A DNA stretch of 64,000 nt from Oscillospiraceae bacterium (lineage in GTDB: Bacteria; Bacillota; Clostridia; Oscillospirales; Oscillospiraceae). The DNA lies in assembly GCA_902798545.1 (NCBI GenBank), contig CADBWQ010000009.1:105315-169314 (forward strand), given 5' to 3'. The position numbers and the translations under genes were made by a program. A model generated the notes under the pieces. The model was given only the letters and a program-made list of their open reading frames with translations, was not told the origin of the DNA and searched no databases. Positions 1 through 64,000 of the stretch are shown here, piece after piece. The number at the start of each line of letters is the position of its first letter. Position 1 is the first letter of the stretch.

Positions 1-1
1 C

Positions 2-1324
2 TCCAGCTTTTTTGCCGCTTCCAGCCGCTTCGGCTATCCGGAAGAACTCAAGTACCTGGTCAACCGCGCCCATGCGATGGGGATCACGGTTCTCCTGGAT
101 CTGGTCCATTCCCATGCGGTCAAAAACACCGTCGAGGGCATCAACCGTTTTGACGGGACGGACTATCAGTTTTTCCACGCCGGCCCTGAGGGAGATCATC
201 CAGCCTGGGGTACAAAGTGCTTTGACTACGGCAAGCCGGAGGTTCTGCACTTCCTTCTCTCCAACCTGAAATTCTGGCTGACAGAATACCATTTTGACGG
301 GTTCCGCTTTGACGGCGTCACCAGTATGCTCTACCACAATCATGGTCTCGGCGCCGCTTTTACCAACCTTAAGATGTATTTTTCCATGAATACCGACACC
401 GAGGCCATCACCTATCTGCAGCTGGCAAACGCCCTGATCCGCGAGGTGCGCCCGGAGGCCATTACCATCGCCGAGGACATGTCCGGCATGCCCGGTATGT
501 GCGTTCCCATTGAGGGCGGCGGCATCGGCTTTGATTATCGCCTTGCCATGGGTCTGCCGGATATGTGGATCAGACTCATCAGGGAGAAGAAAGACGAAAA
601 CTGGAACCTCAGCTACATCTGGCGCGAGCTCACAGTCCGCATGGCCCCCACGGTTGCTTATGTCGAGAGTCACGACCAGGCGCTGGTCGGAGACCAGACC
701 ATCATGTTCCGTCTGGCCGGTGCCAACATGTACACCGATATGGACAAGATCTGCCATACCCAGACCATCGACCGGGCAATGGCGCTGCACAAGATGCTCC
801 GGCTTCTTACCGCCTCGGCCGGCGGTACCGCTTACCTCAACTTCATGGGCAATGAGTTCGGGCATCCCGAGTGGATTGATTTTCCCCGGGAAGGCAACGG
901 CTGGAGCTACCAGTACTGCCGTCGCCAGTGGAGTCTGGTGGAGAACGGCTATCTCAAGTATGGCCAGCTCAACGAATTCGACAAAGTCATGATCCACGCC
1001 GTACGGGAATCCGGTCTTCTCCGAGAGTGGGCACCGGAGCTCCGATTGCTCAATCAGCGGGATCACATGCTGGCCTATGAGCGCGGCGGACTGGTCTTTG
1101 TCTTCAACTTTGACCCGCAGAACACGCACACCGATTACATCATCCCTGTGAGCGCGGGCTGTGACCACGAAGTGCTCTTCACCACCGATGATGAGGTCTT
1201 CGGCGGCTTTGGAAACATCGGCCATGACCCCTGCTCCGCCTTTGTCCCCGGTCTTCAGGGACCTGCCCTCCGGCTGTGCCTTCCGCCCCGCACCGCGATG
1301 GTGCTCCGGCCGGTGAGATCATAA
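2..1324 (+). CDS. glgB: 1,4-alpha-glucan branching enzyme, eukaryote-type, 5' truncated by window edge
   Basis: A GH13 branching enzyme that makes alpha-1,6 branches in glycogen. The reading frame is open from base 2; the first internal Met is at 77, so the N-terminus lies outside the window. Visible motifs: SSFFAASSRFGYPEELKYL at the start, LLDLVHSHAV (region I), FDGFRFDGVTSML with the nucleophile Asp near base 311, ITIAEDMSGMP with the acid/base Glu, and AYVESHDQALVGD (region IV). NFMGNEFGHPEWIDFPRE follows. This wording matches the eukaryotic/GBE1-like subfamily rather than the classical bacterial GlgB. The C-terminal all-beta domain is complete and the stop is normal. A hairpin follows the stop. 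Confidence 0.93.
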   Translation, partial: SSFFAASSRFGYPEELKYLVNRAHAMGITVLLDLVHSHAVKNTVEGINRFDGTDYQFFHAGPEGDHPAWGTKCFDYGKPEVLHFLLSNLKFWLTEYHFDGFRFDGVTSMLYHNHGLGAAFTNLKMYFSMNTDTEAITYLQLANALIREVRPEAITIAEDMSGMPGMCVPIEGGGIGFDYRLAMGLPDMWIRLIREKKDENWNLSYIWRELTVRMAPTVAYVESHDQALVGDQTIMFRLAGANMYTDMDKICHTQTIDRAMALHKMLRLLTASAGGTAYLNFMGNEFGHPEWIDFPREGNGWSYQYCRRQWSLVENGYLKYGQLNEFDKVMIHAVRESGLLREWAPELRLLNQRDHMLAYERGGLVFVFNFDPQNTHTDYIIPVSAGCDHEVLFTTDDEVFGGFGNIGHDPCSAFVPGLQGPALRLCLPPRTAMVLRPVRS

Positions 1325-1370
1325 GCCTTTCAGATACCGCCGGTATTAACCAACAACGGATAGATAAAAC

Positions 1371-1408
1371 CGCTCTCTGTGGATTTCATTTCCGCAGGGA
1401 GCAGTCTC
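1371..1408 (+). terminator. Probable terminator after glgB
   Basis: The arms GCTCTCTGTGG and CCGCAGGGAGC pair, with G-U wobbles, around a 9-base loop. A pyrimidine-rich tract follows. It lies about 50 bases after the branching enzyme stop. Confidence 0.5.
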
Positions 1409-1472
1409 TTCTTTGTTCACTTTCTTCCGATGCCGGAGATCTCGGCACGCATGCCCTCATACAGTTGAATGA

Positions 1473-2000
1473 TCATAGAATTTTCTTTCTTCCCGCTTGT
1501 CTGCATGTTATACTGGAAACTGGAATTTGATCTATTACCTTTCCAGAAAAGGGGAAATGCATTTTGTTCCGATTTGTGATGCCTGGACTGGATCGAACGA
1601 TTTGACCGGGAACTGTTTTCATAGTCACCCTATCGTTTCTCAGGCAGTCAATCACCACCTGTCTTCCGGCCTGCGAGCGAAACCAGTGCTCCGGATCCTG
1701 AACCCCGTGTTCCAACAGATGTTCTCGCAGGGACGGGCATCGGCTGAAAAGCAGGGCATTGAGCGGCGGCATGTTTTCTTTTTCCTCCTGCGGATAACGC
1801 GCGAAGCGGTCTACTGTGTTCATCATCTCGTATCCCAGATCCCGGGCACAGAAGGATTTGCGTTCTTCCTCAGTCGCAGTGCGGGAAAGGGAGAGGAAGG
1901 TTTCCGTCTTCGCGCGGTGCAGCTCCATTACCTGTTCGAAATACCGCGGAATGCTTTTTGAGGACATGGATTCCAAGCTGCGCTGCAGATAGCGCTGCAT
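1473..2000 (-). CDS. Hypothetical protein or gene remnant
   Basis: An open frame from an internal Met gives about 175 residues with natural composition (MQRYLQRSLESMSSK, then charged helical segments such as FCARDLGYEMMNTVDRFARY). I recognise no family. The start has only a weak purine stretch upstream. The open frame continues further upstream, antisense to another protein-like fragment. It sits in a stretch of decayed genes, so it may be a remnant rather than an expressed gene. Confidence 0.3.
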   Translation of the reverse strand: MQRYLQRSLESMSSKSIPRYFEQVMELHRAKTETFLSLSRTATEEERKSFCARDLGYEMMNTVDRFARYPQEEKENMPPLNALLFSRCPSLREHLLEHGVQDPEHWFRSQAGRQVVIDCLRNDRVTMKTVPGQIVRSSPGITNRNKMHFPFSGKVIDQIPVSSITCRQAGRKKIL

Positions 2001-2006
2001 GATTTT

Positions 2007-2213
2007 TTCCGAGGTAGAGACCGCCCTGCAGCCCTTGTGGTTGTCGCGGGAATGGAAAAGTCGGTGGATTTGCCGGTGCTGATGATCCACGATCCGAATC
2101 ACAGAGACGGCTTTGGAATTGGCCAGCGCATGGCTTTGAGGCTGAATGATGTATACAATGTCGTGAAATATGCGCTCTGTGCTGACTTAAGCGGCGACAG
2201 CCTTTGTTCATAA
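2007..2213 (+). pseudogene. C-terminal gene fragment of unknown family
   Basis: This frame reads as natural protein (LPVLMIHDPNHRDGFGIG, then LNDVYNVVKYALCADL) and ends at TAA. I find no start codon with a ribosome site, and upstream the frame quickly stops looking like protein. I infer the 3' end of a deleted gene. A further 30-codon frame at 2252-2344 (MTLRNTAALLHHVMRKKPHI) follows and may be another shard. Neither is recognisable to me. Confidence 0.3.
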
Positions 2214-2386
2214 GCTCCTACGATAAATCTGGCAGAAAGAGAGAGAAAAAGATGACACTGAGAAACACCGCGGCGCTTCTGCACCATGTGATGCGGAAGA
2301 AACCGCACATTAAAAACGTGATCCAGCCGGTTTTCGGCTACTGAAACGATTTGACCCCCTCTCCCGATCGGGGAGGAAATATACAG

Positions 2387-2746
2387 ATGACGGAGACAAG
2401 GATTTATGTCGGTCTGAATGATGCAGAGACCAGAGAACAGAAATATGAAAACGAGACCTATGTGGATATTCTGAAGGATGTATGCCGGAGCCATCACATT
2501 GCCTTTTCGCTGGATATTGAAGAGGGCGGATACTATCACGAGGATGGGGAATATACGGAGGAGACGTCGCTCATCCTGATTCTGGTTGAGGCGGACCCGG
2601 ACACGGTGCAGGCGATTGCGAAAGATCTGTGCGTCCGCTTCCATCAGGAGTCTGTTCTCATCACAGAGGACCGTGTCTCCGGGCGCTTCATCGGGCTGGA
2701 CGACAAACAGCCATCGTCTTCTACAACATCATGCTCTGCCCGATGA
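2387..2746 (+). CDS. DUF3574-like small protein, probably truncated at its 3' end
   Basis: The ATG is preceded by GGGGAGGAAA at good spacing. The first about 105 residues (MTETRIYVGLNDAETREQ, then a conserved-looking ESVLITEDRVSGRFIG) resemble the small DUF3574-type fold. The last 15 residues turn into an S/T/P-rich string (PSSSTTSC) typical of out-of-frame reading. Another frame there encodes a hydrophobic tail (IVFYNIMLCPMIVRLCSG) ending at 2786. I infer a deletion junction near 2705 that replaced the native end. Function unknown. Confidence 0.5.
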   Translation: MTETRIYVGLNDAETREQKYENETYVDILKDVCRSHHIAFSLDIEEGGYYHEDGEYTEETSLILILVEADPDTVQAIAKDLCVRFHQESVLITEDRVSGRFIGLDDKQPSSSTTSCSAR

Positions 2747-2797
2747 TCGTCCGGCTCTGTTCCGGCAAAGCGGAGGTGGCAGCGTGAAAAACGGTAA

Positions 2798-3421
2798 AAA
2801 TTTGTACAGAAGGAGGGCGTTGCTGTCAAATCGGCAAATTTCAACTCCATTGCACAACTGCTTGGCCCAGATTCTGCCTACGCAGATGCTTTTAACGGCG
2901 GAACACTGACCCATACGTTTCTCGATGTGAACGATTATCACAGATATCATTTTCCGGTCAGCGGTACCATTAAGGAGCTTCGAAAGATTCCCGCGGTAAA
3001 CGGCGCCGGCGGTATTACTGTGTGGAATCCGGATACCTGCCGCTACACACTGATTGATGCGATCCCTGGCTGGCAGATGATTGAAACCCGTGACTGTGTG
3101 ATTATCGACACAGAAGGCCATGGGCTTGTTGCCGTACTGCCAATCGGCATGTCACAGATTTGCTCCTGTAACTGGGAGGCGGATCTTGCAGTAGGTGCCC
3201 GTGTTGAAAAAGGAGATCCGATGGGCTATTTCATGTTTGGCGGGAGCGACATCGTTATGGTTTTTCAGGATGGCGTCGACATTGATTTTCTCTGTGAAGC
3301 CGAAGGCGACGGATTTGCGCATATGTTCATGAGTGAACCCTATGCCAGTCTGATCCCGCGCAGCAGTGAGAATACAGTTCCTTCTCACGAAACGCTACCG
3401 GATCTGGATCTGGCGGCATGA
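2798..3421 (+). pseudogene. psd: Phosphatidylserine decarboxylase remnant (C-terminal part only)
   Basis: The frame is open from 2798, just after an in-frame TAA, and contains PSD hallmarks: FNGGTLTHTFLDVNDYHRYH, HFPVSGTI, and MGYFMFGGSDIVMVF, whose Gly-Ser is the self-cleavage site that makes the pyruvoyl group in this family. The N-terminal half of a normal enzyme is missing. The only usable start is a GTG at 2927, which would drop the conserved histidine-containing segment just before it and has no ribosome site. I therefore call it a 5'-truncated pseudogene. A 164-residue protein from GTG remains possible. Confidence 0.65.
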
Positions 3422-3443
3422 TGGATCTTTAATTTACGGGAAA

Positions 3444-3480
3444 AGCGGCAGCCCGGGTTAATCCCGGGCTGCCGCTCATT
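3444..3480. terminator. Strong bidirectional hairpin
   Basis: A perfect 14-base stem, AGCGGCAGCCCGGG with its complement, encloses a 4-5 base loop. It lies between convergent genes ending at 3421 (plus) and 3492 (minus), so it can serve both. Confidence 0.75.
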
Positions 3481-3491
3481 ATTGCGAGTTG

Positions 3492-5435
3492 CTAAGCCGC
3501 ATCGGCCAGAGCATACTCCTCCACGATACAGTCATACTCTGCAATGGCATCTTCCAACCGTTGCATGAACTCCTGCATATCATACATGCCGTTTTCCCTC
3601 AGCTCCAGACCGGAAAAGCAGAGAGGAACAACTGCAGGGGGCCGCTCCAGACCAAGAAGCGGCATTCCCCGAAGCTGTTCTGCCGTCTGATAAACGAGAC
3701 TGACTGTACAGTATTCAGTATTGTCCTGCTCACGCCAGCGGCAGAATACCAGTTTGCCGCCGATTGGTGTCCTGCCCTCTATCGCTCCGGGAAGCTCATA
3801 TTTCTCAGCGCCGAGGGCCGCCAGAACCGCTCCGATATTTGCGTCATGGCCGCAAAGAAATGTGAAAGTCCTCCCCTCGGTTTCCAGCTCCGAATGGATT
3901 TCCTGCAGGAGAGGATGTGCAGCGTTTGCCGCAATCAGCGGGGCTGTGAAAAGCACATCCCCGTAAACGTCCTTGATTTCCGCGATCTGCTTCCACTGCT
4001 CTAAGGAAAGCACATGGCCGAAAGCCGCCTTCTCAAGGTCCGCTTCTTCATAGTACTGCAGGATCAGCGCGTCGCTGCCAGAACAGGCGACCTGTAATGA
4101 GCCAGTCATACGCGGCTCTTCATTCAGTTCAAAAATCAGCTCCGTGTCATCTGTGCGCAGCGCCTGCTGCGTGCCGTTTGCCCAGGCCTCTGACTGATCG
4201 AGATCGATTACGTCGGCCAGCAGCCCGTAATTGTCTGCAAGACCGTTCACCGCTTCTGTATACATCTCCCAGATCTGTTTTTCCGCAGCAACTATATAGT
4301 CCTGTGATACAAAGCCAAGCTTCGGATTGAATACCGGATCCATTTCATCAAACTCGGCATGGGTCTCAACGGGGATGTTCGCTGCGGGCATCAAGCCTGA
4401 AACAAAATACTGCGCCGTGGCGATGGTACGCTGTCTGGAATTGGCGTAAATGCGTACAGCGCCTTCCTCGGGGAAATAGTTCTCCGGAAAGAGGCCTTCA
4501 GCTTCCAGCCATTTGCGGAAGTATTGCCCCATCTCGGTCTCCAGAACCCCGCCACGCAGAGAGAGTTCGCCTGGGCCGGCAGACCACTCGAACCAGCTGT
4601 GCGGCGTGATCACATCCAGCACAGATCCGTTCCTGCTCAGAGGGGCGCGGATATTGTGCCGGCTTAGCACCAATACCTGCTCCAGCTTGTATCCTTCCTG
4701 TGAAAGGCCGTCTGCCGCAGCAGGCCTTTCGGAAGTTTCTTCCTTCTGCTCCATACCCTCGGCGGCAGATTGGTTCGGCTTCTCGATGGTGGAATCTTCC
4801 GATGACTCCTCTACATACCCGAGTTCGATATAGAGCCTGTAGTACTCGTCATACAGTCCGCAGCAGGCGTCCATGCCCATATTGGAACTGAAAGCTTTTT
4901 GCAGGACTGTTGTCCATGACCCGTATTTCTCAAACAGCTGGTCCGGCGTCGGACCTTCTTCATGGCCGTAGGTTTCCAGGTTGCTCTTCTTCGCGTCAGC
5001 AAGTCCCTCCGGATTCCCGTCATAGGCCTCAAGGCGCAGGCGGTTCCGCTCTTCCGAAACAGCCCTCGCCATTTTCTCAATGGAGGCGCCTTTCTCCCTC
5101 ATCCGGTACAGGATGTCCGTCATGGAATCCATTGATTCATGGTAAGCCCTGCGTTCTGCCTGCGCATTTGCCACGACAGCCGGATCCGTCCAGTCATAAT
5201 CAGCAAATGTGCCCAGCCTTTTGGATTCGGGATCCGGAGAAAAACCATAGACCGCATCCGGATTCTCAACAATATCCTTCATTGCCTCGGGATTGTCCCT
5301 GGGATCATGGATGTATGCAAAGGGACGTTGCTCGGGAACCGTGGTCTCCACGGTTTCCGGTTCCGCCTGCTTCCCGCAGGCTGCCAGCGCAATAATCATG
5401 CAGAAAGCCAGCAGCAGGCAGATTATCTTTTTCAT
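3492..5435 (-). CDS. Histidine acid phosphatase lipoprotein with N-terminal extension
   Basis: A secreted lipoprotein of 647 residues. The signal peptide MKKIICLLLAFCMIIALAAC ends in a lipobox with Cys20. Residues about 40-210 form an alpha-rich domain I do not recognise, followed by a low-complexity E/S/P linker (about 208-245). The phosphatase domain has the catalytic RHNIRAP (R259, H260, R263) and the distal GHD (H530, D531), the branch-2 histidine acid phosphatase pair used by glucose-1-phosphatase, phytase and related enzymes. Substrate is unknown; phytate or sugar phosphates at the cell surface are plausible. It appears monocistronic, with a shared hairpin terminator downstream. Confidence 0.85.
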   Translation of the reverse strand: MKKIICLLLAFCMIIALAACGKQAEPETVETTVPEQRPFAYIHDPRDNPEAMKDIVENPDAVYGFSPDPESKRLGTFADYDWTDPAVVANAQAERRAYHESMDSMTDILYRMREKGASIEKMARAVSEERNRLRLEAYDGNPEGLADAKKSNLETYGHEEGPTPDQLFEKYGSWTTVLQKAFSSNMGMDACCGLYDEYYRLYIELGYVEESSEDSTIEKPNQSAAEGMEQKEETSERPAAADGLSQEGYKLEQVLVLSRHNIRAPLSRNGSVLDVITPHSWFEWSAGPGELSLRGGVLETEMGQYFRKWLEAEGLFPENYFPEEGAVRIYANSRQRTIATAQYFVSGLMPAANIPVETHAEFDEMDPVFNPKLGFVSQDYIVAAEKQIWEMYTEAVNGLADNYGLLADVIDLDQSEAWANGTQQALRTDDTELIFELNEEPRMTGSLQVACSGSDALILQYYEEADLEKAAFGHVLSLEQWKQIAEIKDVYGDVLFTAPLIAANAAHPLLQEIHSELETEGRTFTFLCGHDANIGAVLAALGAEKYELPGAIEGRTPIGGKLVFCRWREQDNTEYCTVSLVYQTAEQLRGMPLLGLERPPAVVPLCFSGLELRENGMYDMQEFMQRLEDAIAEYDCIVEEYALADAA

Positions 5436-5587
5436 GTTTATCCTTCTTTCGTTAATACTGTGACAGTCCTCCTGCGTCTATTGCTCTGTTTCCTTCCGGC
5501 AGGTTTTGAATACCGTTTTCCATCTCCTCATCTCTGTAACAGATTCATTTTTATCCGCACTGCTGCCACACGGAAAGCCGCGATTTC

Positions 5588-6718
5588 TCAGTCCCGGATG
5601 TCCACCGGGACGCCGTTGAGCTCAACGCCGGTATCTGCAGAGATGAGAATGTATTTTTTCCCATCGATGACCCGGGCTTCCACCAGATAGCTGAACTTTG
5701 GGTTCACGCTGATCTTCACTTCCGGCGTGGCGATCTCCATCCTGCTTGTATTGGTGAGGTTCCCCGGACGCAGTACCGCGTCCTCCCCCATCGCTTCGGT
5801 GCATCCGGCACAGAAGGCCTCGACCTCTTCCGGTGTGGCGCCGCTGTTTTCCAGGATCTCTCCCATCTCCTCGACCGTTACGGTCATGGGCTCGGGGTCT
5901 TTGGTCTCCTTGTAGACCGCGATGCGCTCGTTGAGCTGTTCATGTACAGCCTGGACCACGTCGAAGGTGCAGCCCTTGTCCAGCGCGCCGGTGAGAGTCT
6001 CGTTGAAGCTCTCCTTCTGACGTCCGGCAGACATGGGCACCGGTGTACGGAACACCGCGTCTACAAAGTCCTGGTGGCTGGCATTGATGTTTTTGGAGTA
6101 GAAAAGGGCATTATAGATATTCGCCGCGCGCCCATCGAAGGTCGGGAACAGAAAGCCGAGCTCCGGCGCAGCCACGACCTGGCCGATGATGGAGCTGCGA
6201 AAGCGCTTCTCGTCCGCCACATAGCCCAGCTCTGCCTTGCCCGGTTTTACGGGGCAGATGCTGCAGAGCATATATTTGTATACGTCTCCCCGGTCGTCAT
6301 CTTCGCCGTCCTTGCCGTAGTGCGGTACGTCGTAGACATCGTATGCCATCAGGATCAGATAATTCTGGTCCTCCATGTCAATATGGTCGATGATGCACTG
6401 ATAAAAGGCTTCTCGTAGTCCTGCATCCGCCAGCTCGCTTTTGCGCAATGCGGACAGCAGCCGGTGCTCCTCGCTGTCCATGACCTGCTTCGTGGCAAAG
6501 GAGATATCCAGCAGGTTCTTTCCCAGTGCGCCGGAGAGCGACTTTTTCAGCAGGCTCAGATATTTCTCTGTCTCCTCCTGGGTCAGCAGTCCCAGGGGCT
6601 CGTCGATGGATGAGACAATTTCCTTATTTGTATTGACATAGCAGCCATAGATATGATGGATGGCGTTATGTTCGGGGCGAATCCGACGGCGGATTTCGCC
6701 GAGTTCTTTCTGATTCAT
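5588..6718 (-). CDS. DUF4317 family protein
   Basis: A cytosolic protein of 376 residues beginning MNQKELGEIRRRIRPEHNAI, with the family-typical IYGCYVNTNKEIVSSIDEPL, LCSICPVKPGKAELGY and FPTFDGRAANIYNALFYSKN segments. DUF4317 proteins occur in Clostridia and have no established function that I know of. A ribosome site (AAGGAGAAACG) precedes the ATG. No signal peptide or membrane segment is visible. It is alone on its strand between the phosphatase and the divergent flavoprotein, so context gives no functional clue. Confidence 0.85.
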   Translation of the reverse strand: MNQKELGEIRRRIRPEHNAIHHIYGCYVNTNKEIVSSIDEPLGLLTQEETEKYLSLLKKSLSGALGKNLLDISFATKQVMDSEEHRLLSALRKSELADAGLREAFYQCIIDHIDMEDQNYLILMAYDVYDVPHYGKDGEDDDRGDVYKYMLCSICPVKPGKAELGYVADEKRFRSSIIGQVVAAPELGFLFPTFDGRAANIYNALFYSKNINASHQDFVDAVFRTPVPMSAGRQKESFNETLTGALDKGCTFDVVQAVHEQLNERIAVYKETKDPEPMTVTVEEMGEILENSGATPEEVEAFCAGCTEAMGEDAVLRPGNLTNTSRMEIATPEVKISVNPKFSYLVEARVIDGKKYILISADTGVELNGVPVDIRD

Positions 6719-7009
6719 GGGTTTCGCGTTTCTCCTTGTAAAAATACGCTCCGGCAGACATCGGGTTTCTGTTGCCGGGCAAGAGCCATATGATTCTAAT
6801 CGCCGTGGGCGCGAATGTCAACCGGATTCTGCTTTGGGCTTTTTCCGTTTTCCTTCTTTTGTCCGCAGTTAACCTCGTCAAACCGCACAAAAACATGTCA
6901 GAAATGCCCGTTTTGTATAGTGACTTTTTCCTTTTCTTATGATAGACTCATGACGAGCGTGCTAAATTACACCTTAAAATACCATGATTAACACAGAGAG
7001 GGGAAAACC

Positions 7010-9715
7010 ATGGCAAGAGAAATCCTGTTTGATCTCGGTAAAATGATTACCGACCGCCTTCCCTACAAGTTCGGCGTTAAGAGGCTGACCGAAGAAGACC
7101 CGGAATATATCATTCTCGACCGCGCATGTTCCAATGACGAGATCGCGGAAGTCATGCTGAAGATGGGCCTTCGTAAGCCGAAGACCACCGCGGAGATCGC
7201 GAAGCTCACCGGCAAGTCTGAAGCGCGCGTCGTGGAGCTTCTGACCGATGCCGCCAATCATGGCATCGTGGAATACAACTGGGAGAATCCCCGGCACGAG
7301 AAGCAGTGGTATGTGCAGCTGTTTGTCCCCGGCATTGCCGAGATGACAAACATGGTTCTGGATCAGGTTGAAAAATATCCCGAACTCGCCGAGAGCTTCA
7401 ATAAGATGACCTTCCTCCCGCTGGAGGGGAAAACCCACCTGATCCCCCCCGGCGGCAACGGGATTGGCATGCATGTCATTCCCGTGGAGAAGGCAATCAA
7501 TTCCGTAAACAAGTCTATCTCCATCGAACACATTTCCCACTGGCTGGACAAGTATGACGGACAGTTCTCCGTCGGATACTGTTCCTGCCGCAATGCCCGT
7601 CGTCTTTATGGCGAGGGCTCCGGTGAGATCCAGGATGACTGCTGCATCGGTCTTGGTGACTTTGCCACTTACCTGGTAGAAACCGGCAAGGGCCGTCCCA
7701 TTACCAAGGAAGAAGTGCTCGAAATCTGCCAGAGAGCCGAAGACAACGGTTACGTCCACCAGATCACCAATATTGACGGTGAGGATAAGATTTTCGGCCT
7801 CTGCAACTGCGATGTCGGCGTCTGTTTTGCTCTTCGTACGAGCCAGTATTTCAACACACCGAACCTGTCCGCTTCCGCTTACCGCGCCCATGTCAACAAG
7901 GATAACTGTGTCGCCTGCGGCAAGTGTGTGGAAGTCTGTCCCGCCGGTGCTGTCAAGCTTGGCCAGAAGCTCTGCACAAAGAACGGTGATGTCAAATACC
8001 CGCAGCAGGAGCTTCCAACCGGTCTCAAATGGGGCAAGGATAAGTGGAACCCGAACTATGTGGTCGACAACCGCAAGAACTGCCATGAATCCGGCACGGC
8101 TCCCTGCAAGACTGCCTGCCCCGCCCATATCGCCATCCAGGGCTACATCAAGCTGGCGAAAGAAGGCCGCTATCTCGACGCCCTAAAGCTCATCAAGCAG
8201 GACAATCCCTTCCCCTCGGTCTGTGGATATGTCTGCAACCGCCGCTGTGAAGATGCCTGCACCCGTGGTGCGCTGGATAAGGCGCTTGCCATTGACGAGA
8301 TCAAGAAATTCATTGCCGAACAGGACCTCAAGAGCGCAGAGCGCTATATCCCTGAGCGTCTGTATCGCCGCCCCATCGACAAGCCCTATGACCAGAAGGT
8401 CGCCATCATCGGTGCCGGCCCCGCGGGTCTGAGCTGTGCCTACTACCTGGCCCGTATGGGTTATGAGAATGTCACCGTCTTTGACCGCAATCCGCAGCCT
8501 GGCGGCATGCTCGTCATGGGTATACCCAGCTATCGTCTGGACCGTGCAGCGCTGAAGGGCGAAATCGAAGTTCTGGAGAAGATGGGTGTCCACTTCCAGA
8601 TGAACACTGAAGTCGGCAGGGATGTCACAATCGAAGAGCTCCGTGCCCAGGGCTACAAGGGCTTCTATGTGGCCATCGGCGCACAGAAGAGCTCCAGGCT
8701 GAATATTCCGGGCGAAGAACTGCAGGGCGTGTTCGGCGGTGTGGACTTCCTGCGTGAGGTTAATCTGGGCAATAAACCCGAAGTCGGAAAGAAGTGTGCC
8801 GTCATCGGTGGCGGCAATGTCGCGATGGATGTCTGCCGCACGGCTGTCCGCCTCGGCGCCGAGACCTATGTGATCTACCGCCGTGGCGAGGACGAGATGC
8901 CTGCCGACAGGGAAGAAGTTGCCGAAGCCAGGGAAGAGGGCGTGAAGTTCTGCTTCCTCAACGCGCCGGTCGAGGTTCTTGGCACGGACGGCAGGGTTTG
9001 CGGTCTCAAGGTCGAGCTCATGGAACTGGGCGAGCCGGATGAAAAGGGCCGCCGCAAGCCCGTCGGCACCGGGAAATTTGAGACCATCGAAGTCGACTCC
9101 GTCATCGCCGCAGTCGGTCAGACCATCGACTGGGGCACGCTGGATGTCGGTGCGCTTGTGACAGGCAAGAAGGGCAACGCTGTTGCCGATGCCGTCACCT
9201 ACCAGACCGCGCAGAAAGATATCTTCGTCGGCGGTGACGTTTACACCGGACCGAAATTTGCCATTGACGCGATTGCCGCCGGCCGCGAGGGTGCCGAGTC
9301 TCTGCATCGCTTTGTCAATAACGGCCAGAGTCTGACAGTCGGCCGCAACCTGCGCGAGTTCTACGAGCTCAACAAGGACGATCTGGTCTTTGGCGTCGAC
9401 AGCTTCGACCGTCCCGCACGTCAGCCGATCCTGCACGATACGAAGAAGGCCCGCTCTTTCGAACACGACCGCCTCACCTTCACTGAAGAGCAGGTCAAGA
9501 CGGAAGCCAGCCGCTGCCTGGGCTGCGGCGTCAGCGTGGTGGACCGGAACCGCTGCATCGGCTGCGGACTGTGCACCACAAAATGCATGTTTGACGCGAT
9601 CCACCTGGAGCGCGATGTACCGGATGGCTCGACCATGATCCGCTGCGAAGATAAGGTTGGTCCTCTGCTTAAGAACGTCGCAAAGAAGAGCATTAACATC
9701 ATCCGCAAGAAATAA
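7010..9715 (+). CDS. Multi-cluster iron-sulfur GltD-type FAD/NAD(P)H oxidoreductase
   Basis: A 901-residue cytosolic redox protein. Order of parts: a winged-helix-like N-terminus (about 1-100); a cysteine-rich segment with YCSCR (190-193), DDCC (209-212) and LCNCDVGVC (264-272); a ferredoxin motif CVACGKCVEVC (300-310); a GltD-type cysteine-rich domain (358-417); FAD-binding AIIGAGPAGLSC (465-476); NAD(P)H-binding VIGGGNVAMDV (598-608); and a C-terminal ferredoxin-like segment with CLGCG (836-840) and CIGCGLCTTKC (849-859). It therefore resembles the electron-transfer subunits of glutamate synthase, NfnB and dihydropyrimidine dehydrogenase. The physiological acceptor is not evident. GAGAGGGG lies upstream of the ATG and a hairpin terminator follows. 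Confidence 0.85.
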   Translation: MAREILFDLGKMITDRLPYKFGVKRLTEEDPEYIILDRACSNDEIAEVMLKMGLRKPKTTAEIAKLTGKSEARVVELLTDAANHGIVEYNWENPRHEKQWYVQLFVPGIAEMTNMVLDQVEKYPELAESFNKMTFLPLEGKTHLIPPGGNGIGMHVIPVEKAINSVNKSISIEHISHWLDKYDGQFSVGYCSCRNARRLYGEGSGEIQDDCCIGLGDFATYLVETGKGRPITKEEVLEICQRAEDNGYVHQITNIDGEDKIFGLCNCDVGVCFALRTSQYFNTPNLSASAYRAHVNKDNCVACGKCVEVCPAGAVKLGQKLCTKNGDVKYPQQELPTGLKWGKDKWNPNYVVDNRKNCHESGTAPCKTACPAHIAIQGYIKLAKEGRYLDALKLIKQDNPFPSVCGYVCNRRCEDACTRGALDKALAIDEIKKFIAEQDLKSAERYIPERLYRRPIDKPYDQKVAIIGAGPAGLSCAYYLARMGYENVTVFDRNPQPGGMLVMGIPSYRLDRAALKGEIEVLEKMGVHFQMNTEVGRDVTIEELRAQGYKGFYVAIGAQKSSRLNIPGEELQGVFGGVDFLREVNLGNKPEVGKKCAVIGGGNVAMDVCRTAVRLGAETYVIYRRGEDEMPADREEVAEAREEGVKFCFLNAPVEVLGTDGRVCGLKVELMELGEPDEKGRRKPVGTGKFETIEVDSVIAAVGQTIDWGTLDVGALVTGKKGNAVADAVTYQTAQKDIFVGGDVYTGPKFAIDAIAAGREGAESLHRFVNNGQSLTVGRNLREFYELNKDDLVFGVDSFDRPARQPILHDTKKARSFEHDRLTFTEEQVKTEASRCLGCGVSVVDRNRCIGCGLCTTKCMFDAIHLERDVPDGSTMIRCEDKVGPLLKNVAKKSINIIRKK

Positions 9716-9741
9716 TCAATTCTGCGAATAATCCAGAACAG

Positions 9742-9787
9742 AGCACCGCCGGGGAAGTGTGTTTTACTTCTCCGACGGTGCTGTTTA
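9742..9787 (+). terminator. Terminator after the flavoprotein
   Basis: AGCACCGCCGGGGAAGT pairs with ACTTCTCCGACGGTGCT (one internal mismatch) around GTGTTTT; TGTTTATT follows. Confidence 0.7.
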
Positions 9788-9815
9788 TTCCAATGACTGA
9801 CACGCTGTTTTGGTT

Positions 9816-10505
9816 TTACCTTCTTCTGTTGTTCGCTATGCTCAGGAGCCGCAGCAGCTGGACAATCGATGTCACCAGTGAAATGAAGTACGTCATCCCG
9901 GCAGCCACCAGGACCTTCCGTCCGCCGACCTTCTCATCGTCAGTCAGGAGCCCAAGCCGGTCCACCTCCGCAAGCGCCCGTCGGGAGGCATCCACCTCCA
10001 CAGGCAGCGTCACCAGATTAAACAGCACAATACCCGAGAACAAAATTGCTCCCAGTGTGATAAGGCCGCTTTTTGAAAGCAAGATACCCAGCAGAATCGC
10101 AATGTATGACCCCATCGACCCGATGTTGCAGATGGGAACCAGTGATTTGCGCAGCATCAGCAGCGGATAAGATTGGGCATGCTGGATGGCGTGGCCGCAC
10201 TCGTGGGCGGCAACTGCCACTGCGGAGACGTTCTGCCCACCGTAAACCGCCTGCGAGAGGTTCAGTGTCCGGTTCGCGGGGTTGTAGTTATCTGTGAGAA
10301 CACCGTTCGTCTGGACGATGGTGACATCCGTAATCCCGTTGGAGCGCAGAATACGCTCAGCCGCCATGGCACCCGTCATACCGTTGCATGTCCGATCCTT
10401 GGCATAGCGGCTGAATCTGCTCTTCACGACACCGGAGCAGATTAGGCTCACAACAAACAGAACCAGCGTGAGAATATAGAAGAAATCAGAGTAATACATG
10501 TTCAT
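9816..10505 (-). CDS. yugP: YugP-type membrane zinc metalloprotease
   Basis: A 229-residue membrane protein with an N-terminal transmembrane helix (about 8-27), the zinc motif HECGH at 101-105 in AVAAHECGHAIQHAQ, two central hydrophobic segments (about 130-167) and a hydrophobic C-terminal segment. This is the layout of the YugP family of neutral zinc peptidases, of unknown substrate, which are common in Firmicutes. The annotated ATG is followed two codons later by a second ATG; a GAGGG lies just upstream and fits either. It is monocistronic and convergent with the upstream flavoprotein. Confidence 0.85.
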   Translation of the reverse strand: MNMYYSDFFYILTLVLFVVSLICSGVVKSRFSRYAKDRTCNGMTGAMAAERILRSNGITDVTIVQTNGVLTDNYNPANRTLNLSQAVYGGQNVSAVAVAAHECGHAIQHAQSYPLLMLRKSLVPICNIGSMGSYIAILLGILLSKSGLITLGAILFSGIVLFNLVTLPVEVDASRRALAEVDRLGLLTDDEKVGGRKVLVAAGMTYFISLVTSIVQLLRLLSIANNRRR

Positions 10506-10623
10506 CCCTCATTTCTGTATCATTCTGTTGTAATTATACTGTCCGAAGATATTTGCTTCCTGACATTTCTGTGAACATTATACTGTTTCCCTGCATTGCA
10601 GTTAGATTAATTTAATTTCGTTC

Positions 10624-10675
10624 TTGACAAACCGGCAGGGGCGCTATATAATTTCAATTGTTAGTTATCGCTAAC
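10624..10675 (+). promoter_or_regulatory. Sigma-A promoter with overlapping palindromic operator
   Basis: TTGACA (10624-10629), a 17-base spacer and TATAAT (10647-10652) form a consensus promoter. Starting 8 bases later, GTTAG-TTATCG-CTAAC (10660-10675) is an inverted repeat covering the probable transcription start. The half-site resembles DtxR/IdeR/MntR-type metalloregulator boxes; that assignment is inference. Confidence 0.75.
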
Positions 10676-10698
10676 TATTTATTATACAGGAGGGAACT

Positions 10699-11658
10699 AT
10701 GAAGAAGATACTGACAGTTGTCTTCGTAATAGCGATGATGCTCAGTTTGAGTATCGTTGCCGGGGCAGAAGAGAACAAAGTGATCACCATCACCACCGCA
10801 GAAGAGCTTGCGGGAATGTCTGACGATCTCACCGCAGATTATGTCCTTGATGCGGATATTGACCTTGCGGGGATCGCCTGGACTCCGATCGGTACGTATA
10901 AGCCATCAGGCGAGAGTGAGGAAGAACAGGAGATTCCGGCGTCGGATACAGCCTTCACCGGCACATTCGACGGGCAGGGGCATATCATCCGCAACAGTTC
11001 TGCGGAAAAAGCCGATGATGAGACAGCGGCTGCCGCAGAAAAGCTTCTGGAAGACGTGAGCGGAACCTATGACGCGCTTTTTCCCGTAATTACCAGTCCG
11101 GAGTATGATCAGATCTGGCTTGACTCCTGCGCGGCAGTTTTGGGAGACGAGGCCGCTCCTGCGGCTGCGGAAGCCCTGAAGGCCGCCTGCAACAGGACCA
11201 TTTACGGTCAGGAAGCCATCGACGCGTATGGGGACGGATCGAACGGGGCACAGTTTGACTGCCTCTTCATTAACGGGCCTGCCCAGATCGTGTTCAACGG
11301 CAGGAAAATCTCCGGTCTGGACAAGAGCGGCGCCACGGTCTTCAGCCATGAGTACAGCTTTGTGGAACCGGCCTCCATCGCAGGCATGATGAATGGATAT
11401 CTCTATCACACAGAGGACGCGGATGCGGGAGAGTTTGAGTACTTTTTCCTGTTGCCCGACACCCCTGGTACAACCTTCCACACCGAATTCCGCTATGGCA
11501 GTGACCCGGAGGCCATGATGCTCTACAACGACGGTCCCTATGCCTACTGGCTCGCAGCCGGAATCCTGGCGGACCGTGATGAGCAGATGGTTCAGGACGT
11601 GATTGACCTCTTCTGCACGGAAAACCTCGCCGAGATGAGTGAGGAAGCCGCGGCCTGA
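10699..11658 (+). CDS. Secreted ZinT-like protein with short GLUG-type N-terminal segment
   Basis: An exported 319-residue protein with a signal peptide (residues 1-23, ending VAGA). Residues 27-97 read like one GLUG/beta-helix unit (ITTAEELAGM, DIDLAGIAWTPIGTY, FTGTFDGQGHII). Residues about 115-310 resemble the ZinT/lipocalin-like metal-binding domain: GTYDALFPVITSPEYDQ, EYFFLLPDTPGTTFHTEFRY, then a YAYW segment. Similarity to ZinT is moderate, and the few histidines leave metal binding uncertain. The strong promoter with a DtxR-like operator supports a metal-related role. AGGAGGG precedes the ATG, and a strong hairpin follows. Confidence 0.6.
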   Translation: MKKILTVVFVIAMMLSLSIVAGAEENKVITITTAEELAGMSDDLTADYVLDADIDLAGIAWTPIGTYKPSGESEEEQEIPASDTAFTGTFDGQGHIIRNSSAEKADDETAAAAEKLLEDVSGTYDALFPVITSPEYDQIWLDSCAAVLGDEAAPAAAEALKAACNRTIYGQEAIDAYGDGSNGAQFDCLFINGPAQIVFNGRKISGLDKSGATVFSHEYSFVEPASIAGMMNGYLYHTEDADAGEFEYFFLLPDTPGTTFHTEFRYGSDPEAMMLYNDGPYAYWLAAGILADRDEQMVQDVIDLFCTENLAEMSEEAAA

Positions 11659-11716
11659 GTCGTATCCTGAGTCAACCGCTCCATCTGCAAAACAATTTGC
11701 CTGTCAGAACGGCAAT

Positions 11717-11764
11717 AGAGAGAAAGCATATCATGTCTTTTTGAGTATGATATGCTTTCTCTCT
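11717..11764 (+). terminator. Strong terminator hairpin
   Basis: AGAGAGAAAGCATATCAT and its exact complement form an 18-base stem around a T-rich loop, about 60 bases after the ZinT-like gene stop. Confidence 0.75.
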
Positions 11765-11769
11765 TTCCA

Positions 11770-11802
11770 ATTTCAATCCACTCGCCCCATGTGGGGCGAG
11801 AC
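11770..11802 (-). CRISPR. Single orphan type I-C-like CRISPR repeat
   Basis: Read on the minus strand, this 33-base element starts GTCTCGCCCCACATGGGG and ends CGAGTGGATTGAAAT. It has the 8-base GC stem CTCGCCCC/GGGGCGAG with a 4-base loop and the invariant TGGATTGAAAT end of type I-C (Cas5d-processed) repeats. No second copy lies at normal spacer distance on either side, and no cas gene is in the window. It is probably the last relic of a lost array or a stand-alone repeat. Confidence 0.7.
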
Positions 11803-11853
11803 TGTAAATCGGTCTTGCCAGAGCTGGTTACATGCTCTTTAAAAGAGCAAGAA

Positions 11854-11892
11854 TTAATTCGGTTTGAACCGAGTCGGTTCAAACCGAATTAA
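11854..11892. terminator. Perfect 17-base inverted repeat
   Basis: TTAATTCGGTTTGAACC and its exact complement flank GAGTC. It lies just downstream (minus strand) of the histidine kinase stop, followed on that strand by TTCTTGCTCTTTT, so termination is the simplest role. A smaller hairpin (GCTCTT/AAGAGC, 11834-11848) sits next to it. Confidence 0.6.
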
Positions 11893-11927
11893 AGAGCTTT
11901 TCTCGCTTGGCGAGACGATAATATGGT

Positions 11928-13403
11928 CTATATTTCACTGCTGTTTTCAAGCACGTCCATCAGCGTCTTTCGCATGGCATCCAAATCAATGGGTTTTGTG
12001 ATATGTCCCTGCATACCCGCGTCCTGCGCCGCTTCTTCATCCTCCTTGAATGCATTGGCTGTCATCGCGATGATCGGAATTTGCGAGAGCCGCGGGTCCG
12101 GCAGTTCCCGAATTGCTCTCGCAGCCTCGTATCCATCCATTACCGGCATCTGGATATCCATCAGAACCGCATTGTAGTAACCTGGTTCAGACGCTGCAAT
12201 CATCTTTACGGCACGCTCGCCGTTTTCCGCGTTTTCAATCTGGAATCCCATGTCCGAGAGAATCTCATTGGCGATCTCCCGGTTGATCACATTATCCTCT
12301 GCGAGGAGGAGACGCATTGTCTTCTTACTGTTCCGGCAGGGGCAGGGGTTGTGACCTGCCTGTTCATGATTCCGTGCTTCTGCAAGCGGCAATCGCAAAG
12401 TGACAATGAACTCTGTTCCTCTTCCCTGTTCTGTAAGGACCGCAATTTCTCCGTTCATCATATCGACAATTTTTTTCGTGATCGCCATGCCCAGACCGGT
12501 TCCCTGGGTCTTGCTGACCGTGGATGTCCGTTCCCGCTCAAAGGGCTGAAAGATATTCCGGACGAACTCCGGACTCATACCAATCCCGTTGTCTTTAACA
12601 CGGATCTCATAACTTCCCGCTTCGCCGTCTGTCCCAGTCTGGTGCAGTGACAGCTCCACCTTTCCGCCCGCAGGAGTAAATTTGCTCGCATTGCCGAGAA
12701 TATTCAGCAGCATACGGTCCAGTTGGTTTCCATCACAGAGGACACAGCGGTTTTCCACATTGCAATCGACCGTAAAGCTGATTTCCTTCTCTGCCATTTG
12801 CCCGCTGATCAGCTCTCCGGTCTCCCGTACGGCATCTTCAATATCGATCGGCTCCGGTTGAAGTTCCACCTTCCCGCTCTCGATACGGCTCATCTCGAGC
12901 ACATCGTTGACAATGGCAAGAAGCTGATGCCCGGCCGTATCGATCCTGTGCAGATACTGCCTGACTTCTTCCTGAGGCCGTCCGTCCTTTCTCGCCAGTG
13001 TCGTGTAGCCCAGGATCGCGTTGAGCGGTGTACGGATGTCGTGGGACATATTGGAGAGGAAAACGGTCTTGGCCTGGTTGGCACCTTCCGCCGCCATAAG
13101 CCGGGCTTTCAGCTTTTCATTCTCCTGAATTCTGTCTGCGATCCGACGGATCAGCACCTGCATTACCAGAACAAAGATGCTTCCGCCGAACAGGATCCCT
13201 GATACCAGCAGATCCGGCTTTCCGAAGAAACCTACCGCCAGATAACCGCACAGGAACAGAACCAGAAGCAGGATCGGGAAATTCAGGATTTTCTGCTCCT
13301 GTTCCCATTCTCCACGTTCCCGGATTCTTTTGGCGAATCGGGCATACTGCCATATATTATAGATCATCAGGGCGCTGCCCAGATAGACCATGCCATATAC
13401 CAA
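11928..13403 (-). CDS. Hybrid sensor histidine kinase with C-terminal receiver
   Basis: A membrane-bound hybrid kinase of about 490 residues. There is a weak hydrophobic N-terminal segment, then two transmembrane helices (about 42-60 and 66-85) without an extracytoplasmic sensor domain, then HisKA with FLSNMSHDIRTPLNAILGY (H121), an ATPase domain with N, G1 (VKDNGIGMSPEF) and G2 (GTGLGMAI) boxes, and a receiver with MDIQMPVMDGYEAARAIR (phospho-acceptor Asp) and a TKPID lysine. No HPt domain or partner regulator is nearby. The start is unclear: TTG at 13403 or ATG at 13391; AAGGAGG lies about 20 bases before the TTG. It may sense through its membrane helices. Confidence 0.88.
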   Translation of the reverse strand: MVYGMVYLGSALMIYNIWQYARFAKRIRERGEWEQEQKILNFPILLLVLFLCGYLAVGFFGKPDLLVSGILFGGSIFVLVMQVLIRRIADRIQENEKLKARLMAAEGANQAKTVFLSNMSHDIRTPLNAILGYTTLARKDGRPQEEVRQYLHRIDTAGHQLLAIVNDVLEMSRIESGKVELQPEPIDIEDAVRETGELISGQMAEKEISFTVDCNVENRCVLCDGNQLDRMLLNILGNASKFTPAGGKVELSLHQTGTDGEAGSYEIRVKDNGIGMSPEFVRNIFQPFERERTSTVSKTQGTGLGMAITKKIVDMMNGEIAVLTEQGRGTEFIVTLRLPLAEARNHEQAGHNPCPCRNSKKTMRLLLAEDNVINREIANEILSDMGFQIENAENGERAVKMIAASEPGYYNAVLMDIQMPVMDGYEAARAIRELPDPRLSQIPIIAMTANAFKEDEEAAQDAGMQGHITKPIDLDAMRKTLMDVLENSSEI

Positions 13404-13572
13404 TGTGTTCCTAATGTTCCAGCGCCTCCTTCTCTATCATTTCCACACCGTTGATAAAATGATTCACTGTCATACTGTAATCAACTATACTCGTCTTTCT
13501 GCGGAAAGGCAATCTTTTTCAGGTAACTTCGTTCATTTACATGTCTTAATCTTCTCGTTATCTCTTTATAGC

Positions 13573-13633
13573 AAAACCGGCCATCCTCCCGATGCATGAG
13601 AATCTCTCATGCATCGGGAGAATGGCTGGTTTT
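13573..13633. terminator. Long imperfect hairpin
   Basis: AAAACCGGCCATCCTCCCG and CGGGAGAATGGCTGGTTTT form the outer stem, continued inward by GATGCATGAGA and its complement. It sits between the divergent start region of the kinase and the end of the DUF975 gene, and probably terminates the latter on the minus strand. Confidence 0.55.
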
Positions 13634-13682
13634 CAGGTTATCGATTGATCCGTTTTCAATGAAGCTGCTGGCCGCCGGTTTC

Positions 13683-14363
13683 TTATGCTTCGTCCCTCAG
13701 CTTCAGATAGAGTGCCGCCTGTGTGCTCTCCATGTAAGGCGAGGTCCAGAAGACAAGGCCAAGGCCAAGCGTCAGAATACCAAGCAGGATCCAGCCGAGG
13801 AAAGACAGATCCATCTTAAACGCCTGCATTTTGTTCCCGTTCATCATCTCGCGGGAACGGGTGATGACTTCGTTCGCGGAAAGTTCAGGATGCTCTGCCA
13901 GAATATAGGGGACCATACGATAGGAATACATCTTAATGATACCCGGTACAATGAACAGAAGCAGCCAAAGCGTCAGGTACAGATCCCGCAGGAACAGGAC
14001 CACAAAATTGTGCCCGTAATTCTGGAAGCCTCTCTTGATGGTGCTGAGGGGAGCAGGGCCTGCTTCGGTGTTTTCGACGAAGAAGGATGCACCGCCGAGC
14101 TCCAGGGGATTCGCCAGAAAGATCTTGATCAGCAGGCAGATGACACCGATCACCGCGAACGCCGACAGGAAGACGAGGATGAATGTTTTATCACCGCTCT
14201 GAACAGCCTGCTGCATTTCCTCCGTGCTGGTGCCGCTTGTTCTTCCGGATGCAGTGGTCGTTCCGGCAAACAGGCTCATCAGCAGTGCGGCCGCAACGCA
14301 GGGCCAGTAGTTTCCTTTAAACGCGGCTTTTCCGCGCTCTTTCATTTCCTGAATCGTCCACAT
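13683..14363 (-). CDS. DUF975 family integral membrane protein
   Basis: A 226-residue membrane protein starting MWTIQEMKERGKAAFKGNYW, the usual DUF975 opening, with AGGAGGAAATCATC before the ATG. Hydrophobic segments lie at about 20-38, 64-84, 116-140 and 188-210, and the conserved-looking loop ALSTIKRGFQNYGHNFVVLFLRD-like region (seen around residues 104-125) and VPYILAEHPELSANEVI are present. DUF975 proteins are common in Firmicutes and uncharacterised. It is monocistronic with a hairpin downstream. Confidence 0.85.
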   Translation of the reverse strand: MWTIQEMKERGKAAFKGNYWPCVAAALLMSLFAGTTTASGRTSGTSTEEMQQAVQSGDKTFILVFLSAFAVIGVICLLIKIFLANPLELGGASFFVENTEAGPAPLSTIKRGFQNYGHNFVVLFLRDLYLTLWLLLFIVPGIIKMYSYRMVPYILAEHPELSANEVITRSREMMNGNKMQAFKMDLSFLGWILLGILTLGLGLVFWTSPYMESTQAALYLKLRDEA

Positions 14364-14502
14364 GATGATTTCCTCCTTTTTTGCTTTCAATGACTGTCAT
14401 ATATGAAGGTGTTCTTTCCTGCTGCCTGTTTCTCGACATGCAGAAGATAACACTTTATTTGTCACAGAACGATCACACGGATTGAAACTGAATAACAGGA
14501 TC

Positions 14503-15219
14503 TCACACATACTGCAGTGTGATTCGAAACACAGGCCTTTCGCTCTTCTCTCCGGCGAAATAGATCCTGCCCGCGTCCTCCGTCCAGCGCAGCATCAGAG
14601 TATCGCCAAAACGTGCCTCTGTGGTGTATTCGGTGCAGATCTCCTTCAGCAGCTTTCCCTCTGCCGCCATCCCCGCACAGTCCTCTGCCAGATCGAGATA
14701 TCTGGTGTTGTTCATATGACCGTTCAGATCAACAAAGCTGTAGGGCACCTCAAAGGCCTTTTCCCGATCACAGTCCTTTTTCCGGATCGCTCCTGGCTGT
14801 GCGCTCTCTTCGCCGGTCACCACGCCTTCAATCTCCACGCCGCAGCTCTCCGGAAAGACCATTTTTCTTGTTTTCGCATCCACCAGGCACCAGATGGCAC
14901 TGGCCTTCAGCAGGGGTTCGCCCGCTTCCGTTTCCAGGCTGTAGTAGCGCGGGAACAGCACGTGCATGGTTTTCCCTGGCCAGCTTTTCAGTACAATCTC
15001 CTCATCATATTCCGGCATCCGGGTTATCTCCGCCTGCTGCATCATCACGACCCAGAGGATTCCTCTGTCCAGTGTCTTCTCCCGTCCCATGCCGAGCTGC
15101 TCGGTATGCCGGATTGAGACTTCCTGCAGCAGCTTGAACAGTTCAGAGCTGCGCAATCTGCGAAACATATCCACATCCCTGCTGCGCAGTTTCAGGTGTT
15201 CCGTATAGATGCCGCTCAT
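14503..15219 (-). CDS. Acyl-ACP thioesterase (FatA/FatB-type)
   Basis: Hydrolyses acyl-ACP to a free fatty acid. This cytosolic 238-residue protein has the double hot-dog layout of the bacterial FatA-like family: YTEHLKLRSRDVDMFRRL near the start, GILWVVMMQQAEITRMP in the first fold, and DLNGHMNNTRYLDL, carrying the Asn/His pair used for catalysis, in the second. Its ATG overlaps the stop of the ACP gene by four bases (ATGA), so translation is coupled. As the last gene of a ligase-ACP-thioesterase operon, it probably unloads the dedicated ACP. Confidence 0.9.
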   Translation of the reverse strand: MSGIYTEHLKLRSRDVDMFRRLRSSELFKLLQEVSIRHTEQLGMGREKTLDRGILWVVMMQQAEITRMPEYDEEIVLKSWPGKTMHVLFPRYYSLETEAGEPLLKASAIWCLVDAKTRKMVFPESCGVEIEGVVTGEESAQPGAIRKKDCDREKAFEVPYSFVDLNGHMNNTRYLDLAEDCAGMAAEGKLLKEICTEYTTEARFGDTLMLRWTEDAGRIYFAGEKSERPVFRITLQYV

Positions 15220-15476
15220 GCCTTGTTCGGCAGGCGCTTATAGATGGCGTCCACAACATCGCCGAGGGTCTGCAGCTTCTTCCACTGCCGCTCCGGGATC
15301 TTCACATCAAACAGCGCTTCCAGCTTGCAGATCACAAGTACGAAGCCCATTGAGTCGATGGCAGTCTCCGTGTTGATTACGCTCCCCTCAGTGAGACCCT
15401 GATCTTTCATATCCGGGAAGCAGTCAAAAATCACTGTCTTCGTCTTTTCGAGCACGTCCTGTCTGGTCATATCCAT
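15216..15476 (-). CDS. Acyl carrier protein, operon-specific
   Basis: An 86-residue carrier protein with the phosphopantetheine site IDSMGFV (Ser42) and the usual four-helix pattern. It overlaps the upstream adenylating enzyme by 10 bases and the downstream thioesterase by 4. It is unlikely to be the housekeeping AcpP, because its sequence (SVINTETAIDSMG, IPERQWKKLQTLGDVVDAIY) is of the secondary-metabolism or D-alanyl-carrier style and it sits inside a private activation cassette. Confidence 0.9.
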   Translation of the reverse strand: MDMTRQDVLEKTKTVIFDCFPDMKDQGLTEGSVINTETAIDSMGFVLVICKLEALFDVKIPERQWKKLQTLGDVVDAIYKRLPNKA

Positions 15477-16810
15477 GTTCCTACTTTCTGCTGGAGTTCC
15501 CAGCGTTTGATTTTGCCGCTGGCCGTTCTTGGCAACGGCTCCCTCGCAAAGATAATTTCCGTGAGCTGCTGACCGCGCGGCAGCTGCTCCATCATCGGTC
15601 TGAGTTTTTCCCAGAGGGCTTTCTTCTCTGCCGCACCGTCATAGACGAGCACCGGCCTGTCCTCCCACAGGGTGACCGCAAGTTCGGTATTTTCCAGGCA
15701 TCTCATGAGTTCCGCCTCATACTCCGGCAGGAAGATCTTCGTTCCGTCCCCCAGTACCAGGATGTCCTTTTTCCGTCCGGTGATATGCAGCCGCCCGTTC
15801 TCGTCAAAATGGCCCAGATCTCCGGTGGAGAGGATGCCGTGCCGCAGTACTTCTTCAGTATACTGCGGCCATTTGTAATACTCCTGCATCATACAGGTTG
15901 GGGCTGCGATCAGGATCTCCCCGTCCTCGGCAATCGTGACGGTGTCGTCCGGGCAGATTTCCATCGCATAGGGGTCGTCGCTCACCGAGATCGCCACGCC
16001 GGAACTGGTCTCCGTCATGCCATACCCGAAGCTCACCCGAATGCCCCTGGTTTTCACCGCCTGAAGCAGCTGCGCCGGGCAATCGCCCGCTCCGACCAGG
16101 ACCAGCTTCAGTTCTTCATTGATGCAGTTCTGCCGGAGCAGAAAGCCCAGCAGCCGCGGGACTACCGATACTGCCGTCGGACGGTAGAAGTCCAGATCGT
16201 CCAGATAGTGTCTGGCACCGCGGCCCAGCGCCACAGTCGCTCCGCAGTTCAGTCCCCAGAGCAGTCCGCACACGAAGCCGAAAACATGGCCCAGCGGCAG
16301 CATGCACAGCAGCCTGTCTTCCGGCTGCAGGGGCAGCATCGCCGAGCCGTTGTAAGCGCTCTGGCAGAGGCTGTGATCCGTCAGCACAACGGCCTTGGCT
16401 CTTTCCGTCGTTCCGGATGTGAAGAACAGGATCTTCCGCTCTCCGTCGGTCACGCCTTGTGTCAGGTTCCCTCTCAGCTCTGTGCAGAGTTCCTCGTCCC
16501 CCCAGAGCAGATCGATATCTGTGTAGGCAATCAGTCCCCTCAGCACCGACTCCGGCGCAGATTCATCCAGCAGCACCACCTGAAGTCCGGCGATGTTCGC
16601 CGCGAAGAGCTCAATCACACATCCGAGGCTGCCGTCCGAGAGCAATCCAAGACAGGTTTTTCCGCATTTTTTCAGTTCTTCCGCCCGCTCACGTACGCGT
16701 GCGAGCAGTTCGTGGTAACTGCAATCTGCGTGTTCGTATCGCAGTGCGGTCTGATCCGGGCTCTGCGAAGCCCAGTAAGAGAGTATATCCTCAAAGCTGT
16801 CAAAGCGCAC
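15467..16810 (-). CDS. AMP-dependent acyl-activating enzyme (ANL superfamily)
   Basis: Adenylates a carboxylic acid and probably loads it on the neighbouring ACP. Core motifs: LFFTSGTTERAKAVVLTD (A3), FGYGMTETSSGVAIS (A5), STGDLGHFDENGRLHITGRKKD (A7/A8, shown in parts) and PRTASGKIKRW with the A10 catalytic Lys. Length is about 447 residues, shorter than typical acyl-CoA synthetases. I chose the GTG at 16810 because AAGGAGGG lies 7 bases before it; ATG at 16834 is an alternative. It is the first gene of the operon, divergent from the fatty-acid isomerase homologue. Whether the substrate is a fatty acid or another acid cannot be read from sequence. Confidence 0.85.
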   Translation of the reverse strand: MRFDSFEDILSYWASQSPDQTALRYEHADCSYHELLARVRERAEELKKCGKTCLGLLSDGSLGCVIELFAANIAGLQVVLLDESAPESVLRGLIAYTDIDLLWGDEELCTELRGNLTQGVTDGERKILFFTSGTTERAKAVVLTDHSLCQSAYNGSAMLPLQPEDRLLCMLPLGHVFGFVCGLLWGLNCGATVALGRGARHYLDDLDFYRPTAVSVVPRLLGFLLRQNCINEELKLVLVGAGDCPAQLLQAVKTRGIRVSFGYGMTETSSGVAISVSDDPYAMEICPDDTVTIAEDGEILIAAPTCMMQEYYKWPQYTEEVLRHGILSTGDLGHFDENGRLHITGRKKDILVLGDGTKIFLPEYEAELMRCLENTELAVTLWEDRPVLVYDGAAEKKALWEKLRPMMEQLPRGQQLTEIIFAREPLPRTASGKIKRWELQQKVGTWI

Positions 16811-17015
16811 CCATATCCCTCCTTCCCTTTTCATTTGTTTCGTTCTTTCCTGATATAATAATACCATAACCGGTCTGACAAAAAAAGAGATTTTGCAAAA
16901 TTCATAATTCTTTGACACATCCTCGAAATTATATAGTGAAAAAGCTGCACTTCTGTTGTATAATTAACACAACTGGGCAAAAATAAACTTTGACCTTTAT
17001 TTACGGAGGAAAAAC

Positions 17016-18404
17016 ATGGACAAAAACATTCGCATCGCAATCATCGGCGGCGGCCCCGCCGGCCTCAGCGCAGGTATGTACCTGGAGAAGAAAGGCTATG
17101 AGAACTACACCATTTTTGAGCGTCTGGATCGCGTCGGCGGCAAGTGCTGGTCTCCGCACTACAACGGACGCCGCTATGAGATGGGCGCCATCATGGGTGT
17201 TCCATCCTACTATGCCGTTCACGACGTCGAGGAGTTCTGCGGTATCACCCACGACGGTCCGCAGCTCAACCGCAACTATAAGGATGCGAGCGGTAAGGTG
17301 ATCGAACCCTTTGCCCGCTCTGTCGGCAACATCATCAGGAACCCCTGGCTGCTCAAGATGAAAAAACAGCTCAAGACCTTTGGTGAACTGCTGGAAACCA
17401 AGTACAAGGGCTATGACCTCAACGGTCACCGCGGTGTTGCCGAGGGTCGTTACGACGGCTACGCCGTGACGCCGGGCCGCGAGAAGGTCGAGGGCGTAAA
17501 CCCGAACCTGAAGGATCTTGCTCTGCCGTTCAAGGAATTCTGCGAGAAGAACAAGATTCCCCTGGTTCAGAAGATCTGGATCGGACCCTTCACTTCCTTC
17601 GGCTATGGTTACTTTGATGAAATTCCCGCTGCCTATGTTCTGAAATATCTGGACTATCAGACCTGCATGAATTTCGTGAAGGTCAATCTTTGGACATGGA
17701 AAGAAGGCACCCAGTACATCTGGGAACAGCTGAATGATCACCTGAAGCATCCCGCCCTGCTCAACAGCACCATTGACAAGGTCGAGCGCAAGGATGGCAA
17801 GGTCTTCATCACGGTCAACGGCCAGGTTGAGGAGTTTGATAAGGTCATCGTCACCGCTCCGCTCTACATTCCCAATAAACGTGATGACGGCCAGAAGGGC
17901 ATGGTCGAGTACTTCGATGCCCGCGAGGATGAAAAGTCCCTCTTCTCCAAGATCGACTATGAGCGCTATGACGTTCAGGCCTTCCTCACCAGGCCTGAGG
18001 ACCACCCCGAAATCTCTTACTACGTGTTTGACAACATGGTTCCCGAGAAGCTCGGCCACCTGATGGTCTATTATCGCCGCTGGAGAGATCAGATTGACCA
18101 GGTCATTACCACCTATGCGCTGCGCAAGCACAAGAACTCCGCCGAGATCCCCTACGATACCTGCCGCCAGATGGTGCAGGATGACCTCAAGACCATGGGC
18201 AACCCGGCCAAGGAGATCATCAATGAATGGTCCGTGTACTACTTCCCCCATGTTTTCACCAAGGACTATGCCGACGGCTGGTATGACAAGGTTGAAGCCA
18301 TGCAGGGCAAGTACGACACCTACTATGCCGGTGAAGTCATGAGCTTCGGCGACATGGATGAGACCGCAGAGTACTCCCGCGAGCTGGTCGAACGCTTCTT
18401 CTGA
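17016..18404 (+). CDS. Polyunsaturated fatty acid isomerase homologue (FAD-dependent)
   Basis: A 462-residue FAD protein that closely follows the Cutibacterium acnes linoleate/polyenoic fatty acid isomerase as I remember it: AIIGGGPAGLSAGMYLEKKG (dinucleotide site, 8-27), VGGKCWSPHYNGRRYEMGAI, IMGVPSYYAV, GYGYFDEIPAAYVLKYLDY, LWTWKEGTQ, and a C-terminal GWYDKVEAMQGKYDTYYAGE. The Arg that binds the substrate carboxylate in that enzyme (Arg88) aligns with R86 here. It would move a double bond in free linoleate or linolenate to give conjugated acids. The start has ACGGAGGAAAA upstream. A terminator-like hairpin separates it from the next gene. Substrate is inferred from homology. Confidence 0.8.
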   Translation: MDKNIRIAIIGGGPAGLSAGMYLEKKGYENYTIFERLDRVGGKCWSPHYNGRRYEMGAIMGVPSYYAVHDVEEFCGITHDGPQLNRNYKDASGKVIEPFARSVGNIIRNPWLLKMKKQLKTFGELLETKYKGYDLNGHRGVAEGRYDGYAVTPGREKVEGVNPNLKDLALPFKEFCEKNKIPLVQKIWIGPFTSFGYGYFDEIPAAYVLKYLDYQTCMNFVKVNLWTWKEGTQYIWEQLNDHLKHPALLNSTIDKVERKDGKVFITVNGQVEEFDKVIVTAPLYIPNKRDDGQKGMVEYFDAREDEKSLFSKIDYERYDVQAFLTRPEDHPEISYYVFDNMVPEKLGHLMVYYRRWRDQIDQVITTYALRKHKNSAEIPYDTCRQMVQDDLKTMGNPAKEIINEWSVYYFPHVFTKDYADGWYDKVEAMQGKYDTYYAGEVMSFGDMDETAEYSRELVERFF

Positions 18405-18414
18405 TCGGCATAAG

Positions 18415-18446
18415 CAGGGGCGGTTAGAATGCCGTCCCTGTTTTTT
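18415..18446 (+). terminator. Intercistronic terminator or attenuator
   Basis: CAGGGGCGG pairs with CCGTCCCTG (one G-U) around a 7-base loop, followed by six Ts. It would lower expression of the two downstream redox genes relative to the isomerase homologue, or separate them. Confidence 0.7.
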
Positions 18447-18486
18447 CAGTAATCTGCAGTAACCTGTAATACGAAAGGAAACATGT

Positions 18487-20043
18487 ATGAAATTCTACAA
18501 AGACCATTACGACGTCGTAATCATCGGCGGTGCACTGGCCGGTATGTCCGCCTGCCTGCAGCTGCAGGCCTGGGGTATCAAGGACATCCTGATCCTTGAA
18601 AAGCATAACATGCCTGGCGGTCTTGCCACCGACTTCGTGCGCAATGGGTTTGAGATCGAAGCCACCCTGCATGAGATGATGTCCATCGGTCAGCCCGGCA
18701 AGCGGCTCAAGGTCGGCCAGTTCTTTGACGATATGGGCGTTAATATCGACTGGCTCCCGGTCCATGAGTGCTACCGTGTGGCACTGCCGAATTCCGGCAT
18801 TGACAAGATTTTGCACCATGACTACGACGGCAGCTACACAACTGTTGCCAAAGAGATTGACGAAGTCTGTCCCGGGACCTATGAGAAGGTCCATGAGCTT
18901 ATGCTTCTCTGCCGCCGTGTCTACGACAGTATGAACGTTCTCTCCGTCACTCCGATGAGCAAGGTGCAGATGCTTCTGAAGCATCCCGACTTTGTCAAGA
19001 CCGTCGGTTACACCGCCACGGAAGTGATCAACACCTTTGACCTGCCGAAAAAGGCCGTCGAGATGCTGACCCCGTACTGGATCTATGTCGGTAACCGCAT
19101 GGACGATCTGCCCTTTACGATCTATGCCTTCCTGATGGCCGACTACTTCACCGGCAGCTATGTCTGCCGCGGCTTCAGCCATGAGATGAGCATGAAACTC
19201 CAGGCCAAGTGTGAGGAGCAGGGCGCACAGTATGAGTTCAATCAGGAAGTTGAAAAGATCCTTGTCCGCGATGGGAAGGTCTACGGTGTCCGCACCGCCC
19301 GTGGAGATGAGATTCACTGCGACTACGTGATCTCCGGTCCCTATCCCAATAAGGTCTATTCCCAGATGATCGAGCCGCTTACCGAGGTACCTACCGGTGC
19401 GATCAAGATGATCAATAACCGCAAGCTCTCCGTGACTCCGGTCTCCGTCATCATGGTCATCGAAGGCACCCCGGAGGAGAACGGCATCATCAACTACTCT
19501 ACCTTCTCCGGCACCACCATGGACACCAACAAGATCTGGGAGAACTATTCCAACATCACCGAGCCCTACAACTATATCACTACCATCTGCCTCAATTATG
19601 CCAATCCCACCCTGCCGGAGGGGTATACACAGCTCTCCATTACGGCTCTGGTTCCCTCCAAGCCCTTCGAGAATATCCGGGAAGAGGATTACTTCGATCT
19701 CAAGCGCCGCCTCGCCAGCGAGATGATTGACGAATGCATCAAGATCACCAAGGTAGACTTCCGCCCCCGCATCACCGAGATTGAAGTCACTACCCCGATG
19801 ACCGTGGCCCACTATGTCGGTGCCTGGAAGGGCAATATTTACGGCTATCTGCATTCCATGGAGGACCATGCGGTCGCCCGTCTCCAGATGAAGGAGAAAG
19901 ACCACTTCATCGATGGTCTGGAATTTGCCGGTGCCCACGGTATGAGCGGTGACGGCATGGGTCCGCAGATTACCAACGGCCGTGCAGCTGCCAAGGCAGT
20001 TCGCGAAGATCTTGAGAGAAAGAAGGAGGCCGCGAAGAAATGA
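18487..20043 (+). CDS. CrtI/RetSat-like FAD oxidoreductase
   Basis: A 518-residue flavoprotein of the phytoene desaturase/carotenoid isomerase/retinol saturase superfamily. It has a slightly atypical dinucleotide motif VVIIGGALAGMSACLQLQ (10-27), EKHNMPGGLATDF, a long substrate-binding middle, VISGPYPNKVY, and the C-terminal flavin-closing segment GLEFAGAHGMSGDGMGPQ with TNGRAAAKAV. Members either desaturate, isomerise or saturate C=C bonds in long hydrophobic chains. Next to a fatty-acid isomerase homologue and directly fused by a 4-base overlap to an NAD(P)H-[2Fe-2S] reductase, I infer a reductive role, such as saturation of a conjugated diene. The exact substrate is unknown. Confidence 0.78.
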   Translation: MKFYKDHYDVVIIGGALAGMSACLQLQAWGIKDILILEKHNMPGGLATDFVRNGFEIEATLHEMMSIGQPGKRLKVGQFFDDMGVNIDWLPVHECYRVALPNSGIDKILHHDYDGSYTTVAKEIDEVCPGTYEKVHELMLLCRRVYDSMNVLSVTPMSKVQMLLKHPDFVKTVGYTATEVINTFDLPKKAVEMLTPYWIYVGNRMDDLPFTIYAFLMADYFTGSYVCRGFSHEMSMKLQAKCEEQGAQYEFNQEVEKILVRDGKVYGVRTARGDEIHCDYVISGPYPNKVYSQMIEPLTEVPTGAIKMINNRKLSVTPVSVIMVIEGTPEENGIINYSTFSGTTMDTNKIWENYSNITEPYNYITTICLNYANPTLPEGYTQLSITALVPSKPFENIREEDYFDLKRRLASEMIDECIKITKVDFRPRITEIEVTTPMTVAHYVGAWKGNIYGYLHSMEDHAVARLQMKEKDHFIDGLEFAGAHGMSGDGMGPQITNGRAAAKAVREDLERKKEAAKK

Positions 20044-21230
20044 GTATTAAAGTCAAAGGATTTCTGCAGGACGTCGGCGGAGCCTCCCGCGTCACAAAAC
20101 TGAGAGAGCAGAATTTTGCCAACGGCTCCACCATCATTGATCCAAAGGACCCGATCCGTGAGCTGGCGGATAAGCTTCATCCGGAGCATATGACCTTCAG
20201 AGTCGTAGATATCCGCGAAGCCTCCCCGACCTCCCGTATCTTCCGTTTTGAGTCGGCGGACGGTCATATCCCGGTGTTCCAAAGCGGCCAGTATGTAAAC
20301 TTCCGCCTGAAGATCGGCGACAGCGTCCTTTCCCGCCCTTATACCATTTCCTCTGCTCCCTATGAGGCCAGGGGCGAGCACCCCTTCTTTGAGATTACGG
20401 TCCGCCGCAATGTTCCATATCTTGTACCGGACTATCTCTTTGAAAACGTGAAGGTCGGCGATGAGCTCCATGGCGCACTTCCTTTCGGTTTCTTCTACTG
20501 GGAGCCTCTTCGGGACAGCAAAGAGATTGTCGCTCTGGCCGGAGGAAGCGGCATCACCCCCTTCCATTCCATGGCTAAAGAGATTATGAGCGGCAAGATG
20601 AAGGGCTGCAAGCTTACCATTCTCTACGGTTCTGTCAAAGCCAACGACATTGTCCTCAAGGACGAGCTTGACGCCATCGAGAAGGCCTGCCCGGATGTCA
20701 AGGTCGTTCATGTTCTGTCAGACGAGCCCGGCTGGGAAGGCGAGAAGGGCTTTATCACAAAAGAGATTATCGAGAAGTACTCGACGCCCGACTGCACCTA
20801 TATGTTCTGCGGTCCGCTGGCGATGTTCCGCTTTGTGAAAAAGGCTCTGGATGAGATGGGAATCGGTCCGCGCCGCTTCCGTCATGACGTTGTGAACAAT
20901 CCCGCCGATGTCTCCACGCTGCCCGGTTATCCGAAGGGCACCGAGACCAGAACTTTCAAGATCACTGTTCTGCGCGGCATCCACGAGGATATTATCGATG
21001 CTGCTGCCTCCGAGCCCGTTGCCGTTGCGTTGGAGCGGGCGGGTATTGCCATTGATACACACTGCCGCAATGGCGAGTGCGGTTTCTGCCGCAGCCATCT
21101 GCTGGAGGGCGAGATCTTTGTCTCTCCCATTGGCGACGGCCGCCGCCGCATGGACAAGGAGATGGGCTGGTTCCACGCCTGCTCTTCCTGGCCGCTCACA
21201 GACCTGAAGATCAAGATCCCAATCATGTAA
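20040..21230 (+). CDS. NAD(P)H-dependent ferredoxin reductase with C-terminal [2Fe-2S] domain
   Basis: A 396-residue electron-transfer protein. Residues about 55-280 form the FNR module: SRPYTISSAP for FAD, LAGGSGITPFHSMAKE for the pyridine nucleotide, and YMFCGPLAMF. Residues about 305-396 form a plant-type ferredoxin with CRNGECGFCRSHL, and the fourth Cys in FHACSSWP. The N-terminal about 50 residues are an extension. It starts inside the stop of the CrtI-like gene, indicating tight coupling, so it most likely passes electrons from NAD(P)H to that flavoprotein. A strong terminator follows. Confidence 0.9.
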   Translation: MSIKVKGFLQDVGGASRVTKLREQNFANGSTIIDPKDPIRELADKLHPEHMTFRVVDIREASPTSRIFRFESADGHIPVFQSGQYVNFRLKIGDSVLSRPYTISSAPYEARGEHPFFEITVRRNVPYLVPDYLFENVKVGDELHGALPFGFFYWEPLRDSKEIVALAGGSGITPFHSMAKEIMSGKMKGCKLTILYGSVKANDIVLKDELDAIEKACPDVKVVHVLSDEPGWEGEKGFITKEIIEKYSTPDCTYMFCGPLAMFRFVKKALDEMGIGPRRFRHDVVNNPADVSTLPGYPKGTETRTFKITVLRGIHEDIIDAAASEPVAVALERAGIAIDTHCRNGECGFCRSHLLEGEIFVSPIGDGRRRMDKEMGWFHACSSWPLTDLKIKIPIM

Positions 21231-21256
21231 GATGTCGTTTGCCCTGTTATAGCACA

Positions 21257-21294
21257 CTGCAGCCGCTCCATTCTGGAGCGGCTGCAGTTTTATC
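21257..21294. terminator. Strong hairpin terminator
   Basis: CTGCAGCCGCTCCA and its exact complement enclose TTC, followed by TTTTAT. It lies between convergent genes. Confidence 0.8.
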
Positions 21295-21316
21295 ATAATA
21301 TCTGTTTTGTTTTCAA

Positions 21317-22030
21317 TCAGGGGCTCTGATTGGAATCTCTTGTCCAGAGGAGATCACCGTGCTGGTTTCTGTAGTCAATGTGGATATTATCGACCGTCTT
21401 TCCGGCATAGGCCGCATAGGTTCTGCCAAAGTTATAGAAATCATTGACGATCTCACGTTCCTTGCCGCTCTCGTTCAGAGAAGTCACAACGACCGTGAAT
21501 ACCGTGCCGTCGTCGTTCATCGAAATCTCATCAATATTCGGGCAGTTCAGATCTTCAGCAAATGCGTCAAGCTGGGTCTGAATATGTGCACGGACGGCCT
21601 CAAGGTCTCCTGCCTCAATGCCCGGAATCAAGTATTCCTCCGGGATCGGTGGTGCCGTCGGAGTCGGTGTGGGTGTGGGAACCGGTGTCGGCGTGGGTGT
21701 GGGAACCGGTGTCGGTACGGGCTCTTCCGTATTACCCGAATCGTTTTCGGCAGGATTCGATTGGGCATCCGAGGAAGTCACCGAACTCTGCTGTGATGAG
21801 AGGTTCCCGGTCGATAGTTCATCTCTCCGGCTGCGGCTATCCAGCAGATATCTTGTAATGAAGTATCCCGCCGCAAGGAGCAGGCAGATAACGATACCGA
21901 CAATCAGGATCTTCAGGCCTTTTCCCCGGCCCCTGTCTCTGTCTTCGTTCTCTTCGTCAAATTCGATCTCCACCAAAGGGAGATCTTCCTCTCCCAGCTC
22001 AAGATCTTCAATATTCTCATCTTTCCACAT
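21317..22030 (-). CDS. Single-pass membrane protein with Pro-Thr stalk
   Basis: About 237 residues with an acidic cytoplasmic N-terminus (MWKDENIEDLELGEEDLPL), one transmembrane helix near residues 40-62 (ILIVGIVICLLLAAGYFI), a Ser/Asn/Glu-rich linker, a PTPVPTPTPTPV-type rigid stalk, and a C-terminal extracellular domain of about 100 residues (EAVRAHIQTQLDAFAEDL, YRNQHGDLLWTRD) that I do not recognise; its shape suggests an NTF2-like alpha+beta fold. I start at ATG 22030 because GGGGGAGGAG lies upstream. It is probably an envelope-anchored protein of unknown role. Confidence 0.7.
   Translation of the reverse strand: MWKDENIEDLELGEEDLPLVEIEFDEENEDRDRGRGKGLKILIVGIVICLLLAAGYFITRYLLDSRSRRDELSTGNLSSQQSSVTSSDAQSNPAENDSGNTEEPVPTPVPTPTPTPVPTPTPTPTAPPIPEEYLIPGIEAGDLEAVRAHIQTQLDAFAEDLNCPNIDEISMNDDGTVFTVVVTSLNESGKEREIVNDFYNFGRTYAAYAGKTVDNIHIDYRNQHGDLLWTRDSNQSP
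21660..21721. repeat. Tandem repeat encoding the Pro-Thr stalk
   Basis: GGTGTGGGAACCGGTGTCGG-type units repeat in tandem and encode the PTP/VPTP stalk. Such repeats readily change copy number between strains. Confidence 0.7.
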
Positions 22031-22263
22031 GGTTTCTGTCTCCTCCCCCTGTTTTGTCTGCAAATCCGGTTCTCCCACGGCGTCCGGGGCTGCCTGAGAA
22101 ATCCGAAATTTATGTCAACTACATCATACCGTCAACGAAACGCTTTGTCAATAAACAGACGGTTACAGAAAGGTGAAAAAACAACATGAAAAACTCACCC
22201 TCTTGCAGGTTCCCTGGAAACATGTTAAAATGATTTATTCTGTTTTCCTGTGTGGTGAACGTT

Positions 22264-23877
22264 ATGAGAAAATTCATGGTCATTCTAACAGCCGTACTGA
22301 TTGTTTTGATTCTGGTTCTGGGCGGTGGACTTGTCGGCTCTTTCTATGTTTCAACCCTCGACACCAACTATCCGAACCTCTCCGTCGGCAATATTCCGGT
22401 CGGCGGTATGACCCGGGAAGAGACCGTTGAAGCACTGGATGCTGCCAATTGGGCGGAGCATCTGTCCGTCCCGCTCCGGGTGACCACCGTGGGCGGCCTA
22501 AGCTTCGATGTGGACCCCGCTCAGGCCGGTCTTGCAGCGACTTCTGAACAGGTTGCTGATCTCGCCCTTGCTTATGGGCACGACGGCAACATGTTTGAGA
22601 ACTTCGGTACATATCTCAGGAGTCTGCTTCACCCCGCCGTCCTGGACACCGCCTCTCAGAATGCCAACCGGGACTATATTCGTTCCTGCATAGCCGGGAA
22701 CAAAGCGGATATCGAAGCCCTGCTGGGTGATGCAGAATACACCCCTGACTACGAGCAGGAGCAGCTTGTGCTTCGCAAGGGGTGGGGGCAGCTGCGTCTG
22801 GACGAGGATGCACTGGAGGACGCCATTGTGACAGCTCTTCAAAACGGTGAGACGGAGCTGCACTTTTCCCAGCTGATCGGCGGTCTGTTGTGTCCGGATT
22901 TCAATGCGATCCATACTGCGCTCCTGCAGGAGCCGCAAGATGCAAAATTCACAGATGACGGCCGCTTCGAGGTCATCGACGAGGTTGTCGGATGCAACTT
23001 TGACGTTGACGCTGCTCAGCAGCTCTGGGGTGCGGCAGAGCCTGCAGCTGAGATCCGGATTCCGATGTCGGTCACCTGGCCAGCGGTCACCGGTCAGCAG
23101 CTGCGCGATTCACTTTTCCACGATCTGCTCGGCGCCTGCACCACCAGTTACTGGAACTCTTCCCCCAACCGTATCAGCAATGTGGAGCTTGCCAGTTCAA
23201 AGATCGACGGCACGATTCTGTATCCGGGCGATATCTTCTCCTATAACACGGTTGTCGGTGAACGCACTCTGGAAGGTGGTTTTCTTCCTGCCCCGGCCTA
23301 TGTTGACGGCGATGTAAAAGATGAGGTCGGCGGCGGCGCCTGTCAGGTTTCCAGCACACTCTATGCGGCAACGCTCTTTGCATTTCTGGAGACTGTCGAA
23401 CGCACCAATCATTACTTCCCGGTCTCTTACATGCAGCTTGGAACGGATGCGACGGTCACCATTCCTGATGGCGGTAATGTGATGGACCTCAAGTTTAAAA
23501 ACAACAAGAGCCATCCCATCAAGATCGTCACTTATTCCGAAGTTGACGAGGACAATTATGTCCGTGATCTAACGTTTGAAATCTGGGGCACGTTGGAAGA
23601 TGATGACTATATGCCCGTAGAATTTGACAACTCCTGGGGCTGGTCTCTGACCTATGACAGGTTTATTGATCCCGCTTATCCGGATCGGCCCGGTTACAAG
23701 ATCAAGTTGGAGCACGAAAAGTATTACTTCACGGACGAACAGGGCGAGGGCTATCGCACCCTGACCTACCGCCGTGTCTATGATACGGACGGCAATCTGG
23801 TAGCCGAGGGCATGCTGAATCCGCTTCTCCCCAGCGGTGGTCCTGCGATGGATACCTATTACGAGCACAACAGTTAA
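22264..23877 (+). CDS. VanW family protein with peptidoglycan-binding-like N-terminal domain
   Basis: A membrane-anchored extracellular protein of about 537 residues. An N-terminal signal anchor (residues about 4-30) is followed by PG_binding_4-like material (PNLSVGNIPVGGMTREETV), then the VanW domain with YWNSSPNRISNVELASSKI, LYPGDIFSYNTVVGERT and GGGACQVSSTLYAATLF, and a G5-like C-terminal tail. VanW proteins are of unclear biochemical function and were first seen beside vancomycin-resistance genes; this one has no van neighbours. I prefer ATG 22264; GTG 22252 is in frame. Confidence 0.88.
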   Translation: MRKFMVILTAVLIVLILVLGGGLVGSFYVSTLDTNYPNLSVGNIPVGGMTREETVEALDAANWAEHLSVPLRVTTVGGLSFDVDPAQAGLAATSEQVADLALAYGHDGNMFENFGTYLRSLLHPAVLDTASQNANRDYIRSCIAGNKADIEALLGDAEYTPDYEQEQLVLRKGWGQLRLDEDALEDAIVTALQNGETELHFSQLIGGLLCPDFNAIHTALLQEPQDAKFTDDGRFEVIDEVVGCNFDVDAAQQLWGAAEPAAEIRIPMSVTWPAVTGQQLRDSLFHDLLGACTTSYWNSSPNRISNVELASSKIDGTILYPGDIFSYNTVVGERTLEGGFLPAPAYVDGDVKDEVGGGACQVSSTLYAATLFAFLETVERTNHYFPVSYMQLGTDATVTIPDGGNVMDLKFKNNKSHPIKIVTYSEVDEDNYVRDLTFEIWGTLEDDDYMPVEFDNSWGWSLTYDRFIDPAYPDRPGYKIKLEHEKYYFTDEQGEGYRTLTYRRVYDTDGNLVAEGMLNPLLPSGGPAMDTYYEHNS

Positions 23878-23919
23878 GCGACTTGATGAACGGATCTCAG
23901 AATCGGAGGACAGAAATAT

Positions 23920-24333
23920 ATGATACCGCAGGAGAGGCTCTCAGAAATTCTGGAAAAACGCTATAAAGGCTTTACCGGCTATTGCGGAATTCTCTTTGAC
24001 AGAGTTCATGATGAGGGCTGCAAAGTCAGCTGTGCTCTTCGGCCGGAACTGCTGAACCCGGACGGCATCGCCCACGGTGGTCTGATTGCCACACTGACGG
24101 ATGTTGCCGCCGGGCTCATGGCCCTGCAGGCAGACGGCTGGGCTCACAGCATTGTCACCCAGAACTGTAACATCCATTATCTGCGGCCGGGCAGCGGCGA
24201 TCGTCTCTGGGCCGAATCTCATGTAATCCGAAAGGGGCACAGGGTTTGTGTGGTACAGGTCGAATGCTATTCTGCCGGCGGCACGCTCTGCACCGCAGCC
24301 CTCTACGAAATCGCCTATCTTGACGAACGATAA
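23920..24333 (+). CDS. PaaI-type hot-dog thioesterase
   Basis: A 137-residue single hot-dog protein with the PaaI signature NPDGIAHGGLIATLTDVAAG (catalytic region with Asn, His-Gly-Gly and Asp) and NIHYLRPGSGD in the following strand. It would hydrolyse a small acyl- or aryl-CoA. GGAGGACAGAAATAT precedes the ATG. It lies 42 bases after the VanW gene and ends in front of a hairpin; it may be the second cistron of that transcript. Substrate is not predictable. Confidence 0.88.
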   Translation: MIPQERLSEILEKRYKGFTGYCGILFDRVHDEGCKVSCALRPELLNPDGIAHGGLIATLTDVAAGLMALQADGWAHSIVTQNCNIHYLRPGSGDRLWAESHVIRKGHRVCVVQVECYSAGGTLCTAALYEIAYLDER

Positions 24334-24339
24334 TTTTTC

Positions 24340-24363
24340 AGGCTGTCTCCGCGGAGACAGCCT
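24340..24363 (+). terminator. Perfect palindromic hairpin
   Basis: AGGCTGTCTCCG/CGGAGACAGCCT is an exact palindrome just after the thioesterase stop. The T-run precedes rather than follows it, so it may be a weak or reverse terminator, or a processing stem. Confidence 0.45.
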
Positions 24364-24384
24364 GTTCACTATATGGAGGTCTGT

Positions 24385-25632
24385 ATGAAATTGCATTTCC
24401 GCCTTCTGGCAGTTCTGGTACTCACGCTGTTTCTGTCAGGCTGTATTTTTCCTGTTCAGCATGTGTCACCCGATCCAAGGGTACACGGCTCCGATTTATC
24501 AGATTCTTCCGATGCCGCTGTATATACGCTTCCGGATGCGGAACCGACATCTGCTCCGGCTCTGGAATCTGACACATCCTCCGGCACCCCTGCAGGAATC
24601 ACCGAGCCAAAGCTTGCGATCTTCTGGTATGCCATGGCAGACGCCCATGTCTTTGAGCTGCGTAATGCTTTCAGCCCCGAGCTGGATGCATCCGGCATTC
24701 CATATCGGGAGTACGACGCTGAAAACGACCGCTATCGTCAGCTGGACCAGATCAGGGAAGCTGTCAGAGGCGGCTGGAATATTCTCGCCGTTCAGCTTGT
24801 CAGCGAAGATCCAGGGATCACACAGGAGATTATCGACGCCGCCGACGGCTGTCCGGTGCTGTTTTTCGACCGCACTCCCAAAACCGGCCTGTTCTCCTCA
24901 CTCTCTTCGGATCAGAAGAAAAACGTCTGTATCATCTGCACCGATCCGATGGAGGCCGGCAGAGTTCAGGGGCAAATGATCGGCGAATATCTGACGGCAC
25001 ATTTCACCACTGCGGACCTGAATCAGGATGGGCGGATCCGCTATACTTTCCTTGTCGGCGACGCCAATGATCCTGTGGCCCTCGCGCTCACTCATGCTGC
25101 GCTTGACACCGCAAACGCCATCCTCGCAGAAGAGGGCTATCGTGCGCTCGAATATCTTGATGAAGAGAACACCATCGGTTTTCAGGCTGATCCGAACGGA
25201 ACCTGGTCCTCTGATGCCGGAACCAGTCTGATTCTCTCCGATCTCGGCTACTACAATTATACCAATTCCAACATGATCGAGCTCATTGCCGCAAACAACG
25301 ACGACATGGCACTTGGCGCGCTCACCGCACTGCAGTCAGCCTGGTGCAATCTCGGAGACGGAACTTCTGTCACGATTCCGCTTTTCGGCCTCGGGGCATC
25401 TTCTTCTGCCCGCAGCGCAGTGAATCTCGGTCAGATGACCGGTACTGTCGACGGCAATGCCACGGGATATGCACAAGCTGTTCTCGCGGCTGTCAGTGGG
25501 CTGTCCGAAGGTCACACGCCAGAGAGCATCTTCTCGCAGCTGAGCGCTTCTTCTGCGGATTTCTCCAGTGAAGCGGATACACCTTCTGTCCTGTTTGTCT
25601 CTCCGCGCGCGGTCCTCACGAATGCATTCTAA
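24385..25632 (+). CDS. Periplasmic-binding (MglB-like) sugar-binding lipoprotein
   Basis: About 415 residues with a lipoprotein signal (LTLFLSGC lipobox), an S/T/P-rich linker, then a type I periplasmic-binding fold: LAIFWYAMADAHVFELRNAF, REAVRGGWNILAVQLVS, LFFDRTPKT, and SNMIELIAANNDDMALGALT, the segment that carries ligand-binding Asn/Asp in galactose/glucose-binding proteins. TATGGAGGTCTGT places the start at 24385. No permease or ATPase genes are adjacent, so it could serve a transporter elsewhere or a sensor. Confidence 0.85.
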   Translation: MKLHFRLLAVLVLTLFLSGCIFPVQHVSPDPRVHGSDLSDSSDAAVYTLPDAEPTSAPALESDTSSGTPAGITEPKLAIFWYAMADAHVFELRNAFSPELDASGIPYREYDAENDRYRQLDQIREAVRGGWNILAVQLVSEDPGITQEIIDAADGCPVLFFDRTPKTGLFSSLSSDQKKNVCIICTDPMEAGRVQGQMIGEYLTAHFTTADLNQDGRIRYTFLVGDANDPVALALTHAALDTANAILAEEGYRALEYLDEENTIGFQADPNGTWSSDAGTSLILSDLGYYNYTNSNMIELIAANNDDMALGALTALQSAWCNLGDGTSVTIPLFGLGASSSARSAVNLGQMTGTVDGNATGYAQAVLAAVSGLSEGHTPESIFSQLSASSADFSSEADTPSVLFVSPRAVLTNAF

Positions 25633-25752
25633 TGGTTTTTCCGATCCCGGTTTCCGCTTTTTTGACAGGAGGCCGGGGTCGCTTCTTTCCCTGTTCCGCT
25701 GTAAGTGTCCTGGAGACGATCTGTATGTACTTCTGAATTATACCTTAAGCAG

Positions 25753-25808
25753 TTGACAAATGTAGTCTGTTGTGTTATTGTATCTTTAGAGACGACGTGT
25801 GTAGTCTC
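25753..25808 (+). promoter_or_regulatory. Promoter with two BlaI/MecI-like boxes
   Basis: TTGACA (25753-25758), a 17-base spacer and TATTGT (25776-25781) form the promoter of the blaI-like gene. ACAAATGTAGTCT overlaps the -35 element and a second copy of TGTAGTCT (25800-25807) sits in the inverted repeat GAGACGAC...GTAGTCTC. These resemble BlaI/MecI operators and fit autorepression of the regulator-protease pair. Confidence 0.7.
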
Positions 25809-25879
25809 GAACAGGTTTACACGCGCTGTCTGCGAAAGGAATCATTGGACTCTGTCCCGAAAGGTGAGACACAATACGT

Positions 25880-26254
25880 ATGGATCAGATCGCTGAAAAG
25901 ATTTCAGACTCCGAGCTGGAAGTCATGAAAATCCTGTGGGAGTCAAAGGACGCGCTGCCGGTCACGGAGATTCGTACACAGCTCCGGGCACGAAAAGGCT
26001 GGGAAGCCACAACCGTCAAGACGCTGATCTCCCGCCTGCATAGCAAGGGTGCCATTGCCCAGGAAAAGCGCAATGTTTTCTATTATCGACCCCTGATTTC
26101 CGAGGACGCGTACAGCGACTGGGCCGCCAATGACATGGTGAACCGGCTGTTCCGCGGCAGCGCCGGAAAGCTGATCGCCACTCTTGTGCGCTCCAAAGGA
26201 CTTCAGGAAGAGGATCTGGCAGAGCTCAAATCCATGTTCCGCGAGGAGGACTGA
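25880..26254 (+). CDS. BlaI/MecI/CopY family repressor
   Basis: A 124-residue winged-helix repressor: ISDSELEVMKILWESKD, GWEATTVKTLISRLHSKGA (recognition helix region) and FYYRPLISEDAY match the BlaI/MecI pattern, where derepression needs proteolysis by the partner BlaR1 protease. It sits 3 bases before the M56 protease gene. The spot where BlaI is normally cut (Asn-Phe in the dimerisation domain) is not obvious here. No beta-lactamase lies downstream. Confidence 0.9.
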   Translation: MDQIAEKISDSELEVMKILWESKDALPVTEIRTQLRARKGWEATTVKTLISRLHSKGAIAQEKRNVFYYRPLISEDAYSDWAANDMVNRLFRGSAGKLIATLVRSKGLQEEDLAELKSMFREED

Positions 26255-26257
26255 GCC

Positions 26258-29194
26258 ATGGACATGCTGAAGATGATCTTCATTCTGTCGGTCTCAGGCT
26301 CGGCGCTTGCGGTCTTCCTGATGCTGCTCACCAGACTGTTTGGAAAGGAGCTCCCCTCCGCTTTCGCGTATTATGCCTGGCTGATCGTACTGTTCCGCTT
26401 CCTTCTGCCCATTCCGGGGCAGCTGTCGTTCTCGTTTCTGTCTGACCAGGTTAATGTGCAGTCCGCATCAGTTTCTGCCGCAGAGGAAGCCGATGCAGGG
26501 AGTTCATTTACCATTGCGCGTCCCAGAGCCGGCATGCCCGTGATTACTTTGCCGGAGCTTGCCGAGCGGGATATTATCGTCCGCCCGCACAGCGTCAACA
26601 ATCCCGGTACCGCCACGGTTCTCTTGCCGGGAATCGACTCCGATTCCGCCTCAATTGCGTCAATGGGCGAAAAACATTCTTCCGTCCCCGGAGTAAGCCT
26701 GATCAGAAGTCTGCTGCGGAACAGCCACTTCTGGGTCTCGGTCTGGGCAGGTGGTATGCTGGTTTCCGCAGTATTCACGTTCTGGGACTGTTATCGCTTC
26801 CGCAAACTTCTCCAACGTACGCTGAAGGCACCTACAGATAATGACATTGCTGTGCTCCGGCGTCTTCAGCCGAGTCGTACGCCGGCGCTGTATCGCAGTC
26901 GTGCAGCGGCAACGCCGATGCTTCTGGGTCTTCTGCGGCCGATGATCATTCTGCCAGACCGTGATCATCCGAATGAGATGCTGGAAAGCATTCTCCTCCA
27001 TGAGCTGACTCACTACCGGCGCGGCGACCTGTTTTACAAGTGGTTTACCCTGCTGGCTCTGCTCCCTCACTGGTTCAATCCCCTCACGATCCTCTTCCGC
27101 CAGGAGATCGACCGCGTCTGCGAGCTGAGCTGTGATGCCGTCGTTCTGAGCCGGATGAATCCGGAAGAACGTAAGAACTACGGAGAACTTCTGCTCACAA
27201 TGGCTGCCTCGCGCCCCCTGCCGGGAGGCGTTGGTGCCGCGAGCTTTGCCACAGAAAAAAGAAATCTGAAAGAGAGGTTGTTACAGATCATGAGATATCA
27301 AAAATACGGCAGGACCAGTCTTGCTTTGGCTTTGGCCCTTCTGCTCCTGCTGACCGGGTGCGGCATGGCCGTCGGTCCGAAGACTCAGACTGCTGTCGTC
27401 ACGTCCGCCGGGCCTGCCCCGCTCGCAGCTTCCATCCCTGAGTCCCATTCTGCAGAAACTGTCACTCCCATCGGCAATGCCGCAGAGATGCCTCTGCCCG
27501 CAGCCATACTGCCCGATACTGTAATTGATGTCAGCACCGTGGACGAATTTCTCAATGCCATTGGCCCCGACCGGGTGATCCGCCTGGCAGACGGTGTGTA
27601 CAATCTGACCCAGGCCTCGACCTACGGCCAGAGCGTCAACAATGAATACTGGTATTGGGAGGACGGATATGACGGCTTTCAGCTTCGGCTCTTTGGCGTC
27701 AGAAATCTTCACATTCGCGGCAGCAGCGCTGAAACCTGCAGCATCGTCACAGAGCCGCGATACGCCAATGTCCTCAGCTTCTCCGGCTGCGAAGAGCTGG
27801 AGCTGCGCGGACTGAACATTGGGCATACACCCGGCCAGGGGTACTGCAGCGGCGGAGTCGTGAATCTGGAGAGCTGCTCCGGCGTTGCAATCGTCGCCTG
27901 CGATCTCTACGGCTGCGGCACGCTTGGCATCTCTGCTTCCAACTGCCGCAATGTTGTCGCAAGCAATACCGTAATCCGGGACTGCACCTATGGGGCTGTT
28001 GAGGCTTACTCCAGTCGTGACATTCGCTTTGTTGATGGGAAAATCCTCAACTGCGGCATCAGCAAGGATCCCGCCTGGGGAGACGGCTGGACCGGCTTCA
28101 ACCTGATTCGCGCAGATACCTGCACCTTTGTTGCAGTCGTGAACAGCGAAATCCGCGGAAATGTGGTGCAGACGCTCTTTGCGAGTTCCAGCACGCTGGG
28201 CTTCTATGTACTGGGCTGTGAAATCACCGGAAACACCATCGGTGCACAGTACGAGGGGATCGATGACGCCGGCAGGGCTTTCAGTTCCAGCATGGGTGCC
28301 GTTTTCGACGTGACCGGCAAGGAGCTTGTTCTCTCCCACAGTTCGTTTAAAGAAAATGAATTGAAATCCCTCTTCTTCAATGAAGCCGAAAGCTTCTACG
28401 GTGAGCACTATTCTTCCAACCCGGTCGTCGACTTTTTCGGCAATCCTCTGGATCAGGCCGCCATTGAGGGTATGAGCCACGGTACATTTCCCCTGGACAG
28501 GTTCCTTTCGCTCATCCCCGCAGATCCTGCAGGTGTCTCACCGGCCCAGACGGACATCCCGGACGGCACTTTCACAGAAGTGCACGTGACGACCGCGGAT
28601 GAGTTTCTGGCTGCCATCAGCAATTACACCGTCATCCATGTTGATACTGAACTTATGGACTTCAGCACAGCTTCCAATTATGGCGGCTACGGTGGAGACT
28701 ATTATTACTGGGTGGACAACTTCGACGGTCCCGGCCTGGTCATCACCGGTGTCACCGGACTCCACATCATGGGGCAGGGCAAGGATCTCACCACGCTTCA
28801 GGCTACACCACGCTACTCGGAGGTTCTCTTCTTCGACAGTTGCCGTGACATCTCCATCAGCGATCTCACCGCCGGTCATCGGAAGGAAGCGCCCGGCTCC
28901 TGCTCCGGCGATGTGCTTGAATTTCTCTACTGCAGCCAGGTCATTATCTCCAACTGCGGTCTCTTCGGCTGTGGAGTCAACGGAATTGTCGCCGAGCAGT
29001 GCTCTGACTTTAATACTAATAACACGGAGATCTATGACTGCAGCTGGACCGGGGCTCAGCTCTATACCTGCGAGAATTTCAATTTTGAAAACTGCAGTGT
29101 TCATGACTGCTACAGCAACACCATCAATCTCGCTGACAGCCGTCGCATTCTCTGGGACGAGACAGAGCTGCATAACGGCGAAAATGAAGTATAA
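26258..29194 (+). CDS. BlaR1-like M56 membrane protease fused to two beta-helix domains
   Basis: A 978-residue fusion. Residues 1-370 are a BlaR1/MecR1-type M56 protease: helices at about 3-26, 35-52 and 155-175, zinc site LLHELTHYRRGD (H248, E249, H252), VCELSCDAVVLSRM with the third ligand region, and a last helix at 353-368. Instead of a penicillin-binding sensor domain there are two homologous right-handed beta-helix domains (about 425-735 and 773-978), each starting with a TVDEFLNAI/TADEFLAAI segment and containing YYWVDNFDG/YWEDGYDG and SGGVVNLESCSG/SGDVLEFLYCSQ. I infer that these extracellular domains sense a carbohydrate or wall ligand and trigger cleavage of the adjacent BlaI-type repressor. 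Confidence 0.85.
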   Translation: MDMLKMIFILSVSGSALAVFLMLLTRLFGKELPSAFAYYAWLIVLFRFLLPIPGQLSFSFLSDQVNVQSASVSAAEEADAGSSFTIARPRAGMPVITLPELAERDIIVRPHSVNNPGTATVLLPGIDSDSASIASMGEKHSSVPGVSLIRSLLRNSHFWVSVWAGGMLVSAVFTFWDCYRFRKLLQRTLKAPTDNDIAVLRRLQPSRTPALYRSRAAATPMLLGLLRPMIILPDRDHPNEMLESILLHELTHYRRGDLFYKWFTLLALLPHWFNPLTILFRQEIDRVCELSCDAVVLSRMNPEERKNYGELLLTMAASRPLPGGVGAASFATEKRNLKERLLQIMRYQKYGRTSLALALALLLLLTGCGMAVGPKTQTAVVTSAGPAPLAASIPESHSAETVTPIGNAAEMPLPAAILPDTVIDVSTVDEFLNAIGPDRVIRLADGVYNLTQASTYGQSVNNEYWYWEDGYDGFQLRLFGVRNLHIRGSSAETCSIVTEPRYANVLSFSGCEELELRGLNIGHTPGQGYCSGGVVNLESCSGVAIVACDLYGCGTLGISASNCRNVVASNTVIRDCTYGAVEAYSSRDIRFVDGKILNCGISKDPAWGDGWTGFNLIRADTCTFVAVVNSEIRGNVVQTLFASSSTLGFYVLGCEITGNTIGAQYEGIDDAGRAFSSSMGAVFDVTGKELVLSHSSFKENELKSLFFNEAESFYGEHYSSNPVVDFFGNPLDQAAIEGMSHGTFPLDRFLSLIPADPAGVSPAQTDIPDGTFTEVHVTTADEFLAAISNYTVIHVDTELMDFSTASNYGGYGGDYYYWVDNFDGPGLVITGVTGLHIMGQGKDLTTLQATPRYSEVLFFDSCRDISISDLTAGHRKEAPGSCSGDVLEFLYCSQVIISNCGLFGCGVNGIVAEQCSDFNTNNTEIYDCSWTGAQLYTCENFNFENCSVHDCYSNTINLADSRRILWDETELHNGENEV

Positions 29195-29247
29195 GCAGGC
29201 TGTCCCCATCCACGGACAGCAAAGCTTCCTCTGAAAGGAACCTGCTC

Positions 29248-30342
29248 ATGATGAAAGATCATCTCTCTCCCGTTCCGGCCCGCCTCCGGGCTGTGGTTCT
29301 GTGCCTGCTCTACATGCTGACGTTTCTGCCGTTCGTACAGCCCGCTGTCTCGGCTGAGGGAGTTTTGGCACTTCCCGAGGATGCCACATCCGGGCCGATG
29401 CCGAATCCGGCCTGCTATGGGACCATCGCTCTTGACAGCGCAGCAGAGGCTGTGGAGGTCATCCGCCAAGCCAGAGAATCAGGGCTGCTTGCACCGGATG
29501 AGGCTGTTGCCTTTGACCCGAACGCAAACTTCTATCGCGGACTCTATGCCCGGGATATCGAATACTACCTCGATGACACGATTCTTGTGCTTCTCTGGAA
29601 AGAAGAGATCGACGGGAAGAGCTGCACCTTCACCGAAGTGAAAGTCGCGGATCCCTCTCAGTTTCGCCGCAAGCTGGCGGAGGACTCTTTTGATGCCGAG
29701 CACGAGTATCTCGCCTCGATGCTTGCCTCTGAGACCAATGCGGTCGTCGCCATGAACGCCGATTACTACAAGCATCGGAAATACGGCATGCTCGCATACA
29801 ACCGGGAACTCTACCGCTTTAACACAGACTTCTATGCCAAGACTTATTTCCAGTACAACTGTATCGACACCCTTTTCGTCACCGCCTCCGGCGATTTCCT
29901 GTACAAACGGCTCGGAGAAGAGAACACGCCCGAGAGTATACGCTCATTCATGGAGGAAAATGACATTCTCTTTTCGGTCGCCTTTGGTCCTGTACTGGTG
30001 GAGAACGGTCAACCCGTTCCATGCGGCTGGTATCCGGTCGGCGAAGTTGACCAGGGCTATTCCCGTGCCGGCATCGGGCAGATGGCCCCCCTGCACTATC
30101 TCTACATGTCACTGAACCATGGCAGCCACGAAGCCCGCTGGACTGTCACCCAGTTTGCCGAGCACTTTGCGGAAAAGCCGGTCCTCACCGCTTATTGCCT
30201 GGACGGCGGACAGACGGGGGAAGTCGTCTTTCGTGGTCAGCCGTACAATTACATTGACTTCGGTGCAGAGCGGTATGTGAGTGACATCCTCTACTTTGTC
30301 ACTGCGCTCCCGTCGGCCGGGGCTGAATCGCCTGCAGACTGA
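29248..30342 (+). CDS. Phosphodiester glycosidase (NAGPA/DUF2233) family exoprotein
   Basis: A secreted 364-residue protein with a signal peptide (residues about 12-36, ending QPAVSA). The phosphodiester glycosidase fold is suggested by ETNAVVAMNADYYKHRK, VAFGPVLVENGQPVP, and the C-terminal LTAYCLDGGQTGEVVF, the Asp-Gly-Gly motif typical of NAGPA-like domains. The family removes sugars linked by phosphodiesters, often from envelope polymers. The gene starts 53 bases after the beta-helix protease, so it may be part of the regulated unit. GAAAGGAACC precedes the ATG, and a long perfect hairpin follows. Confidence 0.82.
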   Translation: MMKDHLSPVPARLRAVVLCLLYMLTFLPFVQPAVSAEGVLALPEDATSGPMPNPACYGTIALDSAAEAVEVIRQARESGLLAPDEAVAFDPNANFYRGLYARDIEYYLDDTILVLLWKEEIDGKSCTFTEVKVADPSQFRRKLAEDSFDAEHEYLASMLASETNAVVAMNADYYKHRKYGMLAYNRELYRFNTDFYAKTYFQYNCIDTLFVTASGDFLYKRLGEENTPESIRSFMEENDILFSVAFGPVLVENGQPVPCGWYPVGEVDQGYSRAGIGQMAPLHYLYMSLNHGSHEARWTVTQFAEHFAEKPVLTAYCLDGGQTGEVVFRGQPYNYIDFGAERYVSDILYFVTALPSAGAESPAD

Positions 30343-30376
30343 GCGTCTGAACCGGCAGCCAAGTTTTTTGGCAAAA

Positions 30377-30428
30377 ATTAGAAGCGGCCGTGCCATACTC
30401 CGCGGAATATGGCACGGCCGCTTCTAAT
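30377..30428. terminator. Very strong bidirectional terminator
   Basis: ATTAGAAGCGGCCGTGCCATA and its exact complement (21-base arms, given by positions 30377-30397 and 30408-30428) flank a 10-base loop between convergent genes. Confidence 0.85.
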
Positions 30429-30455
30429 TATCTCCTGTTTTTCTTCAAGAAGGAT

Positions 30456-31853
30456 TCAGGTCTGCTTTTCTCCGACCAGATTGACCACCCATTGCCTCTG
30501 TCTGACCATCGCATAGCCGATCACACACTTGATGAGATTCAGTCCTTCCACGATTATATAAAACGGAAGAATCGGTATATCAGTATAATGTCCGATGATG
30601 AAGGCCGCCGGAATGCTGATCAGCCACAGCGATCCGCTGTCGAAGATAAACGTGATGAGCGTCTTGCCTCCGGAACGCAGTGTGAAATAGCAGGAATTGG
30701 CATATGCATGCATCGGCATCATAAGCGCTGAAACCAGCAGAATACGGGTTGCAAGCTGTTTGACCTCCGGGATCGTGTTGTATATTCTCGGGAAGAACGG
30801 TGCCGTCAGCGCCATGAGCGCGCTGAGGATCAGACTCAAAGCAAAAGCGAATGCAATCAGCTTTCTGTCCTCATCCACCGCGCGTTCCAGTTCTCCCGCT
30901 CCCAGCAGCTGTCCGACCATAATGGCTGTGGCGTTGCCGGTAGCGATAAACGCGCTGAAGAAAACGTTGGAGATCGTGGAGTAGATGTTCATTGCCGAAA
31001 CAACTTCCAGGCCTCGCAGGGAATAACACTGATTCAGCACCGTCATGCCCCCGGACCAGAGCAGCTCATTGACCAGCAGCGGGAACCCCAGCAGAATAAC
31101 CTTCCGGAGAACGTCTCCGGAGACCCGTATACTGCGGTAGACCCCAATGATATAGGGGTTGCGTTCGGTGTGCCGGTGGGTCCAGACGATCATGATGGTC
31201 ATCTCAACTACGCGGGCCAGCACTGTCGCGATGGCAGCGCCCACAACACCGAGGGCAGGTGCTCCGAACTTTCCAAAGATCAGAACATAGTTGAACACCA
31301 GATTCACGAGCACTGCAATCAGCCCCGCTTTCATCGGCAGAACCGTTTCCCCAGTCTCACGCAGGGTGCTGGAATACAGCATGGTAATGACAAACGGCAC
31401 CAGCTGCAGCAGCATCACATCCATATATTCTTCCGCATAGTGTAGTGTGGCTTCCAGATTGAGGCCGCTCTCCCCTTCATGCAGAAACAGGCCGATAAAA
31501 ACGTCTCCAAAGGTCAGAAGCACACCGGTGAACACGACAAGAATCACCAGCCCGATCAGAAGCTTTACCCGAATCGTCTGACGGATTCCCTCCTGGTCTC
31601 TCTTGCCGTAATACTGGGCTGTCAGGATCCCCGCGCCGGAGAGTCCCCCGAGCGTGCAGAGATTGAAGACGAAGATCAGCTGATTGACGATGGCGACGCC
31701 GCTCATTGGCTCTGTTCCGACCTGGCCTACCATGATGTTGTCCAGCATGGAGACAAAATTGGTGATCACGTTCTGGATCAGAATCGGCAGCAGGATGGCA
31801 AACACCCGCCGATAGAAATTTCGGTCTCCAATGTATCGCTGCATGACTTTCAA
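30456..31853 (-). CDS. MATE family efflux transporter
   Basis: A 465-residue polytopic protein with about 12 transmembrane segments and the MATE opening: FAILLPILIQNVITNFVSML, DNIMVGQVGTEPMSG, QLIFVFNLCTLGGLSGAGIL and AQYYGKRDQEGIRQ. MATE proteins export cationic compounds or drugs in exchange for sodium or protons. No regulator is adjacent. A hairpin lies upstream at its start side and the bidirectional terminator serves its end. Confidence 0.93.
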   Translation of the reverse strand: MKVMQRYIGDRNFYRRVFAILLPILIQNVITNFVSMLDNIMVGQVGTEPMSGVAIVNQLIFVFNLCTLGGLSGAGILTAQYYGKRDQEGIRQTIRVKLLIGLVILVVFTGVLLTFGDVFIGLFLHEGESGLNLEATLHYAEEYMDVMLLQLVPFVITMLYSSTLRETGETVLPMKAGLIAVLVNLVFNYVLIFGKFGAPALGVVGAAIATVLARVVEMTIMIVWTHRHTERNPYIIGVYRSIRVSGDVLRKVILLGFPLLVNELLWSGGMTVLNQCYSLRGLEVVSAMNIYSTISNVFFSAFIATGNATAIMVGQLLGAGELERAVDEDRKLIAFAFALSLILSALMALTAPFFPRIYNTIPEVKQLATRILLVSALMMPMHAYANSCYFTLRSGGKTLITFIFDSGSLWLISIPAAFIIGHYTDIPILPFYIIVEGLNLIKCVIGYAMVRQRQWVVNLVGEKQT

Positions 31854-31868
31854 ATACTCCTTGAAAAA

Positions 31869-31908
31869 GCAGGACAGGATATCGTATCCTGCCCTGCCGG
31901 CTTTTTAT
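31869..31908 (-). terminator. Terminator of the ABC transporter operon
   Basis: GCAGGACAGGATA and TATCCTGCCCTGC pair with one mismatch around TCG, flanked by T/A runs on both sides. It lies 50 bases after the permease stop (minus strand). Confidence 0.6.
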
Positions 31909-31960
31909 ACGCTTCATGGATTATATCAGCATTGTTCAGAATGTCAAGTCTCTCCTGCTT

Positions 31961-33118
31961 TCAGCGCTTATCGTAATCTATGAATTCCAGTGTGACGGTA
32001 GAGAGGGCAGCAAACAGCAGTACAAACAGGACCAGGCTGAACCAGCAGCTTCCGACATTTGCCCTGGAGTGTTCATAGTCCTTTTCCTGCGCTGTCGCTT
32101 TCGCCTGCTCTTCCACATAATGGCGGACATCCTGTTCCCCCAGGACATTGATTACGTTTCCCACCGTCGTGTCGATTTTGATGGTCTGATCCCGCAGTTC
32201 TCCGGAAGCGGGATCGGCATTGATGAGATCCACCAGGTCCCCGACTGTCAGCTTTTGCGTCAGAACCCCACCTTCCGACACGGTCAAACCGCGGATCTCC
32301 CCCGCCTCGGGGTTATCCGGATCGCTCAGATAGTCCAGGATCTGCCCGATGGTGACACTGCCTTTGATTTCATTGTTCTTCATCCTCTCCACTGTGTTCC
32401 ATGCGGATGCCAGAGGCTGGCTGTTGTAATCCGCCTGTGCCGCGATCACCTTCAGACCATAGTTGGAGATAACTGCCTCCGTCACCGGCTGCACCTGTTC
32501 CGGCAGCGACATCATCCCTCCGGAAAAGACCAGCTGGATAATCAGGATAACCGGCATCACGGTCATGGCTGCAGTTGTTGTGTGGCAGAGTGACGAGATC
32601 CAGAGTGACATCATATCCGCCGCATAGGTGATGAGAAACAGTGAGATGAAAAAATCCACCACAAAGAATCGGCTGAACAATCCCGTTTTCGGATACTTCA
32701 CCCCGACCAGCTCAAACACATACAGGATGATCCCGGTCTGCAGGATGCAGAGCAAGGCCTGATATATCATATGGGAGGCGATATAGGAGGAGATGTGCAT
32801 CCCCGATCGGTGCTCCCGCTTGATGACGTCGCGCTCCCGGCAGATCACCTGGATGGAGTTGAAACAACCATTCCAAAGGCAGACACAGGCGATGGCCAGT
32901 GCGCTCATCATGGTTCCTTCCATGTGATAGCAGAAGCGTCGACGGATGACCAGCCCCACCAGGCCGGCAACCATTGCTGCCATTGGGAGCACTTTCCAGT
33001 CGTTCTGATACAGGAACATCCTCAGCATCTTTCCAAGATAAATCCAGATCTGGCTTTGCCGGCCGCGATACCGCACTCTCAGTCCACGGAGAAGTCTGTT
33101 TCGGTTTTTTTCAGGCAT
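31961..33118 (-). CDS. ABC-2 type permease (ABCG/White-like) with repeat-bearing outer loop
   Basis: A 385-residue permease with six or so helices: pairs near 43-60 and 68-90, then 115-135, 150-170, 186-204, and a last one at 357-378. The order and the LWNGCFNSIQVICRERDVIKREHRSGM segment match the ABCG/White permease half. Between the last two helices lies a large outer loop (about 205-355) with three degenerate repeats: SVTIGQILDYL, LTVGDLVDLIN and TTVGNVINVLG. ATG 33118 overlaps the stop of the ATPase gene, so the two form one transporter. The cargo is unknown. Confidence 0.82.
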   Translation of the reverse strand: MPEKNRNRLLRGLRVRYRGRQSQIWIYLGKMLRMFLYQNDWKVLPMAAMVAGLVGLVIRRRFCYHMEGTMMSALAIACVCLWNGCFNSIQVICRERDVIKREHRSGMHISSYIASHMIYQALLCILQTGIILYVFELVGVKYPKTGLFSRFFVVDFFISLFLITYAADMMSLWISSLCHTTTAAMTVMPVILIIQLVFSGGMMSLPEQVQPVTEAVISNYGLKVIAAQADYNSQPLASAWNTVERMKNNEIKGSVTIGQILDYLSDPDNPEAGEIRGLTVSEGGVLTQKLTVGDLVDLINADPASGELRDQTIKIDTTVGNVINVLGEQDVRHYVEEQAKATAQEKDYEHSRANVGSCWFSLVLFVLLFAALSTVTLEFIDYDKR

Positions 33119-34466
33119 GCTGCACCTCCACATACTTTGCGATGAATTCATCCGCTCTCCCGGCGCCGCCCTCTTCTTCCCTGTTCACCTGTTTGATAAT
33201 CTCTTCCATTCTTTCACAGCCGAAGAAGCTGCGCGCCTCCTGAATGCTTCCATAGAAGGCGAGTCGCCCGGTGCGGGCGGAATCCTTTGCCAGCACAATC
33301 ACATCGTCGAAGTATTCGATCACGCGATCCGGCGTGTGGGTAATGACAATGACGATCTTGCCGGTATCCGCCACGCTTCGCAGCTGCTGCATGAGTTCTC
33401 TGGCCATGACACCGTCGAGCCCGGAATCCGGCTCATCCAGGATGAACAGGGAAGGATTGGAGATGAGCTCCATGGCGATGGACAGCCGCTTCTTCTGTCC
33501 GCCGGAGAGCTTCTGAACCAGGCTGCTCTTCACAGGGGTGAGGCCGAAAATGTCCATAACCTCCTCCACCCGCTTTTTGCGCACCTCCGCCGGCACGTCT
33601 TTGGGCAAGCGAAGCTTTGCCGCATCCGCCAGCGTATAGTATACCGTATCCTTGTTCCGCATCAGTTCCTGTTGGGGGACAAAGCCCGTCTCATACTGCA
33701 TGCGCTTATATTGGGTATACATGTTGCTGCCGTTGAGGATCACCTCGGCATTCGCCTTTTCATAGCCGTTGACGGCGTTGACAAATGTTGTTTTTCCTGC
33801 GCCGGATCCACCCAGCAGCAGCACCATATGCCCCTGTGGAATATACATGTGGATGTCCCAAAGGAGGATTCTCTTCTGGAAGAATTCTTTTACGCTCCGC
33901 TCCCTCAGGTTTACAGTGAGGCCCGTATCCATCACGGCGGCAGTGCCGGTGGAAGCCATTGCTTCCATCTCTCTGCGCATATCTTCTACCTTCCAGGCTG
34001 GCTGGTATTCCTTTTTCCAGCCCCAGAGCAGCGCCGGGATCCAGCTTGTATAGGCTGACGCCCAAAGCCACATCCAGCGCCTCCTCACACCGTAGACCTC
34101 AATGAGACCACCGTAGATCTGTAGTTCGTAAAGGAAGGCAATGAGCCTCAGTGTCAGGATAAGGACCAGGCAGATATAAAAACCCGTGCTGTTATCAATA
34201 ACCAGATAACTTAGGGCGTTGAGGACCAGACATCCGAAATTTGCCAGACTGGCCACGCGGCCTTCCGGCTCACGGCCGGCACAGCGTGACAGCTGATACA
34301 CTTTCGCGCAGGGGATCAGCGCCCACCAGCCTCTGAGGTCCGACTTCTCAAGGATTCTCCATAGTCCTGCCATATAGAGCAGGTTCACTGCAGCTATAAA
34401 CAGACCGGGTCCCCCCAGAAAACTGTCGCGTAAGATATAGAGCAGCTCCATCCAGGTAATGCCCAT
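33111..34466 (-). CDS. ABC transporter ATPase with N-terminal membrane domain
   Basis: About 451 residues. The first about 160 are hydrophobic with four or five helices and a WWALIPCAKVYQLSRCAG segment like that of DUF5684-type membrane domains. A linker leads to an ATPase with GGSGAGKTTF (Walker A), Q-loop FVPQQELM, signature LSGGQKKRLSIAMEL and LFILDEPDSGLDG (Walker B). Wording is closest to the White/ABCG group, in which ATPase usually precedes the permease in one chain; here the permease is a separate, overlapping gene. CCGGAGGTAATT sets the start at 34466. Confidence 0.88.
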   Translation of the reverse strand: MGITWMELLYILRDSFLGGPGLFIAAVNLLYMAGLWRILEKSDLRGWWALIPCAKVYQLSRCAGREPEGRVASLANFGCLVLNALSYLVIDNSTGFYICLVLILTLRLIAFLYELQIYGGLIEVYGVRRRWMWLWASAYTSWIPALLWGWKKEYQPAWKVEDMRREMEAMASTGTAAVMDTGLTVNLRERSVKEFFQKRILLWDIHMYIPQGHMVLLLGGSGAGKTTFVNAVNGYEKANAEVILNGSNMYTQYKRMQYETGFVPQQELMRNKDTVYYTLADAAKLRLPKDVPAEVRKKRVEEVMDIFGLTPVKSSLVQKLSGGQKKRLSIAMELISNPSLFILDEPDSGLDGVMARELMQQLRSVADTGKIVIVITHTPDRVIEYFDDVIVLAKDSARTGRLAFYGSIQEARSFFGCERMEEIIKQVNREEEGGAGRADEFIAKYVEVQHA

Positions 34467-34585
34467 AATTACCTCCGGTTTCACAAATATGCTAGATGTT
34501 TTTATTTTACCTTTGTTCTGTCATAAATGCAATAATTGCAATAATCACCTGGCAGATATAATATCTGACAAGTGTTAATTAACCC

Positions 34586-34614
34586 TTGCAGAATCACATG
34601 CTGTGTAGTATAAT
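34586..34614 (+). promoter_or_regulatory. Sigma-A promoter of fucO
   Basis: TTGCAG (34586-34591) and TATAAT (34609-34614) with a 17-base spacer, ending 43 bases before the ATG. A palindrome GTTAATTAAC (34574-34583) lies just upstream. Confidence 0.65.
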
Positions 34615-34657
34615 GCGTACGTTTGAGATTTAATTAACGAAAGGAAGACTGTCTTTT

Positions 34658-35806
34658 ATGGCAAATCGTATTGTACTGAATCCTGTTTCTTATCATGGTA
34701 CCGGCGCCGTCAGGGAAATCGGCGGGGAGTTGAGCCGTCGCGGCTATAAGCGCGCTTTTATTGCCTCCGGCCGTCACGTGGTCAAGTCCGGTGAGATCAA
34801 AAAAATCACTGATGTCCTTGACGAAATCGGTGTCGCCCATACTTTCTACACCGACATCAAGCCCAATCCCACCATTGAGAATGTCCAGAACGGCGTCAAA
34901 GCCTTCCGCGAATTCAATGCAGACTGCATCATCGCCGTCGGCGGCGGTTCTGTCATGGACACCTCCAAGGCCATCGGCATCATTATCAACAACCCGGAGT
35001 TCGCAGATGTCCGCTCTCTGGAAGGCGTCGCCCCTACCAAGAAGCATGCTGTCTTCACCATTGCTGTTCCCACCACCGCCGGCACAGCTGCTGAGGTCAC
35101 CATCAACTACGTCATCACCGACGTGGAGAAGAAGCGCAAGTTCGTTTGCGTCGATGTCAACGATATTCCTGAAGTCGCTGTTGTGGATCCAGAGATGATG
35201 TACTCCATGCCGAAGCCTTTGACCGCCGCCACCGGCATGGATGCTCTGACCCATGCCATTGAAGGCTATATCACAAAGGGACACTGCACCATCTCCGATA
35301 TGTTCCATCTGGAAGCCATCCACCTGATTGCGAAGAACCTGCGCAGCGCCGTTGAGAACGATGAAGCCGGCCGCGAAGGCATGGCTCTCGGTCAGTACAT
35401 TGCCGGTATGGGCTTCTCCAATGTCGGTCTCGGTATTGTCCACAGCATGGCGCACGGTCTTTCCGCTCTGTATGACACCCCGCACGGTGTCGCATGCGCA
35501 ATTTTGCTGCCTCTCGGGCTGGAATACAACAAGCCTGTCGCCGGCGAGCGCTACCGCGCCATCGGACGTGCCATGGAAGTCCCATACATTGACAGCATGA
35601 ATGATGAAGACGCCGCCAATGCCACCATCGCTGCCGTGAAGAAGCTGGGGGCGGATGTCGGTATCCCCGCCGATCTCAAGGAGATCGTGAAGGAAGAAGA
35701 TGTGCAGTTCCTGGCAGAGAGCGCTTTTGCCGATGCCTGCTGCCCAGGCAACCCCCGCGACACCTCCGTCGAAGAAATTGTCGGTCTGTATCACAGCCTC
35801 ATGTGA
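34658..35806 (+). CDS. fucO: Lactaldehyde reductase / iron-containing alcohol dehydrogenase
   Basis: Interconverts L-lactaldehyde and L-1,2-propanediol with NAD(H), using Fe2+. The 382-residue protein follows E. coli FucO as I know it: IAVGGGSVMDTSKAIGIII, NNPEFADVRSLEGVAPT, AVPTTAGTAAEVTINYVITD, ATGMDALTHAIEGYIT, and metal-binding HSMAHGLSALYDTPHGV. No fucose or rhamnose catabolic genes are adjacent, so it may act on lactaldehyde made elsewhere or serve as a general alcohol dehydrogenase. GAAAGGAAGA precedes the ATG; it is monocistronic. Confidence 0.9.
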   Translation: MANRIVLNPVSYHGTGAVREIGGELSRRGYKRAFIASGRHVVKSGEIKKITDVLDEIGVAHTFYTDIKPNPTIENVQNGVKAFREFNADCIIAVGGGSVMDTSKAIGIIINNPEFADVRSLEGVAPTKKHAVFTIAVPTTAGTAAEVTINYVITDVEKKRKFVCVDVNDIPEVAVVDPEMMYSMPKPLTAATGMDALTHAIEGYITKGHCTISDMFHLEAIHLIAKNLRSAVENDEAGREGMALGQYIAGMGFSNVGLGIVHSMAHGLSALYDTPHGVACAILLPLGLEYNKPVAGERYRAIGRAMEVPYIDSMNDEDAANATIAAVKKLGADVGIPADLKEIVKEEDVQFLAESAFADACCPGNPRDTSVEEIVGLYHSLM

Positions 35807-35863
35807 TTCTCCTGCGCGCTCCGTCAAATACAGCACCGAAACATCAGTTCAATCTTATGAATG

Positions 35864-35900
35864 CCGCCGGCTCTTGTCCAGAGCCGGCGGTGCTGATTTT
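35864..35900 (+). terminator. Terminator after fucO
   Basis: CCGCCGGCTCT and its exact complement enclose TGTCC, followed by TGCTGATTTT; it lies between convergent genes. Confidence 0.75.
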
Positions 35901-35917
35901 GAACGGACTTTGTATTC

Positions 35918-36877
35918 TTACAGGTGCTCTTCAATCAGCGCCAGATCACCGTAGAGGATTGAGTCGTCACCCAGCGCTGCGGTTTTGAGCTCCACCGTGG
36001 GGCGGATGGCCGTCATGCAGTATCGGTCCACCTCCGCGAGGATCTTCTTCAGGAAGACGTCCCCCAGTGCTTCAATGACACCGCCGCCGTAGAGAATCAG
36101 GTCCGGACTGAAGGTATTGATCATGTTTCCGGTGGCAATCGCCAGATAGTGACACGCACGGTCAACGGCTTCTTCTGCCACCGCATCTCCGGCGGCCAGT
36201 GCCCTTTTCAGCTTCTTGCTGCGAAAGACACCGTCTGCAACTGCCTCTGCCATCAGCGTCTCTCTCCCGCGGGATACCTGTTGGCGGATATACGCGCTCA
36301 TGCCCTGCTTGCTGGAAAAGGTCTCCAGGCATCCGCGCTGGCCGCAGTTGCACAGTGGCCCCTCCGGGTCGAGGATCATATGGCCGTATTCTGCCGCCTT
36401 GAATTGATGACCCGTATACAGTTCCCCATTGAGGATCAGACCGCCGCCCATACCGGTTCCGACGAAGAATCCGACAATGTTTTTATAGCCCTGTCCCGCG
36501 CCGTATTTATACTCGCCCAAAACGCCCAGGTTGACATCGTTGCCCACAAAGAAGGGAATTCCGAAGTACTTTTCCATGGCACCTTTCATGTCATAATTCC
36601 GCATCGGGAGATTCGGCGTGAACAGCACAACACCGGTATCCTGGTCAATGACGCCGGGCGCACAGGAGGCAATGGCCCGGATCTCTTTCTTGTCTATGCC
36701 GGACTCCTTGATCATCTCCTCCACCACGCTGATGATAACTTTCTCAATATCACTCTGCTGGTTTTCACCTGATTTGGAACGCTTCTTCAGGCGATGGACG
36801 ATCTCTTTCTTTTCATTGAAAATGGCGCCGAGAACCTTGGTCCCGCCAACATCCAGGCAGATGCTGTATTCCTTCAT
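35918..36877 (-). CDS. ROK family sugar kinase (glucokinase-like)
   Basis: Phosphorylates glucose or an amino sugar. The 319-residue protein has ICLDVGGTKVLGAIF (phosphate loop), FFVGNDVNLGVLGEY, GFFVGTGMGGGLILNGELY, and the ROK zinc motif CNCGQRGCLETFSS preceded by EYGHMILDPEG, whose His is the fourth zinc ligand. It lies 59 bases downstream of the polyphosphate kinase gene on the same strand, so a shared transcript with ppk1 and the PPK2 gene is possible. ATP versus polyphosphate as donor cannot be judged from sequence. Confidence 0.88.
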   Translation of the reverse strand: MKEYSICLDVGGTKVLGAIFNEKKEIVHRLKKRSKSGENQQSDIEKVIISVVEEMIKESGIDKKEIRAIASCAPGVIDQDTGVVLFTPNLPMRNYDMKGAMEKYFGIPFFVGNDVNLGVLGEYKYGAGQGYKNIVGFFVGTGMGGGLILNGELYTGHQFKAAEYGHMILDPEGPLCNCGQRGCLETFSSKQGMSAYIRQQVSRGRETLMAEAVADGVFRSKKLKRALAAGDAVAEEAVDRACHYLAIATGNMINTFSPDLILYGGGVIEALGDVFLKKILAEVDRYCMTAIRPTVELKTAALGDDSILYGDLALIEEHL

Positions 36878-36935
36878 ATTCTGTTTCCCCTTCCGATGGT
36901 CTGTATAATCTCTCTGTCCGCGTTCAGATCTTCGC

Positions 36936-39131
36936 TCAGATGAAGAGCTTTTTGAAGCGCTCCCAGACGGATTCCGGTTTTTTCACCGTTTCCGGAACAG
37001 AAATACCGGCGTCAGCTGCAGCGGTTGTCTTTGGACCTTCTGTTGTTCCGCTTGCAGGTTCAGAATCCTCGCTCTTCAGAGAAACTCTCCGCCTGCTGAA
37101 GTACTGATACAGTCTCTCCTGGGAGGAGGTCCCTGCTCCGTCCGGTTCACGGAGATAACTGCCGTCTGCCTGCATGGTCCTCGATTTTTCCCGATCGTCC
37201 CTCAGGGCATTCAGGATCTCATGGATCTGTTCTCTCGTATCAGGCGTCCGGATCTCGACGAAAGCCTCCACACGGCGCTCCAGGTTCCGGTTCAGGAGAT
37301 CGCCGGAACCGATAAACAGCTTTTCATCCGCTCCCTCTCCGAAACAATAGATTCGAGAGTGTTCCAACCAGCGGCCTACCACTCCTTTGACCGTGATGTT
37401 CTCTGTCTTTCCCGGCACACCCGGCCGGAGGCAGCAGATACCCCGGATAAAGAGTTCTACCTTGACCCCGGCCTGCGAGCACTCAACCAGTTTCTCCATG
37501 ATCTCGAGATTGTTCATGGCGTTACACTTGATACTGACACGGCCGTTTTCGCCCTTCCCAATCTCGCGATCCAGATACTCGATCACTCTGCTCTTAAAAC
37601 TGCGCGGAGCAACCCAGAGTCTGTGCGCCTCCGGCGGCAGTTCCCCCTGCTCCAGGGCCAGGAATGTAGCTTCCGCATCCTTTCCGGCTTCTGGGTCTGA
37701 GGTAATAAGGGAGAGATCTGTATACTGTTCACCAGTGATCTCGTTGTAGTTTCCGGTCCCCACCTGAGTGATGGTGGAGATGTTTCCGGCATGCTGACGG
37801 GTGATGAGGCACAGTTTGGAGTGCACCTTATGTTCCGGCAGCCCGTAGATAATGCGGCAGCCGGCATCCTCAAGCATCTCGGAGTAATCGATATTGTTTT
37901 GTTCATCAAATCGTGCCCGCAGCTCCAGGAGGCAGAGAACATCCTTTCCCCGATCTGCGGCATAGGCAAGTGCAGCAGCGATCTTGCTGCTGGCGGACAT
38001 GCGGTAAAGGGTGATTTTGATTGAAAGGACTTCCGGGTCATCTGCCGCTTCGTAGATCAGGTCAACAAAGGGCATCATGCTCTGGAATGGGAAGCTCATC
38101 AGCAGATCGTGCTTTTCTATATAAGAGAAGTACTCCCCCTTCTTCAGTCCGATTTCTCTGGCAGGCTTTCTATCCTCATAGCGGAAATTTTCATGGGCTC
38201 CAATGCAGGAGCGGAACGAGAGATCAAACGGAATAGACACCATAAACACTCTCTGTTCAGACACATGGAGCTTTTTTACCAGCATCGCCTTTGCGGGATC
38301 AGTCAGCTTGCCATAGATCTGGGCTCGGACCGGGGTCTCGCGCTTGCGTTTGGACAACATGTTGGAGGTCTTCTCTCTCAGGTCTTCCTTACCGGCCATT
38401 TGGGAGAGAAAGACGTCCGCGTTTCGCGTCACTTTGACGACCGCCGACTGCAGGATGTTTTCCTTCTTCAGCAGCAGCGGCAGAAAGCGCCGCACCAGCT
38501 GATCGGTCAGAACGATCTTCTGGATCCCGTCAATCTCAAAGCTGAGATACGCCGGAACCCGGTGCATGGGGATGATGGCCAGCTTCTGAATCACGCTCTT
38601 TCCAAGGAACGCCACAACATAACTCTCCTCACCCCAGAAGAACGGCATTGCCTGATCCGGGTCAATGACCTTCGGAAACAGCAGATTCTTAATATCGCCG
38701 AAGAGTTTTTTTGCCATGAGTTCGTCGACCTTGCCGATCTTATTGAAGTTCAGCACTTCGACACCGCTCCGCTTCAGTTCAGAGCGAATCGCTTTCCAGA
38801 CGCTCTCTGCAAGGCTCTGTTGCTCTCTGGTGATTCGCAGCACCTCCTGAATGGTCTCTTCCGCCAGCATCCCGGAGACGGGGTCCCGCTTATCCGGAGT
38901 CAACAGTGTTCTGTGTGTCAGAATACCGATACGGACACGGTAGAACTCTTCGAGATTGGACTGATAGATCATCAGGAACTTCAGCCGCTCGAGCAGCGGC
39001 ACACTGGTGTCTGCCGCCTCCAGAAGCACGCGCTCGTTGAAGCTCAGCCAGCTGAGCTCGCGGTTGATATAAAGGCTTTCTTCCTTTGGTTCCTTCGCAG
39101 GAAGGTCCGCTGTTTTCTCTTTGGACGGCAT
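36936..39131 (-). CDS. ppk1: Polyphosphate kinase 1
   Basis: Makes polyphosphate from ATP and runs the reverse reaction. The 731-residue protein starts with YINRELSWLSFNERVL and has the N, head and two phospholipase D-like domains: YGLPEHKVHSKLCLITRQ carries the autophosphorylated His, GTGNYNEITGEQYTDLSL follows it, and RWLEHSRIYCFGEGADEK carries the second catalytic His. A Glu/Pro/Thr-rich C-terminal tail of about 50 residues (including SGTTEGPKTTAAADAG) is an extension. It is 38 bases downstream of the PPK2 gene on the same strand. Confidence 0.95.
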   Translation of the reverse strand: MPSKEKTADLPAKEPKEESLYINRELSWLSFNERVLLEAADTSVPLLERLKFLMIYQSNLEEFYRVRIGILTHRTLLTPDKRDPVSGMLAEETIQEVLRITREQQSLAESVWKAIRSELKRSGVEVLNFNKIGKVDELMAKKLFGDIKNLLFPKVIDPDQAMPFFWGEESYVVAFLGKSVIQKLAIIPMHRVPAYLSFEIDGIQKIVLTDQLVRRFLPLLLKKENILQSAVVKVTRNADVFLSQMAGKEDLREKTSNMLSKRKRETPVRAQIYGKLTDPAKAMLVKKLHVSEQRVFMVSIPFDLSFRSCIGAHENFRYEDRKPAREIGLKKGEYFSYIEKHDLLMSFPFQSMMPFVDLIYEAADDPEVLSIKITLYRMSASSKIAAALAYAADRGKDVLCLLELRARFDEQNNIDYSEMLEDAGCRIIYGLPEHKVHSKLCLITRQHAGNISTITQVGTGNYNEITGEQYTDLSLITSDPEAGKDAEATFLALEQGELPPEAHRLWVAPRSFKSRVIEYLDREIGKGENGRVSIKCNAMNNLEIMEKLVECSQAGVKVELFIRGICCLRPGVPGKTENITVKGVVGRWLEHSRIYCFGEGADEKLFIGSGDLLNRNLERRVEAFVEIRTPDTREQIHEILNALRDDREKSRTMQADGSYLREPDGAGTSSQERLYQYFSRRRVSLKSEDSEPASGTTEGPKTTAAADAGISVPETVKKPESVWERFKKLFI

Positions 39132-39169
39132 GTTTCTCTCTTCCTTCTCTCAGGCTGCTCTCCCGCCTG

Positions 39170-40645
39170 TCAGATTGATTCCCCGCAGGCTTTCTCCAAT
39201 GCCTTGATCACGATCTTCAGGGTCTTGATACGGGCATATTTCTTGTCGTTGGATTCGATGATATACCATGGGGCATTCTCTGTGCTGGTTTTCTCAAGCA
39301 TCTCGTTGATCGCCTCTTCATACTGTGGCCACTTCTCACGATTGCGCCAGTCTTCCTCAGTAAGCTTCCACTGCTTTTCCGGGGTGTTCTGACGGTCGGT
39401 AAAGCGCTGGAGCTGGGTATCCTGGTCGATGTGGATCCAGAACTTGATCACCACGGCGCCCCAGTCAGTCAGCTGCCGCTCAAACTCATTCATTTCATTA
39501 TAGGCGCGTTTCCAGTCGTCCTCAGTGCAGAAGCCCTCCAGCCGCTCTACCATCACACGACCATACCATGTGCGGTCGAAAATGCACACATGGCCGCTTC
39601 TCGGGAGTCTCGTCCAGAAGCGCCAGAGGTACTGCCGGTTAAGTTCATGCGGCTCCGGTGACGCGATGGGCATCACATCAAATCCGCGGGGATCCAGCGG
39701 TCGCGCAATACGGCGGATATTGCCGCCCTTTCCTGCAGCATCCCAGCCTTCATAGCAGAGAATAACCGGAATCTTCTTACGATAGATCGTGTTGTGCAGC
39801 TCACCAAGCCGCTTCTGCAGCTTCTTGAGTTCCTTCTTATACTCTTCGTCATCCAGTGCGGGCGTAAGGTCAACCTCAGAGAGTTTCTGCATCTTGATAA
39901 GCGGGAACTTTTCATTGAAGGGCTTCCCGACATACCTGCCCTCTTCCAGGCCCTTGTCGATCATGTTGACCAGCAGCTTCAGCGCATCCCTGGCGGCAAC
40001 TCTCTTCTTGTCTCCGTCCATCACATGCCATTTCACAGTCTTGTCAGTCTGATCCATGAACTCGTCATAGGTCTCCCGGAAGAGCTTATACTCCTGGTGC
40101 TGCCAGAGATCATCCTCCGTCACGCGCCATTCAGTCTCATAGTTCTCTCTCAGGGCGTTGAGACGCTTGCGCTGTTCATCCTGATCGATATGCAGGAATA
40201 ACTTCAAAATCAGATACCCGCCGTCGCGCAGCTGCCGCTCAAATTCGTTAACGGAACGGATGCGTTCTTTGTACTGTTTCTTGGTGATGTCGCGGCGGAG
40301 GTACTTGCGAACAGCCCCCTCCATCCAACCGGAGTCGTAGAACATGATCTTTCCGTTTTCCGGAATTGCCTTGGCGTACTGATACAGGAACGGATAGCGC
40401 TCCTCCCGTTCCGGAAGCACCACCGGCGAAACAACATTATAAAACCGCGGGTCGATCTCGCTGATCAGTTCATTGATCAGGCTGCCTTTTCCTGCCGCAG
40501 CCCAGCCTTCCACCAGAACGATGATCGGGAGATTTTTGTCGCGGACCAGCTGCTGTTGGGCAAGAAGTCTTTCTCTCAGTGTCTTGATTTCTTCTTTCAG
40601 TTTATTACTGTCCTCATCCCTGGATCCTTTGAATTCTTTTAACAT
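39170..40645 (-). CDS. pap: Two-domain PPK2: polyphosphate:AMP phosphotransferase
   Basis: Transfers phosphate from polyphosphate to AMP to give ADP. About 491 residues with two PPK2 domains: the first with VEGWAAAGKGSLINELI, the second with YEGWDAAGKGGNIRRIA, ARPLDPRGFDV and CIFDRTWYGRVMVERLEGF. Two fused domains are the mark of class II PPK2 (Pap). In that class the C-terminal domain is usually the active one. CAGGAGGCAGATTCCGT sets the start at 40645. It is the first gene ahead of ppk1, and together they can store and retrieve energy as polyphosphate. Confidence 0.92.
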   Translation of the reverse strand: MLKEFKGSRDEDSNKLKEEIKTLRERLLAQQQLVRDKNLPIIVLVEGWAAAGKGSLINELISEIDPRFYNVVSPVVLPEREERYPFLYQYAKAIPENGKIMFYDSGWMEGAVRKYLRRDITKKQYKERIRSVNEFERQLRDGGYLILKLFLHIDQDEQRKRLNALRENYETEWRVTEDDLWQHQEYKLFRETYDEFMDQTDKTVKWHVMDGDKKRVAARDALKLLVNMIDKGLEEGRYVGKPFNEKFPLIKMQKLSEVDLTPALDDEEYKKELKKLQKRLGELHNTIYRKKIPVILCYEGWDAAGKGGNIRRIARPLDPRGFDVMPIASPEPHELNRQYLWRFWTRLPRSGHVCIFDRTWYGRVMVERLEGFCTEDDWKRAYNEMNEFERQLTDWGAVVIKFWIHIDQDTQLQRFTDRQNTPEKQWKLTEEDWRNREKWPQYEEAINEMLEKTSTENAPWYIIESNDKKYARIKTLKIVIKALEKACGESI

Positions 40646-40899
40646 ACGGAATCTGCCTCCTGTAGTAGTATTTTTGTTTAAGGCGATTTCTATTTTACGG
40701 CAGGAACGGTTTGAAGTCAATGCCATGCCATTTGAAAACAGACATTTTCCATGTCAGCGCCATGCAAAGGAGGCCTTTTCGTTTCAAAATCTCATTAGTT
40801 TTCCTTAACATCTCTCTTGCGTCAGGGAGAACCTTGCGATATAATGAAGAGCTACATTCAATCCCGTATTTGATTGCATAAAGAGGTGTACGGCTAATC

Positions 40900-43248
40900 A
40901 TGAAACACAATATTCGCCTTTTTTGTGTGCTGCTTGCAATCCTGCTTTTTGCCTGCTCATCTGAGGCATTTGCGGACGGCGGGAGGTCTCCTGTCGAAAT
41001 CACTGAAATCATGGCATCCAACCGCAGCACGGTGCAGGCGCAGGACGGGAGTTTTCCAGACTGGATTGAGCTGTATAATCCCTCTGAAGAGTCCGTCTCT
41101 TTGGAAGGTCTGAGTCTGTCAGACCACCGAAACGGAAAGAAGGCCGACGTGCTTCCTGATCTTGATGTCCCGGCACATGGCCGTATAGTTATTTTTGCGG
41201 ATGAGGGCATGTGTTCAGAGACAGAACTGCATGTTTCCTTCAAACTCTCGAAGGACGAGAGCGTCTTTCTCTTTTCCGCCGATGGCGAAATGCTGGACGA
41301 GCTCAGCGCCGAAGGCACAGAGAAAGACCGTTCTGTCTGCAAAAATGACGGTGAGATCTATGTCTCCAGTTACCCGACTCCCGGATTTGAGAATTCTGCG
41401 GATGGATTCGCCGCTTTTCATGCATCCAGGCACTGCGGTTCTCCTCTGCAGATCAACGAAGTCAAGGTATCAGAGTACAGCAACTACTATAAAGAGACGG
41501 ATCCTCACAGCGACTGGGTCGAACTGATCAACGTCTCTGCGGATCCGATCAATCTCTCTGACTATTATCTCTCCGACGACTTTGATGATCTGTTGCAGTA
41601 CCGTTTGCCGGAGATGGTTCTGCCCGCAGGAGCTGTCACGACGCTTCTCTGTGCCAAAGAGGATCCCCGTGGCAGGCCATATACCGGCTTTGCCCTGAAT
41701 GCGGAACAGGAATCTCTGTTTCTGGCCGATTTGCACGGTGTCGTGGACTTTGTCTCTCTGCACGACATTCCCTATGCCGGCAGCTATGGCCGTCTCCCCG
41801 GCGAAAACGGTTTTTTCTACTTTGCCGAAGCCAGCCAGAATCAGTTGAACACCGGGCGTTCCGGCAGAAGTGTTTCGACCGCACCTGTTGCAGAAACTGC
41901 CGACGGTCTCTTTGAGGGGCAAAAGCCGGAAGCTCTCATTCTGAGCGGTGAGGGTACCATCTATTACACCACTGACACCTCTTATCCCACGGAGAGCAGC
42001 AATGTCTATACCGGACCGATCCCGATTACGGAGAACACCGTCGTGCGCGCCGTGGCTGTTCAGGGGACGAATCTGCCGAGTATCCCCATCACCCGTACCT
42101 ATCTGATCAACGAGAACCATACACTTCCCGTCGTCAGCATTGTCGGCAACGCGCCGGGCACACTGTTTGACATTGTAAACAACGGTCAGAAATACGTTGA
42201 AGTTCCCGGCAATCTTGCGATGTATGAAAACGGCAACCGGGTTTTCAGTGTCGACTGCGGTTTAAAGATCTCCGGGCAGTCCAGCCGGATCGTTTTTCCG
42301 AAGCGCAACATCAAAGTTGAAATCCGCGGCGCCTATGGGCAGAGCACACTTGGTTACGATCTGTTCGGGACCGGCTTTGCAGATTACGATTCCTTTATTC
42401 TGCGTGGCGGACAGGACTCTGCGTTCAGGCTCTTCAGCAACGAGATCTGGCAGGATCTCTGCCTGGAGATGTCCGATTCTGTTCTGACCCAGCACGGGAA
42501 GTTCTGTATCGTCTATGTCAATGGGCAGTACTATGGCATCTACGTCATGAAAGAGAACATCTCCAAGCAGTATTATGCAGACTGGCTTGGTGTCGATCCG
42601 GATACCGTGGAGAGTGAAGTCCCTCATGACAACAACTCCCCGGACTACCTCGCGATGTATAACTTCATCAAAGAGGAAGACATGTCCGTCCCCGAAAACT
42701 ACGCCCGCGCCTGCTCGATGCTGGATGTGGACAGTTTTATCGACTGGTCCATTATGGAAGGGCTCTGCGGCAACTTTGATCTCTTCCTGAACGTCCGATT
42801 CTTCCGGAGTTCTCAGAACGGGAACCGCTATCAGATGGCCCTGTTCGACCTAGATAATTCCATGAGCAACAACTATGCCACCTGGAACTGTCTGCTGTGG
42901 AAGGACGGCTTCTGCGGGATGCCGAACACCAACGCCACCAATCTGATCAAAGGGCTTTTCAAGAGTCCCGAATTCCGTGAGGCATTTCTGCGGCGCTACG
43001 GTGAGGTCTACGACACCGTTCTCTCCAACGAACGCGTGCTGGAACGGATCGAACACTATGAGCAGCAGATCCGTCCGGAGATTGCCCGTGACAGGAGGCG
43101 CTGGGACTATTCTGTCGAGAAGTGGGAAAAAGATGTTCAGTCACTCAAGGACACCATTGTAAATAAGGACTGGCAGAACTTCTGTGTCGATGAACTCAGC
43201 ACATACATTCACATTACCGATGCTGAACGGGAAGCCTATTTCAATTAA
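40900..43248 (+). CDS. CotH-type kinase with two lamin-tail domains
   Basis: A secreted 782-residue protein. Signal peptide (1-26, ending SEAFA); two lamin-tail domains (about 30-160, ITEIMASNRSTVQAQDGSFP, DWIELYNPSEESV; and about 185-320, INEVKVSEYSNYYKETDPHS, DWVELINVS); a chitobiase/HEX C-terminal-like Ig unit (YYTTDTSYPTESS, VYTGPIPITENT, about 350-405); and a CotH kinase domain (about 415-780) with RNIKVEIRGAYGQSTLGYDL and QMALFDLDNSMSN, the Asp pair expected at the active site. CotH kinases phosphorylate proteins in spore coats. Such multidomain forms accompany VTC/DUF4956/Cthe_2159-like genes, found 4 kb away here. Confidence 0.88.
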   Translation: MKHNIRLFCVLLAILLFACSSEAFADGGRSPVEITEIMASNRSTVQAQDGSFPDWIELYNPSEESVSLEGLSLSDHRNGKKADVLPDLDVPAHGRIVIFADEGMCSETELHVSFKLSKDESVFLFSADGEMLDELSAEGTEKDRSVCKNDGEIYVSSYPTPGFENSADGFAAFHASRHCGSPLQINEVKVSEYSNYYKETDPHSDWVELINVSADPINLSDYYLSDDFDDLLQYRLPEMVLPAGAVTTLLCAKEDPRGRPYTGFALNAEQESLFLADLHGVVDFVSLHDIPYAGSYGRLPGENGFFYFAEASQNQLNTGRSGRSVSTAPVAETADGLFEGQKPEALILSGEGTIYYTTDTSYPTESSNVYTGPIPITENTVVRAVAVQGTNLPSIPITRTYLINENHTLPVVSIVGNAPGTLFDIVNNGQKYVEVPGNLAMYENGNRVFSVDCGLKISGQSSRIVFPKRNIKVEIRGAYGQSTLGYDLFGTGFADYDSFILRGGQDSAFRLFSNEIWQDLCLEMSDSVLTQHGKFCIVYVNGQYYGIYVMKENISKQYYADWLGVDPDTVESEVPHDNNSPDYLAMYNFIKEEDMSVPENYARACSMLDVDSFIDWSIMEGLCGNFDLFLNVRFFRSSQNGNRYQMALFDLDNSMSNNYATWNCLLWKDGFCGMPNTNATNLIKGLFKSPEFREAFLRRYGEVYDTVLSNERVLERIEHYEQQIRPEIARDRRRWDYSVEKWEKDVQSLKDTIVNKDWQNFCVDELSTYIHITDAEREAYFN

Positions 43249-43283
43249 GGCATAATCCTTGTGTTTTATACATTCTTCATTAT

Positions 43284-43326
43284 AAAAAGAGATGTTCCGG
43301 AGCATAAATCGGAACATCTCTTTTTT
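43284..43326. terminator. Bidirectional terminator between cotH-like gene and metK
   Basis: AAAAAGAGATGTTCCG and CGGAACATCTCTTTTTT flank a 10-base loop, with A- and T-runs on the two sides so that it works in both directions. Confidence 0.85.
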
Positions 43327-43336
43327 GTTTGCTTTC

Positions 43337-44488
43337 TTATGCCTTGACGGCAGCTTTCAGTTCATCCACCTTGTCACAGTCCTCCCAGCGGACGCCGAGA
43401 TCTTCACGTCCCATATGACCGTATGCTGCAAGGTTCCGATAGATCGGCTTGCGAAGGTCCAGCTCCCTTATAATGGCACTGGGACGAAAATCAAAGACTT
43501 TCGACACTGCTTCACCAAGCACATCGTCCGGGACCGTACCGGTGCCGAAGGTTTCGACCAGAATACTTACAGGCTCGGCCACGCCGATGGCATATGCCAA
43601 TTGGATCTGGCAGCGCTTTGCAAGGCCGGCCGCAACAACGTTCTTCGCTGCCCAGCGTGCAGCATACGCAGCACTGCGGTCTACCTTGGTCGGATCCTTC
43701 CCTGAGAAGGCTCCGCCGCCGTGAGGAGCGCTGCCGCCGTAAGTGTCTACAATGATCTTCCGTCCGGTGAGTCCGGAATCCCCCTGTGGCCCGCCGATAA
43801 CGAAGCGGCCTGTCGGGTTCACAAAGATTCTGGTCTTCTCGTCGAGCAGTTCCGCCGGGACGGTCGGTTCGATCACCAGGTGAATCATGTCCTCGCGGAT
43901 CTGATCCAGATTCGCCTCAGGCGCATGCTGGGTGGAAATCACGACGGTATCCACGCGAACAGGCTGCCGGTTATCATCGTACTCGATTGTGACCTGGGTC
44001 TTTCCGTCGGGGCGCAGGTAGTCCAGCATACCGTCCTTCCGCACCTGGGTCAGGCGCTTCGCCAGCTTATGTGCCAGGGAAATGGCCAGCGGCATGAGTT
44101 CTTTCGTTTCATCACACGCATACCCGAACATCATGCCCTGGTCTCCGGCGCCGCCTACCTCGTCGTTCGTCCCAAGTGCAATATCTCCGGACTGCTCATC
44201 GATGTTCACGATAATACCGCAGGTGTCGCAGTCGAAGCCATACTTGGCACGGTCATAGCCGATATCGCGGATTACCTGACGGGCGATCTTCTGGATATCC
44301 ACATAGCAGTTGGTGCTGATCTCTCCCATGATATGGACCAGGCCGGTAGACGCAGTAGTTTCGCAGGCAACGCGGCCGTTGGGATCCTGTTCAAGGATTG
44401 CATCCAGTACGGCATCAGAGATCTGATCGCAGATCTTATCGGGATGTCCTTCCGTAACCGATTCGGAAGTAAAGAAATAGTGACTCAT
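43337..44488 (-). CDS. metK: S-adenosylmethionine synthetase
   Basis: Makes SAM from methionine and ATP. The 383-residue protein shows [20 protein letters not shown] at the start, [39 protein letters not shown], and [20 protein letters not shown], all signature segments of MetK. Length is usual. It is preceded by a SAM-I riboswitch on its own strand, so excess product represses it. GAGAAAGGAACGATAC precedes the ATG. Confidence 0.98.
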
Positions 44489-44526
44489 TGTATCGTTCCT
44501 TTCTCTTGACCTATCCGTTGAGATAG

Positions 44527-44670
44527 AAATGCGCCCCGGGGATTCCGGGGCGCGAACAAAACGCTGTCAAAAGCCTCATCTTTCGTCTCTCCGCCGGACT
44601 TGGCACCTTGCAATACACGCAGGTTGCCGGGCTTCACAGGGCCGTTCCCTCCACCACTCTTGATAAGGTG
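44527..44670 (-). promoter_or_regulatory. SAM-I (S-box) riboswitch of metK with terminator
   Basis: On the minus strand: CTTATCAAGAGTGGTGGAGG, GGGAACGGCCCTGTGAAGCC, CCGGCAACCT and AAGGTGCCAAGTCC, GAGAGACGAAAGATGAGG, the canonical S-box core in order. The downstream stem GCGCCCCGG/CCGGGGCGC (44531-44553) followed by ATTTCT acts as the terminator arm. Confidence 0.95.
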
Positions 44671-44743
44671 TTTAATTGTTAGCTGTATTATACCAGATTT
44701 TTCCTTCTTGTCAACATAAATTGAAAGAACTGGTTTTCCGCTG

Positions 44744-45256
44744 TCAGAGGCTGATCTCGAAGTTCTTCATATTATCCACAATATATGCCGCTACAGCTTC
44801 AACATCATCCGGATAAAAAACCGGAATCTGTGCAGTTACACTTCCGTCATCCGTCACCAGCGCCTCGAAGCGCTCCGTTTTATTTGTAAAGCCCTTTCCA
44901 TTTTCCGTACGCATGACACCGATCTGTGGGTACCTGTTATCCTTATATCCCTCAATCAGAATCAAATCAACATCGGAGAGCACAGCAAGAATCCCCAGAG
45001 ATCGCTCCAGAGATAAGGGTTCCCGAAGAAAGATCGCGCTCTGCCCCGGTCCGCTGACCAGAGAACAGACCGCCCCTGCAGCGGAAAACCGCTGCGAGTC
45101 TTTCCCCTCCGCGTCAAACCGCAATCCATGGGCATCGTGCTTAATCACTGCCGTACGGATTCCCATCTTTTCCAACTGCGGGATAAGCTTCTCGATCAGT
45201 GTCGTCTTGCCCGATCCGGAGTAACCTGCAAAACCCAGCACATGTGTTTTATGCAT
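44744..45256 (-). CDS. mobB: Molybdopterin-guanine dinucleotide biosynthesis protein B
   Basis: A 170-residue P-loop GTPase: LGFAGYSGSGKTTLIEKLIP (Walker A), AVIKHDAHGLRFDAEGKDS, and DLILIEGYKDNRYPQIGVMR, the MobB pattern. It aids attachment of GMP to molybdopterin. No other molybdenum-cofactor gene or molybdoenzyme is in the window. The start at 45256 has AGGAGGTGAGACAG upstream; a GTG nine bases earlier is in frame but too close to the ribosome site. The 5' region contains a hairpin (CTGAGG...CCTCAG). Confidence 0.9.
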   Translation of the reverse strand: MHKTHVLGFAGYSGSGKTTLIEKLIPQLEKMGIRTAVIKHDAHGLRFDAEGKDSQRFSAAGAVCSLVSGPGQSAIFLREPLSLERSLGILAVLSDVDLILIEGYKDNRYPQIGVMRTENGKGFTNKTERFEALVTDDGSVTAQIPVFYPDDVEAVAAYIVDNMKNFEISL

Positions 45257-45377
45257 CTGTCTCACCTCCTGAGGAAAAAGCCCCTCAGCTGGGTCCCCGT
45301 CGGACGAGATATGATATCGCCGAAGCCATTTTTCATTCTCCCCTGCCTCTGCTTCCGGCGGCAGAACATATGTCCTT

Positions 45378-47339
45378 TCAATTACCGGGGCGGAACTGCA
45401 TACCGCCCCAGTTCATCGGGCCGCCGAAGTGTTCGCTCTGTGCATCCCCGAAGGAGGCGGAGACCGTATCCAGGGTGATCTCATCCGCGCTGTCTCCGAT
45501 CACGAGGGTGTAGGTCTCTCCCTGCCTCATCTCCGGACAGCTCATAACGACGGAAGAGAAGCTGCATGGTGCATCATAGCTCAGGATAATATTGCCCTGG
45601 CTGTCTTCGAGACTTACTGTTGTCCCGGACGCAGCGCCGCGCTTGATGTTATACAGGACAGAGCACTGCTCCGAGCTCGCGTCAAAGCCCTCCGCCATGG
45701 CATAGCTCCCGCATGCGATGACATCACCGCCGCTGATTTCCATGACGCCGCCGCTTTCGCTTCCATAATCAAGCGCGCTGTTGCTGCTGCTGTTCACCAG
45801 GCTCACCCGAATACTTCCTCCGGAAATGATGATATCCCCGTTGGAATCCATGCCGTCGGCATCTCTCGCCGTCTCATTGACGATCGTGATGCTGCCGCCG
45901 CTTACATGAATCCAGGTCCCCGTGCCCTCGCTGGCATCTCCGGCTGTTTCTGTCTTCGGGAAGTTCTCATCGTCGGGCATCATACGCCCTGTTTTCTCAC
46001 TTGGATCTGCCGACTCTGTCGATACCGGTCTCTGATGCTCCGCGTTATCCGGCAGTTCCAGTCCCTGTGGCACAGCAGGCGCCTCGCCTTGAGGAGGCCG
46101 CTCCCCAGGTTCTGTTGTTCCATCCATGGGATGCTGTCCGGGATCGGGCCGGTCGCCCGGACCGCCATGCATACCTCCGTTAAAGCCCCCAAGGCCGTCA
46201 GCTCCGCCGTTGGCATTCATTCCGTCATCTTCCGGATGGATGTTGATGTTTCCCCCGGTCACGTCAATGGTAACAGCCTCGATCCCCTCATAGCAGCTCG
46301 GAATCTCAATGTTTCCGCTGGAAATCATCACCGCAGTGTCGGAATGAATGCCGTCGTCGCCAGCCTCAATCCTGATGTCTGCCCCATTGAGGATCACATC
46401 TCCGTTTGCAGAGATTCCATCCTCTTCTGCCATAATCTCGACGGTTCCCCCCGACAGGATGACACTGTTGTCAGAAGCGATCCCTTCATGATCGGACTGG
46501 ATGCTCAGATTCCCACCGAGAATGCGTACACTGTTTCCGGCTGCAATGCCTTTGTCTGACGCGGAGAGGGCAATGGATCCGGATTCCATGTAAAATTCAC
46601 TCTCCAGACCGGTGACAGAGATCCCGTCATCCTGCGCCCGCAGCGAGAGCTCTGTTGTCATGATCCGCAGCCCGTCATTCGCATGTATGGCGTCTCCCGC
46701 CGCAGTAACATCAATGCTGCCGCCGGCAAGAACGAGTTCATCGTTGCTGACGACCCCGTTTTCCTCGGCTGCGTTCACGGTCAGCCTTCCCAATCCGTTG
46801 ATTGTCAGATCATCTCTGGAAAAAATCGTTCCATCCATACCCAAATCCCGGTTTTCCTTCGAAAAGCCGGTCGTTGTCATGCTGTTCTCGCTGCCTTCTG
46901 CCAGAGAGAGAAAGACTTTATCCGCCTGTTCAACATCCAGGCATGATCCCTCCGAATTGCTGATCACAGCCCCATCCAGCATGATCCAGACCTTTGCGCT
47001 GCCGTCAGCATCGACAATCACGCTGCCGTTAATCAGTGTACCGGAAACTACATACTTTCCCTTGTTGGTAATGATGACATTGCCTTCATAGGCATAGGCG
47101 CCACCGCCGAACACGGAGGCGTGATCTCCGTTCAGTGTGATCTGGGTTGCCTGCGAGGTATTCCAGGCTCCGTTCTTGTCGTTTTCTGTAAAGAGAACGG
47201 TGTGCCCGTAAGCTTCTGCATCCTCGTCTACGATGACCTGAATGCCGTAAGCCTCCCCGTTAATAAACAGAATCGTGAGTAGCAGCGTGAGCAGGAGCAC
47301 GGCAACGCAGATCGCATCAATATATCGATGTGTTGACAC
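45378..47339 (-). CDS. Cthe_2159-like (DUF4353) carbohydrate-binding beta-helix protein
   Basis: A 653-residue membrane-anchored protein: N-terminal helix (about 8-27), then a repetitive parallel beta-helix with many units of the type DDGISVTGLES, DKGIAAGNSV, DHEGIASDNSV, EDGISANGDVI and DDGIHSDTAVM, which is the signature of the Cthe_2159/DUF4353 family whose founding member binds cellulose-like or pectic glycans. A Gly/Pro/Glu-rich insert (about 385-470; GGMHGGPGDRPDPGQHP) interrupts it. It is downstream of the DUF4956 and VTC-domain genes on the same strand, the usual neighbourhood. Confidence 0.85.
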   Translation of the reverse strand: MSTHRYIDAICVAVLLLTLLLTILFINGEAYGIQVIVDEDAEAYGHTVLFTENDKNGAWNTSQATQITLNGDHASVFGGGAYAYEGNVIITNKGKYVVSGTLINGSVIVDADGSAKVWIMLDGAVISNSEGSCLDVEQADKVFLSLAEGSENSMTTTGFSKENRDLGMDGTIFSRDDLTINGLGRLTVNAAEENGVVSNDELVLAGGSIDVTAAGDAIHANDGLRIMTTELSLRAQDDGISVTGLESEFYMESGSIALSASDKGIAAGNSVRILGGNLSIQSDHEGIASDNSVILSGGTVEIMAEEDGISANGDVILNGADIRIEAGDDGIHSDTAVMISSGNIEIPSCYEGIEAVTIDVTGGNINIHPEDDGMNANGGADGLGGFNGGMHGGPGDRPDPGQHPMDGTTEPGERPPQGEAPAVPQGLELPDNAEHQRPVSTESADPSEKTGRMMPDDENFPKTETAGDASEGTGTWIHVSGGSITIVNETARDADGMDSNGDIIISGGSIRVSLVNSSSNSALDYGSESGGVMEISGGDVIACGSYAMAEGFDASSEQCSVLYNIKRGAASGTTVSLEDSQGNIILSYDAPCSFSSVVMSCPEMRQGETYTLVIGDSADEITLDTVSASFGDAQSEHFGGPMNWGGMQFRPGN

Positions 47340-47354
47340 GTTCCGCGGCCTCCT

Positions 47355-48026
47355 TTAGCCCATGTAATCCCCATTATAGCTGACCAGAACCGCAGACTGG
47401 ACACCGTTGATTTCTGCGATCTCATTGATGAAGTCGGTATTGGTATCTCTCAGTCGCACCTCCAGATTCAGTTCTACTTCCCCCCTTCGGGCAGTCTTGC
47501 TCTTTACGACACAGCGCTTCGTATACTGCCGGAGCATGTTGAGTGCGTTTTCTTCACTCTCATGTCCGTCACAGCTCAGAACCACGATGAAGGGGTTTGT
47601 CATATCCTTGCGATTGGCAAAGATCAGAATGATGATGCCGATAAAGACACTTCCGAAAACCGCGAGCGGGATCAGACCTGCAGCCAGGACAATACCTGCC
47701 GCAATCGCCCAGAACAGGAATGCAATGTCAAGCGGTTCCTTGATTGCTGTACGGAAACGGACAATTGAAAGCGCGCCCACCATGCCGAGCGACAGGACAA
47801 CATTGGATGTGACCGCCAGGATCACCAGCGTCGTAATCATGGTCAGCGCAACCAGCGTTACCCCGAAGCTGGAGGAATACATTACACCTGCATATGTCTT
47901 CTTGTATACAAAAAAGATGAACAATCCCAGGCCGAAAGCCAGTGCAAGTGCCAGCACTGTGTCCAGAATGCTGATAGAGCTCACGTTCTCCAGAAATCCG
48001 GATTTGAAAATATCTCTGAATGACAT
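47355..48026 (-). CDS. DUF4956 membrane protein
   Basis: A 223-residue protein with four transmembrane segments (about 22-42, 50-75, 78-95, 105-133; e.g. TVLALALAFGLGLFIFFVYK) and a ferredoxin-like cytosolic C-terminal domain. VGALSIVRFRTAIKEPLDIA is the family-typical loop after the third helix. DUF4956 proteins travel with VTC polyphosphate polymerase domains, and an accessory role in polyphosphate synthesis or anion handling is inferred. It starts 26 bases after the VTC gene. Confidence 0.88.
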   Translation of the reverse strand: MSFRDIFKSGFLENVSSISILDTVLALALAFGLGLFIFFVYKKTYAGVMYSSSFGVTLVALTMITTLVILAVTSNVVLSLGMVGALSIVRFRTAIKEPLDIAFLFWAIAAGIVLAAGLIPLAVFGSVFIGIIILIFANRKDMTNPFIVVLSCDGHESEENALNMLRQYTKRCVVKSKTARRGEVELNLEVRLRDTNTDFINEIAEINGVQSAVLVSYNGDYMG

Positions 48027-48052
48027 ATTAATTCTCCTTTATGATAGCGGCC

Positions 48053-48739
48053 TCAGCCGTAAATTCTGCATTGCGCGTATTTGGAAAAAGCCACTTCCCG
48101 TCTGCCGGGAACCCAGACCGCGTCACGGATGATATTCGGGAGGAAAGCATCCCACTTCACTTCCAAAATGATCCCGGCATCTCCCGCTGGTATCATCACG
48201 CAGCCAGGATTCAGAAAGTCTGTGCAGGAAAGGCCTGTTCGTATGTCGTAGTCAAATGTCACCCGCACATTTCCGGGACTGAAGATAAACGGTTCTCTGG
48301 TGTACTCCACAATGGTTTTAGGTTCCAGTCTCTGATACTGCATCTTACAGTAGAGCTCCTGTACCACAGATCGTCCACTGTCCCGCATCCAGTCGGTCTT
48401 TCCAGCGACGATGTTCTGCGCCTCCTCCACTGTCAGGTCCGCACTGAATTTGGCCCCGAGACCGTTTAATTTACTTTTCTTTTCCAGATGGATTAGCGAG
48501 GTATCCCCGTTGTAGTAGCGGATCCGGAACTTTTCTCTCATATTGACGCCGTCGATTTTTTCCCGCAACGCTTTATCCCGGCGGTTATCAAAATAAAGAC
48601 TCCTGATCAGATATTTTCCGTCCTTCGCATGGGGATCCGGTTCCGCAACGGCCCGCAGTCTCTGTCGGATCACAAGGAGATCGGAAAAACTAATCTCATG
48701 CTTCCATTCATGTCGGTATTGAATATCTATTTTCTTCAC
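48053..48739 (-). CDS. VTC-domain polyphosphate polymerase
   Basis: A 228-residue cytosolic protein of the tunnel-fold VTC4-like family: YRHEWKHEISFSDLLVIRQR, YLIRSLYFDNRRDKALREKI, MREKFRIRYYNGD, HLEKKSKLNGLGAKF, TIVEYTREPF, and ILEVKWDAFLP contain the Lys/Arg/Glu residues that line the catalytic tunnel of eukaryotic VTC4. Bacterial members occur with CotH kinase, DUF4956 and Cthe_2159-like proteins. The product may be polyphosphate; with PPK1 8 kb away this would be a second polymerase type. It leads the operon with the two following genes. Confidence 0.88.
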   Translation of the reverse strand: MKKIDIQYRHEWKHEISFSDLLVIRQRLRAVAEPDPHAKDGKYLIRSLYFDNRRDKALREKIDGVNMREKFRIRYYNGDTSLIHLEKKSKLNGLGAKFSADLTVEEAQNIVAGKTDWMRDSGRSVVQELYCKMQYQRLEPKTIVEYTREPFIFSPGNVRVTFDYDIRTGLSCTDFLNPGCVMIPAGDAGIILEVKWDAFLPNIIRDAVWVPGRREVAFSKYAQCRIYG

Positions 48740-48770
48740 CTTCTCCCATGTCTCCTCAGACTTCTGGATT

Positions 48771-48965
48771 TTATCTTATTTCCTTTCTGTTTTCAAGTTT
48801 TTCCTTGCAGCCTGCGCATGCGCTGCAGGAAGAGCAGCCGCAACCGCAGGAAGTCCTTCCCGCCTTTTTATTCCGGATTATTCTGCGTATGCCCAATCCG
48901 ATAACGAGAGCCAGCAATACAATGATAATGATATTGGCCATATTGGCTGAGAACCACACTGCCAT
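48771..48965 (-). CDS. FeoB-associated Cys-rich membrane protein
   Basis: A 64-residue small membrane protein starting MAVWFSANMANIIIIVLLAL (one helix), then a basic stretch IRRIIRNKKAGRT and a cysteine cluster with CGCGCSSCSACAGCK. This is the short FeoB-associated cysteine-rich family. ACGGAGGAAAACAG precedes the ATG at 48965; the longer frame to 48995 lacks a ribosome site. No feoA or feoB lies nearby, which is unusual. Confidence 0.85.
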   Translation of the reverse strand: MAVWFSANMANIIIIVLLALVIGLGIRRIIRNKKAGRTSCGCGCSSCSACAGCKEKLENRKEIR

Positions 48966-48991
48966 CTGTTTTCCTCCGTTTTGTTTTTCTC

Positions 48992-50278
48992 TCACCGCTC
49001 CAGGCAGAAGATCACGGGCTTCCCTTCACAGAGAAGCTTTCCCCCTGCTACAGTTACCAGGCTTTGATCAAGAAGATTCTGATAAGTTCCGTCCGGCGCC
49101 GGCACGGATACTTCTGCATGACGGGACTTCAGGCTGAAGATTCCGATTTTTTTCCGCTCGGTATTCTGCCGCAGCATCACAGCTATGTCATGCTCATCAT
49201 CCGTCTGTACGTAAAATCCGTCATCCGCGTCCAGCACAGTATGCTTGATATCACTCAGGCGACGGAGCATGGCACTGATATCTCTCCCATCCCTCGGAAA
49301 GACTTCTTTCTCGAACAGGCTCGGCGTATGTTCACAGCTGTACTCCTGTCCGGCATAGAGAAGCGTCGTGCCCTTCATGAAAAACAGCATAGCAGTATAA
49401 TTGTCCCTGTCGCTCTCCGATGCCACATTCGCGCAGATTCGGGGCTGATCATGGTTTTCGAGGAAGCGCATTTTATTATAATTGGCCGGATAGACAGCTT
49501 CCTGGAAGTTCATCTGCTCCAGCCACTGGCTCAGGACAACTTCATCCTTCAGATACCGGTCAAAATTCTCCCTGATATCATACTCATACTCCATGTCGAA
49601 GGCATCGAAGTCCTCGGTGTCACGGTCGCAGTAAAAACCTTCCCTCCGGGCCAGGTTTCCAAAGCTTTGATGTACCGTCTCAGCAAGCCAGATACAGCCT
49701 GGCCGTATCTTCTCCACAAAGCTCCTGGCCATTTTCCAGAACTCCACCGGGACAAAAGACGCCACATCACATCGGAATCCATCAACGATCTGTGCCCAGT
49801 TCATGAGGGTCTCGATCTGATAATCCCAGAGTGCCGGGACGCTGTAGTCCAGATCGATCACATCTGCCCAGTCACCGATCTTATTGCCGGTGTTTCCCTC
49901 CGCATCGCGGTAATAGAATTCCGGATGTTCCCGCAGCAGCACAGCATCCGGTGATGTGTGGTTATATACCACGTCAATGATACACTTCATACCGCGCTTA
50001 TGGATCTCGTCCACCAGTGTTCTGAAATCTTCCATTGTACCGTATTCGGGATTCACGTTCCGGTATTCCCGATTTGCGTAAGGACAGCCGAGACTCCCTT
50101 TTTTCCCTTTCACACCGATTGGATGGATCGGCATGAGCCAGATGATATCCGTCCCCAGTGCCCTTATCCGGTCCAGATCCGGAATGATCGAAAGGAAGGT
50201 CCCCTCTTCGGTATGTGCCCTGACATATACAGAATAAATCACCTGCTTTTGCAGGTTGATGTCGGTGTTTCTCGCCAT
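48992..50278 (-). CDS. GH13 alpha-amylase family glycosidase
   Basis: A cytosolic GH13 enzyme of 428 residues, with no signal peptide. CIIDVVYNHTSPD (region I), VDGFRCDVASFVPVEFW with the Asp nucleophile (II), CIWLAETVH with the acid/base Glu (III) and FLENHDQPRI (IV) are intact. A short C-terminal beta domain follows. Intracellular location and wording (LPIHPIGVKGKKGSLG-type loop) fit maltodextrin- or trehalose-type hydrolysis; the exact specificity is not clear. CGGGAGGTTCATC sets the start at 50278. Confidence 0.9.
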   Translation of the reverse strand: MARNTDINLQKQVIYSVYVRAHTEEGTFLSIIPDLDRIRALGTDIIWLMPIHPIGVKGKKGSLGCPYANREYRNVNPEYGTMEDFRTLVDEIHKRGMKCIIDVVYNHTSPDAVLLREHPEFYYRDAEGNTGNKIGDWADVIDLDYSVPALWDYQIETLMNWAQIVDGFRCDVASFVPVEFWKMARSFVEKIRPGCIWLAETVHQSFGNLARREGFYCDRDTEDFDAFDMEYEYDIRENFDRYLKDEVVLSQWLEQMNFQEAVYPANYNKMRFLENHDQPRICANVASESDRDNYTAMLFFMKGTTLLYAGQEYSCEHTPSLFEKEVFPRDGRDISAMLRRLSDIKHTVLDADDGFYVQTDDEHDIAVMLRQNTERKKIGIFSLKSRHAEVSVPAPDGTYQNLLDQSLVTVAGGKLLCEGKPVIFCLER

Positions 50279-50550
50279 GATGAACCTCCCGCAAGAAGAT
50301 ATCGGGATTATACGCCTGCCGCCGGCCACGGTCAATCCGGAATTGTAAAGATTCTGCTCATCTGTTCAGTTCCGTACCATTCTGTGACAGGAGACGGCAG
50401 CACCGGACGCGCCACGTTCCGCGCCGGAAGTATTGCGTTGGAAATTCCGCGCCGGAAATAGCAGTTGTGCTTTTGATCGAAAATAGATATAATATGCGCA
50501 GAATGCTCACGAAACCGCCCCAGCCCAAATCATCTGAGAGGAGATCCTCT

Positions 50551-51585
50551 ATGAACGAACGACTGAATTTTGCATGCGACTATAACCAGGGCGCGCATCC
50601 CGCCATCCTGCAGCGCATGCTGGAAAACAATCTGGTGAAGTCCGGTGTCTATGGCGATGACGCGTTTTCCGAATCCGCCCGGGCAAAGATCCGCGAAGTC
50701 TGTGCAGCGCCGGGTGCCGACATTTGGTTTCTCGTCGGCGGGACACAGACCAATGCCGCGGTGCTGGATTCTGTGCTCCGGCCTTTTGAAGGCGTGATTT
50801 CGGCTGCCACAGGCCACATCTGCATCCACGAAGCCGGCGCCATTGAGCGCGGCGGTCACAAGGTTCTTGCCCTCCCGGGGAAGGCCGGTAAAATCAGCGC
50901 CGCCGACATCCGCGCCTGCTGGGACACCTGGTACAGCGATGGCAATCGAACCCATGTGGTAAAACCTGGCGCTGTATATCTCTCCCTGCCCACTGAGGTC
51001 GGCACGCTGTATTCTCTCGCAGAACTGGAAGCCATCAGCGTTGCCTGTCGGGAGAACGGACTCTGCCTCTATGTGGACGGAGCACGCCTTGCCTATGCTC
51101 TCGCTTGTCCGGAAAACGACGTGACTCTGCCGGACCTCGCCCGTCTCTGCGATGTGTTCTATATCGGCGGAACCAAATGCGGCTCGCTGCTGGGTGAAGC
51201 ACTCGTGTTTCCGAAGCACAATACGGTACCGGACTTCTTTTCCATTATTAAGCAGCACGGCGCGGTTCTCGCAAAAGGCTTTGTGGCCGGCCTTCAGTTT
51301 GACACGCTCTTCACCGACAATCTCTACGGAGAGATCGGACGCACCGCCATCACCGCGGCTGAACGCATTCGTGAGGCGCTGCGCAATAAAGGCTATACCC
51401 TTGCCTTTGACGCCCCGACCAACCAGATTTTTGTGCTCCTGGATCAGGCGAAGCTTGCAGAGCTCTCTGAGAAGGTCGAAATGAGCTTCTGGGAGAAACC
51501 AGACGCTGAACACACCACCATGCGCTTCGTCACCAGCTGGGCAACATCTGAGGAAGATGTCGACCGTCTGGTCGACCTGCTGTAA
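50551..51585 (+). CDS. Threonine aldolase / beta-eliminating lyase family enzyme
   Basis: A PLP fold-type I enzyme of 344 residues. NFACDYNQGAHPAILQRMLE and GVYGDDAFSESARAKI at the start, FLVGGTQTNAAVLDSVL, LYVDGARLAYALA (PLP-binding Asp) and FYIGGTKCGSLLGEA (Schiff-base Lys) match low-specificity L-threonine aldolases, which split L-threonine to glycine and acetaldehyde. Some relatives act on other beta-hydroxy amino acids. GAGAGGAGATCC precedes the ATG. Two hairpins follow. Confidence 0.88.
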   Translation: MNERLNFACDYNQGAHPAILQRMLENNLVKSGVYGDDAFSESARAKIREVCAAPGADIWFLVGGTQTNAAVLDSVLRPFEGVISAATGHICIHEAGAIERGGHKVLALPGKAGKISAADIRACWDTWYSDGNRTHVVKPGAVYLSLPTEVGTLYSLAELEAISVACRENGLCLYVDGARLAYALACPENDVTLPDLARLCDVFYIGGTKCGSLLGEALVFPKHNTVPDFFSIIKQHGAVLAKGFVAGLQFDTLFTDNLYGEIGRTAITAAERIREALRNKGYTLAFDAPTNQIFVLLDQAKLAELSEKVEMSFWEKPDAEHTTMRFVTSWATSEEDVDRLVDLL

Positions 51586-51592
51586 TATAAGC

Positions 51593-51675
51593 GCATCCTG
51601 CTTTCCCCGGATGCTGCTCCTTTTCTGCTTCTCCGGAAGCGGCGTCGACGCCAGGTCCGCGCCGCTTCCGATTTC
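51593..51675 (+). terminator. Two tandem hairpins after the aldolase-like gene
   Basis: GCATCC/GGATGC (51593-51614) followed by a pyrimidine run, then CGGAAGCGGCG/CGCCGCTTCCG (51634-51670) followed by ATTTCT. Confidence 0.55.
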
Positions 51676-51878
51676 TCTGTGGTGATGTGTTGATTCATGC
51701 AGCTTTGGCATGACAAAAACAGTTCAAATTTGTTTGTTAAATTATTCAAATTTCTATACATATTTTGTCATTTTTTTATGGTTCAATAAACACAACAGGA
51801 AAACAGAAACCCTGATAAAATAATATCTTTTGTAACAGTAATATGTAATATTAAAAAATGAAAAGAGGTCCTTCATCC

Positions 51879-53084
51879 ATGAAAACATCTGTTATCTCAT
51901 CGCATCCGCTTCTTCAGAAGACCCTGTGTCTTGTTCTTCTTGCCTGCCTGATTGCAGGCTGTGTTACCATCGGCGGCGGAGCTCAGACCGCTTTTGCAGA
52001 GTCCGCCGAACTGTCTCCGGCAGATCTCTACGAGCAGAATGTCAACTCCACCGTTGGCATCACCATCAGCGGTGAGACCTCCAGCCGTTACGGCTACGGT
52101 TATACCTATCAGGCCTCCGGCTCCGGCTTCATCATCTCGAACGACGGCTATATTCTGACTAACTACCACGTCATCAGCGGTTCCAAGACTGTCACCGTCG
52201 CCACCTATGACCACGAAACCTATGACGCTCAGATCATTGGCTATGATGAGAGCAATGACATCGCCGTCCTCAAGATCGATGCCGAAAATCTGAAGCCTGT
52301 GAACCTCGGCGATTCGGATACGCTGCGCGTCGGTGACTCCGTCTATGCCATCGGCAACCCTCTCGGTGAACTGACCTTCTCCCTGACCGGAGGTATTGTA
52401 AGTGCGCTGAGCCGTAATGTCCGCACCGAAGCCGGTACCACCATGAGCCTCATCCAGACCGACTGCGCCATTAACTCCGGCAACTCCGGCGGCGCTCTGT
52501 TCAACACCCGCGGTGAGGTTATCGGCATCACCAATGCCAAGTATTCTTCCTCTGGCATGTCCTCTGAGGCAGAGATCGACAACATCGGTTTCGCCATCCC
52601 GATTAACAGCGTAAAACGGATTGTCACCAGCATCATTGAAAACGGTTATGTTTTAAAGCCCTATATCGGCGTCTCTGTTTCCCCGCTTTCTGATGAGACC
52701 GCGAATATCATTGGCATCAAGGCCGGTGCTGTCGTACAGGATGTTACCGCAGACGCCCCTGCTGACAAAGCCGGTATCAAGACACACGATGTGATCGTGA
52801 AGGTCGGTGACACCGATATCAATGATTCCAACGACCTGGTTCAGGTTATTTCCAAGGCCAATCCCGGCGACGTTCTGACCTTCTATATCTACCGTCAGGG
52901 CCAGGAGATCACGCTTGATGTCGAAATCGGCTCCAAGACCGAATCCGCGCTGAAGGAAGAGGAAGAACCTCAGGAAGAAGCCCCTGCTGAACAGGGACAG
53001 TCCAACCAGGACGGCCAGCAGGGCATTCAAGGCTGGGGCAGTGACCCGTTTGAAGACTACTTCCGCTTCTTCTTTGGTTATTGA
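51879..53084 (+). CDS. HtrA/DegP-like serine protease with PDZ domain, lipoprotein
   Basis: A surface protease of about 401 residues for envelope quality control. A signal peptide with LIAGC lipobox (Cys28) is followed by a trypsin-like domain with TNYHVI (H97), SNDIAVL (D127) and INSGNSGGAL (S203), then one PDZ domain (about 265-350; DVTADAPADKAGIKTHDVIV, SKANPGDVLTFYIYRQG) and a Glu/Gln-rich tail. AAAGAGGTCC places the start at 51879, seven codons after an ATG at 51858. The upstream about 200 bases are strongly AT-rich. No histidine kinase is adjacent. Confidence 0.93.
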   Translation: MKTSVISSHPLLQKTLCLVLLACLIAGCVTIGGGAQTAFAESAELSPADLYEQNVNSTVGITISGETSSRYGYGYTYQASGSGFIISNDGYILTNYHVISGSKTVTVATYDHETYDAQIIGYDESNDIAVLKIDAENLKPVNLGDSDTLRVGDSVYAIGNPLGELTFSLTGGIVSALSRNVRTEAGTTMSLIQTDCAINSGNSGGALFNTRGEVIGITNAKYSSSGMSSEAEIDNIGFAIPINSVKRIVTSIIENGYVLKPYIGVSVSPLSDETANIIGIKAGAVVQDVTADAPADKAGIKTHDVIVKVGDTDINDSNDLVQVISKANPGDVLTFYIYRQGQEITLDVEIGSKTESALKEEEEPQEEAPAEQGQSNQDGQQGIQGWGSDPFEDYFRFFFGY

Positions 53085-53187
53085 TCCGTGGCTTCTTGCA
53101 TAGTGCCCCGTTTCTCTGCGTTTGTATATAACGGCACCTGAGAAACAGATACATTTCCAAATAGCACTCCACTCGGTGTGCGAAAAG

Positions 53188-53219
53188 CAGGAATCTCCTC
53201 ATATGGGATTCCTGTTTTT
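53188..53219 (+). terminator. Terminator after the HtrA-like gene
   Basis: CAGGAATC and GATTCCTG enclose an 11-base loop, followed by TTTTTC. Confidence 0.75.
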
Positions 53220-53315
53220 CATACTATACCGGAATGTTGATTCTTGCTTTTTTCTCTTGTAACATGGCAAAGAAGGCGCTATAATACGGCATTCCATATT
53301 CAGGCGGTGAATTTA

Positions 53316-53960
53316 ATGAATCCTGTTATCTTCGATATGGATGGGGTGATCTTCGATACCGAGCACCTGACGCTGAGTCTCTGGATCCAGGCGGGTAAGG
53401 AGTTGGGTATCCCCGGGCTTGTGGAACTCTACCCCTCCGTGATCGGCACCACTGCCGTCCGTACCTCTGAGATTCTCTTTGAGCGCTATGGCGAGTCCTT
53501 CCCCAAGGCGGACTTTGACCGGCGTGTCCGTGAACTGTACCTTGAGCACTATAAACGGGAAGGGCTTCCTGTCAAGCCAGGTGCAGAGAATCTTCTCTCC
53601 TTTCTCTCCGCGCACGCCGTTTCTATGGCGCTGGCTTCATCCACCCGGACAGAACTCGTCCGCCGGGAGCTGAAAGATGCAGGCTTCATAAAGTATTTCT
53701 CTGTGATCATCGGCGGAGACATGGTTTCCCATTCCAAGCCCCACCCGGAAATCTTTCTCAAAGCCGCTGAAGTTCTGGGCGCAGCCCCGGGCGACTGTTA
53801 TGTCATAGAGGATTCCTTCAACGGGATCCGCGCCGCAGCTGCAGCTGGGATGCATCCCCTGATGGTACCCGATATGATCCAGCCGACAGAGGAGATTCTC
53901 GCACTTACGGAGATGGTGTTCCCCTCTCTGAATGAAGTGACTGCCTATCTGTCAATCTGA
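53316..53960 (+). CDS. HAD-family phosphatase (beta-phosphoglucomutase-like)
   Basis: A 214-residue HAD enzyme: IFDMDGVIFDTEHLTLSLW (nucleophile Asp), MALASSTRTELVRRELKDA (motif II), SKPHPEIFLKAAEVLG (motif III Lys) and CYVIEDSFNGIRAA (motif IV acidic pair). The cap domain and length match the PGMB/YcsE-like group that acts on sugar phosphates or phosphoglycolate. I start at ATG 53316 because the protein then begins directly at motif I; GGCGGTGAAT is a weak ribosome site. Confidence 0.88.
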   Translation: MNPVIFDMDGVIFDTEHLTLSLWIQAGKELGIPGLVELYPSVIGTTAVRTSEILFERYGESFPKADFDRRVRELYLEHYKREGLPVKPGAENLLSFLSAHAVSMALASSTRTELVRRELKDAGFIKYFSVIIGGDMVSHSKPHPEIFLKAAEVLGAAPGDCYVIEDSFNGIRAAAAAGMHPLMVPDMIQPTEEILALTEMVFPSLNEVTAYLSI

Positions 53961-53973
53961 ATATACCATATAT

Positions 53974-54002
53974 CCTGAGCGGTTTTTCTGCTCAGGTTTT
54001 TT
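53974..54002 (+). terminator. Terminator after the HAD gene
   Basis: CCTGAGC/GCTCAGG stem, 9-base loop, then TTTTTT. Confidence 0.8.
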
Positions 54003-54027
54003 CCGCCACAGCAGTCCGACGTTTTTC

Positions 54028-54070
54028 TTGACATTTGTCTTCTGATATGCTAATTTTTGTTAGTACTAAC
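54028..54070 (+). promoter_or_regulatory. Promoter and palindromic operator of the TetR gene
   Basis: TTGACA (54028-54033), a 17-base spacer and TAATTT (54051-54056), then the perfect 12-base palindrome GTTAGTACTAAC (54059-54070), ending 14 bases before the start codon. Autorepression is inferred. Confidence 0.65.
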
Positions 54071-54084
54071 TTACTGAGGTGACA

Positions 54085-54666
54085 ATGTTGAAGTCTGGAC
54101 ACGACGAGATTCGTGATGCTTTGCTCCGCAGTGGGAAAGAGCAATTTCTTGCGCATGGTTTTGAGCGAGCCTCTCTCCGGGTGATCTGTCGGAATGCGAA
54201 TGTCACAACCGGTGCTTTTTATTCACACTTTGCCCGAAAGGAAGACCTGTTCTGTGCCATTGTGGAGCCACTGGTCTCCGCCCTTCATAATATGCTGTCT
54301 GAAGTCGCAGCTCAGAAGGGCACCGATCAGATCATCGATGTGAGCAAAGAACTTGCTTCTGTCTCTTTCGCTCGGTCTCACAGAGATGAGCTCTACCTTC
54401 TTTTTGAGTGTTCCGGCGGTACAAAATATGAAAGCTTCCGTGAAGAGCTTCTGAACAATTACTTTTTTCCCATCTATCAGATTCTGCTTGACCGCTCGTC
54501 GAAAAAGCCTGTTGATCCCGCTCTGACCAGAATCCTTCTGCATATGAAGCTGGTGGAATACAAGGACCTGATCTTCGGAGAATACTCTTCGAAAGAGCTT
54601 GAACGCCTCGTTACCAGGCTGAGCCTGTTCTCAGCAGGCGGGCTGCAGCATCTCATGGACTGCTGA
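54085..54666 (+). CDS. TetR/AcrR family transcriptional regulator
   Basis: A 193-residue regulator: helix-turn-helix region FLAHGFERASLRVICRNANV and TTGAFYSHFARKEDLFCAIV are typical of TetR. The ligand-binding half is unremarkable. It stands alone between terminators, with no efflux or enzyme gene in the same direction, so the only visible target is its own promoter. TGAGGTGACA precedes the ATG at 54085; a GTG at 54079 is in frame. Confidence 0.9.
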   Translation: MLKSGHDEIRDALLRSGKEQFLAHGFERASLRVICRNANVTTGAFYSHFARKEDLFCAIVEPLVSALHNMLSEVAAQKGTDQIIDVSKELASVSFARSHRDELYLLFECSGGTKYESFREELLNNYFFPIYQILLDRSSKKPVDPALTRILLHMKLVEYKDLIFGEYSSKELERLVTRLSLFSAGGLQHLMDC

Positions 54667-54677
54667 ATTTTCTCATA

Positions 54678-54713
54678 AAGAATGCCTGGCCGGACCGGTC
54701 AGGCATTCTTTAT
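54678..54713. terminator. Bidirectional hairpin between convergent regulator genes
   Basis: AAGAATGCCTG and CAGGCATTCTT enclose GCCGGACCGGT, followed by TAT; serves the TetR gene and the response regulator gene. Confidence 0.75.
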
Positions 54714-54737
54714 ATAATATGTGATTTGCTTTCAAAT

Positions 54738-55415
54738 TCAAATCTCTTCCTGAATCTCCAGTGTGTACCCCATTCTGCGTACTGCCTTAATTTCCAGATT
54801 AGACCCAATGCTACGCAGCTTTTTTCTCAGGAAACCCACATAGACCTCCACATGGTTCTCTACCGCATTGGAGTCGTATCCCCAGACGCGTGCCAGAATA
54901 ACTTCCTTGGAGAGCAGACGATCCTTCGCCTGCAGCAGCAGACGCATAACTTCAAATTCCTTGGCCGACAGGCGTACGCTCTGATCCTCGCAGGCCAGTT
55001 TTCCGGAAGCAAGTACAAGGCGGGTATTACCATACATCGGTTCTTCCGCCTGGTCCGTGCTTTTCCGCAACAGAGCGTCGACACTGGCCAGCAGTTCCCT
55101 GTTGTCATAAGGCATCAGCAGTGTATAATCGACCCCGCACTTCAGCGCCTTGATCCGATCCTCAAGACCGTTCGCCTGAGCCAGCAGGATAACTGGCAGG
55201 AGGCAGTGCTTCTGCCGCAGTGTCCATGTGATCTCCATTGCATTCTTTCCTGAGAGCCTGGCATCCAGAATCATCAGATCATAGATCCCCAGTTCTGCAT
55301 ATTCTTCTCCGACTTCTCCATTCAGAACGCTCTCCGTATCCAATCCCTTGGATTTCAGGAGACGCTCAATGGATTCTGCCTGTATCTTATCTTCCGAAAC
55401 AATCAGTACTCGCAT
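54738..55415 (-). CDS. OmpR/PhoB-type response regulator, orphan, atypical receiver
   Basis: About 225 residues: receiver (1-115) and winged-helix DNA-binding domain (about 130-222; LSAKEFEVMRLLLQAKDRLL, VENHVEVYVGFLRKKLRSIG). The phospho-acceptor region LMILDARLSGKNAM keeps an Asp. However, the usual acidic pair DD near the start is SED (VLIVSEDKIQ) and the conserved Lys-Pro is Met-Pro (LLMPYDNRE), so the switch Lys is missing. No histidine kinase is adjacent. It may work without phosphorylation or with a distant kinase. The start ATG has a weak upstream purine stretch. Confidence 0.88.
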   Translation of the reverse strand: MRVLIVSEDKIQAESIERLLKSKGLDTESVLNGEVGEEYAELGIYDLMILDARLSGKNAMEITWTLRQKHCLLPVILLAQANGLEDRIKALKCGVDYTLLMPYDNRELLASVDALLRKSTDQAEEPMYGNTRLVLASGKLACEDQSVRLSAKEFEVMRLLLQAKDRLLSKEVILARVWGYDSNAVENHVEVYVGFLRKKLRSIGSNLEIKAVRRMGYTLEIQEEI

Positions 55416-55735
55416 AAACTCGCCCGCTTTTCTCATAAATATTCATTTTCTGGATTATACTACAATACTCTGAATTATTACTGAAAAAAGCAGCATATCC
55501 GCAGCTTATTTTGCGAATTTTTTTTAAACTTTTTTCAGCTGTATCGTCAGAAGTGCATTTTTCACTTCATCCATTTGTTGTCGAAACAGCAGACTGTGCC
55601 CATAATTCATTCGGATATGAAAAATATCTCTTTTCTTCCTCTCCGGTCTGTGTTATTCTATTATTCACAGCCGGAGGGTACTGCGCCGGTTCAAATCCCC
55701 CAAATCAATCATTTCATAGAGGAGGACGCTCGCTT
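55416..55735 (+). other. Upstream region of fhs
   Basis: No gene is visible in this AT-rich stretch. It holds an imperfect inverted repeat, CTCCGG-T-CTGTG / CACAG-CCGGAG (55641-55676), about 60 bases before the fhs start. The TATTCT in its loop could instead be a -10 element. I see no known riboswitch motif. Confidence 0.4.
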
Positions 55736-57406
55736 ATGGCATACAAGTCTGACATTGAAATCGCCCAGGAAGCCACCCTTCAACCGATCAACTCCATCGC
55801 GGCATCTCTCGGGATTTCCGAGGATGCTGTGGAAAACTACGGCAAGTACAAAGCCAAGCTGGATCTGCATGCAATGAGGGAACTCCCTGAAAAGGGAAAG
55901 CTCATTCTCGTCACCGCCATCACACCGACTCCTGCCGGCGAGGGCAAGACCACTACCTCTGTGGGACTCACCGACGGTCTGCGGAGAATCGGTAAAAACG
56001 CCGTGGTTGCACTTCGCGAGCCCTCCCTCGGGCCTGTCTTTGGTATCAAGGGCGGTGCTGCCGGCGGCGGATATGCTCAGGTCGTTCCCATGGAAGACAT
56101 CAATCTCCACTTCACCGGCGATTTCCATGCCATCGGCGCAGCCAACAATCTTCTGGCCGCTATGCTTGATAACCATATTCAGCAGGGCAATGCCCTCGGG
56201 ATTGATCCGAAGCAGATCACCTGGAAGCGTGCTGTCGACATGAACGATCGTCAGCTCCGCCACATCGTTGACGGCCTCGGCGGGAAGGCCCAGGGTGTTC
56301 CCCGGGAAGACGGCTTTGATATCACGGTTGCCAGTGAAATCATGGCGGTGTTGTGTCTCGCTGCCGACCTGATGGATCTGAAGGCCCGACTCGCCCGGAT
56401 CATCGTCGCCTACACCTATGACGGGAATCCGGTCACCGCTCACGATCTGAAGGCAGAAGGGGCCATGGCTGCGCTCCTGAAGGATGCCATCAAGCCCAAT
56501 CTCGTCCAAACGCTGGAGGGGACCCCCGCCTTTATCCACGGCGGCCCCTTTGCCAATATTGCCCATGGCTGCAATTCCGTCTCTGCCACCCGTACCGCCC
56601 TGAAGCTCGCAGACTACGTAGTCACTGAAGCCGGCTTCGCCGCAGACCTCGGTGCAGAAAAGTTCTTTGATATCAAATGTCGCGTCACAGGGCTCCGCCC
56701 GGATGCTGTTGTCGTTGTTGCGACGGTGCGTGCGCTGAAGTATCACGGAGGCGTACCAAAAGCCGATCTCAACACCGAGAATCTCGAAGCGCTTGAAAAG
56801 GGTCTCCCCAACCTGCTGCAGCATGTCGGGAATATCCGGGATGTCTTCGGTCTGCCCTGTGTGGTAGCCATCAACGCGTTCCCGACAGATACCAGGGCCG
56901 AACTTGATCTGGTAGAAGCCCGGTGCAACGAACTCGGTGTTAACGTCGCCCTGTCCGAGGTCTGGGCAAAGGGCGGCGAAGGGGGCAAGGCGCTGGCCGA
57001 AGAGGTTGTCCGTCTCTGCGAAGCACCCAATCACTTTGATTTCAGTTACCCGCTGGAACTGAGCATCGAAGAAAAGCTGGATGCCATCTGTACGCGTGTC
57101 TATCACGCCGACGGTGTCGTTCTCACTCCAAATGCGAAGAAGCAGGCGCAGCAGCTTACAGAACTGGGCTTTGGCAGGCTCCCCATCTGTATGGCCAAAA
57201 CTCAGTATTCCTTCTCCGATGACGCTGCACTCCTGGGTGCGCCCAAGGGCTTCACAGTCACGGTCCGGAATCTGAAGGTCTCCGCCGGCGCCGGCTTCAT
57301 CGTCGCCCTGACCGGAGATATCATGACGATGCCCGGGCTTCCCAAAATCCCGGCCGCCGAAAAAATCGACGTAGACGAAAACGGAAAGATCACCGGCCTG
57401 TTCTGA
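55736..57406 (+). CDS. fhs: Formate-tetrahydrofolate ligase
   Basis: Joins formate to THF with ATP to give 10-formyl-THF. The 556-residue protein shows [20 protein letters not shown] (ATP site), [40 protein letters not shown] and [20 protein letters not shown], all MTHFS-ligase signatures. Length is standard. I start at [14 protein letters not shown], 10 bases after AGAGGAGG. It is followed by a strong terminator, then folD from its own promoter. Confidence 0.98.
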
Positions 57407-57472
57407 TTTTGTTCCCGCTTCGGACGCCTTCCGGGATACAAGCCCAAGCAGCATCATATGCCTCACCGGAAA

Positions 57473-57502
57473 ACTGCCGGGCGCTCTCCAGCGCCCGGCA
57501 GT
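57473..57502 (+). terminator. Terminator after fhs
   Basis: ACTGCCGGGCGCT and its exact complement enclose CTCC. The next about 170 bases hold no gene that I can see. Confidence 0.75.
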
Positions 57503-57673
57503 CCATGTCTATTAATCGCGGATGCCGCTTCCGGTGTCTTTTTCCGGAGAGAACGTGGACTTCATTACAAATGTATTCTGCTGACAGAATCAAGAATGCT
57601 ATATGAAGATTTTGGTTCTTTATGCGTTCCGGCCTTGATGATATGCTTCGATAATCCTTAGAGTATTTCCTGC

Positions 57674-57702
57674 TTGCATTGCATTCTGTCTGATGATAGA
57701 AT
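57674..57702 (+). promoter_or_regulatory. Promoter of folD operon
   Basis: TTGCAT (57674-57679) and TAGAAT (57697-57702) with a 17-base spacer, 37 bases before the folD start codon. Confidence 0.55.
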
Positions 57703-57738
57703 ATTGCTAATAGATGACCGTGTGATGGAGGAGGAATC

Positions 57739-58590
57739 ATGGCTGAAGTATTGAAGGGAGCACCTGTCGCGGCAGCCATCACCAACGACCTGATTTCCCG
57801 TTCCCGGCTTCTGAATGAAAAGGGTCTTTCTCCCTGTCTTGCGATTCTTCGAGTCGGAGAGCGGATTGATGATCTGAGCTATGAACACGCTGCGCAGAAG
57901 CGCTGTGAAACAATCGGGATCCGTGTGGTCTGTATCGCTCTTCCTCAGTCCTGTACTCAGGTTGAGCTTCTTTCCGCAATTGACAGGATCAACCGGGACA
58001 GCACTGTCCACGGCTGTCTGATGTTCCGCCCCCTGCCGCCGCAGCTGGATGAACTTGCCGCCTGTGACGCGCTTCTGCCCGAGAAAGACATCGACTGCAT
58101 GACGCCCCGTTCCCTGGCAGCTGTCTTTTCCGGAAAGGGAAGAGGCTTTGCCCCCTGCACACCGCAGGCATGTATCGAGCTTCTGGATTACTACGGTATT
58201 TCCCTCCGGGGGAAAAATATTGTCGTCATCGGACGCAGTCTGGTGATCGGGAAGCCGCTCTCCATGCTGCTGCAGAACCGGGATGCCACCGTCACCATGT
58301 GCCATACCAGGACCTCAGGCATCGAAGAGATCTGCCGGCGTGCGGATATTCTTGTCGCAGCAGCCGGGAAAGCTGGTCTCGTTGATGCATGTTTTGTTCA
58401 GCCGGATCAGGTCGTCATCGATGTTGGCGTCAATGCAGCCCCCGGGGGCGGAATCTGTGGAGACGTGCAGTTTGACGCGGTATCCCCGATCGTACGGGCA
58501 ATCTCTCCAGTCCCCGGCGGCGTGGGATCCGTCACTGCTGCGGTGCTTTGTAAACATATTCTGGAAGCAGCGGAGGCTTCACTGCGATGA
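57739..58590 (+). CDS. folD: Methylene-THF dehydrogenase (FolD) with altered cyclohydrolase site
   Basis: A 283-residue FolD: FAPCTPQACIELLDYY, VVIGRSLVIGKPLSMLLQ (NADP site) and ISPVPGGVGSVTAAVL are intact. Aligned by eye with E. coli FolD, the catalytic Lys of the Y-x3-K motif is Ala52 (SYEHAAQK) and the active-site Gln is Phe96 (HGCLMFRPLP); Asp117/Asp119 of KDIDCMTP is retained. In studied FolDs the Lys is essential for the cyclohydrolase step, while dehydrogenase can persist. I infer a dehydrogenase-only enzyme, with the FchA-like protein encoded 3 kb on supplying the cyclohydrolase. GGAGGAGGAATC precedes the ATG. Confidence 0.9.
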   Translation: MAEVLKGAPVAAAITNDLISRSRLLNEKGLSPCLAILRVGERIDDLSYEHAAQKRCETIGIRVVCIALPQSCTQVELLSAIDRINRDSTVHGCLMFRPLPPQLDELAACDALLPEKDIDCMTPRSLAAVFSGKGRGFAPCTPQACIELLDYYGISLRGKNIVVIGRSLVIGKPLSMLLQNRDATVTMCHTRTSGIEEICRRADILVAAAGKAGLVDACFVQPDQVVIDVGVNAAPGGGICGDVQFDAVSPIVRAISPVPGGVGSVTAAVLCKHILEAAEASLR

Positions 58591-59216
58591 AACGTACTAT
58601 GGTCTTTCTCTCCGGTATTCTCGCCGGGTTCTGTGTCGGCCTCGGCGGTCTGGTTTTCCTCTCAGTAGAAAACCGCATCGTCGGATCTGCCCTCTTCACG
58701 GTCGGGCTCTTTGTCATCTGCACCTTCGGTTTTCACCTCTTCACGGGGAAGGTCTGCTATGTATTTCAGAACGACCAAGATTACGCGCTCGATCTGCCGG
58801 TCATCTGGCTTGGAAACCTCGCGGGCACCGGCATCGCTGCCGGTATGGGCCTTCTGGGGCGCAGTGCACCCGCCCTCCGCGAAAAAGCACTCACCATGTG
58901 TGTCGTCAAGATGGATGACAGTCTGCTCAGCCTGTTTGTTCTGGGCATTCTCTGCAATATTCTGATCTATATCGCAGTCGACGGTTATCGCCGCAACCCT
59001 CATGAGCTGGGGAAATATCTCTCCTTGTTCTTCGGTGTTATGGTCTTCATTCTCAGTGGTACGGAGCACTGCGTGGCGGATATGTTCTATTTCTGGATCG
59101 CCGGTGTGTGGGGTGGCCGTGCAGTTCTCTGCATTCTTGCGATCACCCTTGGCAATGCTGCCGGAGGCATTGTGTTTGCCACGCTTCACCGGGTGGTCAT
59201 GAACGCAGCAAAATAA
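58587..59216 (+). CDS. Formate/nitrite transporter (FNT) family channel
   Basis: A 209-residue protein with six transmembrane helices, somewhat shorter than FocA. FLSGILAGFCVGLGGLVFL opens it, FTGKVCYVF follows the second helix, LGNLAGTGIAAG gives the first pore loop, and SGTEHCVADMFYF carries the pore His. Its start overlaps the folD stop by four bases. In this setting it most likely moves formate, linking uptake or release to fhs and folD. A small hairpin and T-run follow. Confidence 0.88.
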   Translation: MKRTMVFLSGILAGFCVGLGGLVFLSVENRIVGSALFTVGLFVICTFGFHLFTGKVCYVFQNDQDYALDLPVIWLGNLAGTGIAAGMGLLGRSAPALREKALTMCVVKMDDSLLSLFVLGILCNILIYIAVDGYRRNPHELGKYLSLFFGVMVFILSGTEHCVADMFYFWIAGVWGGRAVLCILAITLGNAAGGIVFATLHRVVMNAAK

Positions 59217-59224
59217 GTCCCCGC

Positions 59225-59260
59225 CATCCCGCCTAAGGTGGGATGCCATTTGAATTTTTC
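59225..59260 (+). terminator. Weak terminator before the THF riboswitch
   Basis: CATCCC and GGGATG form a short stem, followed by GAATTTTTC. Confidence 0.5.
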
Positions 59261-59275
59261 CAGGTATTCTGTATG

Positions 59276-59424
59276 TCAGAGTAGGATAAGCGCGTTAAGT
59301 GCCGACGGATGGGAGGTCGCCGTCGGACGAAGCACGGTTCCGTGCGCGGTGCTTGTCCGCATCCGCTGCCACCAGAGGAATCTGTCCCAACAGCTCCTTT
59401 CGTGGCACTCCGTCATGAAAGGAG
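59276..59424 (+). promoter_or_regulatory. THF riboswitch (folT type) with ribosome-site sequestering stem
   Basis: GTAGGATAAGCGCGTTAAGTG followed by GGATGGGAGGTCGCC, GTGCGCGGTGCTTGTCC and GCATCCGCT reproduces the conserved order of the class I tetrahydrofolate riboswitch. Downstream, CTCCTTTCGTG (from 59393) can pair with CATGAAAGGAG, which holds the folT ribosome site. Control of translation by reduced folates is therefore likely. Confidence 0.85.
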
Positions 59425-59431
59425 TTGTCAT

Positions 59432-59947
59432 ATGTTCAAGCAGAAATTATCCACTCGCGCCCTTACCACCCTCGCCATGCTTATCGCCATTGAGATCATT
59501 CTCTCCCGCTTTCTCTCCATCAACGCGTGGAACATCAAAATTGGGTTTGGCTTCATTCCCGTGGTCATTGCCGCCCTTCTCTACGGTCCGCTGGCCGGCG
59601 GAATTGTCGGCGGGCTCTCCGATTTCATCGGCGCGATTCTCTTCCCCATCGGTGCCTACTTCCCCGGCTTTACCCTGACAAGCTTTCTGATTGGCGTCGT
59701 CTTTGGGCTCTTTCTTCACCGCAAGCAGGGCTGGCTTCAGGGGCTTGCCGCGGTGGGCATCAACCAGTTTATCCTTGGTCTTCTCCTGAATACCTACTGG
59801 ATTTCCGTACTCTATGATTCTCCCTTTGTCCCCCTTCTGGCAACACGTGTATTTCAGAGCATTCTCCTCACCGTCGTACAGCTGATCTGCATTCAGCTGA
59901 TTGTCCCGGTACTGAATCGTTATGGGAAGAAGGTCTCCGTTACATGA
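59432..59947 (+). CDS. folT: Folate ECF transporter substrate-binding protein
   Basis: A 171-residue S-component with about six helices. STRALTTLAMLIAIEIILSR and FGFIPVVIAALLYGPLAGG (with the LxxG turn), GGLSDFIGAILFPIGAYF and GFTLTSFLIGVVFGLFLH are FolT-typical. It binds folates in the membrane and works with the shared EcfT/A/A' module, not present here. The THF riboswitch directly upstream supports the assignment. The ATG lies 7 bases after AAAGGAG. Confidence 0.92.
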   Translation: MFKQKLSTRALTTLAMLIAIEIILSRFLSINAWNIKIGFGFIPVVIAALLYGPLAGGIVGGLSDFIGAILFPIGAYFPGFTLTSFLIGVVFGLFLHRKQGWLQGLAAVGINQFILGLLLNTYWISVLYDSPFVPLLATRVFQSILLTVVQLICIQLIVPVLNRYGKKVSVT

Positions 59948-61749
59948 CACCAAAGGAAGCTATCTCATACATTGAGAACTACACCTGGAGCACCACGCGT
60001 CTCGGTCTTGGCCGGACGCGTGAACTCCTGCATGCCATTGGTGACCCTCATAAAAAGCTGAAATTCATCCATGTCGCCGGCAGCAACGGGAAGGGCTCAA
60101 CCTGTGCCATGCTGGATGCGATTCTCCGTTGCGCGGGGTATCGGACCGGCCTCTATACTTCTCCCTATATCCAGGACTTCTGTGAACGCATGCAGGTGAA
60201 CGGGAATAACATCCCCGGTGAGGACCTCGCCCGGATCACGGAACGGGTCCGGATCCACGCGGATATCATGGAGGATCACCCCAGTCAGTTTGAGCTGGTC
60301 ACGGCTGTCGCCATGCAGTATTTTCTGGAAGAGCACTGCGACATTGTGGTTCTGGAGGTTGGAATGGGCGGCGCGCTGGACTCCACCAATGTGATCGACT
60401 GCCCGGAGGCCGCTGTCATCACCAATATCGGACTGGAGCATACGGAATACCTTGGGAACACACTCTCTCTGATTGCCGAAGCCAAGGCTGGCATCATCAA
60501 GCCCGGCTGCATCGCTGTGCTGTATGAGTCTGAATCCGAAACCATGGAGACCCTGCAGCGGATCTGTCACGAACAGGGTGTTCCAAATCGGATTTCCCGC
60601 GAGAGTGACGTGCAGAGCATATCCCACGATCTGAGCGGACAGCGCTTTTTATGGCATGGGAAGGAATATCTGCTCTCTCTCCTCGGTGCCCACCAGCTCC
60701 GCAATGCCGCTGTGGTTCTGGAAACGGTAAGCGTGCTGCGGGAACGCGGCTGGGAGGTTCCGGAGCCGGCTGTTGCCGCCGGACTGCGGGACGTACACTG
60801 GCCTGCCCGCTTTGAAATTCTCTGGCGCGATCCGCTTTTTATCCTCGACGGTGGTCACAACCCCCAGTGTGCCGAGGCACTGGCCCAAAACCTGGCGGAT
60901 TACCTCCCCGGTCAGAAATTCTGCTTTTTGATTGGCGTTCTGGCGGATAAGGACTATCGCCGGATTCTCCAGTACGTCATGCCCTTTTCAGCTTGCTTTG
61001 TCTGCGTCACGCCGGACAGTCCCCGAGCGCTGAAGGCTGCCGACCTTGCGGAAGAGATCTCCGGGATGGGCTTTCCCGCTCAGGCTTCCGGCAGTATCGA
61101 GGAGGGTATACGCATGGCGCTTACTTCCGGCCTTCCAGTGATGTCCTTCGGTTCGCTTTACCTCGCCGGACATGTGCGCAGCGCCTTTCCGAAGCAGCTG
61201 AAAAAGCGGCAGCGCTCCGAAGTCCTGCAAAAGCGGGACCGGATCCCTCCTGAACTTCGCGAAGCAGCCTCCTTAGCGGTCTGCGAAAAGCTGCTTGCTA
61301 TGGATGTATACAAAAAGGCAAAAACGATTTTTCTGTATCGCAGTTTTCGGAGCGAGCTTGACCTTGGCCGTTTTGCCGAGCAGGCAGAACGTGACGGCAA
61401 GGCCCTCTTGTATCCCTATTGTGCGGATCAGACCCAGATGCTTGCTCTGAAGCCCGGAGGCGTCTGGCTGGAAGACCATTTCGGCATCAGGGTGCCTGAC
61501 CCGGATCAGGCTGTTATTGTCCCTCCGGGCAAAATTGATCTGGTGCTCTGCCCCTGCGTTGCTTTCGACAGTGCGGGCGGGCGCCTCGGAATGGGTGCCG
61601 GGTATTATGACCGCTTCCTTCCGCGGTGTGAGAATGCCTGTAAGATTCTGACCGCTTTTGAGGCGCAGCACCTGGATAAAGTCTGCACGGAGGGATTTGA
61701 TATCCCCATGGATGCCATCGTAACGGAAGAAAGGAATCTGATTTTATGA
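59944..61749 (+). CDS. folC: Folylpolyglutamate synthase fused to 5-formyl-THF cyclo-ligase
   Basis: A 601-residue fusion. Residues 1-about 415 are FolC: FIHVAGSNGKGSTCAMLDAI (P-loop), GLYTSPYIQDFCERMQVNG, VLEVGMGGALDSTNV, GAHQLRNAAVVLE and FILDGGHNPQCAEALAQNL. Residues about 415-601 are a 5-formyltetrahydrofolate cyclo-ligase: FLYRSFRSELDLGRF, LLYPYCADQTQM and GRLGMGAGYYDRFLPR (549-556). The stop codon of FolC is absent and the join is in frame. One chain would add glutamates to folate and recycle 5-formyl-THF. It overlaps folT by four bases. The fused domains share folate substrates. Confidence 0.93.
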   Translation: MTPKEAISYIENYTWSTTRLGLGRTRELLHAIGDPHKKLKFIHVAGSNGKGSTCAMLDAILRCAGYRTGLYTSPYIQDFCERMQVNGNNIPGEDLARITERVRIHADIMEDHPSQFELVTAVAMQYFLEEHCDIVVLEVGMGGALDSTNVIDCPEAAVITNIGLEHTEYLGNTLSLIAEAKAGIIKPGCIAVLYESESETMETLQRICHEQGVPNRISRESDVQSISHDLSGQRFLWHGKEYLLSLLGAHQLRNAAVVLETVSVLRERGWEVPEPAVAAGLRDVHWPARFEILWRDPLFILDGGHNPQCAEALAQNLADYLPGQKFCFLIGVLADKDYRRILQYVMPFSACFVCVTPDSPRALKAADLAEEISGMGFPAQASGSIEEGIRMALTSGLPVMSFGSLYLAGHVRSAFPKQLKKRQRSEVLQKRDRIPPELREAASLAVCEKLLAMDVYKKAKTIFLYRSFRSELDLGRFAEQAERDGKALLYPYCADQTQMLALKPGGVWLEDHFGIRVPDPDQAVIVPPGKIDLVLCPCVAFDSAGGRLGMGAGYYDRFLPRCENACKILTAFEAQHLDKVCTEGFDIPMDAIVTEERNLIL

Positions 61750-62378
61750 CGGATCCTCTGTTCAAACTGAACCTCGATCAGTTTACTGAGAAGCTCATGT
61801 CCAAAGCACCCATCCCTGGCGGAGGCGGCACTGCGGCTCTGATTGGTGCTCTGTCCGCCGCCCTCGGTGCCATGGCCACAAATCTGACCATCGGAAAGAA
61901 GAGCTTTCTCCCCTACGAGCAGGAACACCTCTGCATCATCGCCGAGAGCAATCTGCTTCGGCTTCGCCTGTTGGAGCTTATGGATGAAGACGCTGCTGCC
62001 TTTGAGCCGCTCTCCCGGGTTTACTCACAGGACAAGAACAGTCCCGGCTATGCAGAACAGCTGGAGGCTGCGACTTTGAATGCCTGCCGGCCTCCGTATG
62101 AGATGATGGAGTGCTGCTGCAGATTGATCAGTCTCCTGGAGAACCTGCGTGGAAAATGCAGTATTCTCCTCCTGTCCGATGTGGGCTGCGCCGCGCTCGC
62201 GGCACGGTGTGCCCTGGAGTCCGCCTCCATGAATGTATTTGTAAACACGCGAATGCTCCCGGGCAGTACCGATGCGGAAGCACTGCGTGTGGATGCCCAG
62301 GCCATGCTGGAGGAATACCTCCCCCGTGCCCAGGCCGTTGCCGATTCCGTCATGGTATATCTGAAAACTCCGAAATAA
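61746..62378 (+). CDS. fchA: Formimidoyl/methenyl-THF cyclohydrolase (FchA-like cyclodeaminase family)
   Basis: A 210-residue protein of the FTCD-C/FchA family: LTEKLMSKAPIPGGGGTAAL-like start (PIPGGGGTAALIGALSAALG), EDAAAFEPLSRVYSQD and LLLSDVGCAALAARCALESA. Family members act on formimino- or methenyl-THF. Next to a FolD that lacks cyclohydrolase residues, and without a histidine-degradation gene nearby, I infer methenyl-THF cyclohydrolase. It starts inside the folC stop (ATGA). Confidence 0.88.
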   Translation: MTDPLFKLNLDQFTEKLMSKAPIPGGGGTAALIGALSAALGAMATNLTIGKKSFLPYEQEHLCIIAESNLLRLRLLELMDEDAAAFEPLSRVYSQDKNSPGYAEQLEAATLNACRPPYEMMECCCRLISLLENLRGKCSILLLSDVGCAALAARCALESASMNVFVNTRMLPGSTDAEALRVDAQAMLEEYLPRAQAVADSVMVYLKTPK

Positions 62379-62382
62379 CAGC

Positions 62383-62421
62383 ACCGGCCTGCAGTTGGAG
62401 AACTTCCCGCTGCAGGCCGGT
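62383..62421. terminator. Hairpin between convergent genes
   Basis: ACCGGCCTGCAG and CTGCAGGCCGGT flank a 15-base loop. No long T-run follows on the plus strand. Confidence 0.55.
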
Positions 62422-62442
62422 CGTATATATGCCGGTTCTTCT

Positions 62443-63228
62443 TTACTTGTCGCTGATGACGCGCACGGCAGGCGCCTGAACGCCGTTCTCGCCGAGTTTT
62501 TCCGTGATTGCCTGGGTCAGGTCAAAATATACATCCCAGTAATCTGCCGTCTTGCACCAGGCGCGCACTGTGAACTGCATCGCCTCGTTCGTGCCGCCGC
62601 AGATCCGGGCAAAGGGGGCCGGATCTTTGAGCACTTTCTCATTCTGCTCCATGACTTCCTGCATAATGCTCTGGATTCTGTTCGGATCCTCACTTTTTGC
62701 CGAAGCGAAGGAGAGATCAACACGGCGGGTTTCCTCTGCGGAATAGTCAATGATGTTGGCATTCATCAGGGCACCGTTCGGTACATTGATCCTGCAGTTA
62801 TCAACAGTATTGAGGACTGTGTAGAAGAGATTGATCTCCTTGACCGTGCCAGTCACACCGGAAGCTTCCACATAATCGCCGACTTTGAACGGGCGGAAGA
62901 TGACAAGCATGATACCTCCGGCCAGGTTTGAAAGTGAGCCCTGCAGAGACAGCGCGATCGCGGCGCCGGCGGTGCCGAGGACCGTGATAACCGAAGCCAT
63001 CGGGACACCGAGAATCGCAACGATGGAAACAACAAGGATGACATAGAGCAGCCATTTGACCGCGCTGAGGACAAATGTGCGGGTATTCGGTTCGATCTTG
63101 TCCAGGACCTTAATCTTCGAGACCAGATCAACGACTTTTCTGACAACGAACTTCCCGACGAACCAGACAACTACTGCCAGAAGTACTTTTCCGACGACAG
63201 TCGTGCAGAGATTGGTAAGTGCTTCCAT
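62443..63228 (-). CDS. Small-conductance mechanosensitive channel (MscS)
   Basis: A 261-residue MscS: three N-terminal helices (about 7-30, 55-78, 84-105), the pore helix GTAGAAIALSLQGSLSNLAGG, and the beta domain opening RPFKVGDYVEASGVTGTVKE and NINVPNG-type NCRINVPNGALMNANIID. It opens when membrane tension rises and releases solutes. It is monocistronic and ends in the shared hairpin. Confidence 0.92.
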   Translation of the reverse strand: MEALTNLCTTVVGKVLLAVVVWFVGKFVVRKVVDLVSKIKVLDKIEPNTRTFVLSAVKWLLYVILVVSIVAILGVPMASVITVLGTAGAAIALSLQGSLSNLAGGIMLVIFRPFKVGDYVEASGVTGTVKEINLFYTVLNTVDNCRINVPNGALMNANIIDYSAEETRRVDLSFASAKSEDPNRIQSIMQEVMEQNEKVLKDPAPFARICGGTNEAMQFTVRAWCKTADYWDVYFDLTQAITEKLGENGVQAPAVRVISDK

Positions 63229-63650
63229 AACGGGAAACCCCCTTTGTTATAATTTGATCATATTATAAACGATTTCTTTACACCTGTCTATCCTTTTATT
63301 GCGTCCTTTTATTGCGTACAAAAGACCTGTCTCTCAACGATCAGAAAGCAGAATGTCGTTTCCCGGCACTTCTTGAGTGGACCTTGCACTTTGTCCGATG
63401 ACTGGAAGTCTGTCTCTTTCGTGATCTGAAATTTCCTTTTACTTCCGGCAGCAGAAGCAGCAAATCTCTCTTGCCATGGTGACTTTCGCTTTTTATAGAG
63501 CACGGAAAGACGTGTACACGGGCTCTTCTGTTTCAGAAGCTGTGTTTCGTGAGCCAGGCCACCGCCATCTCGACCTTCTCCGGGATGGATGCAGCAATTG
63601 TCTTCCGCGCTTTGATGCAGAGGGGGCACCGGAATTACCGGCAAAATGCA
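63229..63650. other. Gap between mscS and tuf
   Basis: I see no gene that I trust here. A minus-strand frame (63309-63683) has no ribosome site and no recognisable motif. The stretch includes an exact 13-base tandem duplication (TCCTTTTATTGCG, 63291-63316) near the mscS start. Confidence 0.35.
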
Positions 63651-63680
63651 ATTCACCCGCCCCATCAGGGGCGGGTGAAT
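63651..63680 (-). terminator. Terminator after tuf
   Basis: ATTCACCCGCCCC and its exact complement enclose ATCA, about 20 bases after the tuf stop (minus strand), followed by TTGCATTTTG. Confidence 0.75.
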
Positions 63681-63700
63681 CAACAGATGTTGTTTATGAA

Positions 63701-64000
63701 TTACTCGTTGATGCCGATGACAACACCGGAGCCGACAGTACGGCCGCCTTCACGGATAGCGAAACGAAGGCCGTTCTCGATGGCGATCGGGGTGATCAGT
63801 TCAACGTCCATATCGACGTTGTCGCCGGGCATGCACATCTCAACACCCTCGGGGAGGGAGATGACGCCGGTAACGTCGGTGGTACGGAAATAGAACTGCG
63901 GTCTGTAGTTGTTGAAGAACGGGGTGTGACGGCCGCCTTCTTCCTTGGACAGGACGTAGACCTGGCCCTTGAACTTGGTGTGGGGGTGGATGCTCTTCGG
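63701..64000 (-). CDS. tuf: Elongation factor Tu, C-terminal part cut by window edge
   Basis: The last 99 residues of EF-Tu: [53 protein letters not shown], and the end [20 protein letters not shown]. Normal C-terminus and stop. The gene runs off the right edge. Confidence 0.98.

Follow-up and report, generated by a model that had tools for sequence, protein, structure and literature searches.

A conserved six-gene locus of rumen Clostridia proposed to isomerise and reduce polyunsaturated fatty acids

The locus described here lies within a 64,000-nucleotide stretch of an Oscillospiraceae genome (assembly GCA_902798545.1, contig CADBWQ010000009.1), the whole of which we call the window. It consists of six open reading frames, all intact, which form two divergent operons; a further gene of interest, encoding an IsrA-like protein, lies 5 kb away, outside both operons. 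The features are:

14503-15219, minus strand: TE, acyl-ACP thioesterase of 238 aa (PF01643, 4.5e-22; PF20791, 9e-9)
15216-15476, minus strand: ACP, stand-alone acyl carrier protein of 86 aa (NCBIfam ACP models, PF00550)
15467-16807, minus strand: ligase (LIG), AMP-forming acyl ligase (PF00501, 7.6e-37)
16808-17015, no strand: divergent promoter region (alignment of intergenic regions)
17016-18404, plus strand: PAI, PAI-type polyunsaturated fatty acid double-bond isomerase, an FAD enzyme of 462 aa (PDB 2b9w, 4e-132)
18487-20043, plus strand: CRT, CrtI/RetSat/CrtISO-superfamily FAD oxidoreductase of 518 aa (TIGR02734, AF2 model, 4rep)
20040-21230, plus strand: FNR, FNR-type flavoprotein with a C-terminal [2Fe-2S] ferredoxin domain (PF00970, PF00175, PF00111)
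21256-21288, plus strand: terminator-like hairpin of 15 pairs, 3' of FNR and the right operon
7010-9715, plus strand: IsrA-like Fe-S/FAD/NAD(P)H oxidoreductase of 901 aa (PF14691, PF07992, Fer4)

The TE, ACP and ligase genes overlap one another, and FNR overlaps CRT by 4 bases. The most likely ligase start is the GTG at 16807, to judge from its position behind a Shine-Dalgarno site (GGAAGGAGGG) and from its relatives, in favour of which the mechanical start at GTG 16918 was set aside. With this start the gap between the operons is 208 bases, in keeping with the initial annotation, which had described six genes diverging from a shared promoter region of about 200 bases. An alignment of 23 intergenic regions including that of the window (12 are printed) revealed conserved blocks at TTTGACA (16911-16917), TATAGTGA (16932-16939) and TGTATAAT (16957-16964), and a promoter-like site, GTGAAA-17-TATAAT, lies at 16936-16964. 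The number of such sites in the region is no higher than in shuffled sequences (4 vs 4.3), so that it is conservation across species which argues for the promoter. Terminator-like sites number 10 in the region vs 5.9 (sd 2.7) in shuffles, and no known RNA was found between 14000 and 22300 at the gathering threshold.

PAI, a member of the Pfam family Amino_oxidase, is homologous over its full length to the linoleate isomerase of C. acnes, whose structure has been solved (PDB 2b9w; E 4e-132), with residues 2-139 and 166-462 covered and 206 of 384 aligned residues identical. The positions of 2b9w Arg88, Phe168 and Phe193, which we take to be substrate-site residues of that enzyme, are identical in the window PAI and in 10 aligned relatives. 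Full-length homology and the retention of these three positions both uphold the earlier identification of PAI as a polyunsaturated fatty acid isomerase. In the C. acnes enzyme FAD acts as a transient hydride acceptor.

The second right-hand gene had been assigned to the CrtI-type superfamily, with which both its profile matches and its predicted fold agree. CRT matches Amino_oxidase, and matches below cut-off the crtI_fam model TIGR02734 (7e-28, 97.6 of the 238.1 bits needed) and the CrtISO model TIGR02730 (5.7e-23, 81.5 bits, cut-off 586.9); with every NCBIfam family listed for it, the score stays well short of the curated cut-off. CRT does not score as a member of the CrtI phytoene desaturase or carotenoid isomerase families, and the low scores leave its reaction not fixed by family, a point against the functional reading that we give below. 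An AF2 model (pLDDT 80.1, pTM 0.81) shows the CrtI/CrtISO/RetSat superfamily fold with an FAD Rossmann domain, the closest PDB structure being the gamma-carotenoid desaturase 4rep (TMq 0.76, E 4e-25, 16% identity). FNR combines FAD_binding_6, NAD_binding_1 and Fer2 domains (FAD, NAD(P) and [2Fe-2S]) in one chain and is related to benzoate dioxygenase reductase (PDB 1krh, 1.5e-24). We propose that CRT is a conjugated-diene reductase and that FNR is its NAD(P)H electron donor. That the donor is dedicated, as first suggested, fits with its position next to CRT in 13 of the 14 PAI-less or rearranged CRT loci opened; the exception is L184, where CRT stands beside an IsrA-like gene and neither FNR nor PAI was seen.

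In the left operon the ligase is putatively of the acyl-CoA or acyl-ACP synthetase type (long-chain FACL model NF004837, 1.2e-45, below cut-off). The ACP contains a DSMG motif, presumably carrying the Ser, and scores up to 3.4e-11 with NCBIfam ACP models, all under the curated cut-offs, and just under that of PF00550 (PP-binding; 8.5e-4, 20 bits, cut-off 20.8). The TE translation contains DLNGHMNNTRY, which we take to be the hot-dog motif.

Conservation was surveyed in the best 80 of 434 named relatives, a sample made up of the closest hits to a rumen genome, in which kin loci are not independent; among them the divergent LIG-ACP-TE operon is present in 70 of the 72 loci with room, and CRT and FNR follow 3' of PAI on the same strand in 67/67. 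The same gene content recurs in dozens of genomes in which the flanking genes mostly differ, and members of another family have these genes in different orders: PAI-CRT-FNR-LIG-ACP-TE in L175, and LIG-ACP-TE-PAI-CRT-FNR followed by an IsrA-like gene, all on one strand, in L177 and L178. Conservation despite changed flanks and changed gene order excludes chance clustering. The initial annotation had named a lack of conserved gene order as evidence against itself; order is kept in the best 80 loci with room, and content in L175, L177 and L178. Of two flanking-ORF queries, ABC and g452, both uninformative, the latter matched mostly the ligase itself (24-30%). No LIG-ACP-TE was found in the L028 or L176 stretch or within 8 kb of L094, and PAI without a detected partner was seen in L183 and in L179, the latter cut by a contig end. 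In a family sample of 200 genomes (12 with PAI, 188 without), a CRT of at least 56% identity occurs in 11/12 vs 2/188. Record titles of the best 80 of 434 name a ruminant in 31 cases and RUG, presumably a rumen genome, in 38 more, with the source unstated in 11.

Gene content, gene families, predicted fold, conservation, linkage and the source of most close relatives are what we observe, and from them we infer each reaction, its substrate, direction and regiochemistry, and the ACP step. We lean towards reading the locus as a biohydrogenation module of rumen Clostridia, in which linoleate-type acids would be converted to conjugated dienes and then reduced. PAI would act on free linoleic or linolenic acid, moving one cis double bond via its FAD to give a conjugated diene, with a trans-10,cis-12 product if the C. 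acnes pattern holds. FNR would oxidise NAD(P)H and pass electrons through its FAD and [2Fe-2S] centre to the FAD of CRT, where the conjugated diene would be reduced to a monoene. The ligase may charge the dedicated ACP with fatty acids and the thioesterase free them, a step that could keep substrate or product soluble, channelled, or away from phospholipid synthesis. The cell would gain an electron sink and the removal of toxic polyunsaturated acids. Points against this reading include the following: a ligase and thioesterase together would spend ATP for no obvious gain, PAI, if it acts on free acids, would not need the ACP, and the loci named above lack parts of the set.

A second putative reductase accompanies PAI in many relatives. 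In length (about 900 aa) and in its PF14691, PF07992 and 4Fe-4S domains, the IsrA-like protein of the window is built like IsrA (clade 9), and at E 1e-200 such proteins occur in 12/12 PAI-containing vs 22/188 PAI-less genomes of the family sample. Among the best 80 of 434 loci an IsrA-like gene is present in 33, HypB in 17 and HypA in 11; L029 has the order PAI-IsrA-HypA-HypB. Neither HypA nor HypB lies beside the window gene, and a HypB pair lies near another paralogue (G000:C22). In many relatives this Fe-S/FAD enzyme, often with HypA/HypB chaperones, may serve as a second reductase. It is also conceivable, though we think it unlikely, that it is the IsrA-like enzyme which reduces the conjugated diene, CRT-FNR being instead an isomerase of the CrtISO kind (reduced-flavin, cis-trans or positional) which reshapes the products of PAI before or after reduction. 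Consistent with this are the match of CRT to the CrtISO model, the loci in which PAI stands next to an IsrA-like gene with CRT absent (L029, L180, L181 and L182), the IsrA-like genes found less than 600 bases behind FNR on the same strand in 22 of 64 loci with room, and their presence in all 22 PAI-containing genomes searched. However, many loci of the window type have CRT-FNR and no adjacent IsrA-like gene, and a dedicated FNR would better suit a net consumer of electrons than a redox-neutral isomerase.

CRT-FNR pairs also occur apart from PAI. In two genomes without PAI (L147 and L148) the CRT is 70-73% identical, and in one such locus the neighbours are a CoA-transferase, two SDRs and an MFS transporter; CRT-FNR is likewise present in L185, in whose stretch PAI was not seen, and more distant pairs occupy other loci, one of them (L151) in the window's own genome. 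The close pairs suggest that this CRT subfamily may use other substrates, which counts against a strictly fatty-acid role. The trees comprise the window and 69 of the 80 loci, 11 being left out because CRT was short or missing; CRT types were set by CRT identity ahead of tree building, and for CRT a quick tree was used. That the type-B CRT loci form a single clade on the PAI tree is rejected by the AU test (p 1.3e-5), and the history of the CRT-reductase pair is partly separate from that of PAI, although the well-supported branches by themselves are compatible with one origin. The PAI-less pairs and the differing history would both be expected if CRT-FNR acted on a non-fatty substrate such as a terpenoid, steroid or quinone, its linkage to PAI reflecting shared regulation or hitch-hiking, but we find this quite improbable given that the pair lies 3' of PAI in every one of the best 80 of 434 loci with room and remains with PAI despite altered gene order. 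Least probable of all is a biosynthetic role, with CRT a desaturase and the product a modified fatty acid or polyene that would serve the membrane, signalling or defence: the CRT fold is closest to a carotenoid desaturase, ligase, free-standing ACP and TE would resemble biosynthetic cassettes, and the ACP matches a cispentacin ACP model (2.6e-5, below cut-off), yet an NAD(P)H-[2Fe-2S] donor would run in the wrong direction for desaturation in an anaerobe, the six genes include no chain-building gene, and the close relatives come mostly from ruminants, where polyunsaturated fat is food.

Two findings add weight to the order first proposed, isomerisation and then reduction: most close relatives come from ruminants, and in loci that lack CRT, PAI has another putative diene reductase next to it. 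CRT itself may reduce its substrate or only isomerise it. Rumen biohydrogenation has been under study since the 1960s. The presence of PAI genes in rumen MAGs has been published, and our literature search turned up no account of the reductases linked to them; the bacteria that make trans-10 intermediates are called unclear in the available part of one paper (PMC7339423). It is possible, if doubtful, that uncultured rumen Clostridia owe their biohydrogenation of polyunsaturated fatty acids to this gene set, plausibly by the trans-10 route that leads to milk fat depression, with a fixed isomerase combined with exchangeable CrtI-like/FNR and IsrA-like (nickel-chaperone-associated) diene reductases and with the substrates carried by a dedicated ACP. 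With the predicted activity, these six genes may underlie the conversion of plant oils to trans and saturated fat by gut microbes of cattle, sheep and goats. As a conserved set they offer a metagenome marker and a starting point for work on milk fat depression and on healthier ruminant fat; three proteins of the locus could be expressed for direct assay.

Among known systems, the Lactiplantibacillus fatty-acid saturation pathway (CLA-HY/DH/DC/ER; PMC13365329, as far as available) has a similar overall outcome. However, the six genes match no hydratase, decarboxylase or enone-reductase family, and a hydratase pathway of the Lactobacillus type was rejected for this reason. Butyrivibrio fibrisolvens reportedly has a conjugated linoleic acid reductase, CLA-R, described by Fukuda in 2007. 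Its substrates are given, in the part of the source available, as conjugated 18:3 and trans-11,cis-13 CLA (PMC2654759), the same kind of step as proposed here, the comparison being one of reactions; the accessible text of another paper describes CLA-R as absent from KEGG, COG and Pfam and hence untraceable in genomes (PMC4478896). CRT shares its fold and FAD domain with CrtI phytoene desaturase, CrtISO and RetSat, but scores far under the family cut-offs and is followed by its FNR-ferredoxin partner in the opened loci except L184. The C. acnes isomerase, whose product is stated to be trans-10,cis-12 CLA in the portion of PMC7339423 available, is homologous to the window PAI over its full length with the FAD site and the Arg88, Phe168 and Phe193 positions kept, whereas the PAI of the rumen genomes sits within a cluster of reductase and acyl-carrier genes. 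IsrA itself, from the Acetobacterium wieringae isr operon, has been put forward as a reductase of the conjugated diene isoprene, and in A. woodii and A. fimetarium an oleate hydratase adjoins a homologue of IsrA; in that paper the words 'linoleic' and 'rumen' have 0 occurrences (PMC10134865). The window neighbour has the length and the PF14691, PF07992 and 4Fe-4S domains of IsrA, with HypA/HypB neighbours in relatives; in contrast to IsrA, the family here is linked to an enzyme predicted to form a conjugated fatty-acid diene, and conjugated fatty acids may be a plausible natural substrate class for the uncharacterised relatives of IsrA.

Taken together, our structural, phylogenetic and comparative data are best read as describing a putative rumen biohydrogenation module, a reading we hold with moderate confidence. 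All six open reading frames placed by the initial annotation were recovered at their positions. Reading of the window gives on the minus strand an AMP-forming ligase, an acyl carrier protein (ACP) and an acyl-ACP thioesterase, each overlapping its neighbour, and on the plus strand a polyunsaturated fatty acid double-bond isomerase type gene (PAI), a CrtI-like protein (CRT) and an FNR-ferredoxin protein (FNR), the last two overlapping by 4 bases. For the ligase, the most probable start codon is the GTG at 16807, which has a strong Shine-Dalgarno site in front of it, and with this start the shared divergent region, previously estimated at about 200 bases, measures 208. An alignment of 23 such regions contains three conserved blocks, a 15-pair terminator-like hairpin lies downstream of FNR, and an Rfam search of 14000-22300 gave none of its families at gathering score.

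The protein families agree with the earlier assignments of the first two right-hand genes. PAI matches PDB 2b9w at E 4e-132 (206/384 aligned residues identical), and Arg88, Phe168 and Phe193, which we take to be substrate-site residues of 2b9w, are the same in the window and ten relatives. CRT matches Amino_oxidase, crtI_fam (7e-28) and a carotenoid isomerase family (5.7e-23), the latter two well below their curated cut-offs, and its AlphaFold model, built from 24 sequences (pLDDT 80.1, pTM 0.81), has gamma-carotenoid desaturase 4rep as its closest structural match (TMq 0.76, 16% identity), so that both match and model place it in the CrtI superfamily. FNR joins FAD, NAD and Fer2 domains in one protein and matches benzoate dioxygenase reductase 1krh (1.5e-24), and the left operon falls into the acyl-ACP thioesterase, ACP-like and AMP-forming ligase families. 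We propose that PAI would make a conjugated diene, which CRT supplied by FNR may reduce, as may an IsrA-like enzyme in many genomes, and that ligase, ACP and thioesterase could form a load-and-release cycle of presumed purpose. Families, conservation and linkage largely strengthen the initial biohydrogenation reading, its reactions remaining predicted. PMC4478896 describes the fatty acid oxidoreductase as not traceable in genomes, and according to PMC7339423 it is unclear which organisms produce trans-10 intermediates; a literature search of titles, abstract openings and selected passages, with subscription journals mostly outside its coverage, found no description of this gene set.

The co-occurrence search in Clostridia that had been proposed found the genes together. 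At a threshold of 1e-30, PAI occurs in 12 of 200 genomes of the window's family, its own included, and wide stretches showed all six genes, divergent and on one contig, in 7 of the 11 others. In the phylum sample PAI (1e-25) was found in 6/398 genomes, the five others being 30-33% identical, and CRT (1e-60) in 3/398, the two others at most 37% identical. A sample of 250 genomes from f7, another family of the same class, held PAI (1e-25) in 10 and CRT (1e-30) in 9.

Arrangement of the genes in other PAI-carrying genomes of the family and in f7 loci
G004, G174, G084, G036, G080, G181, G164: six genes divergent on a single contig
G187: six genes split across two contigs
G123: five of six genes on one contig; another contig with thioesterase-ACP-ligase and a fragment of a second PAI
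G109: PAI-CRT-FNR only
G014: PAI at 55%, without CRT
L174 (f7): six genes divergent, left genes only 33-40% identical
L175 (f7): ligase-ACP-thioesterase behind FNR
L177, L178 (f7): six genes on one strand, then an IsrA-like gene
L176 (f7): right-hand three genes only

A profile search of genome contigs with the PAI alignment gave 434 relatives. The figures below cover the best 80, loci related by descent and not independent of one another. Ligase, ACP and thioesterase are divergent from PAI in 70 of the 72 of these loci with at least 2.6 kb of left room (exceptions L057, with the ligase 7.4 kb away, and L094), and CRT and FNR lie downstream on the same strand in all 67 with at least 2.9 kb of right room. 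Loss of gene order had been named as grounds against the reading; order is kept in these loci but differs in three f7 loci (L175, L177, L178), where content is kept, and genes that stay together despite rearrangement argue more strongly for a common function than does a shared order by itself. Separately, the roughly 7.4 kb in L057:1-8000 looks as though the divergent promoter region took an insertion, and two Lachnospiraceae loci (L090, L105) have a ligase-PAI gap above 1 kb versus the usual ~200 bases. Titles of the best 80 comprise 28 RGIG records with ruminant host and organ, 3 other ruminant, 38 RUG (presumably rumen uncultured genomes) and 11 silent, a habitat figure that is biased, since the sample was drawn by closeness to a genome from the rumen. 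Their labels are Oscillospiraceae (42), Bacillota without family (31), Lachnospiraceae (3), Actinomycetota (3) and Anaerovoracaceae (1), although binning errors are possible on short contigs such as L052. Copies at L052, L087 and L095 are labelled Coriobacteriales/Coriobacteriaceae, reflecting inter-phylum transfer or binning error.

Within the best 80 of 434, PAI is 81-97% identical to that of the window and CRT falls to 49%; L036, L047 and L056 have PAIs at 88-91% yet CRTs at 55-56%, of type B, a class defined by CRT identity before tree building. Trees were built from 69 of these loci and the window. On the CRT tree the type-B sequences group in a single clade (SH-aLRT 98, quick tree), whereas a single clade of type-B loci on the PAI tree was rejected (cost 144 log-likelihood units, AU p 1.3e-5), and we read CRT-FNR as having been exchanged relative to PAI; starred branches of the PAI tree do not by themselves require more than one origin of type-B loci. 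A CRT at least 56% identical occurs in 11/12 family genomes with PAI versus 2/188 without (Fisher 2e-15, ignoring descent).

CRT and FNR also pair away from PAI: an FNR homologue directly follows CRT in 7/7 examined family loci without PAI in the stretch (L147-L153), a count that covers these seven and not at least 8 further distant CRT matches. The close pair in L147 has a GntR regulator and an MFS transporter nearby, and that in L148:19-8814 (CRT and FNR sharing 70% and 79% identity with those of the window) a CoA-transferase III, two SDRs and an MFS transporter; these two pairs count against a CRT-FNR substrate range limited to fatty acids. The window's genome carries a second, distant pair on contig C18 (L151; 31% and 39% identity). 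In f7 the pair is retained in L185, not in L184, where 7550-13788 holds the row CRT-HypA-IsrA-like-HypB-HypB without PAI or FNR.

A second candidate reductase accompanies the putative module. A Fe-S/FAD oxidoreductase of 900-950 aa lies near the cluster in 33 of the best 80 of 434 loci, with HypB in 17 and HypA in 11; of 64 loci with room, 22 have the IsrA-like gene at most 600 bases behind FNR on the same strand, and 10 of 64 have it or HypB behind the thioesterase. Moreover, in the CRT-less loci L029, L180, L181 and L182 it adjoins or closely follows PAI, and L183 has none near PAI in its stretch.

IsrA-like genes and their surroundings
Window 7010-9715, plus strand: IsrA-like oxidoreductase, 901 aa, 5 kb from the cluster
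L029:4097-9368: tight same-strand row of PAI, IsrA-like, HypA, HypB, without CRT
L181: PAI to IsrA-like gap of about 1.1 kb
L179: stretch stops at contig end

Ignoring descent, an IsrA-like gene at E 1e-200 occurs in 12/12 family genomes with PAI versus 22/188 without, and by genus in 8/8 versus 14/98. Contigs C15, C22 and C25 of the window's genome hold further near full-length relatives. HypB exceeds its cut-off in 22/22 PAI-carrying genomes (control 4/14), versus 11/22 for the [NiFe]-hydrogenase large-subunit family, always across 69 positions only (control 4/14); a hydrogenase may therefore not account for HypB in all of these genomes, which are incomplete, other nickel enzymes lying outside the search. 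PMC10134865 describes IsrA, from Acetobacterium wieringae, as a putative isoprene reductase. Of 988 homologues surveyed there, 73% have HypA and 56% have HypB in their vicinity, and in two species a homologue has an oleate hydratase as its neighbour; the substrates suggested are conjugated C=C bonds that are unfunctionalised. Compared on length and domain set, the window's 7010-9715 protein has those of IsrA.
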